Positions 1 through 50,216 of a DNA stretch of 50,216 nucleotides are shown here, piece by piece. The stretch comes from an uncultured Bacteroidales bacterium (GTDB lineage: Bacteria; Bacteroidota; Bacteroidia; Bacteroidales; Bacteroidaceae): NCBI GenBank assembly GCA_945836755.1, contig CAMAMB010000012.1, forward strand, positions 1 to 50,216, read 5' to 3'. The position numbers and the translations under genes were made by a program. Numbering within the stretch: the first letter of the stretch is position 1; every line of letters starts with the position of its first letter. Below the pieces are notes generated by a model. That model had not been told where the DNA came from. It saw nothing but the letters and a program-made list of their open reading frames with translations, and did no database searches.

Positions 1-88
1 ATGTACATCTAGTTTTTCCTACATGTACATCTAGTTTTTCCTACATGTACATCTAAGAATATCTACATGCACATCTTCTTGACAGATG
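1..88. repeat. 22-bp tandem repeat array, family A (left edge)
   Basis: Strict 22-bp periodicity. Units start at 1, 23, 45 and 67. The first two are identical and begin ATGTACATCTAG followed by a T-run and CCTAC. The third keeps ATGTACATCTA and then diverges, and the fourth is degenerate (ATGCACATCT). Each unit carries the 8-bp palindrome ATGTACAT. The array is cut by the window edge, so the true copy number is unknown. The same unit recurs at 50153-50216 in this orientation and at 35249-35468 in the opposite orientation. Confidence 0.95.
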
Positions 89-131
89 CCTTAGTGGCCG
101 GTTGGTTCTCCATAGTCTGTCACAAATACAC

Positions 132-139
132 TATATTTG
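132..139 (+). promoter_or_regulatory. Bacteroidetes -7 element for the first GNAT gene
   Basis: TATATTTG matches TAnnTTTG. No TTG is seen at the canonical 19-20 nt spacing; the nearest is at 102-104. An ATG at 137 overlaps this element, so it would lie upstream of or at the transcript start. This supports the downstream ATG at 227 as the real start. Confidence 0.45.
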
Positions 140-226
140 TACCACCACTTACAGCCTCCACCTGGTTTCTCTCAGCATGCACACCGCTTGTTGCATGAGC
201 AGCAGGCGGCACTTCACCTCCTACAT

Positions 227-799
227 ATGCCACATCAAGCCCCTACCCTTACCTCATCCCGTCTCGTGCTTCGCCCCTGGGAAGAGAGCGATGCTCAAGT
301 GCTGTTCACTTTAGCCGGCGACCCCATTGTGGGCGAACGAGCCGGTTGGCCTCCTCACCAATCGCTTGAGGAGAGCTTAGAAGTCATACGCAATGTCTTC
401 TCCAACCCCACCACATGGGCTATCGTATGGCGCGAAACGGGTGAGGTGGTCGGAGCCATTGGTTATGGTCCATCCTGCCAATGCAGTCTGCCTGTTCTTG
501 AAGATGAGCCTCTTGTGGGGTACTGGGTGGGGCGGCGCCACTGGAACAAAGGCATTTGCTCCGAAGCGCTTGTTACGATGATTTATCACATACGTAGCAG
601 CACCTCAATCGCCTCGCTTGCCAGTGGCCACTTTATTGACAACCCGGCATCCGGTCGCGTCATGGAAAAGTGCGGCTTTACGGCTACCGGGTACGTAGGT
701 GTAGACCCCACGCTCTACAAGGGCGAGGAGCGTCCTGTCCGCATGCTCCGCCTGTGGCTGAAGCGTAATGAAACAAAAAGTGCGTCCTATAGAAGCTAA
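227..799 (+). CDS. GNAT family N-acetyltransferase
   Basis: Predicted 190-aa acyl-CoA-dependent N-acetyltransferase. The N-terminus reads LTSSRLVLRPWEESDAQ, the usual first strand and helix of RimJ/RimL-like GNAT proteins that acetylate protein N-termini or small amines. Next come strand 4 (EVVGAIGYG), the acetyl-CoA-binding region (LVGYWVGRRHWNKGICSEAL, a G-x-W-G-x-G/A-like turn) and the late ALxNxxSxxVxxKxGF-type motif (FIDNPASGRVMEKCGF). The reading frame is open back to an ATG at 137, but that overlaps a promoter -7 element and the extra 30 residues are low-similarity, so the ATG at 227 is chosen. The gene is single on this strand and ends in a hairpin shared with the convergent helicase gene. 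Substrate unknown. Confidence 0.85.
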   Translation: MPHQAPTLTSSRLVLRPWEESDAQVLFTLAGDPIVGERAGWPPHQSLEESLEVIRNVFSNPTTWAIVWRETGEVVGAIGYGPSCQCSLPVLEDEPLVGYWVGRRHWNKGICSEALVTMIYHIRSSTSIASLASGHFIDNPASGRVMEKCGFTATGYVGVDPTLYKGEERPVRMLRLWLKRNETKSASYRS

Positions 800-820
800 C
801 TCGCCTATAGAACGCACTTT
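777..820. terminator. Bidirectional terminator between GNAT and helicase genes
   Basis: Inverted repeat with 16-bp arms (777-792 and 805-820, one mismatch), 12-nt loop, A-run on the left and T-run on the right. The left arm covers the stop codon of the GNAT gene. It lies between convergent genes and can serve both. Confidence 0.75.
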
Positions 821-839
821 AAGCAGAAGCACCTTCCCT

Positions 840-2981
840 TCATGAAGAAAGGCTCTGCAAATAAGCTGTGAGCACTGCCAATACCTGCTCACCGTATCTT
901 TCCACAAACCGTGGCCCTATGTGAGGGGTTGCCAGAAGTTCTGCCTCGTCTGTGGGAAGAGTGCGGCAGAGCGAAATGAGCGCCTTGTTGTGAGCCACCA
1001 TATAGGGAGGCAAGCCATCAGACTTTGCCTGTAGTGTACGCCAAGCCTGCAACTTATCAAAAAGCATCAGGTGGGGAATATCCTCATTCACGCTCTCCGG
1101 CTGAGAGGTAGACTTTTTACCTTTCTTGCCACCACGTGGGGCAGAAACCTTCCCGGCCTGCATCGTAAGGCGCAGACGGGTTTCTTGATACGTGTGTACA
1201 TCGAAGGGGTGCTCGGCAGCATAACGTAGCAAGGTCATGTGGTCCTGAAGGAGGCCGGTGAGGATTTGGTGCAACTGCCGGTATCGACGTTGGACGTCTT
1301 TTTGGTCAGTGACGATGGTGGTGGCGGAAGCGATGGCCGCTGCAAGGGTGGCAAGACGACCATCAAAGTAGGTGGCAGCTGCTTGCAGACGCTCGAGAAG
1401 TCGGTCATCAGAGATTGTAGGACTACCGGCGGCCCAAAGATGTATATACTGCCGACGGAAAGTGCCGGCTACAATCATGACGTGCTTATCGAAATCGGCC
1501 AGCTCTCGGCGGATGGCACCTACGAGGTGTGGTTGCAGGCTATACAACTTAGTCTCAGCAAGTCGGAGCATCTGTGCCAAAGTCACTCTCTCCTCTTCAA
1601 AGGTAAAAAGCTCTGCCATCAGATCGCCCGTATATGCCCGTTGCATAGAGGCTATATCTACTTCGGAGGGTAACTGTACACGGAGACTGCTTGCAAAGGC
1701 CCGTACTGAAGGATCGGTAATAACGGCTGAGGGGGTGAGAGGCTGGGTAAGAATGATGCCTTGCAAACTCCGGCATCTACTGAGAGCGACGTAGGTCTGG
1801 CCTGCTGCAAAAGCAGCCGAAGCATCTATGATGACGCGCTCAAAAGTGAGGCCCTGGCTCTTGTGAATGGTAATGGCCCATGCCGTACGCACCGGGAACT
1901 GGATAAATGAACCCTCCACACTCTCTTCCACCTCCTGGGTGTCCTTATTGAGCTTATAGCAGACTTTGTCCCAACGCTCCGGCTCAACCTCTATAAGTTC
2001 TTCCCCATTGCGCGGACGCACCGTGAAACCATCTGAGGAGATATCAACGACCTCTCCAAGCAACCCATTGTAAAAGCGCTTCTCGCTATTATTCTTGACA
2101 AACATCACCTGTGCCCCTTTCTTTAGGACAAGGTGCGGGTCGGTAGGATAGTACATGGCGGGGAAGGTGCCGCTTAATTGCGCCTCGTAGGTATAGGGCT
2201 GAGAGTCAGTCAAGGCATCCAGCATGGCTTGATTGATGTCGTCAGCCTGACGATTGTGGGTGACCAACCGTGGTACACCCTTAATGGCGGGATCGGCAAG
2301 CGACATGCCGGGCTGATAGCGGGTATTCAGCAGACTGAGCACATTCTCGTCGCCACGTCCTTCTCTCAAAGCATTGAGCAAGGACAGGAAACGGGAATCG
2401 GTCTGGCGATACACATTCTGTAGCTCGATGGTCACATAGCGGGTGGCTGCGAGAGCCTTGCTACTGAAGAAATATGGTGTGGCGTAATAATCACGCACCA
2501 CGTCCCATTCCTCGGGCCTCACCACCGGTGCCAGCTGACCGAGATCGCCAATCAGAAGCAGCTGTATACCACCGAAAGGCGACTGACGTTTACATATAGT
2601 ACGCAGAACCTCGTCAATGGCATCCATCACATCGGCTCTGACCATGCTCACCTCGTCTATTACGATAAGGTCAAGGCTACGAATGAGCTTCTTCTTATGT
2701 TCCGCCATGCGGAAGACATTAGAAGGTAGCCGACTACCGGGCACAAAAGGCGAGAAGGGTAGCTGAAAAAAGGAGTGAAGGGTTGCCCCGCCAGCATTGA
2801 TGGCAGCGATGCCGGTCGAGGCGAGGACAATCATGCGCTTGGAAAGCATGTCGTGAAGACTTTTCAGAAAGGTAGTCTTGCCCGTACCAGCTTTCCCGGT
2901 CAAGAAGAGGGAGGTATGAGTGTCGTTGAGTATACGAAGGGCCGTCCGGGCCTCTGGGTTGTCGGAGAACGATATAGGCAT
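840..2981 (-). CDS. Pif1/RecD-like superfamily 1B DNA helicase with C-terminal HRDC domain
   Basis: A 713-aa ATP-dependent 5'-3' DNA helicase by family. Residues about 25-36 form Walker A (LTGKAGTGKTTF). Walker B follows (LIVIDEVSMV), then motif III (GDLGQLAPV) and a UvrD_C_2-type C-terminal motor (AWAITIHKSQGLTFERV with YVALSRCRS, motifs V/VI). After a linker rich in Lys/Gly/Ser, the last 70 residues (DKLQAWRTLQAKSDGLPPYM through IGPRFVERYG) are a clear HRDC domain, a nucleic-acid-binding module found in RecQ helicases. This Pif1 core plus HRDC layout is common in Bacteroidetes. The likely role is repair or replication-fork maintenance, including structured DNA. It lies 18 nt downstream of the Spy-like gene on the same strand, so it may be the last gene of the sigma-factor operon, although no functional link is obvious. 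Confidence 0.9.
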   Translation of the reverse strand: MPISFSDNPEARTALRILNDTHTSLFLTGKAGTGKTTFLKSLHDMLSKRMIVLASTGIAAINAGGATLHSFFQLPFSPFVPGSRLPSNVFRMAEHKKKLIRSLDLIVIDEVSMVRADVMDAIDEVLRTICKRQSPFGGIQLLLIGDLGQLAPVVRPEEWDVVRDYYATPYFFSSKALAATRYVTIELQNVYRQTDSRFLSLLNALREGRGDENVLSLLNTRYQPGMSLADPAIKGVPRLVTHNRQADDINQAMLDALTDSQPYTYEAQLSGTFPAMYYPTDPHLVLKKGAQVMFVKNNSEKRFYNGLLGEVVDISSDGFTVRPRNGEELIEVEPERWDKVCYKLNKDTQEVEESVEGSFIQFPVRTAWAITIHKSQGLTFERVIIDASAAFAAGQTYVALSRCRSLQGIILTQPLTPSAVITDPSVRAFASSLRVQLPSEVDIASMQRAYTGDLMAELFTFEEERVTLAQMLRLAETKLYSLQPHLVGAIRRELADFDKHVMIVAGTFRRQYIHLWAAGSPTISDDRLLERLQAAATYFDGRLATLAAAIASATTIVTDQKDVQRRYRQLHQILTGLLQDHMTLLRYAAEHPFDVHTYQETRLRLTMQAGKVSAPRGGKKGKKSTSQPESVNEDIPHLMLFDKLQAWRTLQAKSDGLPPYMVAHNKALISLCRTLPTDEAELLATPHIGPRFVERYGEQVLAVLTAYLQSLSS

Positions 2982-2999
2982 GAGGTAAAAGAAGGCAGG

Positions 3000-3584
3000 C
3001 TATCTATTTCCCGAACTTCTGCCCTTTTGCTGAGCTGCTCTATGGTCTGAGTGGGAGGCTTTGTCGCCTGTCATTGAGCGGAACATCCTTCGTCCGAAGC
3101 GTTCGTCAGCGTCAAGGGCCTTAAGAAGTTTCTTCGCACCTACCAGCCGCCGGAGCCTGGAGAGTTGGTCGCGCTCCACCTTCTCCTTCTGCTTTTCGAA
3201 AGAAGCCACCTGGTCGAGAATGCGATTATAATCTTTCTCAGAGAGATGGGCATTGCTTGCAGCCACACGCAAGGCCTTAATCTTCTTATGGTGGAGGTTA
3301 CGCAACGTCGCCTTCATCTCAAAAAAGAGAGGGAAGAAGGCCTTGCTCTCTTGGGGAGAGAAGCCTGCCTCAGTAGTAATGAAGGTCTGAAGCTCCTTCC
3401 TGAATTTCTGAGGAGTGAAGCCATCTTTGGGACGATGAGGTCCGCCGGCACGATGCGGCGAGGCCATGGGACGAGGCCTCATGTGATTACCCTGAGGCTG
3501 TGCCGACACACTCAACGGCTGTAGTGGAAATACGGTTAGAGAGAAGGTGAGAGAGAATAAAACCAAGGAGACAAAGGTGCGCAT
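3000..3584 (-). CDS. Periplasmic Spy/CpxP-like protein (ECF operon member)
   Basis: A 194-aa protein starting MRTFVSLVLFSLTFSL, a clear signal peptide ending near SVSAQPQ. The frame extends 14 residues upstream, but the signal peptide fits the ATG at 3582-3584. The mature part begins with a His/Pro/Arg-rich linker and continues with long, highly charged helices (FITTEAGFSPQESKAFFPLF, KQKEKVERDQLSRLRRL). This is the layout of Spy/CpxP-type chaperones, where LTxxQ-like turns separate helices. It sits directly downstream of an ECF sigma factor and a membrane anti-sigma-like gene, which fits an envelope-stress sensor or holdase whose expression the sigma factor controls. Assignment rests on composition, helix pattern and context, not on a decisive motif. 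Confidence 0.6.
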   Translation of the reverse strand: MRTFVSLVLFSLTFSLTVFPLQPLSVSAQPQGNHMRPRPMASPHRAGGPHRPKDGFTPQKFRKELQTFITTEAGFSPQESKAFFPLFFEMKATLRNLHHKKIKALRVAASNAHLSEKDYNRILDQVASFEKQKEKVERDQLSRLRRLVGAKKLLKALDADERFGRRMFRSMTGDKASHSDHRAAQQKGRSSGNR

Positions 3585-3630
3585 GGGGATGGGGCATTTG
3601 ATAAGGGCTACCGGAGGGGTAAACACCCTT

Positions 3631-4059
3631 TTAGTTCGAGGTATAATAGTATTCAGCGTCCGCCAACATAAGATAGTCGTAAGCTTGGTCGGCCTCAGAA
3701 GAGTATGTGGCCTTCTGGCTTTGCTGATTGAGTGTCCAGGAAGCCGTCTGCTCCGTGAGAGAGCCGGTCTGCAACTTCATAGAGTGATTTAACCCGGAGA
3801 AGATTACGGCGAGCACCATCACACAGGCCACACCGATATAGGGCATATATCGGATGAACCATGGGCTTCGTGCATTGTAGGTAGCAGTTGACAGTCTCTG
3901 CATTCGGTCGGCCTCTGCGTGCCGACGAATGTGCTGCATGATACGCTCAGGAAGTGAAGCCATATATCCCTCCGGGGTGCGAAAGGGGTTACGAGGCCGA
4001 GAAGGGCTTTCAAGGCTGAATGGCACCTTTGACATGGGGGAGAGAAGTGACTGCTTCAT
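3631..4059 (-). CDS. Single-pass membrane anti-sigma-like protein
   Basis: A 142-aa protein with a cytoplasmic N-terminal half containing NPFRTPEGYMASLPERIM, a pattern typical of small Bacteroidetes proteins encoded beside ECF sigma factors. A transmembrane helix follows (YIGVACVMVLAVIFSGL, about residues 75-92), then a short periplasmic tail ending in an acidic/Tyr-rich stretch (AYDYLMLADAEYYYTSN). The position immediately after the sigma gene (72 nt gap) and the one-TM topology support a membrane-tethered regulator of that sigma factor. There is no zinc-binding ZAS motif (HxxxCxxC), so it is not a classical ZAS anti-sigma factor. An alternative start is the Met at residue 9. Confidence 0.6.
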   Translation of the reverse strand: MKQSLLSPMSKVPFSLESPSRPRNPFRTPEGYMASLPERIMQHIRRHAEADRMQRLSTATYNARSPWFIRYMPYIGVACVMVLAVIFSGLNHSMKLQTGSLTEQTASWTLNQQSQKATYSSEADQAYDYLMLADAEYYYTSN

Positions 4060-4131
4060 GGGGAATAGGTTTATAATGAAGTGTGAACACTATAGTGGTC
4101 TATTTATATGACGAAGCTTGGGGACGTTGGT

Positions 4132-4677
4132 TTAATCAAGTGCAGTGAAAAAGTCTTGGATTTTCTTCACAGCCAGGTGGTAGGAGGTTTTTAGTGCACC
4201 GACCGATGTACCTAAAAGGTTACTCATATCTTCATACTTCATCTCCTCAAAATATTTGAGATTGAAGACAACCCGCTGTTTATCTGGAAGTGAAGCTATC
4301 GCCTGCTGCAACTGCAGCTCCGTCTCATCGCCATCAAAGTAAGGGTCCCCCTCCAGTTGAAGTGCTACTTCGGAGGCTGCATCGTCGAGGCTGTCAGCAG
4401 GGTGCTGCTTACTGAGAAAGCTCAGACACTCGTTGATGGCAATTCGATGCAGCCACGTCGTCAGCTTGCTGTCTCCCCGAAATGTATCTAATGCCATCCA
4501 TGCCTTCATGAAGGTGTTCTGCACGATGTCGTCCGCATCGTCGTGATTGAGCACCATCTTACGGACCATATTATATATGCGTCCGCTCTCACGAAGCACA
4601 AGCAAATTGAACGTCTCCTCACGCGTTTGCGCATTGAGGAGACGTTCAACCATCATGGCTTCCTGACCTTGTTTCAT
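4132..4677 (-). CDS. ECF-type RNA polymerase sigma factor
   Basis: A 181-aa sigma-70 family extracytoplasmic-function sigma factor. Region 2 is clear: DADDIVQNTFMKAWMALDTF followed by SKLTTWLHRIAINECLSFL, which includes the -10 recognition helix. Region 4 is LPDKQRVVFNLKYFEEMKYE and the helix-turn-helix around MSNLLGTSVGALKTSYHLAV. No region 1 or 3 is present, as expected for the group. The downstream neighbours are a membrane anti-sigma-like protein and a Spy-like periplasmic protein, so an envelope-related signal is the natural inference. The gene starts 33 nt downstream of a small secreted-protein gene that has its own good promoter and may be cotranscribed with it. Confidence 0.93.
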   Translation of the reverse strand: MKQGQEAMMVERLLNAQTREETFNLLVLRESGRIYNMVRKMVLNHDDADDIVQNTFMKAWMALDTFRGDSKLTTWLHRIAINECLSFLSKQHPADSLDDAASEVALQLEGDPYFDGDETELQLQQAIASLPDKQRVVFNLKYFEEMKYEDMSNLLGTSVGALKTSYHLAVKKIQDFFTALD

Positions 4678-4710
4678 GACACGGTGTGAAGGAGGGAGTC
4701 GATACGAATC

Positions 4711-5046
4711 TTAATTCACTGAAATCTTGCGCGAGATGCCCTCAACGCTGACAATATAAACTCCCTTGCTCAACCTGAGTGTGAGCGTCTTGTCCGGAGA
4801 GTCTATACGTACTTGATGAATTACCTTGCCAGTAATGTCGTAGACCGTCAACACCTTTGCCTCGGCACCGAGCACTTTCACCACAGAACCGCGAACTATA
4901 ATCTGCGGCTTCGCTTCGTCGTCAATACCTGCGACGAGGGTAGAAGCAACGTAGCTGTCTGCTTCTAAGGGAGCTACCTCGGTGGGGGCTGCCCACATGG
5001 TTATAGGCAAGAAGGCTGATATGCAGAGAAGTATAAATGATTTCAT
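4711..5046 (-). CDS. Small secreted protein with T9SS type A-like C-terminal domain
   Basis: A 111-aa protein with a signal peptide (MKSFILLCISAFLPITMWA). The C-terminal 45 residues have the form of a type IX secretion sorting domain: VYDITGKVIHQ, then LRLSKGVYIVSVEG and a terminal RKISVN. The middle is only about 45 residues, so this is almost a bare sorting domain with a short passenger. The start at 5044-5046 is chosen because a canonical promoter lies just upstream and the longer frame would run into it. It precedes the ECF sigma gene by 33 nt. Function unknown; such short Por-secretion-tail proteins may be surface peptides or regulatory cargo. Confidence 0.65.
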   Translation of the reverse strand: MKSFILLCISAFLPITMWAAPTEVAPLEADSYVASTLVAGIDDEAKPQIIVRGSVVKVLGAEAKVLTVYDITGKVIHQVRIDSPDKTLTLRLSKGVYIVSVEGISRKISVN

Positions 5047-5069
5047 ACGCCATTGGGTTTTGAACACCA

Positions 5070-5100
5070 CAAATGTAAGGGATAAGATAGATAGCAACAA
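5070..5100 (-). promoter_or_regulatory. Canonical Bacteroidetes promoter for the small secreted protein/sigma cluster
   Basis: On the minus strand a TTTG box (complement of 5097-5100) is separated by exactly 19 nt from TACATTTG (complement of 5070-5077), matching TTTG-N19-TAnnTTTG. Transcription would start about 20 nt upstream of the ATG at 5046. Confidence 0.75.
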
Positions 5101-5183
5101 ATATTTTGCGGTTTTTTCTTTGTTTCAATAGATAAATAGTGGTTTTTTAGGACTTTGACACGAGCAGACGCCTATAAAATAGT

Positions 5184-5191
5184 TATTTTTG
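5184..5191 (+). promoter_or_regulatory. -7 element upstream of the possible leader RNA and dapA
   Basis: TATTTTTG fits TAnnTTTG. The nearest upstream TTTG is at 5154-5157, too far for the usual 19-20 nt spacing, so only the -7 box is convincing. Transcription would begin near 5198, giving a 5' leader of about 165 nt before dapA. Confidence 0.45.
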
Positions 5192-5197
5192 CGGCAT

Positions 5198-5325
5198 ACA
5201 AGGTGCGCCGACGTGGAGCACTGGTTGTTTGTACCTCCCAGGGGCAGCTTCCTACCCGGCCCTATTATCCTTGTAGCTTGGCGCGAAAGCTCGAATGCTT
5301 GTCGTAAGCCAGGCCCCACTCTGAC
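5198..5325 (+). ncRNA. Candidate structured RNA (6S-like shape or dapA leader)
   Basis: No plausible gene occupies this stretch, but it can fold as one long irregular hairpin. Bases 5213-5226 (GTGGAGCACTGGTT) pair with 5307-5319 (AGCCAGGCCCCAC) through about 11 pairs with small bulges, and an internal AGCTT/AAGCT hairpin lies at 5274-5291. It directly follows a -7 promoter element and has no long ORF. A long closing stem with a large internal bubble resembles 6S RNA, but I see no decisive conserved bases. It could equally be a 5' leader of dapA. No riboswitch class was recognised. Confidence 0.35.
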
Positions 5326-5365
5326 ACAAAACTAAAACAGCACTCCATCACACCACACACTAGTT

Positions 5366-6262
5366 ATGAAACGCACAAACCCTTTCCGCGGCACAGGCAC
5401 GGCCCTTGTCACTCCCTTCACACACGATGGACACATCGACATTCAGAGTCTGAAGCAGCTTGTTCATTCCCAGATTGAAGGAGGTATTGACTTCCTGTGC
5501 GTGCTGGGTACCACTGCCGAGACGCCCTGTCTCACGGCCTCCGAGAAGAGACTTGTCATGGACACGGTGCTGGAAGCGAATGCAGGTAGGCTACCTCTGC
5601 TTTTAGGGGCAGGTACTAATTGCACCGCCGGCGTCATCGAGTTTCTTCGCACTGAGCGTTTGGAAGGTTTCGATGGTGTGCTCATCGTGGCTCCCTACTA
5701 TAACAAGCCCACCCAGGAGGGTCTGTATCAGCATTTCCGTGCTGTGAGCGAAGCCTCTCCCCTACCCGTGGTCCTCTACAACGTGCCGGGGCGCACCGGT
5801 ATCAACATTGAGTCATCCACCACGTTGCGCATAGCTCGCGACTGCCCTATGGTGGTCGCCATCAAAGAGGCCTCAGGGCGCATTTCCCAGATTGAAGAAA
5901 TCATTCGAGAGGCTCCCGAGGGTTTTGAAGTCCTCAGTGGCGACGATGCCATCACCTTCGAGCTCATGACAATAGGTGCATCCGGCGTTATATCCGTCAT
6001 CACCAACGCCTACCCCGAGGCTTTCAGTACCATGATACAGGCAGCCTCTCGGGGACACTGGTCTGAGGCTCTGATCATACACCGAAGCCTTGCCCCCTGC
6101 TACAAGTTGCTCTCGGTCGACGGCAACCCCGCAGGCATCAAGGATTTACTGAGCGTACTCGGCATGGCGGCCAATCAGCTACGCCTGCCTTTAGTGCCGG
6201 CCTCTGCACAGACACACGCTGCCCTTGAGGCTTTTGTCAAGGCCTATGCTGAACGGCCGTGA
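5366..6262 (+). CDS. dapA: 4-hydroxy-tetrahydrodipicolinate synthase
   Basis: A 298-aa cytosolic TIM-barrel enzyme that condenses pyruvate and aspartate semialdehyde, the first committed step to diaminopimelate and lysine. The signature GTTAETPCLT is at residues 48-57, and the active-site tyrosine Y138 lies in VVLYNVPGRTG. The Schiff-base lysine is K167 (VVAIKEASG). Length and start (MKRTNPFRGTGTALVTPF) are normal for the family. It is followed 68 nt later by a ROK kinase on the same strand. Diaminopimelate feeds the same peptidoglycan pathway served by the PBP1A gene further along. Confidence 0.95.
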   Translation: MKRTNPFRGTGTALVTPFTHDGHIDIQSLKQLVHSQIEGGIDFLCVLGTTAETPCLTASEKRLVMDTVLEANAGRLPLLLGAGTNCTAGVIEFLRTERLEGFDGVLIVAPYYNKPTQEGLYQHFRAVSEASPLPVVLYNVPGRTGINIESSTTLRIARDCPMVVAIKEASGRISQIEEIIREAPEGFEVLSGDDAITFELMTIGASGVISVITNAYPEAFSTMIQAASRGHWSEALIIHRSLAPCYKLLSVDGNPAGIKDLLSVLGMAANQLRLPLVPASAQTHAALEAFVKAYAERP

Positions 6263-6330
6263 CGAGAAGGGGTTCACAACCATCCTCACCGCATACTCAT
6301 CACACTACTAACCTTATACATCTCACATCT

Positions 6331-7308
6331 ATGGAAATAGAAATAGAAAAGTCCTTGGTCATCGGTCTTGACTTAGGCGGCACCAACTCTGTGTTCGGTA
6401 TCGTTGACCAGCGAGGCAACATCAAGTCACAGACAGTTATCAGTTCTACTGCCTATCCTGATTTTGACGACTACGTGAAGGCATCTGTCGATGCTCTCCA
6501 GCCTGCCCTCGACGCTGTGGGTGGCATCCAGAATGTACGTGCCATGGGCATCGGCGCACCCAACTCCAATTACTACAACGGCTGTATAGAGAACGCAGCC
6601 AACCTCGTATGGAGCGGAGTCGTGCCCATCGCCGAGAAGTTCTCTGAAGCCCTTGGCATTCCCTGTCGCGTCACCAACGACGCCAACGCTGCAGCCATGG
6701 GTGAAATGACCTACGGCGTAGCACGTGGCATGAAGAACTTCATCATGATCACCTTGGGCACAGGCGTGGGCTCCGGCATAGTCTGTGACGGCAAGATAGT
6801 ATATGGCAGCGACGGATATGCCGGCGAGTTGGGCCATGTCATCATGGATCGTTCCGAGAATGCCCGCGATTGTGGATGCGGACGCAAGGGCTGCTTAGAG
6901 ACCTACACCTCGGCCACCGGCGTTGCACGTACAGCCCGTGAGTTCCTGCAGAGAAGTACCGAGGAAAGCCTTCTCCGCAATCTCGACCCCGAGAAGATTA
7001 CTTCCTTCGATGTTTTCCAGGCTGTGGAGAAGGGTGACAAGATTGCCGCTGAGATATTTGAGTTCACCGGCACTATGCTCGGCAGGGCTTGCGCTGACTT
7101 CACCACTTTCAACTCCCCCGAGGCGTTTGTCTTCTTCGGTGGTCTGACAAAGGCCGGCGAGTATCTGATGGCCCCTATACGCAAGGCTTTCGACGAGAAC
7201 GTGCTGCGCAATTATCGAGGCAAGGTCAAGCTCCTTACTTCCTCGCTTAATGGCTCTGAGGCAGCCATCCTCGGTGCCAGCGCTTTAGGTTGGGAAGAAG
7301 GTTTCTAA
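6331..7308 (+). CDS. ROK family sugar kinase (probable glucokinase)
   Basis: A 325-aa cytosolic sugar kinase. The phosphate-binding motif LDLGGTNSVFGIVD is near the N-terminus, the catalytic region is NDANAAAMGE, and the ROK signature GTGVGSGIVCDGKIVYG is followed by GELGHVIMD and the zinc-binding cluster CGCGRKGCLE. The combination of the CxCGxxGCxE zinc motif and ExGH is diagnostic of ROK glucokinases and N-acetylhexosamine kinases. The frame is open upstream to 6259, overlapping dapA, but that extension is low complexity, and MEIEIEKSLVIGLDLGG is the natural start. Glucokinase is the most common activity, but a manno- or aminosugar substrate cannot be excluded. Confidence 0.9.
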   Translation: MEIEIEKSLVIGLDLGGTNSVFGIVDQRGNIKSQTVISSTAYPDFDDYVKASVDALQPALDAVGGIQNVRAMGIGAPNSNYYNGCIENAANLVWSGVVPIAEKFSEALGIPCRVTNDANAAAMGEMTYGVARGMKNFIMITLGTGVGSGIVCDGKIVYGSDGYAGELGHVIMDRSENARDCGCGRKGCLETYTSATGVARTAREFLQRSTEESLLRNLDPEKITSFDVFQAVEKGDKIAAEIFEFTGTMLGRACADFTTFNSPEAFVFFGGLTKAGEYLMAPIRKAFDENVLRNYRGKVKLLTSSLNGSEAAILGASALGWEEGF

Positions 7309-7347
7309 GCTGCCCATCACGAAGCCGCTGCTTCGACCGCTCACACC

Positions 7348-7417
7348 AAGCAGGCTCTTCCACCCTCTGTCGCTCCCGCATGCGTCGAGCGCCCATATCG
7401 GATGAAAGAGCCTGCTT
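7348..7417 (+). terminator. Long-loop terminator after ROK kinase
   Basis: Perfect 12-bp inverted repeat (7348-7359 with 7406-7417, AAGCAGGCTCTT) 40 nt after the kinase stop. The right arm ends in CTTTGACT. The 46-nt loop is unusually long but contains further GC-rich complementarity. Confidence 0.5.
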
Positions 7418-7437
7418 TGACTCTGTATGAAATAGTT

Positions 7438-7482
7438 GAAGGCTGTGGTCTGCTGCATTCCATGCGGTGGGCCACAGTCTTC
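7438..7482 (-). terminator. Terminator after yggS
   Basis: Inverted repeat GAAGGCTGTGG / CCACAGTCTTC (7438-7448 with 7472-7482, one mismatch) immediately beyond the minus-strand yggS stop codon. The run downstream on that strand is only weakly T-rich. Confidence 0.5.
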
Positions 7483-7487
7483 TCTCG

Positions 7488-8147
7488 TTAGTAGCTACGC
7501 GCCCCAAAGATGGCTGTGCCTATGCGCACAAGCGTCGCTCCTTCTTCGATGGCTATGAGATAGTCGTCAGACATTCCCCAGGAGCGCCGGCAGAAATAAG
7601 GGGCGTCGGCAAAAAACGTCTGTTGGTAAGACTTGAAGCAATCATGGGCTAGACGGAAGTCGGCCCGTATGCGGGTCTCGTCGTCGGTATGGGTGGCCAT
7701 ACACATGAGGCCGCAGATACGCACATGAGGCATTTCGCGCCAGCCACCCTCGCTCAGAAAGGCCTCGCATGCCTCCGGGGTGAAGCCAAACTTGCTTTCC
7801 TCGGCAGCCACATGGAGTTCAAGCAACACGTCGATGACCCGACCACAGCGAGCCCCCTGTTTCTCTATCTCCCGCAGCAACTTCTCACAGTCGACAGCGT
7901 GGATGAGACTGACGAACGGCGCTATATATTTCACCTTGTTGGGCTGTAAATGGCCTATGAAGTGCCACTGCACGTCGGCCGGCAGTTCAGCCTGCTTCTC
8001 GCGCAGTTCCTGCACGCGGCTCTCGCCGAAAATGCGCTGTCCCTCTGCATAGGCTTCGCGGATGGCGGCAGCCGGGTGAAACTTGGACACTGCCACCAGC
8101 TCTACCCCGGCGGGAATGGTGGACTGTATTTCCTGAAGATGAACCAT
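7488..8147 (-). CDS. YggS family pyridoxal phosphate-binding protein (PLP homeostasis)
   Basis: A 219-aa single-domain PLP-binding TIM-barrel protein of the YggS/PROSC/YBL036C family. It has no known catalytic role and controls free PLP and amino-acid homeostasis. The PLP lysine is K22 in LVAVSKFHP. FGESRVQELREKQAEL, WHFIGHLQPNKVKYI and RICGLMCMA are the expected conserved blocks, and the C-terminal phosphate-binding part is SWGMSDDYLIAIEEGATLVR followed by RIGTAIFGAR. Full length for the family. It is the last gene of the minus-strand run ispE, EFR1, DUF4494, yggS; adjacency to DUF4494 is common in Bacteroidales. Confidence 0.93.
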   Translation of the reverse strand: MVHLQEIQSTIPAGVELVAVSKFHPAAAIREAYAEGQRIFGESRVQELREKQAELPADVQWHFIGHLQPNKVKYIAPFVSLIHAVDCEKLLREIEKQGARCGRVIDVLLELHVAAEESKFGFTPEACEAFLSEGGWREMPHVRICGLMCMATHTDDETRIRADFRLAHDCFKSYQQTFFADAPYFCRRSWGMSDDYLIAIEEGATLVRIGTAIFGARSY

Positions 8148-8224
8148 GGCGTAACGTAGTGAAAACCGGTGGCGAGACTCCGAGCCTCGGCAGCCTCGCC
8201 GCCACGGGTTATTGGCTGACAGGC

Positions 8225-8668
8225 TTACTCGCTCAGCTTATAGTGGAATATGTCCATGAGGAGGGTTTCGCTCACAGCTGCAATGGTGTAGTCGCCCATA
8301 GTGCCCTGCATTCCCTCGTCGAGGCGCTTGACAGCGTCGCGCAGGTCAGCGGCCTGCACCAGCATGTTCTGCGTAGTGCGCTTTTCCTTACCGGTTTTTT
8401 CGTCCAAGGTCACAAAGACGAGCTTGGCCTTGAAGAAGCGGTCGGCGCTTTCGTCTGTGCTCTCGAAGATTTCGGCGTAACGCGCCTTCTTGATGTCGCT
8501 CACCTCGAATATGCCTGTCATGTAGGGCGTTATTTCCTCGATAATGCGGCGCTCGGCCTCGGTGAAGTTGAGAGCATCTACAAGATAAGGCTCGCTCACC
8601 TTCTTGACCGTGCCGTCCTGCAAGGTCTTTTCATACTTCACCTTGCATTCAAACCAGATATTGTTCAT
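8225..8668 (-). CDS. DUF4494 domain protein
   Basis: A 147-aa soluble protein with no signal peptide or membrane segment, recognisable as the Bacteroidetes-specific DUF4494 family. It begins MNNIWFECKVKYEKTLQDG and contains VSEPYLVDALNFTEAERRI, with a later block KAKLVFVTLDEKTGKEKRT. The alternating beta-strand pattern resembles a small beta-rich fold, but the function is unknown. It lies 77 nt upstream of yggS and 93 nt downstream of the EFR1 gene, on the same strand. Confidence 0.85.
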   Translation of the reverse strand: MNNIWFECKVKYEKTLQDGTVKKVSEPYLVDALNFTEAERRIIEEITPYMTGIFEVSDIKKARYAEIFESTDESADRFFKAKLVFVTLDEKTGKEKRTTQNMLVQAADLRDAVKRLDEGMQGTMGDYTIAAVSETLLMDIFHYKLSE

Positions 8669-8761
8669 TGTAGGGATGATATAATTAAGAATGGATACTC
8701 TATTGATAAATAAACGCTTCCTCGTTTGTCAATTTACAAAGAGGCGTGTCTGGGCGGCTGC

Positions 8762-9559
8762 CTACGTCCGGTTTTCCCGCTCCACGTTCACCTGTCCTTT
8801 TCCACGGGTGAAAGGGCCATAGCTCACGGCATGGCGCCGACACACATGGTAGCAAGCCAGGCAGTGGGTGCAATGGCGCTCCCAGGAGGGATAGCCTTCA
8901 GCATCAGGCCGGACAGCGCCGAGTGGGCAGGTTCTGCTGCAAGCTCCGCAGCGGTTACACTGCGTCTTGTCGACAGCGAAGTGGGCGGGATTGGTGAGGC
9001 ACCTGTTAAAGAGGGGGCGCAACACATGCGACTTAAGCCAGGGACATGCGCCCGGCACCACGTCGGTCAGTCCGCGCCGGCGCTGTTGCAGGGCCGGCAT
9101 TATCACTTCGGCCACACGTCGCTCTGCCTCTTCACGTTTCCTGCGGGCCACCTCGGGGCTATCGACGTCGAAGCCGGGCAGGCACACATAGGTGTTGGGC
9201 ATACGCACAGAGTAGACAGCCTCTACCTCGGGCCAGCCGCATGCACACAACAGGCGGCGCAGCTCCCGGTCGGTACGGCCCACGTCGTCGCCACACGTCA
9301 TGACTGCCCACACATACGCCGAAGCGTCAGGTGGAGGCAATAGTCGCAGGCAGGGCTTCACCACAAGGGGCAGCCCCCACGCATAAACGGGAAAGACGAG
9401 ACCCACACATTGCCGCTCCGCTACTGCGGGCCGTTTCGGCGCCGGGCCTTGGGCTACGGCCTCGGCCATGGGCACAAGGTCTGCCCCCATGGCCGAGGCA
9501 AGCTGGCGAGCCACACGGAGCGAACTGCCGGTACCTGAGAAGTAGTAGATGGTATGCAT
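8762..9559 (-). CDS. EFR1 family flavodoxin-like protein with two [4Fe-4S] clusters
   Basis: A 265-aa electron-transfer protein. The N-terminal half is flavodoxin-like, with an FMN phosphate loop in MHTIYYFSGTGSSLRVARQL. The C-terminus carries two ferredoxin motifs of the CxxCxxCxxxC type: CNRCGACSRTC and CTHCLACYHVC. This layout is that of the EFR1 family of strict anaerobes. An upstream Met in the frame would add only seven residues; the MHTIYYFSGTG start gives the standard flavodoxin first strand. It starts 34 nt after ispE on the same strand. Electron donor and acceptor are unknown; a link to reductive steps such as isoprenoid synthesis is only suggested by the neighbourhood. Confidence 0.88.
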   Translation of the reverse strand: MHTIYYFSGTGSSLRVARQLASAMGADLVPMAEAVAQGPAPKRPAVAERQCVGLVFPVYAWGLPLVVKPCLRLLPPPDASAYVWAVMTCGDDVGRTDRELRRLLCACGWPEVEAVYSVRMPNTYVCLPGFDVDSPEVARRKREEAERRVAEVIMPALQQRRRGLTDVVPGACPWLKSHVLRPLFNRCLTNPAHFAVDKTQCNRCGACSRTCPLGAVRPDAEGYPSWERHCTHCLACYHVCRRHAVSYGPFTRGKGQVNVERENRT

Positions 9560-9593
9560 GGGTTGACCGAAATCCTTCACAGACAGAGTATGC

Positions 9594-10409
9594 TTACTTC
9601 AGGAGCTGACTGGTAAAGACGAAGCTATCCTTAAACACTTTCGCAGCCTCGTCGACAGGGCGGTCGAAGAGACCGAAGAGGGTGCTGCCGCTACCGCTCA
9701 TGGCCGCGTAGAGTGCCCCCATGTCGTAGAGCGTCTGCTTTATGGCAGCCAGCTCGGGATGGGCCTTGAAGACGGAGCGCTCAAAGTCGTTGGCCACTGT
9801 CGTCTTCCATGTTTCTATGGGCTGCATGAGGCTTCGGGCCAAGGGCGTGGCCGGCTCGCAAGGCGTGACTCCGGCATAGGCTTCACGGGTAGAGACAAAG
9901 ACGTCGGGCTTCACCAGCACCACATGCTTGCCCTTCAGCGAGAGCTCCAAGGGAGCAAACTCATTGCCTATGCCTGTGGCCAGGACGGGACAGTTCCTCA
10001 CAAAGAAGGGGCAGTCTGCACCGAAGGTGCTCAGCCGCCGCTCCATGTCGTCTGTCGAGAGGCGCAGGTCAAACAGCTCGTTGAGTGCCATCATCATGTG
10101 GGCCGCATCGCTGCTGCCGCCGCCAAGTCCTGCCCCAAGGGGTATCTTCTTATAGAGATGTACACTGAGCGGAGGCAGCCCGAATTCTGTTTTCAGCGAC
10201 CGGTAGACGCGCATGACCAGATTGTCCCGAGCCTCGCCGTCAACCGGGATGCCGGCCATCGTGAAGCTCTCCTCACTTGCTGTCTCAATGGTAAGGCTGT
10301 CTTTGAGCGGCACAGGGTAGAACGCCGTCTCCAAGTTATGGTAGCCGTCGGGCCGGCGGCTCACGATGTAGAGCCCGAGGTTGATTTTACAATTGGGGAG
10401 TACGTACAT
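9594..10409 (-). CDS. ispE: 4-diphosphocytidyl-2-C-methyl-D-erythritol kinase
   Basis: A 271-aa GHMP kinase of the MEP isoprenoid pathway that phosphorylates CDP-methylerythritol at the 2-hydroxyl. The N-terminus is NCKINLGLYIVSRRPDGYHN, the ATP-binding GHMP motif is PLGAGLGGGSSDAAHMM, and the C-terminal GHMP motif is YAAMSGSGSTLFGLF. The frame extends 76 residues upstream, but that part has no family similarity and overlaps the promoter; the start MYVLPNCKINLG at 10409 is the family-like one. First gene of the minus-strand run leading to EFR1, DUF4494 and yggS. Confidence 0.93.
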   Translation of the reverse strand: MYVLPNCKINLGLYIVSRRPDGYHNLETAFYPVPLKDSLTIETASEESFTMAGIPVDGEARDNLVMRVYRSLKTEFGLPPLSVHLYKKIPLGAGLGGGSSDAAHMMMALNELFDLRLSTDDMERRLSTFGADCPFFVRNCPVLATGIGNEFAPLELSLKGKHVVLVKPDVFVSTREAYAGVTPCEPATPLARSLMQPIETWKTTVANDFERSVFKAHPELAAIKQTLYDMGALYAAMSGSGSTLFGLFDRPVDEAAKVFKDSFVFTSQLLK

Positions 10410-10527
10410 GATAGCTGTCCGGCTTAGTGGAAAGGGGCATTGGCTTGGCTCGACCACTTCGATTGAACCTATAGAGAGGGTCGGCCACGGAAACTTCGTT
10501 ACCGGCAGTGCAGCCCCGAAACGACCG

Positions 10528-10559
10528 CAAAAATAAAGTCTTCGGCCGTATCTGCCAAA
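10528..10559 (-). promoter_or_regulatory. Promoter for ispE
   Basis: On the minus strand, TTTG (complement of 10556-10559) lies 20 nt upstream of TATTTTTG (complement of 10528-10535), a good Bacteroidetes promoter. It predicts a 5' leader of about 110 nt before the ispE ATG at 10409. Confidence 0.65.
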
Positions 10560-10631
10560 AAATGGTCGGCATAATGAGCCTGCGGCAAACCGGCGGCCCG
10601 GCCCGTGACGCACTTCTGCCCGTTCCTGCAT

Positions 10632-10741
10632 CTGCATGCCGCCATCGTCGCCCGTTCGGTGTACGTCCGTCGCCTAACCGGTGTACGCTCGTCGCCTGAC
10701 CGGTGTACGCTCGTCGCCCGACAGGGCGACGATGGCGGCAT
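10632..10741. repeat. Five-unit 22-bp palindromic array, family B
   Basis: Exactly 5 x 22 bp. The three inner units (10654-10675, 10676-10697, 10698-10719) are direct repeats with core CCGGTGTACGCTCGTCGCC. The outer units carry a perfect 19-bp inverted repeat (10635-10653 with 10724-10742, CATGCCGCCATCGTCGCCC and its complement). The array is non-coding, GC-rich and lies between divergent promoters. The inner core contains TGTAC, as in family A, but the rest differs. Confidence 0.85.
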
Positions 10742-11004
10742 GTACATCAACGGACGACGTCATATACCATCGGTCCTCCTCGATATTACGGACGCCTCCA
10801 CCGGTGCAGCCCGGACACCGCCTCCACGCAGCCTTGACGGAGCGAATTACCGGCTACCCTCAGAAAGGACGCGGTGAGTGAAGGCCGGGCAGCAAAGGGG
10901 CATATACTTCACCCCCGGACCATTAAGCAGGAGGCATCGTGTTAAAATGAAATAAGAATTTCACAAAAACAATAAGGAAGGCCGTCAGACTGCGCAAGGC
11001 GTGA

Positions 11005-11012
11005 TAATTTTG
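11005..11012 (+). promoter_or_regulatory. -7 element for htrA
   Basis: TAATTTTG fits TAnnTTTG and lies 84 nt upstream of the htrA ATG. No clear TTG is seen at 19-20 nt upstream. Confidence 0.4.
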
Positions 11013-11095
11013 CTCTGCCTTTGACACAAAGCGCCCGACGAAGGGCGCCCGACGAAAGTGCATCACTACAAATCACACACATATATATACCCATT

Positions 11096-12541
11096 ATGTT
11101 CAGCAAACCACTTACTCTCTTATCCCTGGCAGCAACTCTCACGCTGACTGCCCCCGCAGTGGCAGCTGTGCCTGCCAACCCGATTGACCTCACCTATGCA
11201 GCCGAGAAGGCTGTCAACTCTGTGGTCTACATCAAGGTGGTGACTAACAGCCGTACACAGACCATCACCGGTTTCCGCGATCCATTTGAAGACTTCTTCG
11301 GCGACTTCTTCGGCAGAGGAGGCGGCAGCCAACAACGCAAGATACAGACCCCGAAGCGCACAGGTGCAGGTTCAGGGGTCATACTTACTGAAGACGGGTA
11401 CATCGTCACCAACAACCACGTGGTGCAGGAGGCTGACGAGATTACCGTCAAACTGAACGACAACCGCGAATTTAAGGCACGCATCATCGGTACCGACGCC
11501 ACTACCGACCTCGCCCTGATCAAGGTAGAGACCAAGGACCTGCCCGCCATCAAGGTGGCCTCAAGCGACGACCTCAAACTCGGCCAGTGGGTGCTCGCCA
11601 TCGGTAATCCGTTCAGCCTGACCTCCACAGTGACCGCAGGCATCGTCAGCGCCAAGGCGCGCAGCCTCGGAGCCAAGCCCGGCAGCATCGAAAGCTTCAT
11701 TCAGACCGACGCAGCCATCAATCCCGGCAACTCAGGCGGTGCTCTGGTTAACCAGCAGGGTGAACTCGTGGGCATCAACGCCATGATTTACTCCCAGACA
11801 GGCTCCTACGCCGGCTACGGCTTTGCCATCCCCACCACCATCATGAACAAGGTAGTGAGCGACCTGCGCACCTACGGCACCGTGCAACGCGCCCTCGTGG
11901 GCATCTCGGGACAAGACGTCTCCACCTACATCGACCAGCAAAAGGAAGAGGGTAAGGAAGTGGATCTTGGCACTGTCAACGGCATCTATGTGGCTGAGGT
12001 GACACCCGACGGGGCTGCCTCACGCGCAGGCATCAAGCCCGGCGACGTCATCACCACCATAGACGGCAAGAAGATAGAGAAATTCGGCGAGCTGCAGGAG
12101 ATTATGGCCAACCACAAGCCCGGCGACAAGGTCAACATTACTTATATGCGCGACAAGAAGACACACACTGCCACCCTCACCCTGCGCAACATCCAGGGCA
12201 CTACCACCGCCGTCAAGACCGTGGACACGGAGGCCATGGGTGCTGCCATGCGTGCCCTCACCGACAAGGAGAAGGAAGAGCTCGGCCTGTCTTACGGTCT
12301 GCTCATCACCGCCATACGCGACGGTAAAATGAAAGAAGCCGGCCTCAGCAAGGGCCTCATCATTCTCAAAGTCAACGACAAGGAGATGCGCACCATCGAA
12401 GACTTTGAAGACATCACCAAGCAGGCCAACCTGAGCACGGAACGGGTGCTCTGGATACGAGCACGCACCCAGAGCGGCTACTCTCGCTCGTTTGCCGTAG
12501 AACTCTCGGAGGACAAGGATAACGTGGGCGCCAAGAAGTAA
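11096..12541 (+). CDS. Periplasmic Do/DegQ-type serine protease (HtrA)
   Basis: A 481-aa trypsin-fold protease and chaperone of the envelope. It has a signal peptide MFSKPLTLLSLAATLTLTAP cleaved near AVAAVP. Catalytic triad: H108 (TNNHVV), D138 (TTDLALIKV) and S213 (NPGNSGGALV). A Gly-rich LA-loop region (FFGDFFGRGGGS) precedes the core. Two PDZ domains follow: the first is typical (GIYVAEVTPDGAASRAGIKP), the second more divergent (LLITAIRDGKMKEAGLSKGL). The frame is open 25 residues upstream, but the signal peptide fixes the start at 11096. Single-gene unit ending in a strong bidirectional terminator. It probably degrades or refolds damaged periplasmic and outer-membrane proteins. Confidence 0.94.
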   Translation: MFSKPLTLLSLAATLTLTAPAVAAVPANPIDLTYAAEKAVNSVVYIKVVTNSRTQTITGFRDPFEDFFGDFFGRGGGSQQRKIQTPKRTGAGSGVILTEDGYIVTNNHVVQEADEITVKLNDNREFKARIIGTDATTDLALIKVETKDLPAIKVASSDDLKLGQWVLAIGNPFSLTSTVTAGIVSAKARSLGAKPGSIESFIQTDAAINPGNSGGALVNQQGELVGINAMIYSQTGSYAGYGFAIPTTIMNKVVSDLRTYGTVQRALVGISGQDVSTYIDQQKEEGKEVDLGTVNGIYVAEVTPDGAASRAGIKPGDVITTIDGKKIEKFGELQEIMANHKPGDKVNITYMRDKKTHTATLTLRNIQGTTTAVKTVDTEAMGAAMRALTDKEKEELGLSYGLLITAIRDGKMKEAGLSKGLIILKVNDKEMRTIEDFEDITKQANLSTERVLWIRARTQSGYSRSFAVELSEDKDNVGAKK

Positions 12542-12566
12542 GCGCCCCAGTCCTCCCACGATACAC

Positions 12567-12620
12567 TGAAAGTCCCCTTAGCGGTGCACGCCATGGCTGC
12601 ACAGGCTAAGGGGACTTTCA
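12567..12620. terminator. Bidirectional terminator htrA / CHB_HEX_C gene
   Basis: Perfect 16-bp inverted repeat (TGAAAGTCCCCTTAGC at 12567-12582 and its complement at 12605-12620) between convergent genes, with A/T-rich ends on both sides. Confidence 0.8.
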
Positions 12621-12641
12621 ACTATCAACAAGCGGAGCGCG

Positions 12642-14855
12642 CTACCGCACCATGAGTTTACGACCACCTATCAGATAGACGCCGGAAGGCAGCTGACTGG
12701 AAGCTGAAGCGGGAAGCCTGCGTCCAAGAAGGTCGTACACACCGCCGTCGGCCGGGCTGCTGATACGGGGAGCGGCTATGCCAAGCGCCGTAAGCTCGTT
12801 CACCGAAAACTCCCCACCTACGGCTGCGGCCAGAGCGGCATCTAAGGCGAGCACACAGTGGCCCGGCACACAGTGGAAAGGACCGCCGGCCGACGCTCCA
12901 TACTGAAAGGACGGACGAACGGCAGCCTCACAATGTTCGTCAGCCAGTTGGTAAAAGGAGACCGCATCAGGGCATAACTCGTCGGCCATGGCGCCCACCG
13001 CTGTACCGACCAGCAGATTGTCGGCAGGTGGCAGGTCGTTAGTCTGTGCGGCGGCAAAGGTATATTGACGGGGCGTGCCATTGAGCAAGAGGGGCGTGGA
13101 GGCCGGCACAATGCTGCCCGACGGATAGCGGTACTCTATGACAAGGGGCGTCAACGCTTCCTCTCCCTCACGGCGCGCCCGCAAAATGCCTCCACGCAGG
13201 CCGTCGGGCATGACAAAGGCATGAGGGCTATAGAGAGTGGCATAACAGAGAGACGAGACCGTGGCGTCAACCCTGCGGAAAAGATGGAGGGAGAGATTGG
13301 CCTCAGAGGTGTATGTGCTGAAACGGTCTGAGTAGACGTTGTAACCCATGTAGGAGAGATTGCTCTTATAGTAAGGATGGTGGAGACGGAAGCTGCTGGC
13401 CTCGCTATCGGTGGGGAAATCGTACTCCCACTTGGCGCCGGCCTGCAGAGCGAGGGACTCGAGCCTGAGATAGTTGCCACCCGATGGAGAAGTACGTGGG
13501 TCGTAGAGGTAAGCGTTTGCCGGGACATGGAGCAGGTGTATCTTGGCGGCCTCACGCAATATGCGTATCTCGTTAGGCCCTTCAGTGACATTGAGACTGT
13601 CTGCACTCACGCTGACAGACTGCCCCACGACAGCTACGGGGGCACCGGTGAAGAAGTTGCCGGACTGGTCGATAGACGACAAGGCATAAGCCTCGCCCTG
13701 AAGACCAACACCGACGAGCAGGTAATGGCCTCCGTCGACCACATCCTCGTCTGCCAATACCTGCGTATAGGCGTACCGCCCCTCGGAGAGGTGGATAAAT
13801 TTTGCGGTGACTACATCGCTGAGAAAGTCGGCCGTAGCTGCAACGACCTTGAGCGTAGTGGTAGCAGTGAGGAGAAGCCCTTCAGCGGGGAAGGGAGTAG
13901 AGGCAGGAGAAGGCGTGGTGCCATCGGTGGTGTAGTAGATGGCAGCCTCGGGCTGCGGGCTGTGGGCATAAACCCTGAGGGGAGCAGTGAAGACGGTGTT
14001 GTCCGCCACGGAAAGAGTGGGCGCCACTACCCCAAAACGATAAGTGCGCGTCGCGACCTCGCTTGCTACCCCATCGAAATACGACACCGCAGACACAGTG
14101 GTCTCGGAAGCAAGCACGATGGGCTCGGAGTAGAGCGTGCCCTCGGTGGGAGCGTCGGCAAGATTGACAGCCTCATTGAGCGTGTAGTAGATGGATGCCC
14201 CGTCTACAGGCGGAGTAAGGATAAGTGAGCGGGAGGTAGCATACGTGCCACTCTCAAGGCTGAAGAGTGGCGGCGCAAGGGTGGCAACAGCCGTCTGCCA
14301 CTCGACGGTAATGCTCTCAACCATCACCAGGCCGGCCTGCTGGCTGCCCCCATACACAATGGCAAAGTGGGTATAATCGCCTTCTACCTCAAGGGTCGTG
14401 GTCTGCTTGTCAAAGACGCCGAGCTTGTCGCCGCGCGTGCCGGCCACATAAGCGCTCTGCATGGACGGATAGGCGCTATGACTGCCGTATACCACAAGGG
14501 TGGTGGGAGGATTGGCGGCAAAACGGATAGTAATCGATTTTAATCTGCCCCCTGAACGGGAGGTGTAAATCCCTGTCTTCTCGGCAGCCTTAGTAGCATA
14601 CGAGAAACATATATAGTTGCCCACTTCTGTCTCGGTAAGCAAAGAATAGCTGTAATACTCCGCACCTGAAGCCGTAGAGACGGCGGGACCATGGAGCTTC
14701 TTCTCAGAATAGGTGGAATGAAAAAAGGCAGCCGTAATGACATCTGTCACTACTTCTGCCTGTAAGGCCGTGGGTATGGCAAGCCACAAAAGCAAAAGCG
14801 ATAGGAGAATAGACTTCTGCCTATTGGGCTGACAGCTGACGCTATGAGGGTTCAT
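12642..14855 (-). CDS. Secreted multidomain protein with chitobiase-type Ig domains and T9SS-like C-terminus
   Basis: A 737-aa secreted protein. The signal peptide is near SILLSLLLLWLAIPTALQAE. An N-terminal beta-sandwich-like region ends about residue 190 (VESITVEWQ). Two CHB_HEX_C-type Ig-like domains follow, each with the hallmark of increasing YYT followed by a lure for TDGT/TLNE: ASIYYTLNEAVNLADAPTEG and AAIYYTTDGTTPSPASTPF. A beta-rich region of unknown fold covers about 360-650. The last residues, VYDLLGRRLPASASSQLPSG then VYLIGG, resemble a T9SS type A sorting domain. No catalytic domain is visible, so a surface adhesin or carbohydrate-associated role is more likely than an enzyme. 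It starts only 6 nt after the lipid kinase gene and is probably cotranscribed with it and miaA. Confidence 0.75.
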   Translation of the reverse strand: MNPHSVSCQPNRQKSILLSLLLLWLAIPTALQAEVVTDVITAAFFHSTYSEKKLHGPAVSTASGAEYYSYSLLTETEVGNYICFSYATKAAEKTGIYTSRSGGRLKSITIRFAANPPTTLVVYGSHSAYPSMQSAYVAGTRGDKLGVFDKQTTTLEVEGDYTHFAIVYGGSQQAGLVMVESITVEWQTAVATLAPPLFSLESGTYATSRSLILTPPVDGASIYYTLNEAVNLADAPTEGTLYSEPIVLASETTVSAVSYFDGVASEVATRTYRFGVVAPTLSVADNTVFTAPLRVYAHSPQPEAAIYYTTDGTTPSPASTPFPAEGLLLTATTTLKVVAATADFLSDVVTAKFIHLSEGRYAYTQVLADEDVVDGGHYLLVGVGLQGEAYALSSIDQSGNFFTGAPVAVVGQSVSVSADSLNVTEGPNEIRILREAAKIHLLHVPANAYLYDPRTSPSGGNYLRLESLALQAGAKWEYDFPTDSEASSFRLHHPYYKSNLSYMGYNVYSDRFSTYTSEANLSLHLFRRVDATVSSLCYATLYSPHAFVMPDGLRGGILRARREGEEALTPLVIEYRYPSGSIVPASTPLLLNGTPRQYTFAAAQTNDLPPADNLLVGTAVGAMADELCPDAVSFYQLADEHCEAAVRPSFQYGASAGGPFHCVPGHCVLALDAALAAAVGGEFSVNELTALGIAAPRISSPADGGVYDLLGRRLPASASSQLPSGVYLIGGRKLMVR

Positions 14856-14861
14856 AGAATG

Positions 14862-15797
14862 CTAAATGTGGAGTGGAACAAGGAAATCTATCTCGTCGTG
14901 GAGTATATCTACTTCAAGCGTGGACGCGGTAAGTGTGAGCGAACGGCCATCTACGCTGAGCGGCGTTTTCGCGGCATGCAGGAACGTCACCTTAGAGGTA
15001 CGCCATACGCTGATGCCTTTGTGGATGAGGAAATGACCGGTGAAGAGCAACCACAACCCTTCGAGCAGCTGGCGGGTAAGGGGCGTCTTGACCAGCGTAA
15101 GGTCTAACATTCCGTTGTAAGGGACCGCACTGGGCGTAAGACCGTATCCTCTGGCCGAGCCGACGCAGAGGGTCATGCCGGAACGCTTCTCCACCTCACC
15201 ATTCAGGCGGAACTGATATTTGAAGTTCATCTTCTTGAACAGCAGACAGCATGCAGCGAAGAGGTAGCTCAACGCCTTGAAACTGCAAATGCTGTGGGTA
15301 CGACGGCGAAGGCGGGTAATGGAGGCTGCAACCCCTAAGTGAAGACAGTTGATAAAGTAATGTGTCTCTGCATCGCCTTCAGGCACGGCGAACCTAATGC
15401 GCCCCACATCTATCTTGCGTGTATGGCGATAGATAAGGCGGTCGATGGTCTGTTTGTAGTCGGCAGCCTGCATCCCCCAGTATCTGGCGAAATCATTGCC
15501 GAACCCATTGGGGATAACCCCTAACGCAGGATGAGAGGAGGCGGGCGACGGGGTACGCATGATGCCATTCAGCGCGTGGTTGAGGGCTGAGTCGCCGCCC
15601 ACGACTACTATTGTTCTATAGCCGGAACGGGTCATCATAGCCGCCAAGCGTTCGACCGACCCCGGGCCCTCGCTCTGGACAAAGTCGAATACTACGCCTT
15701 TATGTTCGAGGTACTTGCGGATTTTCAACCAGCGCTTGTGGGTCTTGGCAGACCCTTCCTTGGGACAATAAATTACTCCCCACGAAGTTGACGGCAT
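14862..15797 (-). CDS. Diacylglycerol kinase-family lipid kinase (YegS/DagK-like)
   Basis: A 311-aa cytosolic or membrane-associated lipid kinase. The DAGK catalytic motif is VVVGGDSALNHALNGIM, a slight variant of GGDGTxxxxxNG in which the second Gly is Ser. PALGVIPNGFGNDFARYWG is the second conserved nucleotide-binding block (PxGTxNDFAR). A C-terminal beta-sandwich contains YNGMLDLTLVKTPL and SVDGRSL. The ATG at 15795-15797 (MPSTSWGVIYCPKEG) is preferred because the first strand begins right there; an alternative ATG at 15839 would add 14 residues and nearly touch miaA. The product is likely a phosphorylated diacylglycerol or sphingoid lipid, both used in Bacteroidetes membranes. Confidence 0.85.
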   Translation of the reverse strand: MPSTSWGVIYCPKEGSAKTHKRWLKIRKYLEHKGVVFDFVQSEGPGSVERLAAMMTRSGYRTIVVVGGDSALNHALNGIMRTPSPASSHPALGVIPNGFGNDFARYWGMQAADYKQTIDRLIYRHTRKIDVGRIRFAVPEGDAETHYFINCLHLGVAASITRLRRRTHSICSFKALSYLFAACCLLFKKMNFKYQFRLNGEVEKRSGMTLCVGSARGYGLTPSAVPYNGMLDLTLVKTPLTRQLLEGLWLLFTGHFLIHKGISVWRTSKVTFLHAAKTPLSVDGRSLTLTASTLEVDILHDEIDFLVPLHI

Positions 15798-15852
15798 ATT
15801 GGTGTGGTTATCGGATAACGTATAAATAAGCCTTGACAATATACAGCGCGGA

Positions 15853-16746
15853 TCAGAAGCCTGTTAGCTCCAAGGCCTCGGTAGCGGACATCCAGTGGAT
15901 GGGAACACCCCGCCGCTCCATACCTCGGAACCAGGTCATCTGCCGCTTGGCAAACTGATGGATGGCTATCTCAAGCTGAGAGAACATCTCATCGTAGGTC
16001 AGACGCCCTAAGACGTAGAGCGTCACATACTTGTACTCTAACCCATAATACAGAAGATCTTCGGCTGCAATGCCTTCAGAGAGCAGGGCCTCTACTTCTC
16101 CAATCAAGCCGCCGGCAAGACGCTGCTGCAGACGCCGGGTAATGCGCTGGCGGCGCGTATCCCTGTCCACCTGCAGACCTATGACATAGGCAGAGAGCTT
16201 GGGGAAGGGAGGTGTTTGCTGTGAGTGGGTGCGACTGAACTCGGCTATCTCAATAGCGCGAATGGCTCGCTGACAAGTATCTACGTCGGTTGTGTTATGC
16301 AGCTGCTTATACTGCCCCAGGATAGCGGTCAACTCACTCAGGGACTTATTACTCAACGCCTCACGCAGCCCCTTATTTTCAGGCACAGGCGGCAAGGCAT
16401 AACCGCGAAGTATACTCTCTAAGTATAAACCCGAGCCGCCGCAGACAATGGCACGGTGGCCTTTCTCCCGGATGGTATGATAGGCTGCCAGGAAGTCTTG
16501 CTGGTAGCGAAAGACATTATATTTGGTGCCCGGCTCTACTATGTCGATCAGATGGTAAGCAACGGGCTTCCCGTCTAACGTATACTCGGCGAGGTCTTTC
16601 CCGGTCCCAATATCCATTCGTCTATATACCTGACGGCTGTCGGCACTTATAATTTCACCGCCGATACGCCGGGCGAGCTTTACCGCCAAGGCAGTCTTGC
16701 CACAAGCGGTGGGACCGAGAACGGTAAGTAGGTCGTAACGTTGCAT
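15853..16746 (-). CDS. miaA: tRNA dimethylallyltransferase
   Basis: A 297-aa enzyme that adds a dimethylallyl group to N6 of adenosine 37 in tRNAs reading UNN codons. The P-loop GPTACGKTAL is at residues 11-20, followed by ISADSRQVYRRMDIGTGKD and the conserved YHLIDIVEPGTKYNVFRYQ. The C-terminal region includes GLEYKYVTLYVLG and FAKRQMTWFRG, the tRNA-binding part. Standard length and start. First gene of a likely three-gene minus-strand unit with the lipid kinase and the secreted CHB_HEX_C protein. Confidence 0.95.
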   Translation of the reverse strand: MQRYDLLTVLGPTACGKTALAVKLARRIGGEIISADSRQVYRRMDIGTGKDLAEYTLDGKPVAYHLIDIVEPGTKYNVFRYQQDFLAAYHTIREKGHRAIVCGGSGLYLESILRGYALPPVPENKGLREALSNKSLSELTAILGQYKQLHNTTDVDTCQRAIRAIEIAEFSRTHSQQTPPFPKLSAYVIGLQVDRDTRRQRITRRLQQRLAGGLIGEVEALLSEGIAAEDLLYYGLEYKYVTLYVLGRLTYDEMFSQLEIAIHQFAKRQMTWFRGMERRGVPIHWMSATEALELTGF

Positions 16747-16848
16747 AAGTAGAACCTGTTAGACCGAGCGACATGCCGGTCAGCCGGAGAAGTAAACCCG
16801 GAGTACGTCAAAAGGGATTAGCATGAAGGCTCGGGGGTGCAGCAAGGC

Positions 16849-17013
16849 ATGGGCGCCTTTGAAGGAGACTTGACTACCATCGAAGCGAGCCTGACGACCA
16901 TCACAGATAGCCTAACTGCAACGCAGCAAGGCATGAGCGCCTTTGAAGGAGGCCTGACTGCCATCGAGGCAAATCTCCATGCACACTTGGCGCACACTCC
17001 GACGATTGAATAA
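16849..17013 (+). CDS. Short heptad-repeat (coiled-coil) ORF, possibly a remnant
   Basis: An open frame of 54 codons plus stop in the miaA-gapA intergenic region. The DNA has a 21-bp period and translates as exact heptads: GAFEGDL, TTIEASL, TTITDSL, TATQQGM, SAFEGGL, TAIEANL, with hydrophobic residues at positions 3 and 7 as in a coiled coil. DNA copies at 16839 and 16923 are 84 bp (four heptads) apart and nearly identical. The frame is closed by a stop at 16819-16821, so the longest form starts at GTG 16837. No signal peptide, promoter or family was recognised. It may be a real microprotein, the tail of a larger coiled-coil gene that was lost, or a chance consequence of a 21-bp repeat. Confidence 0.35.
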   Translation: MGAFEGDLTTIEASLTTITDSLTATQQGMSAFEGGLTAIEANLHAHLAHTPTIE

Positions 17014-17054
17014 AAGTCGGGGCGCGCAATACTTTTTACAGCACAGCACGCCCC
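17014..17054 (-). terminator. Terminator of gapA
   Basis: On the minus strand GGGGCGTGC (complement of 17046-17054) pairs with GCGCGCCCC (complement of 17019-17027), allowing one G-U pair. The tail GACTTTTATT follows. It lies 30 nt beyond the gapA stop codon. Confidence 0.7.
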
Positions 17055-17083
17055 GCTGATCAGTTGTACTTCTGAGCTACAGG

Positions 17084-18100
<1,017 letters not shown>

Positions 18101-18319
18101 TTAGGGATAATAGAACTATTAAAATGGGGTTTATAATTCCGTGGATGAACTCTATGGCGGTCAACAAGCTATTCGCGGCCACTCTCTCCTTACTAAAAAG
18201 TCGTCCATACACTATGCAAACAGGGCGTACCTCTATCAAAAGAAAGCGCTGCTTGAGAAAGTGGCCGGTTCACTGCCACTTTTTCACTTGAAACCGCGGC
18301 AAAAATACGAAAACCTTTT

Positions 18320-18327
18320 TACTTTTG
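18320..18327 (+). promoter_or_regulatory. -7 element for mscL
   Basis: TACTTTTG fits TAnnTTTG, 29 nt upstream of the mscL ATG. No TTG is found at 19-20 nt upstream; the nearest (in CACTTGAAAC) is about 30 nt away. Confidence 0.5.
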
Positions 18328-18356
18328 CGCCAAGTTACATGTAATAAATTTTCAAA

Positions 18357-18782
18357 ATGAACCACACTTCTTTCATAAAGGAATTCAAAGATTTTGCCAT
18401 CAAGGGCAACGCGCTTGACATGGCTGTAGGTGTCATCATTGGCGGCGCGTTCGGAAAGATAGTATCTTCCATCGTCAATGACCTTATCATGCCGCCCGTG
18501 GGATGGCTTATCGGAGGCATTGATTTTAAGGACCTTAAATACGACCTGCCTCTCAACCCGCTGCAAGAGGGAGCCGAGCCTGTCAGCATAGCTTACGGCA
18601 ATTTCATCCAGACATGCCTTGACTTCTTCATCATTGCCTTCTGCGTCTTCCTCCTCATACGCACCCTCATGAAGCTGACACGCAAAAAGCAAGAGGAGCA
18701 GGCGACCCCGGCCCCACCGCCCACGCCTGAAGACATCGTGCTTCTCCGCGAGATACGCGATGCCCTGAAAAAGGACAAGTAG
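18357..18782 (+). CDS. mscL: Large-conductance mechanosensitive channel
   Basis: A 141-aa inner-membrane channel that opens under membrane tension to release solutes during hypo-osmotic shock. The amphipathic N-terminal helix and TM1 are seen in [20 protein letters not shown] and [20 protein letters not shown], the canonical pore-lining signature. TM2 is [20 protein letters not shown]. The cytoplasmic helix bundle is at the C-terminus ([12 protein letters not shown]), preceded by a Pro/Ala-rich linker. Length is normal. A -7 promoter element sits just upstream, and the gene is divergent from gapA. Confidence 0.96.
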
Positions 18783-18889
18783 CCCTCCCTCTCCGCAGAG
18801 CCGCGCCCGGAACACGGCCGACGTGCCCCGACTTCGCGGCAGCGTCCTCCCCTACCCTACATCTATAGTACGCATCCTCATATCACCCC

Positions 18890-20503
18890 ATGCCACAGAA
18901 AATCATCATCTTAGACTTCGGTTCACAGACCACACAGCTCATTGCACGCCGTGTGCGCGAGATGGACACCTTCTGCGAGATACTTCCCTACAACAAATTT
19001 CCGCACGACGACCCTTCCGTCATAGGTGTCATACTCTCCGGCTCGCCCTTCAGTGTATACGACGCCGAGGCTTTCAGTATTGACCTTCAGCACATCCGCG
19101 GTCGGTACCCTATCCTCGGTATCTGTTATGGTGCCCAATTCATGGCCCACACTTACGGGGGCAAGGTTGAGCCGGCAGGCAGCCGCGAGTATGGCAGAGC
19201 CTGCCTCACCCACATCGACGCGACCAACCCCCTCTTCGCCGGTTTCGACGTCCGCTCTCAGGTCTGGATGTCCCACGGCGACACCATCACCGCGCTGCCG
19301 TCCCACTTCAAGCGCATAGCTTCTACCGAGAAGGTCGAAAATGCGGCCTATCAGGCTGAGGGAGAGCCATTATGGGGCGTACAGTTCCACCCCGAGGTGT
19401 TCCACTCCACGCAGGGCAGCCTGCTGCTCCGCAACTTCGTCATCGGCATCTGCGGCTCACGCCAAGAGTGGAGTGCAGCCTCTTTCGTCGACAGCACCGT
19501 GGCTCAGCTCAAAGCCCAGCTGGGCGACGACCGCGTCATACTCGGCCTCTCGGGCGGAGTCGACAGTTCCGTGGCCGCCGTTCTGCTCAACAAGGCCATC
19601 GGCTCACGCCTCACCTGCATCTTCGTAGACCACGGCATGCTGCGCAAGGATGAAGCTGCCGACGTGCTCCGTGACTACGAAAGCCTCGGCCTCAACGTCA
19701 AGGCTGTGGACGCTTCCGAGAAGTTCTTCAGCGACCTCGCCGGAGTCACTGACCCCGAGCAGAAACGCAAGATCATAGGCCGCGACTTCGTAGAGGTGTT
19801 CAACGCTGAGGCGCAGAAGGTTGAAGGTGCCAAGTGGTTGGCCCAAGGTACCATCTACCCCGACTGCATCGAGAGCCTCAACATCACGGGCAAGGTCATC
19901 AAGAGCCACCACAATGTGGGCGGCCTTCCCGAAAAGATGCACCTCAGTCTGTGCGAACCACTCCGCTGGCTCTTCAAGGATGAAGTGCGCCGCGTGGGAC
20001 GCCAGCTGGGCATGCCCGAACACCTCATTACACGTCACCCCTTCCCCGGCCCCGGCCTTGCCGTCCGCATACTGGGTGAGGTCACTCCCGAGCGTGTGCG
20101 CATACTCCAGGAGGCAGACCATATATATATACAGGGCCTGCGCCACTACAAGATAACGCTCCCCGCCACCGAGGCCCGTCAGCGTCTCTCCGCCGGACAT
20201 CCCGCCACCCTTCAGGAGAGCGGCGAAGTCAGCGTCTCCCTCTACGACCTTGTGTGGCAAGCCGGCACCATCCTGCTGGCCGAAGTGCGCAGCGTAGGCG
20301 TCATGGGCGACGAGCGTACCTACGAGCACCCCGTGGCCCTGCGCGCCGTCACCAGCACCGACGCCATGACGGCCGACTGGGCGCACCTGCCTTACGACTT
20401 CATGGCCAAGGTCTCCAACGACATCATCAACCACGTGCGGGGCGTCAACCGCGTCTGCTACGACATCTCGTCGAAGCCGCCCTCAACCATAGAGTGGGAA
20501 TAA
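18890..20503 (+). CDS. guaA: GMP synthase (glutamine-hydrolysing)
   Basis: A 537-aa enzyme that aminates XMP to GMP. The N-terminal class I glutamine amidotransferase has its nucleophile C79 in GICYGAQF and the conserved GVQFHPE. The ATP pyrophosphatase PP-loop is LSGGVDSSV (about residues 220-228). The C-terminal dimerisation/XMP-binding part contains [15 protein letters not shown] and ends in [18 protein letters not shown], the normal GuaA terminus. Located 107 nt after mscL on the same strand and followed by a strong terminator. Purine synthesis is also represented by purC 5 kb downstream, but in a separate unit. Confidence 0.96.
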
Positions 20504-20606
20504 ATCCCTGCACACCTTCCACCCATACGCAGCGCCGTGCCCGGCGTCATGCCCCACCTCCCCCATGGGCAGACCACCGGCTGCTGCCCACAGCATCCAC
20601 CCCACG

Positions 20607-20640
20607 AGGGGGAGAGAGACCACCACGTCTCTCTCCCCCT
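20607..20640 (+). terminator. Terminator of guaA
   Basis: Perfect 14-bp stem (AGGGGGAGAGAGAC at 20607-20620 with its complement at 20627-20640) and 6-nt loop CACCAC, followed by TTGCTCTTT. It lies about 100 nt past the guaA stop. Confidence 0.75.
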
Positions 20641-20678
20641 TGCTCTTTCCGAGTGCTGCAAGGCACTCCGCCATTTTT

Positions 20679-20798
20679 AGAAGCATTAGCGCGAGTGACA
20701 TTGGGCCGGATGTCACCTTGCTTTCGGGCGGATGCCACCTTGCTTTCGGCCCAATGCAACCTGACATTCGGCCCAATGTCACTCGCCGGAATGCTTCT
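20679..20798. repeat. Five-unit 22-bp palindromic array, family C
   Basis: Five 22-bp units span 20687-20796. The three inner ones start at 20709, 20731 and 20753 with GATGTCACCTTG, GATGCCACCTTG and AATGCAACCTGA and end in TTCGG plus GCG or CCC. The first and last units are inverted copies of each other, forming 30-bp arms (20679-20708 with 20769-20798) with three mismatches, core GCGAGTGACATTGGGCCG. Layout matches array B at 10632-10741, but the sequence differs. Confidence 0.85.
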
Positions 20799-20888
20799 CG
20801 ACACGAGCGGAAGCCCGCTAAGTTCAAAATATCAGCCTCCACAAATATATTAAGCCGACCCCGCGGGGCCAAGGTGGCGAAATATCCT

Positions 20889-20896
20889 TATCTTTG
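20889..20896 (+). promoter_or_regulatory. -7 element upstream of the PBP1A gene
   Basis: TATCTTTG, the most common form of the Bacteroidetes -7 box, 150 nt upstream of the ATG. No clear -33 TTG is seen. Confidence 0.5.
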
Positions 20897-21047
20897 CCAC
20901 GCGGCTCGCCCCGGAAGCCCTATTCAGAGGCCACACGAGGGCTGTCCCGCCTTGACATTCACCCTCCATACTTACTCACATTCCCCGGCAAGGCCGACGC
21001 CTGCATGCCCATAGTCGGCGCGTCCCTGCCCCACCCCACCCAGAACG

Positions 21048-23579
21048 ATGAACAAGAATATGCTCCATAACTTATGGCGCAGACTGCTACTTCCTCTGCG
21101 CTTCGTAGCCCGCATGTGTACACGGATATGGCGCTGGTACATCGACCAGTTCAAGGGACGCCCGTGGTGGCGCAAGACGCTGGCCGGCCTGTGCACCTTC
21201 ATCGTGGCAGTGCTCTTCTACGCCTTCGCCGTGGTGACCAACCTCTTCTGGCTCTTCGGCCGCAGCCCCTCCGTCAACGACATCGTCCACCCCAAAACGG
21301 CTGCAGCTTCAGAGATAATCAGCGCCGACGGCAAAGTCATGGGCAAGTTTTTCAACGAAAACCGCTCGCCCGTGCCTTACGACAGCATAGCCCCCGTCTT
21401 CTTCCAGACCCTCATAGCGACAGAGGACGAGCGCTTCTATCGCCACCACGGCATCGACTTTGAAGGCATCGTGGCAGCCATCAAGGACGCCATGGGAGGC
21501 CGAGCCCGCGGTGCCTCGACCATCACGCAGCAGCTGGTGAAAAACATGTTCCGCGTGCGCACGCAGTACTCCACCGGGCTTTTAGGCCGGGTGCCCGGTC
21601 TGAGCATCGTCATCATGAAGAGCAAGGAGATGATCATTGCCACCGAGCTGGAAATGCTCTGCTCCAAGCGCGAGATACTCGAGATGTACGCCAACACCGT
21701 CGACTTTGGCGCCGGCGCCTACGGCATCAAGACAGCCGCCAAGACCTATTTCGGCACAACCCCCTCACAGCTCAAGACAGAGGAGGCAGCCGTGCTCGTG
21801 GGGCTGCTCAAGGCCACGTCAGCCTATAATCCCAAGTTAAATCCACAGAACGCCCTTCGCCGACGCAACGTAGTGCTCAAAGGGCTCTACGACCGGCGGC
21901 ACGACCTGGCCGAGCACTTCGACCACGTGGCCCTCACCTCGCGCGAAGAACTGACACGCCTGCAGGCCGAACCCATCAGACTCGACTTCAGCGTAGAGAG
22001 CGCCTACGACGGCATAGCCCTCTACTTCAGAGAAGCCGTCAAGGACGAAATCAAAGAGAAGTGTCCTGACGTAGACGTCTATGTGGACGGGCTCAAAATA
22101 CACACCACCCTCGACAGCCGCCTGCAAGCCTACGCCGAGAAGGCTGTCAGCGAACAAATGCGCCGCGTGCAGCAAAACTTCGACCGCCACTGGAAAGGCC
22201 TCGGTGAGCCTTGGCGCGACGAGAAAGGCAACGTCATTCCCCACTTTATAGAAGACCTCGCCAAGAAGACCGACGCCTACAAAATGCTCGAGGCACGCTA
22301 CCCCGACGCCCCCGACTCCGTCTGGCACTACATGAACCGCCCGCACCCCGTCAAGCTATTCAGCTACGACGGCCCCATAGAACGCGAAATGTCGACCATG
22401 GACAGCATACGCTACATGGTCAGCTTCCTCCACGCCGGCTTCGTGGCCATGGAGCCCGAGACTGGACACGTCAAAGCCTATGTCGGCGACATAGACTTCG
22501 CCTCGTGGAAGTACGACAAGGTACGCGCCATGCGCCAACCCGGCTCCACCTTCAAGCTCTTTGTCTACGCCACAGCCATGAAGCAAGGCCTCACCCCTTC
22601 TGACCGACGCAAGGATGAGTACATCAGAATGGAGGTCTACGACAAGAAACACGACAAGACCGACGTCTGGCAGCCCCACAACGCCAATGGCCGCTTCAGC
22701 AACGCCCAGATGCCCCTGCGCTCAGCCTTTGCACAGAGCATCAACACCATTGCCGTCAAGCTCGGACAGGAAGTGGGCATCAACGCAGTCATACAGACGG
22801 CCCACGACATGGGCATCAAGTCGCCGCTCGACGAGACACCCTCCCTCCCGCTCGGCTCCAGCGACGTCAACCTGCTCGAACTCGTCAACGCCTACGCCTG
22901 CGTGGCAGCCGACGGCATCCACGTAGAGCCCGTACTCGTCAGCAAGATAGAAGACGCACAGGGCAAGGTAATCTATGAAGCTTCGCCCAAGGAGACCCGC
23001 GCCCTCCCACAGACGGCAGCCTTCTACATGCAGAAGCTCCTGGAGGCCGGTGTACGCGATGCCGGCGGCACTTCACAGACCCTCGGCGCCATGATGTACT
23101 TAGGCAAGTTTGGCGGCCATCTCGACATGGGCGGCAAGACGGGCACATCCAACAACCACTCCGACGCCTGGTTTGTGGGCGTCACTCCCTCTCTCGTGGG
23201 TGGAGCGTGGGTAGGCGGCGAATACCGCAGCATACACTTCCGCACCGGTGCACTCGGACAGGGCAGCCGCACAGCCCTACCCATCGTGGCCGCCTTCATG
23301 CGCTACGTCATGGACGACAAGACATTCAGCTCCAAATACATGCGCCGCTACGGAATGCCCCCCGAGAATATAGACCCCAGCTCCTTCAGCGAGACCTACT
23401 ATGAAGCCCAAGAGCCCGCCGACAGCCTCGAGGCCGACAGTCTGCAAGCCACGGACGACCTCTTAGGACCTTCAAACGATGAAAGCCCGACACCCAACGG
23501 CGAGGGCCATGAAGAACAAGCTCCCCAGGCCACCACAACCGACCGGAAAAACGCTGCGACAGACAACCTCTTTGAATAA
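21048..23579 (+). CDS. Bifunctional class A penicillin-binding protein (PBP1A type)
   Basis: An 843-aa inner-membrane enzyme that polymerises and cross-links peptidoglycan. A short basic cytoplasmic tail precedes one TM helix (TLAGLCTFIVAVLFYAFAVV). The GT51 glycosyltransferase has catalytic E126 (EDERFYRHHGID) and GASTITQQLVKN. The transpeptidase has S500-x-x-K503 (PGSTFKLF), S564-I-N566 and K697-T-G-T. The C-terminal tail of about 60 residues is acidic and low-complexity (EEQAPQATTTDRKNAA). It starts a four-gene plus-strand run with DUF5715, phoH and purC. The nearby M15-like DUF5715 protein makes a shared peptidoglycan role plausible. Confidence 0.95.
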   Translation: MNKNMLHNLWRRLLLPLRFVARMCTRIWRWYIDQFKGRPWWRKTLAGLCTFIVAVLFYAFAVVTNLFWLFGRSPSVNDIVHPKTAAASEIISADGKVMGKFFNENRSPVPYDSIAPVFFQTLIATEDERFYRHHGIDFEGIVAAIKDAMGGRARGASTITQQLVKNMFRVRTQYSTGLLGRVPGLSIVIMKSKEMIIATELEMLCSKREILEMYANTVDFGAGAYGIKTAAKTYFGTTPSQLKTEEAAVLVGLLKATSAYNPKLNPQNALRRRNVVLKGLYDRRHDLAEHFDHVALTSREELTRLQAEPIRLDFSVESAYDGIALYFREAVKDEIKEKCPDVDVYVDGLKIHTTLDSRLQAYAEKAVSEQMRRVQQNFDRHWKGLGEPWRDEKGNVIPHFIEDLAKKTDAYKMLEARYPDAPDSVWHYMNRPHPVKLFSYDGPIEREMSTMDSIRYMVSFLHAGFVAMEPETGHVKAYVGDIDFASWKYDKVRAMRQPGSTFKLFVYATAMKQGLTPSDRRKDEYIRMEVYDKKHDKTDVWQPHNANGRFSNAQMPLRSAFAQSINTIAVKLGQEVGINAVIQTAHDMGIKSPLDETPSLPLGSSDVNLLELVNAYACVAADGIHVEPVLVSKIEDAQGKVIYEASPKETRALPQTAAFYMQKLLEAGVRDAGGTSQTLGAMMYLGKFGGHLDMGGKTGTSNNHSDAWFVGVTPSLVGGAWVGGEYRSIHFRTGALGQGSRTALPIVAAFMRYVMDDKTFSSKYMRRYGMPPENIDPSSFSETYYEAQEPADSLEADSLQATDDLLGPSNDESPTPNGEGHEEQAPQATTTDRKNAATDNLFE

Positions 23580-23651
23580 ACCCCAGCAGGGCCTCGGCCG
23601 CAGCAAGACCACAGACCATACACCCACTGCACAGACAATCAACCTATCCCC

Positions 23652-24482
23652 GTGAAATACACCCGCCCGCCTCACCACTTCATCAAAGCCTTCGCACTCA
23701 TCGTCATCATACTATCCGTGCTCAAATGCGTCAAGCCAGACATAGGCGAACGCACCAAGGAACTCCTCTCTGAGACCATCGACACCATAGCCCCCGCACC
23801 CGCCACAGCAGCCACCCACATACCCGACAGCATACGCACCCACAGCAACCATGTGGACAGCCTCCTGCTCACCGCACGCTCCCCACTGCGACTGCTCACC
23901 GCAGACGGTAAGCCCGTACGCAACCGAGTGACCAGCGTGACGAGCTACGACAAAGCCTTCCCCGACCTCAACGACGTGCAACTGGCCACAGCCCAATCCC
24001 TCGGAGTGACCCACATCAAGAACAGGGTCGAAGCCGCCACCCGAAAGAACGACCTCGTCTACATAGCCGACAACCCCTTCTACAGCGTGCAGCAACTGAA
24101 CCACTCCATCCCATACCTCATACCGAGAGCCGCCTACCTGCTCGGCGAGATAGCACGTGCCTTCAACGACTCACTCGCCACCAAAGGATTTCCACCCCAC
24201 AAGCTCATCATCACCTCGGTCATGCGCACCGCAGAAGACATCGACCGACTCAGACGCCACAACGCCAACGCCTCTGAAAATAGTTGCCACCGCTACGGCA
24301 CCACCATTGACATCTCCTACAACCGCTTCCTGCAAATCAATGATGACGGCACCGACTCCATACGATGGGTGACCGCCTTCAAGCAGATACTCGCCGAGGT
24401 GCTCGAAGACCAACGCCTCATGGGCACATGCTACGTAAAGCACGAGGTCAAGCAGTCGTGCTTCCACATCACTGCACGCTGA
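23652..24482 (+). CDS. DUF5715 family protein, peptidase M15-like
   Basis: A 276-aa protein starting at GTG, with an N-terminal membrane anchor or signal (FIKAFALIVIILSVLKC); the Cys after the hydrophobic stretch could make it a lipoprotein. Residues 185-276 contain features of D-Ala-D-Ala carboxypeptidases of the M15 family: IITSVMRT (R192), CHRYGTTIDIS with H213 and D220 spaced as in HxxxxxxD, and a terminal CFHITAR with H272. These three residues could bind zinc. It begins 72 nt after PBP1A, which fits a peptidoglycan-trimming role. The family is recognised as DUF5715; activity has been inferred from motifs only. Confidence 0.7.
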   Translation: MKYTRPPHHFIKAFALIVIILSVLKCVKPDIGERTKELLSETIDTIAPAPATAATHIPDSIRTHSNHVDSLLLTARSPLRLLTADGKPVRNRVTSVTSYDKAFPDLNDVQLATAQSLGVTHIKNRVEAATRKNDLVYIADNPFYSVQQLNHSIPYLIPRAAYLLGEIARAFNDSLATKGFPPHKLIITSVMRTAEDIDRLRRHNANASENSCHRYGTTIDISYNRFLQINDDGTDSIRWVTAFKQILAEVLEDQRLMGTCYVKHEVKQSCFHITAR

Positions 24483-24576
24483 CACACAGTCCTCCCAAGG
24501 CCATCAGCCCACCTGCTCCCCCACCGCGCACCGCCATACCAGCGCCCCATCCACATCTCTCCGCCCCTTCACACAC

Positions 24577-25548
24577 ATGATTGAGAAGCACATCATCATC
24601 ACCCAGTCAGACCCACAAATACTCTACGGCCCCGGCGACAACAATCTACGGCATCTGCGAGCCCTCCACCCACAACTACACATCCACGCACGCGACACCG
24701 ACGTACGCATCATCGGCCCACAGACCGCAGTCGACACCTTTGCCCGCCTCCTCCAGGCCCTTGACCACCACTGCGCCAAGACCGGACGCCTCACCCCTAC
24801 AGACATCATCCACCACCTCCACACCGCCGAAAGCCCCGAAACCGGCACAGACAGCCCCACCGACGTCATCGTGCACACCGCTGACGGCCATCCCATCACC
24901 CCACGCACCCCGGGCCAGCGCCGTCTGGTAGAAGCCTTCACCCACCACGACCTCACCATAGCCATAGGCCCTGCAGGCACCGGGAAAACATACACGGCCA
25001 TAGCCCTCGCCCTGAGAGCCCTCAAACACAGAGAGGTCAAGCGCCTCATACTCTGCCGACCCGCAGTAGAAGCCGGCGAAAAGCTCGGCTACCTGCCCGG
25101 CGACATGAAAGAAAAGGTGGATCCCTACCTGCAGCCTCTCTACGATGCACTCCAAGACATGCTAACCCCTCAGCGGCTCGCCGAATACATAGCTACCAAC
25201 ACCATACAGATAGCCCCCTTGGCCTACATGAGAGGACGCACCCTCAGCCACGCCATCGTCATACTCGACGAAGCACAGAACACCACCACTCCACAGCTCA
25301 AGATGTTCCTCACACGCATGGGACACGGCACCAAAATGATAGTGACCGGCGACTGCACGCAGATAGACCTTCCGCCGACACAGCCCAGCGGCCTGCGAGA
25401 GGCCACACACATTCTCGCCGACATACCCCGCATAGCCATCGTACAGCTCGACGAAACCGACATCGTTCGCCACCAGCTCGTCACCGACATTGTAGCCGCC
25501 TACGCCCGACACCATACTCCCGACCGCCACACTCCACATCACAGATAG
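24577..25548 (+). CDS. PhoH-like ATPase
   Basis: A 323-aa cytosolic P-loop ATPase of the PhoH family. Walker A is GPAGTGKTYTA (about residues 129-139), followed by the PhoH signature RLILCRPAVEAGEKLGYLPG. Walker B is HAIVILDEAQNTTTPQLKMF, and TRMGHGTKMIVTGDCTQIDL is the sensor region. An N-terminal KH-like segment precedes the ATPase, as in PhoH/YbeZ-type proteins that partner with the YbeY endoribonuclease in RNA processing. The adjacency to purC is common in Bacteroidales. A role in RNA metabolism is inferred from family. Confidence 0.92.
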   Translation: MIEKHIIITQSDPQILYGPGDNNLRHLRALHPQLHIHARDTDVRIIGPQTAVDTFARLLQALDHHCAKTGRLTPTDIIHHLHTAESPETGTDSPTDVIVHTADGHPITPRTPGQRRLVEAFTHHDLTIAIGPAGTGKTYTAIALALRALKHREVKRLILCRPAVEAGEKLGYLPGDMKEKVDPYLQPLYDALQDMLTPQRLAEYIATNTIQIAPLAYMRGRTLSHAIVILDEAQNTTTPQLKMFLTRMGHGTKMIVTGDCTQIDLPPTQPSGLREATHILADIPRIAIVQLDETDIVRHQLVTDIVAAYARHHTPDRHTPHHR

Positions 25549-25623
25549 AGCGGCAGAGACATTCCCGGTCGCCTACAAAGCATATCCACTCCTATTATCA
25601 TCACATACAAACCCCACACACCC

Positions 25624-26568
25624 ATGTCCACAGCCCTCACCCAGACCGATTTCCACTTCCCCGGTCAACAAAGCGTCTACCACGGAAAAGTGCGCGACGT
25701 CTACAATCTCGGCTCGCGCCTCGTCATCGTGGCCACTGACCGTATCTCGGCCTTCGACGTCATTCTCCCTTCCGGCATCCCCCACAAGGGACAAGTGCTC
25801 AACCAGATAGCGGCACACTTCCTCGACGCCACGTCAGACATCTGCCCCAACTGGAAGCAGTCCACGCCAGACCCCATGGTTACCATCGGTCACAACTGCC
25901 AGGGTTACCCCTTAGAGATGATTGTCAGAGGCTATCTCTGCGGCAGCGCCTGGAGAGCCTATAAACAAGGCGTGCGCCAGATTTGCGGCGTCACCCTGCC
26001 CGAAGGCCTCAAAGAGAACCAGCAGCTACCTCATCCTATCATCACCCCCACGACGAAGGCTGAAATCGGCACTCACGACGAAGACATCTCCCCCGCTGAG
26101 ATTATAGCCCGCCGCCTCGTCACCTCCGACGAGTACGAACGCCTCGAAGCCTATAGTCTCGCCCTATTCAAGAAAGGCACAGAGATGGCAGCCAAGCGAG
26201 GCCTCATCCTCGTAGACACCAAGTACGAGTTTGGCAAGTGTGACGACCGCATCCTGCTCATGGACGAGATACACACCCCCGACTCCTCCCGTTACTTCTA
26301 TGCCGAAGGGTACGAAGAGCGCTTCGCTGCCGGTCAGCCACAGCGACAACTATCCAAGGAGTTTGTACGTGAGTGGCTCCTCACGAATGGCTTCACGCCC
26401 GGAGGCCCCGCCGACCAGCCCATCCCCGAGATGACACCCCAGGTAGTTGAAAACATCTCCGCCAGATACATCGAGTTGTACGAGCACCTCATAGGCCAGC
26501 CCTTCCAACCCACAACCTCTACCGACCCCCATGCACGCATAGAGCAAAACGTGCTCGCTGCACTCTGA
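25624..26568 (+). CDS. purC: Phosphoribosylaminoimidazole-succinocarboxamide synthase
   Basis: A 314-aa SAICAR synthase that joins CAIR and aspartate using ATP in purine biosynthesis. The N-terminus has [20 protein letters not shown] and [18 protein letters not shown], the family signature. [19 protein letters not shown] and [20 protein letters not shown] supply the substrate-binding blocks. The longer form of about 310 residues is typical of Bacteroidetes rather than the 237-aa E. coli form. Last gene of the plus-strand run begun by PBP1A; a terminator candidate follows. Confidence 0.96.
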
Positions 26569-26649
26569 TCCGCCCATACGGTCACCCTCTCAGCAGCGGC
26601 GACGGGCAGGCGAAGCACTATCCGGCCCGTACATAGCAAACCATACGAA

Positions 26650-26682
26650 CGAGGTGAGCCCCCTTTAGAGGAGCTCACCTCG
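26650..26682 (+). terminator. Terminator candidate after purC
   Basis: Perfect 10-bp stem CGAGGTGAGC / GCTCACCTCG with a 13-nt loop, 82 nt after the purC stop. The tail is weakly T-rich (GCTGCTTGTATG). Confidence 0.5.
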
Positions 26683-26830
26683 CTGCTTGTATGTTACTCC
26701 ATAGTCTGTTCACCTACCGCTACGCCTATAGATTTATCGAGCACTTCAGAGGGAAGCCCCGCTTCTGAGGCTGCAGGCATGAGAAAGGGATGCCCGCCCA
26801 ACGTAGAGGAGCAGGCACATAGCCATATCA

Positions 26831-26873
26831 TAAAATAAAGCGGAGAGAGCATCACCCTCCCCGCTTCATTTTA
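26831..26873. terminator. Bidirectional terminator after the TPR-like gene
   Basis: Stem TAAAATAAAGCGG / CCGCTTCATTTTA (one mismatch), T-rich on both strands, 26 nt beyond the minus-strand gene stop and facing purC. Confidence 0.65.
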
Positions 26874-26898
26874 TGGCGTCACGGACAACGAAATTATG

Positions 26899-28143
26899 TC
26901 ATACATCACGTGTTGCAGTGCCAGCTCGAAGCCAACGACTGAGATTATCATACTCTTGACGGATAGCCTCATAGTCAATGCCATGCTCTATCAAATCACG
27001 ATAGCAGCCCCTGAGCCACTCAAGAGTGTATGCAGAGCGGCGTTTCTCGCTTAACCGGTGGACAATGGAGAAGCAACGCCTGACAGCGACCTCTGCAACT
27101 GAAGGAATCGATTTCCCCGTCTTGTCCACCCTCGGCCTATAATCAGCTTCTCGCAAATTGCCCGTACCATCCCATGACTGCATGAACGACAAAAGGCGCC
27201 AGGCCTCGTTCCTCAGCATCAGAGATAGAGCCAGTTCAAGAATGCGTGAATGCCAGGGGGAGCAGGACAAAGGAGCATATGCCACAGCGTATCGATGGAG
27301 CTCTGCCCACAAATCAGCAGACACCTTCCCCTCGTTCACATCCCTCAATCTATGATAGCAGGCCTCACGTAGATAATCTATAATCTCATATCTATCACGC
27401 GAGAAACTACCAACCATCTTCACCACATCAAAAGTCTCTCCCGAGTACACCAACGCCTGACACACACGCTGCGCCAAAGAAGGCTTCAAAATCTCACCCG
27501 CCCTCTGCACCTCGTAGTCAGTTGGACGTAGATTGGACAAGCCCCACAGGGCCAAGAAGCGAGTAAAACGAAAATCTGTAGCGCGGAAGGAGAAATCCGC
27601 AGCAAATGCCAAGACTGACGAATGCAACTCCGATGGTCGTGGCGCAGCCAGACACAGATAGTCGCGCAGGAGACAGCGCACAGTCCACTCCGAGAGGGAA
27701 GAGATATTAGCACACATGTAACGATATAGCACCCACCCCATCTCTTTATGGAAGATATTGAGTAGCCTCTCGCCCTGGACACCAAATCTTCTGGTAAGGG
27801 TAAGATACGCCGAAGTGGCGTCAGTAGCCGACAGACGATATAGCCTGTCCACCTCGGCTGAATAGAAACAAACGCTACGTGCCAGGTGCTCATAAGCCTT
27901 TGTACCATAGCCTTTAGGGTCGTGCATGATGGGAAGCACGCGCGACATCGCCCTCAAACAGAGCGACGCATGATAATATCGGCGATGGGGAAGAAAATAG
28001 ACCTTGACAAAGTCGTTGAGCACCCAGAATAACGAAGCGCGTGTCCACTCGTTGCAGTCCTCAATGATATCCCGGCGAGCTACATCGTAGGCCTCCAGCA
28101 ATTTATGCTCCTTGCGAAGATATATAACATCATTGATTGACAT
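26899..28143 (-). CDS. Hypothetical TPR-like cytosolic protein
   Basis: A 414-aa protein with no signal peptide or TM segment. It is predicted to be all-helical, with a TPR-like beginning: MSINDVIYLRKEHKLLEAYD and VARRDIIEDCNEWTRASLFW, followed by LNDFVKVYFL. This N-terminus resembles large Bacteroidetes proteins of the DUF7017 or related TPR-repeat type, but the match is by general impression, and the length is shorter than those. It is a single gene, and its AT-rich 5' region has no clear -7 element. Function unknown. Confidence 0.6.
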   Translation of the reverse strand: MSINDVIYLRKEHKLLEAYDVARRDIIEDCNEWTRASLFWVLNDFVKVYFLPHRRYYHASLCLRAMSRVLPIMHDPKGYGTKAYEHLARSVCFYSAEVDRLYRLSATDATSAYLTLTRRFGVQGERLLNIFHKEMGWVLYRYMCANISSLSEWTVRCLLRDYLCLAAPRPSELHSSVLAFAADFSFRATDFRFTRFLALWGLSNLRPTDYEVQRAGEILKPSLAQRVCQALVYSGETFDVVKMVGSFSRDRYEIIDYLREACYHRLRDVNEGKVSADLWAELHRYAVAYAPLSCSPWHSRILELALSLMLRNEAWRLLSFMQSWDGTGNLREADYRPRVDKTGKSIPSVAEVAVRRCFSIVHRLSEKRRSAYTLEWLRGCYRDLIEHGIDYEAIRQEYDNLSRWLRAGTATRDV

Positions 28144-28475
28144 GTGCGTTAAATAAGGCGTGGGTTAGAAGAGTGGCTTCTTAGTTATATCCCTCATCAT
28201 GAAGGCAATGTAACAGACGGGCGGGATAAAGACACCCATACAACGTAGCTACAAAGGAAGCAAAAAAGGCTTGAACGGACGCCGGGCCACGTGAAAATAT
28301 CACCTATTGGTCATCGGGGGAAAGGCTGACAGCATTTATTTGTCCTCACTTGCATCTCCATACCACAGGCAACGCACCACTCATACTATAATGATTGATA
28401 TTGAAAGCCCACATTGCAAATCAGGACAATAAACACAAAATTGTGTCAAAGGGCTGAGATTTTTGCCGGCCGGAC

Positions 28476-28506
28476 TTGGGATGAAGGGCACAGGGAGGTA
28501 CTTTTG
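28476..28506 (+). promoter_or_regulatory. Promoter of the candidate small RNA
   Basis: TTG (28476-28478), 20-nt spacer, TACTTTTG (28499-28506). Matches the Bacteroidetes consensus. Start expected near 28511, on the plus strand. Confidence 0.7.
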
Positions 28507-28510
28507 CAGT

Positions 28511-28660
28511 GTTTTTCATGGTATTAGATTTAAGGTTAGTAAGAGATTGGTTGTCGAGAGACAATCAATCTTTTTTATATCCCATACCTATTGTCGTCCT
28601 GTCGAAGCAACGATATATTGCATGAGGACGGGGCATTTCCCTCGATATACGTCGCTTCAC
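28511..28660 (+). ncRNA. Candidate small RNA with internal terminator-like hairpin
   Basis: Directly downstream of a good promoter. At 28545-28576 there is an 11-bp stem (GATTGGTTGTC / GACAATCAATC, one G-U pair) with a GAGA tetraloop and six T, a strong intrinsic terminator that would give a transcript of about 65 nt. Beyond it, 28604-28618 pairs with 28645-28658 (GAAGCAACGATATAT with ATATACGTCGCTTC), forming a second imperfect stem that could extend the RNA to about 150 nt. Small frames cross it but look incidental. Family not recognised with certainty. Confidence 0.5.
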
Positions 28661-28673
28661 GCCTTCCATCTTA

Positions 28674-29822
28674 CTAGTGCAAGTCAATAGCAAACGTCGT
28701 GCCGCGCCCTATCTCGCTGCTCTTGACGTAGATGTGTCCGTGGTGATACCCCTCGACAATGCGGCGGGCCAGGGAGAGACCGAGTCCCCATCCTCTTGAC
28801 TTGGTGGTAAATCCCGGGCGAAACACGGTCTTGAAACGGCCACGCGCTATGCCTCGCCCGGTATCGGTGACTTCGAGATGGGCTCCGGAGGCCACGGCTC
28901 TCAAGCGGAGGGTGATACTTCCCTCGCCCTGCATGGCATCAACGGCGTTGCGGCAGAGATTTTCAATTACCCACTCCATAAGGGGGGCATTCAGGTGTAC
29001 AGGCAGGGGATGTGGTGGAGGTTCCACACTCACAGTCACCTTACGGGAGGTGCGACGGTCGACATAGGCCGCCACCCGTTGCACCACGGGGGTAAGGTCC
29101 TGCACTGTGAGCTCAGGCGCTGAACCTATTTTGGAGAAGCGCTCGGCTATGAGTTGTAGGCGCTGCACATCTTGTTCAAGCTCGGGTATGAGGGCGTCAC
29201 CGGGATAAGCCTCGCGCAACATCTCACTCCAGGCCATCAGCGAGGAGAGGGGGGTGCCCAATTGGTGTGCCGTCTCGCGTGAAAGGCCTACCCATAGTCT
29301 GTCCTGCTCGGCACGCTTGAACGCCATCAGCGCCATCAGCGCCACACACACGAGGATGCTCACCACTCCCAACTGTACGTAAGGGTAGAGACGCAGACGG
29401 TGGATAAGAACTGACTCTGTGTAGCAGACGGTTAAGGCATATTCTCCCACGTCCACCTTCATGGTCTGCCCCTCTTCCTGCATACGCTTCACGGCCTCAT
29501 TTAAGACGCGCAGCGAGTCTTTCCCTGAGGGCTGCGGCCTAAGGTTACGATAAGTTGTCACATGGCCATGGTCATCGGTCACCACTACCGGTATGGTGTG
29601 GTTGCTATTGATAACGCGTAAAACGAGGTTGAGGTCAGTCGTTTCGTCTGCCACGGTGAGCGAACGCATAGCCTCGGCCCATACTTGCATCTTGCGCTCC
29701 TCCTCATGATAAAGGGCGCGCGTCAGCTGGTGAGCATAGATGAGGGAGCCGGCTGCCACCAACACGGCCGCAAGCACCATCGTGGTTCTCACTCTCTGCA
29801 GACGTTCTACAAGGTGGGTCAT
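28674..29822 (-). CDS. Membrane-bound sensor histidine kinase
   Basis: A 382-aa two-component sensor. TM1 is near residues 15-31 (MVLAAVLVAAGSLIYAH) and TM2 near 147-167, enclosing a periplasmic sensor domain of about 115 residues. The phospho-acceptor is H186 in SRETAHQLGTPLSSLMAWSE. The HATPase domain has an N box (ENLCRNAVDAM), G1 (DTGRGIARG) and G2 (GWGLGLSLARRIVEGYH). A start at residue 1 of MTHLVERLQR (29822) is chosen; the open frame continues 17 codons upstream without similarity. No response regulator gene lies nearby, so it is an orphan in this window. Just downstream of engB on the same strand (95-nt gap). Confidence 0.92.
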   Translation of the reverse strand: MTHLVERLQRVRTTMVLAAVLVAAGSLIYAHQLTRALYHEEERKMQVWAEAMRSLTVADETTDLNLVLRVINSNHTIPVVVTDDHGHVTTYRNLRPQPSGKDSLRVLNEAVKRMQEEGQTMKVDVGEYALTVCYTESVLIHRLRLYPYVQLGVVSILVCVALMALMAFKRAEQDRLWVGLSRETAHQLGTPLSSLMAWSEMLREAYPGDALIPELEQDVQRLQLIAERFSKIGSAPELTVQDLTPVVQRVAAYVDRRTSRKVTVSVEPPPHPLPVHLNAPLMEWVIENLCRNAVDAMQGEGSITLRLRAVASGAHLEVTDTGRGIARGRFKTVFRPGFTTKSRGWGLGLSLARRIVEGYHHGHIYVKSSEIGRGTTFAIDLH

Positions 29823-29917
29823 GAAGTTAAAGGGGGGTCTATTGGTGCAGGTGGAGTGAATAGTTATCGCCACCTACCTGCACACGGATTGGAAGAATAA
29901 ATGTTTCGCCGCAAGTC

Positions 29918-30520
29918 TCACGGCTTTAGGCTACGATTTATGCTGTCGATATAATCGAGTAGCTCTTCCCGCCCTTGTCTTGTCTTGCTGCTGGTCACGA
30001 AGTGGGGAGGAAGGGTTTCCCACTCGGCTCGCAAGGCTGTAAGGAAGGCACTCACGTTTCGGTTCAACTCTCCGACCTTGGCCTTGTCTGCTTTCGTGAA
30101 GACGATGGCAAAGGGCACTCCCTCGGCTCCGAGCTGGTGTATGAAATCGAGATCGACAGGCTGTGGCGATAGGCGCGAGTCGATTAGTACGAAGAGGCAG
30201 GTGGGACCCGTAGGGCGCAGCACGTAGTGGCTGATAAGGCGTCCCAACTTTGCCACTTCTTCTTTACTTCGTCGGGCATAGCCATAGCCGGGAAGGTCTA
30301 CGAGATACCACTCTCCGTTGATGCAGAAGTGATTGATGAGCATGGTCTTGCCCGGTGTAGAGGAGGTCATGGCCAGCCCTCTGCGTGCCGTGAGCATGTT
30401 GATAAGGCTACTCTTACCCACATTGCTACGACCTATGAAGGCATATTCGGGCCGTCCGTCTTGGGGACAACGGTCGGCACGGCTGTTACTCACTACAAAT
30501 TCGGCTGATACAATGTTCAT
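29918..30520 (-). CDS. engB: Ribosome biogenesis GTPase EngB/YsxC
   Basis: A 200-aa essential GTPase needed for large-subunit assembly. G1 is GRSNVGKSSL (residues 30-39), G3 DLPGYGYA, G4 TKADK and G5 near VTSSKTR. AMTSSTPGKTMLINHFCING is switch I and its surroundings. The frame is open upstream to 30679, but only the ATG at 30518-30520 begins with the family-typical MNIVSAEFVVSNS. Upstream is the divergent recR gene. Likely cotranscribed with the histidine kinase gene. Confidence 0.95.
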   Translation of the reverse strand: MNIVSAEFVVSNSRADRCPQDGRPEYAFIGRSNVGKSSLINMLTARRGLAMTSSTPGKTMLINHFCINGEWYLVDLPGYGYARRSKEEVAKLGRLISHYVLRPTGPTCLFVLIDSRLSPQPVDLDFIHQLGAEGVPFAIVFTKADKAKVGELNRNVSAFLTALRAEWETLPPHFVTSSKTRQGREELLDYIDSINRSLKP

Positions 30521-30936
30521 AGTTATAAGCTGACAATGTGTGTTTGCAGGGGGAGCGTGAGGCTGTCTGTCGATGCTCACCGAGAGTGTGAAGCGGGCTG
30601 CAAAGGCGCATGCACTCCCTTCCATGCAGCGTGAGCGGATTAATAGGGAGTGGGCAAGGTGGAAGAGGGGAAGTGTCACCCTACATCATGGGCAGCCTTT
30701 CTCACTTTTGCAGGCAAAGTTAAGGGCCGCGGGCGCTTGGACAAAGTATTTATTCGTAATTTTGCGCCCCGTGGGACTATCTCGATGTTGACGGCCTGCC
30801 CCTTGGCCGCCTGCGCGCTTGGTCTTCGTCGGGCTGCCATCTTTCCCGGCGGCCATGCCTTACCCCCCTGTTCCTCCTATTATCCACAAGCCACAAGTCC
30901 GTCTGTCCCGGACTCACTTAATATATTCTCAACCCC
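30521..30936. other. Divergent intergenic region engB / recR
   Basis: A -7 element lies at 30757-30764 for recR. Small ORFs crossing the region look incidental, and no other element is recognised. Confidence 0.55.
30737..30764 (+). promoter_or_regulatory. Promoter for recR operon
   Basis: TTG at 30737-30739, 17-nt spacer, then TAATTTTG at 30757-30764. Spacing is slightly short of the usual 19. The leader to the GTG start is about 165 nt. Confidence 0.5.
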
Positions 30937-31551
30937 GTGCTCAGCGAACCTTTCCCTTCAGGGCTTTTAGAGCGTGCCGTGCAGCAGCTGGCGCGCCTTC
31001 CGGGCGTAGGCCGTAAGACGGCTTTGCGCTATGCACTCTATCTCTTAGGGCAGGACGTCGACACGGTGCGCAACCTCAGTATGAGCCTCACTCGCCTTCG
31101 CGAGGAGGTGAAGCGTTGCCGCGTATGCCACAATCTCTGCGACACTGAGCTATGTGACATCTGCGCCTCGCCGGGCCGCGACAGGTCCTTGCTCTGTGTA
31201 GTGGAGGACATTCACGGCGTGATGTGCATTGAGCGTACGGGGTTGTACCGAGGGCTATACCACGTGTTGGGTGGGGTCATCTCGCCCATGGAAGGCATCG
31301 GGCCAAGCGATATCGAACTGGAGTCGCTCTTCCAGAGAGCCGAGAGTGGCGAGGTGGCCGAGATTATTCTGGCCCTTAACCCCACGATGGAGGGCGACAC
31401 CACCAACTTCTACATTGCGCGCCGACTTGCTGCCTCGGGCATTAAGCTCTCAGTGCTCGCACGCGGCGTCAGCGTGGGCGACGACCTGGAATATACCGAC
31501 GAGGTGACGCTGGGGCGCTCCATCACGGGGCGCACGCCCTTCACTCCGTAG
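30937..31551 (+). CDS. recR: Recombination mediator RecR
   Basis: A 204-aa DNA repair protein that loads RecA with RecF/RecO at gaps. The N-terminal helix-hairpin-helix is [17 protein letters not shown] (residues 21-37). The zinc finger is C61, C64, C73 and C76 (CRVCHNLC...CDIC). The TOPRIM domain begins with [17 protein letters not shown] and continues with [20 protein letters not shown]. The C-terminus has [19 protein letters not shown]. Starts at GTG 30937. First of four closely spaced plus-strand genes. Standard length for the family. Confidence 0.96.
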
Positions 31552-31611
31552 TATAGGTCCTCTGCCCGCCTCATGTGCTCCAACCCTTACCTCCCTCATC
31601 CTCTCACGCTC

Positions 31612-32043
31612 ATGTCTCAGCACTCTGATCTTACCCTTCCTCGCATTGTCTACATATCTCTCTGGGGCTTTATTGGCCTTGTGAGCCTTACGTTTGAGGC
31701 TGAATGGCTGCCGGCGGGCACAGTGTCCCTCTCCACGGAGGCGCGCTACGTTCTCGACTTGGCTTGCATTATCCTCACCCTGGCTGCCACATGGGGTGCC
31801 CTGCGCCGCAAGCCGAAGGCTTCAGCTGACGAAAGCCAACATCGGGGGCGGGCCTGTTCCCTCAGACGATGGCATCTCATTCGCTGCCTCGGAATGGGGG
31901 GAGTAGCATTACTTAACATCCTCGCATACTACCTTTTAGGCTACGTGCAGAATGCGCTCTTCTGCCTGCTCATCTCGCTCACCGGCCTGGTGTGCTGTTG
32001 GCCGAAGAGGACCGGCAACTGTGGTAACCATTCCACAGCATGA
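31612..32043 (+). CDS. Hypothetical four-TM membrane protein
   Basis: A 143-aa protein with four hydrophobic segments: RIVYISLWGFIGLVSLTF, VLDLACIILTLAATWGAL, LIRCLGMGGVALLNILAYYL and ALFCLLISLTGLVCCWP. A charged cytoplasmic loop (RRKPKASADESQHRG) joins TM2 and TM3. No family recognised. It sits 60 nt after recR and 72 nt before a glycosyltransferase on the same strand. The start at 31612 is preferred over 31573 because it gives a short polar N-terminus before TM1. Confidence 0.6.
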   Translation: MSQHSDLTLPRIVYISLWGFIGLVSLTFEAEWLPAGTVSLSTEARYVLDLACIILTLAATWGALRRKPKASADESQHRGRACSLRRWHLIRCLGMGGVALLNILAYYLLGYVQNALFCLLISLTGLVCCWPKRTGNCGNHSTA

Positions 32044-32115
32044 CAGCTTGCGGCACCGCACACCCGCACACCCTAAAAGATTATAGTACTTACCGCACAC
32101 CTATCTGCATCGTCC

Positions 32116-33327
32116 GTGTTACTCTCCATTATCATCATCAACTACAACGTCAAGTATTTCCTCGAGCAGTGTCTTGACTCTATCTATAGGTCAAGAGGCA
32201 TCGCTCACGAAGACCTGGAGATATTCATCGTCGACAATCACTCCAAGGATAATTCCATTCCTCATATCAAGCACAGATTTCCTGCCGACAAGTATCCCAA
32301 CCTGCACTACATCAACAACCAACGTAACATTGGATTTGGCAAAGCCAATAATCAGGCCATCCGACGGGCAGCGGGCGACTATCTGCTGTTTCTCAACCCC
32401 GACACCGTACTTGGTGAGGATACGCTCGCTGACGTCATACGCTTTGCACGCGGTCGGTCCGACTGGGGCGTCATTGGCGTGAAAATGTTGCAGTCCGACG
32501 GCAGCTTCGCCCGCGAGTCGCGCAGAGGGCTGCCTACGCCGTGGGTTTCGTTCTGCAAGATGAGTGGATTGCAGGCCCTCATGCCCCGCAGCCGTACCTT
32601 CGGCCGCTACTATATGGAGTATCTTGACGAAGACCGGGAGAATATGATTGACATCGTATCCGGCGCCTTCATGCTGACCAGCGCCAAGGCCATCAGAAAG
32701 ACCGGCGGCTTCGACGAGGACTACTTCATGTATGGCGAAGACATTGACCTGTCCTACCGAATGAGGCTTCAGGGCTACCGCAACTATTATGTGCCAACCC
32801 CCATGCTTCATTACAAAGGGGAAAGCACCAAGAAAAATTCTTATCACTATGTGCATGTCTTCTACGAGGCCATGTACATCTTCTTCAAAAAGCACTTCAG
32901 ACGCTCTGCGCCCCTCTTGGCACCGGCCATACAGACTGCCATTGTCACCAAGGCCCTCTTTGCCTTCATCTCCTACCAGCTGAAGTCTATCCACCATTAT
33001 CTCAACCCCTTCGAGAGCCATATCCCGCAGCAGATGATGTACATAGGCCATCACGAAGGCGACATTCAGGAGCTGGCCTCACAGTACGGCATTCACATTC
33101 AGTGTCTCCACCACGACTCTACCACCCTACCCCAGGGGCATCTCTCGCCCGAGGTTCACATGGCGGGGCAGAACCATGTGGTTTACGACCTCGACAATTA
33201 CAGCTACTCGGAGGTGCTCCGCCTCTTCATGAGCCACCCCGACCCAAAATGCCACATCGGGTTCTACCATCCCGACCGCAACATGCTTACCACCGGCGGC
33301 AAGGTATTCCACCTCGTCAGACAGTAA
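32116..33327 (+). CDS. Glycosyltransferase family 2 (rhamnosyl-type)
   Basis: A 403-aa GT-A fold glycosyltransferase. It starts at GTG with the typical MLLSIIIINYNVKYFLEQCL. The second nucleotide block is FIVDNHSKDNS, and NIGFGKANNQAIRRAAGDYL plus LLFLNPDTVL carry the DxD-like (NPDT) metal site. GGFDEDYFMYGEDIDLSYRM is the ED acceptor-side motif. About 100 C-terminal residues (DIQELASQYGIHIQ onward) form an extra domain of unknown function. No polysaccharide cluster surrounds it; the target may be lipopolysaccharide, a lipid-linked glycan or an O-glycan. Confidence 0.9.
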   Translation: MLLSIIIINYNVKYFLEQCLDSIYRSRGIAHEDLEIFIVDNHSKDNSIPHIKHRFPADKYPNLHYINNQRNIGFGKANNQAIRRAAGDYLLFLNPDTVLGEDTLADVIRFARGRSDWGVIGVKMLQSDGSFARESRRGLPTPWVSFCKMSGLQALMPRSRTFGRYYMEYLDEDRENMIDIVSGAFMLTSAKAIRKTGGFDEDYFMYGEDIDLSYRMRLQGYRNYYVPTPMLHYKGESTKKNSYHYVHVFYEAMYIFFKKHFRRSAPLLAPAIQTAIVTKALFAFISYQLKSIHHYLNPFESHIPQQMMYIGHHEGDIQELASQYGIHIQCLHHDSTTLPQGHLSPEVHMAGQNHVVYDLDNYSYSEVLRLFMSHPDPKCHIGFYHPDRNMLTTGGKVFHLVRQ

Positions 33328-33367
33328 GCGCCCCACCTGCCACCCCTCACCCTCCATACGTAAGTGC

Positions 33368-33874
33368 ATGCGACTACGCCCCATCGAGCCGGAAGACTTA
33401 GACCTGCTTTACAGCATCGAGAACGACCCTTCACTCTGGCACGTCTCTAACCCCGAGGCTCCCTATTCGCGCTATCAGCTCAAGCAATATCTGGCCCACC
33501 GGCAATCCATCTTTGCCTGCGGTGAGCTACGCCTCGTCATAGAAGTGACCGACGACGAACATTCCGCGCCTACAGCCATTGGCCTTTTAGACCTCACCAA
33601 CTTCTCTCCCACGGCCTCACGCGCCGAGGTCGGCATTGCCCTCTTGAAGGCATACAGGGGACGCAATCTTTCCACTAAGGCGCTGAACCTCTGCGAGCAG
33701 CTCTTTGTCGAGCGGCTGCGCATCCACCAACTCTATGCCTACATTCCCACCTTCAATGCCCCCTCGCTCGCTACCTTCAGCCGCGCGGGCTACCGGCAGG
33801 TGGCCATATTGGCTGACTGGGTCTACGCGGATGGCAGATACCACGATGCAGCCCTGCTTTGCAAAGTTTTTTAG
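33368..33874 (+). CDS. GNAT family N-acetyltransferase
   Basis: A 168-aa GNAT enzyme. The first strand is MRLRPIEPEDLDLLYSIEND, and the late conserved block is FNAPSLATFSRAGYRQVAIL. RAEVGIALLKAYRGRNLSTK is the acetyl-CoA-binding loop. It closes the recR operon, 40 nt after the glycosyltransferase, so an acetyl-transfer on a glycan or sugar nucleotide is conceivable. It is more compact than the GNAT at the left end of the window and not closely related by motif. Confidence 0.88.
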   Translation: MRLRPIEPEDLDLLYSIENDPSLWHVSNPEAPYSRYQLKQYLAHRQSIFACGELRLVIEVTDDEHSAPTAIGLLDLTNFSPTASRAEVGIALLKAYRGRNLSTKALNLCEQLFVERLRIHQLYAYIPTFNAPSLATFSRAGYRQVAILADWVYADGRYHDAALLCKVF

Positions 33875-33893
33875 AAAAAAGGCCGTACATCCC

Positions 33894-33923
33894 TTGTCGT
33901 TTCACAAATATCTTATATCTTTG
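33894..33923 (+). promoter_or_regulatory. Promoter for tRNA-Asp/tRNA-Cys unit
   Basis: TTG (33894-33896), 19-nt spacer, TATCTTTG (33916-33923); a textbook Bacteroidetes promoter about 30 nt before tRNA-Asp. It overlaps only the 3' flank of the GNAT gene. Confidence 0.8.
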
Positions 33924-33954
33924 CACCCGCAATTCAGAAATGATTACCCACTTT

Positions 33955-34031
33955 GGTGTGTTAGTTCAGTTGGTTAGAATACATGCCTGTCACGCATGGG
34001 GTCACGGGTTCGAGTCCCGTACACACCGCCA
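33955..34031 (+). tRNA. tRNA-Asp (GTC)
   Basis: Acceptor stem GGTGTGT with ACACACC, T arm ending TTCGAGTC, anticodon loop CTGTCAC with anticodon GTC. The 3' CCA is encoded (GCCA, 34028-34031). Length 77 nt with CCA. Confidence 0.95.
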
Positions 34032-34039
34032 CAACTATT

Positions 34040-34110
34040 GGTACCCTGACCGAGTGGTTAGGTAGCGGTCTGCAAAACCGTGTACAGCAGTTCGAATCTG
34101 CTGGGTACCT
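34040..34110 (+). tRNA. tRNA-Cys (GCA)
   Basis: Acceptor stem GGTACCC with GGGTACC, anticodon loop CTGCAAA with anticodon GCA, T loop TTCGAAT. Length 71 nt. Unlike the neighbour, no CCA is encoded (following bases CTC), so CCA must be added enzymatically. It begins 8 nt after tRNA-Asp and is cotranscribed. Confidence 0.93.
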
Positions 34111-34135
34111 CTCCCCTATACGGGGCTCTCTTGAC

Positions 34136-34168
34136 AAAGTGTGTTGCCACAACGGCAACACACTTTTT
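34136..34168 (+). terminator. Terminator of tRNA unit
   Basis: Perfect 13-bp stem AAAGTGTGTTGCC / GGCAACACACTTT with a 5-nt loop, followed by TTGTG. A smaller CCCCTATACGGGG hairpin precedes it at 34113. Confidence 0.85.
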
Positions 34169-34488
34169 GTGTATAGGCAGACTGCAGTTTCCGCCGAAGA
34201 CGGCTACTTTGTGGGGAAGCTCCGTATAAGCCCGCAGGCACGGTGAGAATTGGGGAGGGGATTATTAACCATTCGTATCGTTGTTTGTTGCATTTTTGCC
34301 AATGCGGAGAGGCCATCTGTCTTGCTCACCCGTAGTTGGCCACTACCACTGAGTGGCATATCCATATTCTCTAACTATCCAACTATCATTTTATGCCACC
34401 TGTGAAGACTATCCAATTCCCTTCTCGCGTTCTCTGGCAGCACATAGGTGGTGAAGCCCTACGTTGAAGATTATTAAACCATTAAGTC

Positions 34489-35007
34489 ATGAAGCAGCTT
34501 TACCTTCTCCTGACCTTCCTGCTGACCCTTGCCTCGCCCGCCGCGGCGCAGCAAAAGGCCATATACATCTACCGCAACGACGGCTAAATCAATGCTTTCT
34601 TCAAGGCAAAGGTGGACAGTGTCCGCCACTCCCGCCTCAACCTCGACAGCATGCTCCACGCTGACTATGAGGTGCAGGAAGTGTGGACGGCCGACAGTGT
34701 CTACCGCGTCCCCTTGGCCGCTATCGACAGCGTGAGCTTTGCCATCTCGTACTTCTCGTGCCCTGATAGCCATCATCCCCGCGCCATCGACCTCGGCCTG
34801 CCGAGTGGCACGAAGTGGGCCTGCTGCAACGTGGGCGCTACTACGCCTGAGAGGTACGGTGGCTACTACGCCTGGGGTGAGACGGGTGAGAAGACCTCAT
34901 ATTATGAAAGTAACTATGGCTATTATAACACGTCGACAGGATATGCAGATATAGGTAGCGACATAGCCGGAACCTCCTTAATCATTGCACCATTTAGCTC
35001 CATTTAA
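34489..35007 (+). pseudogene. Broken FISUMP (Fib_succ_major) family secreted protein gene
   Basis: The ATG at 34489 begins a signal peptide (MKQLYLLLTFLLTLASPAAA), then AIYIYRNDG and an in-frame TAA at 34585-34587. The same frame continues with INAFFKAKVDSVRHSRLNLD and into a FISUMP domain (IDLGLPSGTKWACCNVGATT, GGYYAWGETGEKTSYY). The domain itself is cut short: after YADIGSDIAGTS it drifts to LIIAPFSSI and stops, where intact family members continue much longer. A Gln or Glu codon turned to TAA is the simplest origin of the first stop. Internal restart at the ATG at 34612 would yield a protein without a signal peptide. Intact paralogues in Bacteroidetes are surface lipoproteins or T9SS cargo. 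Confidence 0.8.
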
Positions 35008-35046
35008 ATCCACAAACCTGCCTTCGCGAGGGAGGTCTGTGGATTT
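35006..35046 (+). terminator. Terminator after the pseudogene
   Basis: AAATCCACA-A-ACCT pairs with AGGT-C-TGTGGATTT (35006-35020 with about 35033-35046), T-rich at the 3' end (TTTGCTTT). It remains intact although its gene is broken. Confidence 0.65.
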
Positions 35047-35248
35047 GCTTTCATAGGAAGCTATCTTGACGTGCTCCCAAGGAGAGGTGAAGACCGGCAG
35101 GAGGTGTTTCGATCATAGTCATTTGACCTATGGCGATGCAGTACCGTGATATGATATAGTCAAAGGCTGACATGGCTATGTACACCGGGGTAAGGCGTCG
35201 CTTCACCAACCGCCTTGGAAGCAAGGGAGACCCCACTGGAAGTAGATG

Positions 35249-35468
35249 TGGTGAAACGTTAGATATACGCGTAGGAAAAGCTGGATGTACATGCAGGAAA
35301 AACTACATGTACATGTAGAAAATCTTAGATGTACATGCAGGAAAAACTAGATGTACATGCAGGAAAAACTACATGTACATGCAGGAAAAACTACATGTAC
35401 ATGTAGAAAATCTTAGATGTACATAGAGGAAAAACCGGATGTACATGGAGGACAACTTAGATATACAT
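35249..35468. repeat. Ten-unit 22-bp tandem array, family A (inverted orientation)
   Basis: Ten 22-bp units: one degenerate (35249-35270) and nine clear (35271 through 35468). Consensus GCAGGAAAAACTAGATGTAC, that is the reverse complement of the unit at the window edges. Two alternate types occur, GTAGAAAATCTTAG... (35315, 35403) and GCAGGAAAAACTAC/G... The palindrome ATGTACAT recurs every 22 bp. Units degrade at both ends (ATATAC). Confidence 0.95.
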
Positions 35469-35656
35469 ACAGGGGTAAAGAAATAAGCAGAGCGTGCGCT
35501 GCATCCACTTACAGGGAATACAGGCACGCTCTGCGAGGAGAGAGCAACCTTCTCAAAAGGCTCGAGCTACAGACTCACAGGAGCTACATGGCAGAGAAGG
35601 GGAATAAGGTCATAAGAGACATATCGGCCAAGCGGCAGGGATAGCCAGAGAGCCTT

Positions 35657-35688
35657 CCCCGCAGCCACCTTGGTGTGGCAGCCGCGGG
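35657..35688 (-). terminator. Weak terminator candidate for the giant subtilase gene
   Basis: CCCGC..GCCAC pairs with GTGGC..GCGGG around a short loop, 8-40 nt after the stop codon on the minus strand. There is no T-run, so this is only a structural candidate. Confidence 0.35.
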
Positions 35689-35695
35689 AGTGGGC

Positions 35696-38600
35696 TTATT
35701 TGGCTACAAACTTGACCACGGTGGTGACGCCGTCAATCTCAGCAGCGAGCTGGTATACACCGGCTGTGGAGAGAGAGAGAAGGGCGTGCTGGCCTGCAGC
35801 GGTCTCGTTCATCTCCTTGACTACGACAGCACGACCGGCTGCATCGTACACCGTGAGCACGACATGATGGGCAGTCGGAAGGGTGACGATGGCCTTCAGT
35901 GCCTCAGCGGTGACGGTCACTGCCGAGGGAGAAGCAGGCGCTGTCTCAATGCCGGCTGAGGTGGAGACGATGAGGGGCACTTGCTGCGTGGTAGTAGCAC
36001 CGTTGACATCGGTAGCCGTCAGAGTGAGGGTGGTACTACCCTCACCCATCGTGGCAATGATGAAGCCGCCCAGGGAAGTATAGGCAGCTGCCACACCGGC
36101 ATCGGCTACAGTGGCAGTATAGGTCATGTCATCGCCGTCGGGGTCGGAGAAGAAAGAGGTAAAGAGATAGATGGGAGTAACCTGTCCCGGAGCAAGCACA
36201 ATCTCCTCGACACCTTCATAGACAGGGGCACGGTTGGTATGCTCCACCTGATAGTGAGCCTGGGCCGTGCTGACACTACCGGTCTCATCAGTGGCGGTGA
36301 AGGCAACGGTATGGGCACCGGCCTGGCCATAGGTGGGAGCCAGCTGCAAGTCGAGGGTGAGCGAGTAGCCAGCGGCTACACGGACACTGCCATCGTCAGC
36401 AATTTCGACACCTTCAGTGGAGCCGTCTGCTGAAGTGGCTGCCAGGATGGTGGCAGCCTCGCAGTCGTCGGAGAAACTGAGCGTGAAGGCATCGCCCTCG
36501 GCATCGGTCACTACGGTACGCAGGATGGCCACATCTCCCTCTGCGACGGTGAGAGTGGAGGCCGGCACTGTGATGAGAGGAGCTGCATTGCGGTCGAGCG
36601 TGATGTGGTAGTTGACGAGCTTCTGAGAAGGATCGTTGGTATGGATGACGAGGGTGGCCTTGTTGTCCTTATCGAAGTAGGTGTTGGCAGCTTTCACTGC
36701 GAACTTGACAGGCAACTGCTCACCCGGAGCAAGTTCGCCCTCGGTCTGCGCATCCAAGAGACGAATCCAGGGCTCGCCGGCCTCGCGTTCTACGCAGGTC
36801 ATGAAGAAGCCCATGGCACCGTAGCCATAATTGGCATCGAGCATCTCTTCCACGTCAAACCATCCGCCGAAGCTGTTGAGATAGGCCATGTAGCGGTTGG
36901 GTGACTTGCTGCCGTCCTTGTTGACAAGCATGGCAGAGTGGCCATAACCGGCGGGATACTTAACCACCACATAGAAGGTATCGGCGGGGTTGATGAAGAC
37001 AGGGCTATCGAAGGTAAGCATGCGGGGCTCACCATAGTAGCCGCCGTCACGGGGTTCTTCTTTCTCCACACGGAGTTTGCCATGGCCAATCTGGCTGCCC
37101 TTGGTCACATCGCTGCCGTAGATGACGGTAGCCTCTATATCTACATTTTCGAGGTCACCAATCGTACCCACGAAGTAGAGGTGGCTGAGGTTGAAACCCT
37201 GGTCAGGGGCTACGAAGCGAGTAGCGGCATAGAAATTGTCAGTAAGCGTAGAGCCTGTACCAAGGATGGCCGACTTGGCCGAAGAGACAGGCTGGAGCAC
37301 GGGATAGTAGATGAGGTTGCTGTACTCCGTGCCCTTGGGCACATCGTAGATGTAGGCATCCTGGTCGCCCTGGCCGTCGCTGAAATTGAACAGGCTGATT
37401 GCCGAGCCACCACGTGCGTGGAGCTGAGCGCCAATGGAGTCAGGAGCAAGAGGGCTGAAGGTGTTGGCCGCAGGGGCTACACCGCCACCGCCTTCCTCGT
37501 CGACCACAGGCACTTCGTCGCGACCTGAGGGGTCGAGCCGCAGAGAGTACTTCAACTTATAGGCGCCTTCATTGGCAATGGTAAGGGTTTCCTCGCCCTC
37601 GTAGTCGGGCTTCACATTGGTGATGGCAATGGTCTCGCGGTCGAGGGTCATGACGGGAGCGTCGGTCAGCACGATGTGGAAGGGCACCACAATCTGGTCT
37701 GTGGCCAGGCCGCTGACATGGAAGGTTATGGGGAGCGATGCCTCTGTGGGCATGCCCTGGTCCATGAAGAGCAACTTAAACTTGACGGGCTCGGTGCCGA
37801 CCACAATGGGCTCGGTCAGATAGTTGACATTCGACCAGTCAGTCACCCACTCGTCCCACCAGCTGTCATAATAAGTGGTATAGACGGTAAGGTAAGCAGG
37901 TATGGGCTGATAGTTCTCCCAGTCGAAGTCTGGGTCGTTGTTGTCCGGCTCGGGGTTGAAACTGATGGCGTCGATGGTGAACGCGGCACTGCCGGTATTC
38001 TTCACCTCAAACTCATATTCCAAAGTAGGATAGTTGAGATAGTCGGCCACCTCTTCAATCTCAAACGGCTGAGGGAAGACGGGGTTAGGCTGGCCGTTGA
38101 TGACAAGCTTAACGGGCAGGGTGACAACCTCCTTACCGGGCACATTGGTATGGATGGTGATGGCACGGTCGTACTCGCCGGCGAGGTCGTTGGCATAGAT
38201 GTCGATAGGCACACTCACCTGGCCACCGGCGGGCACATTGATGGTCTTGACAGGTGCGAACTCAATGGCATTGCCAGAGACGATGTAGCTGTCGGAGAGG
38301 GTGAGGCCACGCTGGCAACTCTCGTCCTGGAAACCGCAAAGTCCATAAATGCCAAGCACCATGCCTGTCTCGTTGAGGTTGTACTGGAACTTGAAGCGAC
38401 CATCCTTGTACATGATGAGCTGATAGTTCATTCCGATCATGGCGCTGTTGCCATAATTCTTGAAGGATACAATCACTCGGTCGTCTTCAGCCTTGTAGAA
38501 CACGCCGTCTGTACTCGAAACGTCCATGGTATGGTTGCCCCAGAAGGGAGCAATGATATTCTTGTAGAACGTATCGGTGGTAGGCAGCCCAGCGGGAGGT

Positions 38601-41600
38601 TCGGGGAAGTTCTTGTAATCAGCCCCTATGTCAGTGAACGATACGAAGCCTGTATTGTAGATGTACATCTTCTTATAGTTGACACCATAGAAGGGGAACT
38701 CGAATGGCAGGTCGACGGTATAGTAGTCAGTCTGGTCGAGGAAGTAAGACATGGGGAGGTGGGCATCGGCCGTCTCGGTGATGTCTTCCCACTTATAGTC
38801 CACGCCCTGATCGTCGCTCTTGGCCTTGAAAGAGTAGTCGACAGAGGAAGTCTCGTCGACGGTCACATCATTACGGCCGTACCAGGCTTCGGGATAGAGG
38901 CTGAAGGTCAGAGGCTCGTTGCCATCGTTCTTGATGACGAGCTCCTTGCTGATGGTTGCACCATGGTTGACAGTCTCTTCGATGGCCTCGGGAGCAAGCG
39001 CCCACTGGGGTACACCAATCACTTCGCCCTCGAGCTGCACGTGTATGGGTTCAAGTCCCTGGAAGGTGAGGACGAGTTGATCGGTTACTGCGCCTTCCAG
39101 CTCGGTGGGCAGATAGACGTCTATATCGCGGCCCTGGCCGGGCTCAACCACGAATGGAACCTGAAGCGACGCGTCGAGACGGAACTTGCCATCGGTCACA
39201 GCCACGCTCTCAACGGTGAGAGGACTGCGGCCCTTGTTGCTAAGGAGCACGGCACGGCGAGGCGTGGAGGTGCGGAAGTGGCGGCCGAAACTGATGGTCT
39301 CGGTGTCGACAACGGCAAGCGGCCGGAGGTCGCCCTCGATGTTGGCCTTAACTACAAGATTCTTGGTAGGCGTCTGGGGGTCGTTGGTAGCGACAGTGAG
39401 AAGATTTTCAATAGCGCCTGCATAGACCTTATCGCCGGCCTTGACGGTTACAGTGACTTCCTGACTATCGCCAATACCTATGACGCCATCAGCAGGAGAC
39501 ACGCTCTCGATGATGGAGGTGGCTGGAGCTAAGATTTTGACTGCCGTGCCGGTCTGGAACTGAGAGTAGATATAGTTGTCGTAGTCGCAGACAGCATCCC
39601 AGTCGGTCACGACGAACTCGTCGGCACAGTCGGGATCGCTCACAGCGCACATGAGGTAGCCTCCCTCACCGAACACCGTGGTGGGATCGTAGTCGTCATA
39701 GTAAACCTCTACGCTGCCATCGGGGCAGAGAGCCATGTGGAAGCTGATGATCGTCTTTTCGTCGCCCCCACGGAGAGCCGGGGTAATCACATTCTTAAAC
39801 TTGACCACGAACTTGCCATCCTGGCGGCCATAGGTAATCTTGCTGTTCGTATTGAGGTCAAGGTGGCCTGAATTGGCATAAGCCGAGATGTAGCCCAGGC
39901 CATTGACACAATTAGCCGTGGGGACAAGGCAAGCAATGTTGCCATCGGCCGTATACATGGAGACGCCACCATGAGAGGAGATGTAAACCTGCTCATAGTC
40001 CTGTCCATAGAAGGGGAACTTGAAGCCGAGGCTTACAGGCTCGCTCAACCACTGGTGGTCAGAGAACTGGCTGGTAATATCCGTCTCGCTGACCAGCTCA
40101 CGGTTGCCATCATAAGCGAAGGCATCACTGCCATTGAGATTAGAGATGTAGGTGTAACCAAACTTGTGGCCGGAGGCTCCCGCGAGGGTCTTGGCGCTAT
40201 ATTTAGGTATGACAAACTCAAGGGGGTACTGTCCGGCGTTCGAGATGGTGAACGAGGCCGTCTTGGTCTCACCGCCAACCGTGAGGGGACCCACGTCGAT
40301 AGTGTCCTTGTCTACCTCTATCTTGGCGGGATCTACTGCCACGCCACGCACGGTGAAGGTATGCTTGATACCGGCCTTGGACGTGAGCGTCACCGTGCCA
40401 CTAAGGCTTCCGGCTCGGGTAGGCTTGAAGGTGACATCTATCGTAGACTTGCCGCGGGAAGCGATGGCGGGCATATAGGTGGGCACCTGGAACTGGTCGG
40501 AGCTACACTTGATGTTGCTGCTACCCAAGGAGCCATAATTGCCACCGAAGACGCCATAGCCGGAGTTGACGAGCTCAACGCTCAAAGTCTTGGTCTCACC
40601 CACGAGCAGCTCGCCGAAGTTGACGAGGCTGGCGCTGCTGAGAGCCGGGACGTTGTTCTTGACAGTCATATTGACTGCCACCACGTGGTCGGCAGCCTCA
40701 GACTCATTGCTCTTTACCTTGAGGTTGAAACGATATGTACCATTGACAAGGCTCTGCCCATCATTGGTCAGTTGCACATCTTGGCTCTCGCCGGCGCGCA
40801 CCGTGCCCTCAATAGGCTCAGGCTTCAAGACAGCACTCCAGTCGGGGTTCTTGCTAATGGCAGTCACGTCCCAGACAAGCTGGTCGGCTACATTTTCATA
40901 GATACCGCCCTTCACGGCTTCTGCGAGCTGCTGCCAAGTGGCACCGTTGTCGTTGCTGAAGAAGCTGTAGTTTCGCAGTCCTGTCTGCTCGGTCTTACCG
41001 GCGCCAAGGGGGTTGGTCTGTCCTACTGGGAACTTGGCCACTACCCAGAAACTGGCTCCGGCAGGGAAGTAGAGTTGCTCGGTGAGGTTGATGTCGTAAT
41101 TGTAGGCCCAGAAACTATAGTTCACCTTCGCGAGAAGGGACGCGGCAGAGATGGTCTTGGATCCATCGTAGATTTCAATATCGGGGGCGGTACCGTTCAT
41201 GCCTCCAAACTTCAACGCCGTGAGATTAAAGCCTTCGGGATAGGTATCGGGATCTACATAGAAGTACTGCGCCAAGGCATTGGGCTTGGTCTTGTCTTCG
41301 TCGCCAAGGTAGGCCCAGATAGATGAGGCGTACGTGAGCTGCTTGGGATAGTCGGTGGCTTGATAGTCGGCCGTAACAAGGGGATGGCTGGCAGCTTTGG
41401 CCACCACCAGATGTGCATTGGCGGGTACAACATGACCGGGCGCGGGCTGCTTCTCCACTGCGCTGGTGGCCACGCTGACGCTGCGTGTAGCCGCCGTAAG
41501 CTGATACTTGAGCATACCCTCGCCCACATTGCTTATGGTGAACTGCGAAGTGGCTACAGGACTATTCTTAGCATCAACAGTCATGGAGAGCGTGGAAGCG

Positions 41601-43474
41601 CTAAGCTGCACTTCAGGTCCGGCATTGGTAGTAGTCTCCTTCACAGGTGAGAGCGCCGCACCTTGACCCCATCTGTTGTAGGCCACGAGGGCTATATAGT
41701 AAGTGGTGAGGGGCTTCAGGCCGCCTATCTCGTAGCTCATGGCGTCGCCACTATTCTTAAACTTAGTGTCAACGCTCACGCAGCGCACCTTGCTGAGGTC
41801 GTCGGATGAGGTAAATGGCTCTGTACTATAATAAATGAGGTGATGGTCAACACTTCCCTCATCGGCAGCCGGGATTACCCACTCCACGAGTACATTATCC
41901 TGCGAGGGGGTAAGGGTGAAGCCGTCTACGGCAGCTGGCGCTGCCCCGGTGCCCATCTGAAGAGCTTTGTAGGCATCGATGTAGCCACTACCGAAAAGGC
42001 CCACCATATCGGGGTTATCGGTGTAGAGGTCGTTGACTGAAGAGGTCAACTGCGTACGGAGAGTCTCATTGCTGAACTGACTGTTGCCATACTTTGAAAG
42101 TACCAAGGCGGCGATGCCGGATACATGCGGACAGGCCATAGAAGTTCCTTCATTGTAGCCATATGTGCTGTTGGGCAATGTGCTTAACACGCCATACTTT
42201 TCGCCGTTGTCCAAAAGGCCACCGGGAGCCGTTACATCACACCACGTACCACGCGAGGAGTAGTAAGCCACCTTGCCATCCGAGGCAAGTGCACCGACGG
42301 CTACAGCCTCTGGCAGACAGGCAGGATAGAAGTCGCCCTCGATACCTGTATTACCATTGGCGAAGATGCAGAGGCCGCCGTTCATGCGGTCGGTCCAGGC
42401 TTCTTCAGTAAAGTAGCGCACGGCTTCATTAACCACCTCTTCATAGTAACCGGGCTCTCTGTAGCCCCATGAGCATTGAGCGATGCTCGCACCCATGTCG
42501 GCTGCATAGACAAGGGCTGCAGCATAGTTGCCGGCGGCGGAGGTTCGGCTGTCAAACACTTGGCAACTCATCATCTTGACGCCACCTTGACCGTCTGAAC
42601 CACCTGCTACACCTGCCACACCGATGCCATTGCCGTTGACTGCACCCACCGTGCCGGCCACATGGGTACCGTGGCTGTGGGCGTTAATATCGGCAGAGCC
42701 GGTAACAAAGTTGTAACCATACACATCGTCCACATAGCCATTCCCATCGTCGTCGACACCGGGCTGACCGCCCAGCTCAGCCTCATTCACCCAGGTATTG
42801 GGAGCGAGGTCAGGGTGATCGACCTGGAAACCACCATCAATAATGGCAACTACCACGTCGCTCTTACCTGTCTCTTCCGCCCAGGCAGCCCACACATTGG
42901 CATCAGCACCAGCCTTGCTGCCGGTCATGCTGCCATCATTGTGGTAATGCCACTGCTGGGGAAGCAGAGGATCGTTGAAGGGGAACGTGGCGGCTTCCTG
43001 CATGGCTCGGGCCACCGTTGCTGTGCTGAAAGTCTGATAAGGACCATCGCCCACAAGCTGGGCCGCACGCACGGTCTCTGCCTTCTGCACACCGGGCACA
43101 GCCTTGTAGAGGTCGCGAGCCTGGGCCGGCTGCACGGATGATGCCTCGTAGCGGATTTCATACCAGAGGTCGAGGCCGTACTTACGGTGCTTGGCCTCAT
43201 TCTTCACGGAATGAGGGAACACGCGTTTCATACTGACCGCCCTCACTTTCTGACTGGCGCGATCAAACAGGGTAACCCCTGTAGTCACCACGCCCTCGGC
43301 ACTCATGGGAAGCACGGGGTTGAGCGAGATACGGTCACCCAGCTCACGCTGAAGCTTGACACGCACCACTCCACTCTCCACACCGTCAGCCACAGGGGCT
43401 GCCCATAGTGCGACACCACCCGTCAGTCCAACAGACAACAGGATAGTGCAAAGAAGTAGTAGTCTTCTTAACAT
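35696..43474 (-). CDS. Giant secreted subtilisin-like (S8) serine peptidase with T9SS-like C-terminus
   Basis: A 2592-aa secreted protein. Signal peptide LLLLCTILLSVGLTGG. The S8 domain spans about residues 165-510 with the triad D213 (VAIIDGGFQVDHPD), H268 (HSHGTHVAG) and S445 (GTSMACPH) and the oxyanion Asn N375 (FANGNTG), so it should be active. It is followed by a fibronectin type III-like domain (about 520-620), several choice-of-anchor-D/ASPM-like repeats (VNFGELLVGETKTLSVELVN, IDVGPLTVGGETKTASFTIS), two modules with FPFYG (VSLGFKFPFYGQDYEQVYIS and LPFEFPFYGVNYKKMYIYNT), a lectin-like or adhesive beta region and a cadherin-like Asp-rich Ig repeat (FSDPDGDDMTYTATV). The end (VYDAAGRAVVVKEM...GVYQLAAEI) is a T9SS sorting-like domain. 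It would be a cell-surface protease or adhesin. Its 5' leader is long and structured. Confidence 0.93.
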   Translation of the reverse strand: MLRRLLLLCTILLSVGLTGGVALWAAPVADGVESGVVRVKLQRELGDRISLNPVLPMSAEGVVTTGVTLFDRASQKVRAVSMKRVFPHSVKNEAKHRKYGLDLWYEIRYEASSVQPAQARDLYKAVPGVQKAETVRAAQLVGDGPYQTFSTATVARAMQEAATFPFNDPLLPQQWHYHNDGSMTGSKAGADANVWAAWAEETGKSDVVVAIIDGGFQVDHPDLAPNTWVNEAELGGQPGVDDDGNGYVDDVYGYNFVTGSADINAHSHGTHVAGTVGAVNGNGIGVAGVAGGSDGQGGVKMMSCQVFDSRTSAAGNYAAALVYAADMGASIAQCSWGYREPGYYEEVVNEAVRYFTEEAWTDRMNGGLCIFANGNTGIEGDFYPACLPEAVAVGALASDGKVAYYSSRGTWCDVTAPGGLLDNGEKYGVLSTLPNSTYGYNEGTSMACPHVSGIAALVLSKYGNSQFSNETLRTQLTSSVNDLYTDNPDMVGLFGSGYIDAYKALQMGTGAAPAAVDGFTLTPSQDNVLVEWVIPAADEGSVDHHLIYYSTEPFTSSDDLSKVRCVSVDTKFKNSGDAMSYEIGGLKPLTTYYIALVAYNRWGQGAALSPVKETTTNAGPEVQLSASTLSMTVDAKNSPVATSQFTISNVGEGMLKYQLTAATRSVSVATSAVEKQPAPGHVVPANAHLVVAKAASHPLVTADYQATDYPKQLTYASSIWAYLGDEDKTKPNALAQYFYVDPDTYPEGFNLTALKFGGMNGTAPDIEIYDGSKTISAASLLAKVNYSFWAYNYDINLTEQLYFPAGASFWVVAKFPVGQTNPLGAGKTEQTGLRNYSFFSNDNGATWQQLAEAVKGGIYENVADQLVWDVTAISKNPDWSAVLKPEPIEGTVRAGESQDVQLTNDGQSLVNGTYRFNLKVKSNESEAADHVVAVNMTVKNNVPALSSASLVNFGELLVGETKTLSVELVNSGYGVFGGNYGSLGSSNIKCSSDQFQVPTYMPAIASRGKSTIDVTFKPTRAGSLSGTVTLTSKAGIKHTFTVRGVAVDPAKIEVDKDTIDVGPLTVGGETKTASFTISNAGQYPLEFVIPKYSAKTLAGASGHKFGYTYISNLNGSDAFAYDGNRELVSETDITSQFSDHQWLSEPVSLGFKFPFYGQDYEQVYISSHGGVSMYTADGNIACLVPTANCVNGLGYISAYANSGHLDLNTNSKITYGRQDGKFVVKFKNVITPALRGGDEKTIISFHMALCPDGSVEVYYDDYDPTTVFGEGGYLMCAVSDPDCADEFVVTDWDAVCDYDNYIYSQFQTGTAVKILAPATSIIESVSPADGVIGIGDSQEVTVTVKAGDKVYAGAIENLLTVATNDPQTPTKNLVVKANIEGDLRPLAVVDTETISFGRHFRTSTPRRAVLLSNKGRSPLTVESVAVTDGKFRLDASLQVPFVVEPGQGRDIDVYLPTELEGAVTDQLVLTFQGLEPIHVQLEGEVIGVPQWALAPEAIEETVNHGATISKELVIKNDGNEPLTFSLYPEAWYGRNDVTVDETSSVDYSFKAKSDDQGVDYKWEDITETADAHLPMSYFLDQTDYYTVDLPFEFPFYGVNYKKMYIYNTGFVSFTDIGADYKNFPEPPAGLPTTDTFYKNIIAPFWGNHTMDVSSTDGVFYKAEDDRVIVSFKNYGNSAMIGMNYQLIMYKDGRFKFQYNLNETGMVLGIYGLCGFQDESCQRGLTLSDSYIVSGNAIEFAPVKTINVPAGGQVSVPIDIYANDLAGEYDRAITIHTNVPGKEVVTLPVKLVINGQPNPVFPQPFEIEEVADYLNYPTLEYEFEVKNTGSAAFTIDAISFNPEPDNNDPDFDWENYQPIPAYLTVYTTYYDSWWDEWVTDWSNVNYLTEPIVVGTEPVKFKLLFMDQGMPTEASLPITFHVSGLATDQIVVPFHIVLTDAPVMTLDRETIAITNVKPDYEGEETLTIANEGAYKLKYSLRLDPSGRDEVPVVDEEGGGGVAPAANTFSPLAPDSIGAQLHARGGSAISLFNFSDGQGDQDAYIYDVPKGTEYSNLIYYPVLQPVSSAKSAILGTGSTLTDNFYAATRFVAPDQGFNLSHLYFVGTIGDLENVDIEATVIYGSDVTKGSQIGHGKLRVEKEEPRDGGYYGEPRMLTFDSPVFINPADTFYVVVKYPAGYGHSAMLVNKDGSKSPNRYMAYLNSFGGWFDVEEMLDANYGYGAMGFFMTCVEREAGEPWIRLLDAQTEGELAPGEQLPVKFAVKAANTYFDKDNKATLVIHTNDPSQKLVNYHITLDRNAAPLITVPASTLTVAEGDVAILRTVVTDAEGDAFTLSFSDDCEAATILAATSADGSTEGVEIADDGSVRVAAGYSLTLDLQLAPTYGQAGAHTVAFTATDETGSVSTAQAHYQVEHTNRAPVYEGVEEIVLAPGQVTPIYLFTSFFSDPDGDDMTYTATVADAGVAAAYTSLGGFIIATMGEGSTTLTLTATDVNGATTTQQVPLIVSTSAGIETAPASPSAVTVTAEALKAIVTLPTAHHVVLTVYDAAGRAVVVKEMNETAAGQHALLSLSTAGVYQLAAEIDGVTTVVKFVAK

Positions 43475-43499
43475 AAAACAAGTTGATTATAAAAAAATA

Positions 43500-43640
43500 A
43501 ATTGGATAGGCTGAACCGAAGAGCCTCCGCCGCTCGACCATGACGAGAACGTAGATACCATACTCTCGCCACATGCCCGAGTACACCCCGAGCATCAAGA
43601 TATGGGTCGTTTGTATGCGCTGGCTTCTCAGTGACTGTAA
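43500..43640 (-). ncRNA. Structured 5' leader of the giant subtilase gene (candidate)
   Basis: On the minus strand, two GC-rich hairpins are evident: CGAGA-(GTA...TAC)-TCTCG at 43544-43568 and GAGC/GCTC at 43521-43535. They are preceded by a direct repeat of CTCGGG. The region lies downstream of a -7 motif and runs to an AT-rich patch about 35-40 nt before the ATG. It may be a regulatory leader; no riboswitch class was recognised. Confidence 0.3.
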
Positions 43641-43748
43641 GGGCCGTAGGGCAATAGTCTTAAATAAAGAAAGGCACGACGCTGAGAGCTGAGCTCCCCA
43701 CGTCGCGGTATATTACCACCCTTCACAAATACTTGTGTTAAGTCGTGG

Positions 43749-43756
43749 CAAAGATA
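43749..43756 (-). promoter_or_regulatory. -7 element for giant subtilase
   Basis: CAAAGATA on the plus strand, that is TATCTTTG on the minus strand. No -33 TTG is found at the usual spacing. Confidence 0.45.
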
Positions 43757-43891
43757 GTAAATATCAATGAAATACTTATGCTCTAACTTCCAAATTTTGC
43801 CTCGCCGGAAGTAAAAGCCATCTGCAAGGAGGTGAAACCGATAAGCAAATCCCTCTTCATGGCAGGAAGTTCGGACAACCGACATAAGCAG

Positions 43892-46800
43892 CTACTTCTG
43901 ATGGGCAGCTGCTTGTTGTTGCCGGGCTGCCGCCTTCCGTATGCGGGCTGCCGTCCTCTTCAGCCTCCTCTCCGCGCGTGTTCTTGTGGGACGGAAGAGC
44001 TGTGAGAAGCGCCCGAAGTCGCGCTGCACAGATAGGCCGATGCCTTGCGTGGTAAGGCTGGTGCGTGTAAAGTAACGGTCGGTGGTCTCGCTGTATGCCT
44101 TCAGGCTAATGCCGCCTGAGGGATTGAGGAGGTATCGTATATCGAAGTCGCCAATGAAGTTGCTTTGCGCGGCGTAGGTAGAGGCGTCGCGATAGCCAAA
44201 CTGACCGTTGATGATGAGGCGGTCGTTCAGCAGGCGGCCTTGCAGCAACCCATCCACCTCAAGGTCACTCCATCCCACAGTGCCGGGGGTCACCTGTGTG
44301 CCGAACGACCAATGTGAGCGAGCTCCTAAGGCGTTAGATATGGCGTTGTTGAGTTGTCCCGTGAGCGTGGTACTGAGGAAGGAACGCATGGCCGCTGTAC
44401 TCTGACTGGCCTTACCTTCTGCCTCGCCTGTGTTCTGTTCGATTCCCCCGGCACTGGCATTGTAGAAACGCCCCACACCCAGCAGATAGAGGGCCTGACG
44501 GTTCATGTCTTCCTCTGTGGCTATGAGGTTGAGCACCATTTGCTTCTCTTCCTCACTCACACCTTCGAGGTTTAGGTCGAAACTCACGCGGGGGGCGCTC
44601 ACCCTACCTCCAATGTGTAGTATGGTGCCCACGCGGATACTCTTGTCGGAGAAGCCGGCGCCGTAGCCCAGGTCGGTCAGGTGAACACCCGTGACGGTAT
44701 ACACGGCCTGCATGTTGAGCGTTCCTTCCTGTGGGTCGCCGGTAAAAGACACGCTCGACCCATTTTGTAGGCTGAGGTCGCGGCGTATGATGTCCTGGAC
44801 GCTGAAGCGATAAGTACCTCGCGTGAGGTTGTAAGTGCCATATAGCTCAAAGCCGCCGAGGTTATGATACTCCACCCTGATATTGCCGGAGCCGTAAGCG
44901 GTGAGATTGTCGCCGCTGCGGGCATCCGTTATCACCTTGAATGAGGCCTGAGGAGTGGCTGTTATGAGTAGGTTCATGTGAATGTCGGTGCCGCCGGACG
45001 TCGGTGGCGGGGCGACGGACAGTGAGTGGGCGGTCTTGCCGCCTGTAGTATCGGCCACCACTTCACGCCCACTTCCAATAAGCGGAGGCGTAGCTGCCAC
45101 CGTGGCTTTGTCGCGAAAGCGGAAAGCCGGGTTGTCTGCAGTGGGCCCTGCACCGGTCTCACTCATTTTGTAGACGAAGGTGGTGCCGGGAGCAGTGGTC
45201 AGATTGATGTCACAGTCCAAGCGACCGGGCCGTCCGCTGACGTGCACTTTTCCTGTGCCGTATGCCGTGCTGTAGAAGGGTAGGTCCGGTTCGTCGGGAC
45301 GGTTATAGCAGAGAAGGCGGTCGGCTTGTATATTGAAGTCGTAGCGTAGATTTTTGAGATGGGTATGGTACAGCGAGCCGTTGACCGTTCCCCTCCCCTT
45401 GGCACCATCGCTGAGGGCCACTTTCTCAAAGCGGAATTCGCCGGGACGCATGGTCATAATGCCTCTCCGTAGGGTATAACCCACGCCGGTAATGGGCAAT
45501 GTGCCTATGGCCGTGAACGAAACTTTGCCGGCGAGGTCAAGCGATTTGAAGCCGCCATAGAGCGTCACCGGCCCCGTGGCACGTCCACCGAAGTGGGTAA
45601 AGATGCCATCCACATAGCGATTGAGGAAGAGCAAGTCGGTCTCGTGGGTTGTCATATCGAGACGGAGTGCCTTCTCTCTGATACCTACATAGCCCTTGAC
45701 GGTAGTTCGGGAGGTGTCTTTACCATAGGGATAACTCATGTCGGCGTCAAGGAGCAAGCGGCCCTTATCATTCTGCCAGCGGGCTGCAATGTCGGTCTTT
45801 CCCATAGCACAGTCGTTAAACCAGAACTGCGGAAGAGTGAGACGACATACCACTTCCGGTTCTGTAGGTTTACCTTTGAGCACAGCCCGACCTGAAGCAA
45901 ATCCCGCAAACGATACATCGTCAAAGCCCACAAGGTCGAGGATATAGGCCACATCAAGGTCGGAGAGCTGGGCCACGAGGGAATCATTGGCTTCCGGCGT
46001 GAGTCTGCCTCTCAGTCGCAGGCTGTGATGGCCGGAAGCTATGCCCACATCGCCCAACGTAAGGCTACCTTGGTTGAATGCAAGGAAAGCAGGCGACACT
46101 TGCCATAAGCTGTCGGCCAGATAGAACTCGGTGGGATGGATATAGAGGTGGGCCGAAGCCTCGGGCAGTGAGGTCATCGGTTCGTCGAAGCGAAGGGTCG
46201 CAAAAAGGCTTCCGTCGTATCTCGGGCCGCTTCTTTCTGCCTCGCGCCACGACAGCCGCACAGGCAGTTCGCCATTCTCGGTGCGTGCGTCGGCTTCGAT
46301 GCGGTAGGGCTTGCCGGCCATCTCTTTCACAGTCTGTAGCAGGAGGCTGTAATCGGTGCCTGCACCTTCCACATAGAGTGAGGTGCGGCCTAAGGTGGCT
46401 GCATCGCCAAGATGAAGGCTGTCTGTGCCCACTGTAAGGTAGGAACGGTCGGTGGGGCTGCCTCCCAGATGCAACAGGACGTCGGCTCCGTTGGGCACGA
46501 AGCCTGTCGCGCTTCCCACAAGCTGCGTAAAGAGATGGGTGTCGCGCAGGTGGAGACGGGCGTGCAGCAGCGGAGGCTCACTTCCGGCAGTGTCAGCATT
46601 GCGGCCGGGGTTGGCTCTTCTGTCAGACGCTGCGAGGGCATCTTTTCCGACCGTCAAGGGCCGGTTCACGTCAAGGGCATCATCCGTTGCAGGCAGCGAC
46701 GCTGGTGTCCCTCCCTTCTCTTGAAGGTGTAGCATGGGGGCAAGGGCCGGCAGAGCAGTGATGGCCATCGAGCGTAGTTGACGGTCAAGAGTTGCAAGGT

Positions 46801-48733
46801 CGAAGAGACCGGTGGCATCGACGTCGAGCAAGTCGCTCCGCACGCGAAGGTCTGACTGCCCTTCACGCTCGAGCTGGGGTTGCAGACTAACATCGAAGCG
46901 GTCCAGATGGAAAGGCGTCTTGCCCTCTGCCGCGATGTGGAGGTCGGTGAGGCCTATCTCGGCCTGCAACTGCTGCAAGGGCCCGTCGCAGTGATGCAAC
47001 ACGGCATGCAGACTGCCGCTATATTCATAGCCGGGAAGCGACGCTGCGGCATTGCCGGCAGAGGGCAGCAGACGACTCGGACAGAGGCGGTCTATCCTAC
47101 CGTCGAGGCTGATGGCTGCAGGTCGTCCCTGCGCCAGGCTGAGCCGAGCCGAAAGTTGGGCGGCGAGCGAGGGGGCTGCTGAATGGAAGTGCAAGTCGGC
47201 GTCGCCTTCTTTTAACGCAGCAAGTAAGGCTGCCGGCGTCGCATCCTGTCCGGGCCAGCGATAGTCGGCATCGAGACTGAGGGGTAAGGCCTCCCACGGC
47301 TGACCGTTCAGCCGGGCGTTGTCCACCTGCAGGTGAATCCGGGCTGTAGCTTCTCCCCTCTCCGGCAGGCGAGCATGGAGACGGGCCGTAGCCTGTATGT
47401 CTGACGGCAGTGAAGGCCGGGCCAGCAAAGCGGCGGGCGAGAGCTGCGACAGCGTGGTGGTGGCCGTGAGCTGTTGCTTGGCATAGTCTGCCAGCAGGTC
47501 GACATCGCCCACCGCAGTGGCCAACTGCATCTTCAGGTGAGCGTTCGAGGCTGCAGCGTCATAGCCTACACTGGCTGCCAGCTCTACTCGCCCCAGCCTA
47601 TGCAGACTGCAGAGGAGACTGCTGTCGGCAAGCGTCTCGGGGCATAAGGCACTGAGGCGTGGGCCTGAAGCATCTATCTGTAAGCGGTCTATGGCGACAG
47701 CCGACAACTTTCCGCCACCCACATTTATCATCGCCGTGGGTGCACGCAGTGTCAGCGCGTCGTCCGACACACCGGCCTGCACATCACGTAGCAGCAGGCG
47801 ACCGCCACGATAGCGGAAACCGGAGCGCCAAACGAGCGACGGCAGACTCGCTACCGTCGGGTCGCTCAAAGCGGGTACGAAGGTGAAGTCTGCGGGCACA
47901 AATCGGGCTACCACCTCGGCCTCGTCGCTCTCGAGCCCTGCCACCACTCTACGCCAATCGCCATCAGCTGTGGGATAACGCAGATGAAGGCGGGGCATCC
48001 GCAGCACGCTATTACCTAACTGTAGCGACAACCCCTGCAGAAGGCTCTCCGTACGCCCTACTGTCCACACAAAGGCCAAGTGGCGTAGGTGGAGACCGCT
48101 TTTCTCTGCCAGGCTGAGATGGCGCAGACGCACCGAGAGGCTGTCGGGCTGCAAGTGGCGCAGACTGACATGGGCATCTATCTGGCTGAAAGCGAGGTGG
48201 CTGGGATCAAGACCGGCCTTGATAGGTGCTTGGTAGCGTTCATCGTAGCTCACCTGTATGCGCCTTAGGTTGAGCGACCCTATACGCAGGTTCAGGGGCT
48301 TCGACGCGGTGTCATCATCGCTCTTGAGAGCATCTATCACAAACTGGTAATTAGCCGGACCGTCAGGCCGTTCCTTATAAAGCCTTACCTCGGCATCGAG
48401 CATGGAGAACGTGCGCACCACGAGCTGCTCAGCTGCCAGCGACCGCAGTTGTACCTTGCCTGTGAGCAGACCGGCCGATAGCATCACCTCACCGCGGCGG
48501 TCCTTGATGATGACATCGCGCAACAGCACGCGGTTCCAGAGGCCGAGTTCCACATCGCCTATCGCCACCTCCGTACCGAGCACATCGGCCAGGGCGGCAG
48601 ACAGTTCGTCAGCCATCCACCGCCTGCATGCGGGTACCTCAGCCACAGCCAGCACGAGCATATACAGGGAGAGGACTGCTGCAGCCATCCACTGTAATGT
48701 CCGTCTGAGACTATGTCGCTTGTGTGAAGCCAA
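43892..48733 (-). CDS. Translocation and assembly module protein TamB-like (AsmA family)
   Basis: A 1613-aa inner-membrane-anchored periplasmic protein. One N-terminal TM helix (MAAAVLSLYMLVLAVAEVPA) is followed by WMADELSAALADVLGTEVAI and GDVELGLWNRVLLRDVIIKD, the AsmA/TamB N-terminal hallmark. The central part is a very long beta-taco repeat region of about 1100 residues. The C-terminal DUF490-type domain contains LNLIATEEDMNRQALYLLGV and ATTLTGQLNNAISNALGARS-like features, then VQRDFGRFSQLF and a basic tail (KRTAARIRKAAARQQQAAA). Role by family: bridging the envelope for outer-membrane protein or lipid transport. No TamA gene is in the window. Lies 114 nt downstream of the secreted low-complexity protein. 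Confidence 0.93.
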   Translation of the reverse strand: MASHKRHSLRRTLQWMAAAVLSLYMLVLAVAEVPACRRWMADELSAALADVLGTEVAIGDVELGLWNRVLLRDVIIKDRRGEVMLSAGLLTGKVQLRSLAAEQLVVRTFSMLDAEVRLYKERPDGPANYQFVIDALKSDDDTASKPLNLRIGSLNLRRIQVSYDERYQAPIKAGLDPSHLAFSQIDAHVSLRHLQPDSLSVRLRHLSLAEKSGLHLRHLAFVWTVGRTESLLQGLSLQLGNSVLRMPRLHLRYPTADGDWRRVVAGLESDEAEVVARFVPADFTFVPALSDPTVASLPSLVWRSGFRYRGGRLLLRDVQAGVSDDALTLRAPTAMINVGGGKLSAVAIDRLQIDASGPRLSALCPETLADSSLLCSLHRLGRVELAASVGYDAAASNAHLKMQLATAVGDVDLLADYAKQQLTATTTLSQLSPAALLARPSLPSDIQATARLHARLPERGEATARIHLQVDNARLNGQPWEALPLSLDADYRWPGQDATPAALLAALKEGDADLHFHSAAPSLAAQLSARLSLAQGRPAAISLDGRIDRLCPSRLLPSAGNAAASLPGYEYSGSLHAVLHHCDGPLQQLQAEIGLTDLHIAAEGKTPFHLDRFDVSLQPQLEREGQSDLRVRSDLLDVDATGLFDLATLDRQLRSMAITALPALAPMLHLQEKGGTPASLPATDDALDVNRPLTVGKDALAASDRRANPGRNADTAGSEPPLLHARLHLRDTHLFTQLVGSATGFVPNGADVLLHLGGSPTDRSYLTVGTDSLHLGDAATLGRTSLYVEGAGTDYSLLLQTVKEMAGKPYRIEADARTENGELPVRLSWREAERSGPRYDGSLFATLRFDEPMTSLPEASAHLYIHPTEFYLADSLWQVSPAFLAFNQGSLTLGDVGIASGHHSLRLRGRLTPEANDSLVAQLSDLDVAYILDLVGFDDVSFAGFASGRAVLKGKPTEPEVVCRLTLPQFWFNDCAMGKTDIAARWQNDKGRLLLDADMSYPYGKDTSRTTVKGYVGIREKALRLDMTTHETDLLFLNRYVDGIFTHFGGRATGPVTLYGGFKSLDLAGKVSFTAIGTLPITGVGYTLRRGIMTMRPGEFRFEKVALSDGAKGRGTVNGSLYHTHLKNLRYDFNIQADRLLCYNRPDEPDLPFYSTAYGTGKVHVSGRPGRLDCDINLTTAPGTTFVYKMSETGAGPTADNPAFRFRDKATVAATPPLIGSGREVVADTTGGKTAHSLSVAPPPTSGGTDIHMNLLITATPQASFKVITDARSGDNLTAYGSGNIRVEYHNLGGFELYGTYNLTRGTYRFSVQDIIRRDLSLQNGSSVSFTGDPQEGTLNMQAVYTVTGVHLTDLGYGAGFSDKSIRVGTILHIGGRVSAPRVSFDLNLEGVSEEEKQMVLNLIATEEDMNRQALYLLGVGRFYNASAGGIEQNTGEAEGKASQSTAAMRSFLSTTLTGQLNNAISNALGARSHWSFGTQVTPGTVGWSDLEVDGLLQGRLLNDRLIINGQFGYRDASTYAAQSNFIGDFDIRYLLNPSGGISLKAYSETTDRYFTRTSLTTQGIGLSVQRDFGRFSQLFRPTRTRAERRLKRTAARIRKAAARQQQAAAHQK

Positions 48734-48847
48734 AATGGGGAGAGTGAGGTTTGATACTTGTATGTGGTGCAGCTTATGCGTAAGCTACAACAAAGTGTCG
48801 CAAGTATTTATAATTTAGACGAATGACAATCAAAATCTGATAGCCGT

Positions 48848-49843
48848 CTATCGTCCGTTCACCTTACGTGGGGCGGCGCTTTCGCGGCGTAGGTTGGCTC
48901 CGCTGCGCGAGGTGCCGGACGTACGGCTTCCGCTTCGGAGTGACGAATTGGACGAGCTACGGCGGGGCATGGACGGCGAGGCTGACGTGGCCGACGAGCC
49001 GCGTCGCAAGCCGGAGCCGGACGAGGTCTTTCTGCCCCCGCCGCGCATGGTCGAGCTGCCGCCACGGCGGTTGCCGCCACTACTGCTGCCGGGACGCGTA
49101 GAAGTGCCACTGCTGCCGGGACGCGAAGTCGAACTGCTTCCGCCGGGACGAGTGGAAGGGCGTCCACCGTCGGGACGTGCTCCACTCGTGCCAGATGCTC
49201 CGCTATGCGGTCGATCTGCCTGCGGGCGGTCAGGCTGGTGTCCACCATGTCCGCCTCCGGCGTCGGGACGCGCTCCACCGTCATGGCGGTGGTCCGGTTT
49301 AGGGGGTCTATGGCCTCCACTGCCATGGTGAGGCCGAGAGTAGCCACGGTCGTAGTATCCGCGCATGCCACCACCTGGACGGAAGTGCATCCCGTAGTAA
49401 GGACTCGGCGCATGACGGCTACGGCAGCGCCACGTGCCGCCCATGTACGAATGGTAAGGACGGGGACGGCCATAATAATAGTAACCCACGCGATAGCGCA
49501 CAGCTACCGGATAATACCAGGCAGAGGCTATCCAGCGTACAGGGCGGAAGAAATAATCGAGCGTGCAATACAGCCCATACTGCCAGTCAAAGAGCACACA
49601 GCGCAAGTCGGCGTCGCGGTAGATCCAGTAGTAGCCGTCAATGTCGGCAGGCCCTCGCAGGGCGAGGAAGTACTCGAGGTTTATTTCATAAGCACGGTCA
49701 TACTGCTCGGGAGTGAGGTCAAGCTCATAGGCCATCTTGTCAGTCAGGAAGTAAGCACGGTCGCGTGCTTCACGATAGTCTAAGGCGAAAGCGCCCGACA
49801 TCAGAAAGATGGAGAAACAGAGGGTCAATAATCTTGCTTTCAT
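48848..49843 (-). CDS. Secreted protein with Ser/Gly/Arg-rich C-terminal region
   Basis: A 331-aa protein. Signal peptide MKARLLTLCFSIFLMSGAFA at 49843. Then a conserved-looking domain with YREARDRAYFLTDKMAYELD and LTPEQYDRAYEINLEYFLAL, continuing through GYYWIYRDADLRCVLFDWQY and a Tyr-rich segment YRVGYYYYGRPRPYHSYMGG. From about residue 170 the sequence is low-complexity: Gly/His/Arg/Pro then Ser/Arg/Thr repeats such as GSSSTSRPGSSGTSTRPGSS and GGNRRGGSSTMRGGGRK. It is positively charged and probably disordered. The frame continues 26 codons upstream but overlaps the promoter, so 49843 is chosen. Function unknown; the N-terminal part resembles helical periplasmic proteins of Bacteroidales. 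Upstream it has tandem 84-bp promoter-bearing repeats. Confidence 0.75.
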   Translation of the reverse strand: MKARLLTLCFSIFLMSGAFALDYREARDRAYFLTDKMAYELDLTPEQYDRAYEINLEYFLALRGPADIDGYYWIYRDADLRCVLFDWQYGLYCTLDYFFRPVRWIASAWYYPVAVRYRVGYYYYGRPRPYHSYMGGTWRCRSRHAPSPYYGMHFRPGGGMRGYYDRGYSRPHHGSGGHRPPKPDHRHDGGARPDAGGGHGGHQPDRPQADRPHSGASGTSGARPDGGRPSTRPGGSSSTSRPGSSGTSTRPGSSSGGNRRGGSSTMRGGGRKTSSGSGLRRGSSATSASPSMPRRSSSNSSLRSGSRTSGTSRSGANLRRESAAPRKVNGR

Positions 49844-49867
49844 CGTCGCTAATACTTTTAACGTGGG

Positions 49868-49875
49868 CAAAGATA
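49868..49875 (-). promoter_or_regulatory. -7 element for the secreted low-complexity protein
   Basis: TATCTTTG on the minus strand, 25 nt from the ATG. The nearest CAAAA on the plus strand (49900) would give a 24-nt spacing, longer than usual. Two further copies of the element exist upstream in the tandem repeats but read TATCTTTA. Confidence 0.5.
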
Positions 49876-50095
49876 GTGCAAGGCGAAGGCATAGCGAGGC
49901 AAAAGACAAAGTTTTTTGCACTCCCTGTGCTGAGCCGCAGCCTATCTACTCTAAAGATAGTGCAAGGTGAAGGCATAGCGAAGCAAAAGACAAAGTTTTT
50001 TGCGCTCGCTGTGCTGAGCCGCAGACAATCTACTCTAAAGATAGTGCAAGGCGAAGGCATAGCGAGGCTTAAGATAATGCTTTTTGCACGAGCCA
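49869..50095. repeat. 84-bp tandem repeat (2.7 copies) upstream of secreted protein gene
   Basis: Copies begin at 49869, 49953 and 50037 (period 84). Each starts AAAGATAGTGCAAGGCGAAG or a one-base variant, and contains GTTTTTTGC (the third copy is diverged there) and, in the first two, GCTGAGCCGCAG. Each copy embeds a TATCTTT(G/A) -7-like box on the minus strand, so the repeat duplicates a promoter region. The third copy is partial and diverged at its right end. The plus-strand frame through the repeat encodes a repeated peptide but is probably not a gene. Confidence 0.9.
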
Positions 50096-50152
50096 TGTCA
50101 CGCCACGCTGAAAGCACCGCCCCAAGGTGAGCGGCAAAAACGCCGGGACTAT

Positions 50153-50216
50153 ATATACATGTAGTTTTTCCTACATGTACATCTAGTTTTTCCTACATGT
50201 ACATCTAGTTTTTCCT
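50153..50216. repeat. 22-bp tandem repeat array, family A (right edge)
   Basis: Three units, 50153, 50175 and 50197, the last truncated to 20 bp by the window end. The first is slightly divergent (ATATACATGTAG) and the others match the left-edge consensus (ATGTACATCTAG, T-run, CCT). Orientation is the same as the left edge. The true array length is unknown. Confidence 0.95.

Follow-up and report, generated by a model that had tools for sequence, protein, structure and literature searches.

In E. coli, BIMEs group short modules of either orientation into mosaic clusters between genes, and in plasmid-origin iterons and at the ends of Tn7 and Mu, sites repeated about two turns apart are bound by protein subunits. 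The arrays described here share with BIMEs the mosaic intergenic clustering of short modules in both orientations but not the period, as no period 21 or 22 array was present in 150 kb of E. coli scanned. Unlike iterons and the Tn7 and Mu sites, which mark single origins or element ends, they occupy many dispersed intergenic loci.

Within the same order, the BrickBuilt MITE of Porphyromonas gingivalis is an intergenic minisatellite of 23-nt units, one half of which is more variable; it is present at 19 copies per genome, is predicted to form long stem-loops, and has a leader and tail with IS5-like ends (GAGACCTTTGCA) and some target duplications, and 22- and 41-nt arrays are also cited for strain W83 (PMC4596501). 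Our arrays resemble BrickBuilt in order, in intergenic placement, in predicted stem-loops and in the greater variability of one half of the unit, whereas their units are 21 or 22 bp rather than 23 nt and differ between species. REP and REPIN sequences with RAYT transposases include the GTAG and CGTC REP superfamilies (PMC3733652), and the likeness to them lies in short palindromic repeats between genes that are often species-specific, occur in clusters and may form larger hairpins. We found no description of a 21/22 lattice class beyond P. gingivalis in the open-access library searched, perhaps because sequence searches miss a feature that keeps its spacing while changing its letters.

Five phased arrays in a rumen contig

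The window analysed is the whole of contig CAMAMB010000012.1 (50,216 nt) of a rumen bacterium of the Bacteroidales, whose genome is called G000 below. Its arrays sit between genes, and the features are as follows.

1 to 84, no strand assigned: A left, a family A array of period 22 with unit ATGTACATCTAGTTTTTCCTAC, truncated by the contig start
10634 to 10743, no strand assigned: B element, inverted arms 10634-10653 and 10724-10743 flanking three TGTACG units (10660, 10682 and 10704)
20667 to 20687, minus strand: degenerate 21-bp D-type unit overlapping the left end of C, the minus strand being read from the sequence as AATGCTTCTAAAAATGGCGGA
20680 to 20797, no strand assigned: C element, inverted arms 20680-20707 and 20770-20797 flanking 22-bp units, with inner anchors 88 bp (4 x 22) apart
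About 35270 to 35480, no strand assigned: A middle, about nine 22-bp units with core ATGTACAT and linker mostly GGAAAAAC
About 50149 to 50216, no strand assigned: A right, a family A array of at least three units, truncated by the contig end

The window spans its contig from end to end, which is why A left and A right are truncated. The earlier note had given families A, B and C an exact 22-bp period, A and B a TGTAC core, and B and C a layout with inverted ends. All five loci are real and of period 22, the core is present as ATGTACAT in A and TGTACG in B, and the paired arms of B and C were confirmed by reading the sequence. Its description of the loci as five independent ones holds as to their reality but not as to uniqueness, A, B and C being multicopy families in G000. 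Period 21 is absent from the window, though present beside 22 elsewhere in G000.

Period 21/22 in the host genome and its relatives

At a threshold that recovers all five real loci, none of 50 Markov resamplings of the window yielded a period-21 or period-22 array. The scan was extended to a 439-kb sample (19%) of G000, an assembly that is 85% complete. There, 31 of the 33 filtered tandem arrays had a period of 21 (8 arrays) or 22 (23 arrays), and ten resampled copies of the sample gave none. A scan of the same 439 kb over lags 12-45 gave 8, 20, 5 and 11 hits at lags 21, 22, 42 and 44, respectively, one hit at lag 27 and none at the remaining lags. The earlier note would have put the shared period down to chance were period 22 not enriched genome-wide; in this 19% sample it is enriched, and the resampling controls reject a chance origin of the 21/22 arrays.

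Relatives carry their own unit sequences on the same 21/22 lattice, with several families per genome. In sampled sequence from 20 genomes of the same genus (1.52 Mb), 60 of 90 arrays had period 21 or 22, or 35 of 60 after dropping three genomes that had been sampled at sites of previously known arrays. The fraction was 30/61 in 80 other named loci, mostly Bacteroidales, and 0/5 in 550 kb from E. coli and ten Bacteroidota genomes of other orders. The scan also flagged one period-22 place in Leyella lascolaii (L091). Period 23 was absent from G000 and the same-genus samples; among the 80 other loci it occurred twice, both times in L088. As the spelling of the unit mostly differs among relatives while the spacing is kept, these sequences suggest that spacing is what matters. 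Presence is patchy within the genus: G004, a 99% complete genome, had no 21/22 array in 400 kb, and thus any host function of the arrays would be dispensable there. Note that the phase is not absolute, since a permissive gapped search found indels in 21/22 arrays also (4.8% of positions vs 7.55% for other periods; 101/316 indel-free arrays vs 100/481).

Most arrays (86/91) lie mostly outside predicted genes. Among the 26 assignable of 35 arrays, 12 were between tandem, 8 between convergent and 6 between divergent genes, the corresponding counts for reference gaps of at least 100 bp being 77, 34 and 30. The proposal of an intergenic class whose common feature is a two-turn period and not a sequence therefore stands, but a preference for convergent or divergent genes is not supported, and this absence of orientation preference argues against terminator-like placement.

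Constant linkers, private cores and dispersed copies

The family A unit comprises a core of 9-10 nt and a linker of 12 nt, about one turn each. The linker is constant across six of 58 genomes whereas the cores are private to each genome. In those six, all 65 linker-to-linker gaps were of 10 nt (59) or 9 nt (6), with no other length among the 16 allowed (5 to 20), although the search pattern was built from arrays already seen in G000, G032, G009 and G016 and the 65 gaps include neighbouring units of one array. A reversed-pattern control gave no matches. On the question of whether each array has a private sequence, B and C matched only G000 among the genomes searched, but the linker of A is common to five other genomes, with a differing core. 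In 219 A units, the two sites lying 4.5 bp to each side of the dyad were C,C in 107, G,G in 73 and complementary in 29, a paired fraction of 0.13 versus 0.47 expected. As these sites are like-like and rarely complementary, the core is not a perfect hairpin but an oriented module.

Only 8 of 46 A flanks matched another flank, and no leader or tail is common to most A arrays. Neither GAGACCTTT nor its complement occurred within 150 bp of any of 23 A arrays (random stretches, 0/400), and GAGACC alone was near 2/23 A arrays versus 62/400 random stretches; the absence of the IS5-like end sequence near the 23 arrays argues against an IS5-ended MITE for family A. A CRISPR-type layout of identical repeats with different spacers is likewise not seen in family A, whose cores recur across the arrays of a genome, barring orientation and drift. 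Phage or plasmid origin was discarded on empty searches: one A pattern had no hits in IMG/VR, A had no match in a plasmid collection and C none in a phage collection.

Families B and C are dispersed over 15 (overlaps merged by eye) and 22 places in G000, respectively. All 17 C copies measured of the 22 places (16 by pattern, L032 by eye) kept 88 bp between the anchors, although identity to the window copy was only 78-89% for 16 of the 17. The C element lacks a sharp boundary, its conservation declining over about 70 bp on the outside in a 21-bp rhythm of D type (34 ends of 17 copies). Because full-length matches to B and C recur at many loci, copying is needed in addition to any selection for sites. 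As strings of letters, CTAC/GTAG occurs in A units and CGTC in B units.

In the sister species G017 and G015, all three intergenic arrays compared keep both position and register, and are orthologous rather than new. The 9-bp cores differed at 14/108 sites and the linkers at 34/144 (p = 0.036), a small difference resting on 12 units of this one species pair. These counts supersede a larger contrast (8/72 vs 37/128), which was biased because its sites were picked by motif. Linkers diverged more than other intergenic DNA (24% vs 11.7%), and one core was flipped in place (CATCCC vs CATGGG). The three arrays had 3 indel events and 63 mismatches in 316 sites, and other intergenic DNA had 110 indels and 1,025 mismatches; at 0.95 versus 1.26 per 100 sites, indels were not clearly fewer in the arrays. 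A comparison of array positions between G000 and G032 gave nothing firm. Outside the GuaA locus, the G032 sample had no match over 150 bp to the sampled G000 stretches. The two neighbour genes of one G032 array fall in different G000 contigs, neither beside a 22-bp array, and one of these contigs starts with a 21-bp D array.

Candidate explanations

We tentatively favor the explanation that the arrays are phased binding sites of a putative lineage-specific DNA-binding protein, carried on mosaic repeats similar to BIME or REP clusters. The lattice would be a series of short sites two helical turns apart, each unit providing about one turn of core and one turn of linker. The core would be bound by the putative protein, with adjacent subunits packed cooperatively along a single face of the helix. 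We propose that such packing would hold the sites 21 or 22 bp apart and leave the sequence free to drift, and that each lineage may have its own core because protein specificity and core change together. Within a genome, the arrays could spread as dispersed mosaic repeats prone to form hairpins, and then be inherited in place. Phased binding is favored by the lag spectrum, the prevalence of 21/22 arrays in G000 and its genus, the linker gaps and oriented core of family A, the constant 88 bp of C and the arrays kept in place between G017 and G015. Against it stand the small core-linker difference, the indel figures, the copying that B and C call for and the lack of 21/22 arrays in the G004 sample, and dyad symmetry exceeded that of shuffles in only 22 of 91 consensus units.

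It is also possible that the arrays are selfish miniature elements (MITE or REPIN-like), in which case the units would be binding sites for a putative transposase that copies the elements in trans, and old copies would decay in place with no gain to the host. The transposase sites at the Tn7 and Mu ends are about 22 bp, and the inverted ends, the patchy presence within the genus and the dispersal of B and C with the same multi-unit layout would all be expected of such elements. For BrickBuilt, filled and empty sites are reported in P. gingivalis (PMC4596501). However, the fading ends of C, the lack of a shared A leader or tail and the orthology of the sister-species arrays argue against it, as does the search for Y1/RAYT, the only transposase family tested. 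G000 (85% complete) had no Y1_Tnp match, and RAYT genes turned up in 10 of the 17 array-bearing genomes and in two of the four that had no array, so the covariation of a gene with the arrays, a check named in the earlier note, was not seen for this family. A lattice was within about 1.5 kb of 4 of 12 RAYT loci at a lax threshold, random 3.2-kb stretches of the same genomes being expected to give about 3.4, and own-family words were absent from the five RAYT loci searched except for one AACCAAG in L290. In these respects the arrays differ from REP/REPIN systems, and RAYT-driven REPINs are unsupported.

Action as RNA seems unlikely. Long transcript hairpins might terminate transcription or shield mRNA ends, two turns of A-form RNA being 22 bp, and 59 of 91 arrays folded with a z-score below -2 on one or both strands (16/50 for control intergenic stretches of G000), with long stems predicted for B and C. 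Yet the other 32 of the 91 do not reach that cutoff, the share of arrays between divergent genes (6/26) is about that of gaps, and the dyad of family A retains positions that are not complementary. The three Rfam matches in the window all fall outside the arrays, so no RNA family in Rfam matches those arrays. Slightly less probable still is a by-product of lineage-specific mutation, in which a repair or replication enzyme would duplicate about two turns, tandem or inverted, with the sequence unselected. Different units on one period, several families per genome and the high linker divergence are consistent with this, and the flipped core is what hairpin template switching would give, but local duplication does not explain a constant linker shared by six genomes whose cores differ, or near full-length C copies at many loci.

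Phased binding has a broader form that we consider doubtful: an order-wide intergenic class that conserves its geometry, one site per two turns, and swaps its spelling by lineage. An interchangeable address of 9-10 nt on constant linkers, read by a putative fast-changing DNA-binding protein or recombinase, would then constitute a species-specific chromosomal code. If one protein does read the lattices, it would organize or mobilize Bacteroidales chromosomes in a lineage-specific way through a recognition code that changes rapidly, and core swaps on a constant linker would allow the evolution of recognition to be studied species by species. A practical effect of the 21/22 arrays is that they break assemblies; many family A matches lie at contig ends.

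Arrays of period 21 and 22 in the window genome

The genome to which the window belongs as its entire contig C12 (94 contigs totalling 2.25 Mb, 85% complete) is Bacteroidales-like, and the named records with the closest GuaA are for the most part rumen Bacteroidales assemblies. All five period-22 arrays claimed in the earlier note (A left, A middle, A right, B and C) are present. Searched against this genome alone, family B gave 22 matches, which fall at 15 distinct places once strands and overlaps are merged by eye; family C gave 39 matches at 22 places, and family A gave 84 at several dozen (40 scored of 125 first-look candidates). Contig ends coincide with the start or end of many family A matches. 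Other features of the window are as follows.

840-2981 (-), PIF1/RecD-like helicase with an HRDC domain, close to the A left array
28509-28578 (+), Rfam family RF04319 (Bacteroidetes FopS paralogous sRNA) matched at 77.2 bits, against a gathering threshold of 56
35696-43474 (-), predicted subtilase of 2,592 aa with ASH/HYDIN-like Ig and fn3 stretches, adjoining the A middle array
49869-50089, 84-bp tandem repeat (2.6 copies, 89% matches), directly before the A right array

The genome-wide enrichment of the period, on which the earlier note had made its proposal depend, was found in the sampled DNA: 31 of 33 arrays had period 21 or 22 following low-complexity filtering with one period counted per place, and predicted genes contain two of the 31. 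Of the 40 non-overlapping arrays that Tandem Repeats Finder reported in 388,600 bases not cut around arrays (long contigs C1, C2, C4 and C5 plus 40 kb of C8), 19 had period 22, ten period 21, four period 42 or 44 and seven some other period; 400 kb of G004, a same-genus genome, gave 4 of 32. When the window was added to this sample (438,816 bases), a lag scan (lags 12-45, at least 32 of 44 matches required) gave eight hits at lag 21, 20 at 22, five at 42 and 11 at 44; lag 27 had a single hit and the remaining lags had none. Markov resamplings produced such arrays in 0 of 10 trials for the sample and 0 of 50 for the window. The main scan is gapless and thus favours indel-free arrays. A permissive gapped search put 316 of 843 arrays at period 21 or 22, with indels at 4.8% versus 7.55% for other periods of 10-60.

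Occurrence among relatives

The genomes compared are, in the main, fragmented assemblies of which a part was sampled. Of the 90 arrays that passed the same filter in 20 same-genus genomes (40-400 kb each, 1.52 Mb in total), 36 had period 21, 24 had period 22, 12 had period 18 and the remaining 18 had other periods. The sampled parts of G032 and G009 were chosen for a weak family A match, and two G078 arrays were known beforehand; when these three genomes are removed, 35 of 60 arrays have period 21 or 22. At least one such array was found in 16 of the 20 genomes and none in the sampled DNA of G004 (400 kb), G005, G081 and G061; the two arrays in the first sample of G015 resemble one coding repeat and one near-simple repeat. 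Some genomes have a single period (seven arrays of period 21 in G008, three of period 22 in G007) and others have both (four and five, respectively, in G009; two and 11 in G078). Across all intergenic DNA, lag 21 or 22 was raised (z > 4) in 18 of 21 genomes, and 42 or 44 was raised as well in nine of them; the G004 rise at 21/22 was no greater than its rise at lags 12, 18 and 27. Repeated 8-mers numbered 2,600 at lags 21-22 versus 186-584 at five other lag pairs.

The GuaA flanks of 80 named records (1.31 Mb, mostly labelled Bacteroidales or its families) held 61 arrays, among them 22 of period 22, eight of 21 and two of 23; those with period 21 or 22, 30 in all and counted regardless of gene position, were spread over 23 loci. 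Outside the order, ten Bacteroidota genomes and E. coli (550 kb) gave five arrays, none of period 21 or 22. The densest case was G078 (loci L254-L256), where 60 kb held 13 period-21/22 arrays in several apparently unrelated unit families. Four loci of named Bacteroidales records (L072, L087, L104 and L106) each have two period-22 arrays within about 21 kb, with units that seem different from the ones in the window genus.

Unit sequence on a 21- or 22-bp lattice

That each array has a private unit sequence held for families B and C, for which the window genome was the sole match among 58 genomes of the genus and among 37 genomes (22 others of the genus, 14 of other families), respectively. It held only in part for family A, which matched weakly in 2 of 60 relatives and has a linker common to 6 of 58 genomes, although the cores differ. 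When 129 consensus units were compared, 2.3% of the 7,615 pairs from different sets exceeded the 99% shuffle limit, and the strongest 45 were mostly family A. One 8-mer, GGAAAAAC, the A linker, was repeated on the lattice in at least three sampled sets. A search pattern that allowed any gap of 5-20 between two A linkers, built from arrays seen in four of the six matched genomes, gave 65 matches in those 6 of 58 genomes (neighbouring units of one array counted separately), and the reversed pattern gave none in the 58. The gap, counted from the listing, was 10 in 59 matches and 9 in six, giving periods of 22 and 21. G067 and G072 were newly found by this pattern.

Family A cores by genome
G000 (window genome): CATGTACATC or its reverse complement; one symmetric variant
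G032: GGAGCGCACC; 9-nt TGGGAAGGC or GGGGAAGGC
G009: CTGTATAGAG-like words in both orientations; 9-nt TTCCGCCGA
G067: CATAGGCATG
G072: GTCTATACTC and GTGTATGGGA
G016: 9-nt TCGCTGCGC

This linker and core pattern is the clearest sign of a fixed length with changing letters. Among 219 A units (37 loci, selected by exact TGTACA), the positions 4.5 bp from the dyad were both C in 107, both G in 73 and complementary in only 29; hence the A core is an oriented module, found both ways round relative to the linker. Family C is a near-palindrome, the inner units of which flip orientation between copies (by eye), and its anchors are 88 bp apart in 17 measured copies (16 by pattern, L032 by eye). Beyond the ends of C (34 ends read), conservation declines gradually across about 70 bp, so that C has no sharp end, while a 21-bp rhythm of ACGGCG..GCCTT persists. 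The consensus of 20 B ends runs into ATGTACAT and ACGGC words. Modules on one lattice are thus common to the families.

By our own crude gene calls, predicted genes cover little or none of the array in 86 of 91 cases, which thus are mainly intergenic; the 26 assignable of 35 in the window genome lie between tandem (12), convergent (eight) or divergent (six) genes. Folding z was below -2 on either strand in 59 of 91 arrays versus 16 of 50 controls, and consensus dyad symmetry was significant in 22 of the 91.

Two sister species, G017 and G015, are 92.6% identical across 40 kb. Within the aligned part, all three candidate arrays outside predicted genes, one detected only at a laxer threshold, occur in both species in the same place and the same register; three further candidates inside predicted genes, one a simple repeat, were excluded. 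One unit has flipped in place, CATCCCATGG in one species being CATGGGATGG in the other. When every lattice unit was taken (12 units, gaps as mismatches), differences fell on 14 of the 108 sites in 9-bp cores and on 34 of the 144 in linkers (p = 0.036); other intergenic DNA differs by 11.7% and coding DNA by 6.7%. Across the 316 sites of the three arrays there are 63 mismatches and three indel events, versus 1,025 and 110 across 8,749 sites of other intergenic DNA. Therefore, in this one species pair, array indels are scarce relative to substitutions, although per site they are not clearly scarcer.

Proposed phased binding sites and past copying

Given a spacing held at 21-22 bp while the sequence changes, protein subunits would sit side by side along one DNA face. 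Copying must also have taken place in the past, since B and C stand nearly full-length at many loci. Because of the held spacing and the copied B and C elements, we favour phased protein-binding sites on BIME-like mosaic repeats, a reading in which we infer the protein, the way it packs and any function; a purely selfish element is a close rival.

The usual suspect as maker of such repeats is RAYT, the Y1 transposase of REP elements. The window genome, 85% complete, gave no Y1 transposase match. The enzyme was found in 12 of 21 genomes, 10 of 17 with a 21/22 array and two of four without. Lattice lay near RAYT at 4 of 12 loci at a lax threshold, where about 3.4 are expected from random stretches of the same genomes, and at the five loci searched the genome's own array words were absent near RAYT except for one 7-mer.

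Eight of 46 A array flanks match another flank. Dispersed sequences of about 40-110 bp (65-80% identity) lie beside some A arrays: at L047, L053, L061 and L062; at L064 and window positions about 35100-35250; and at L048 and L065.
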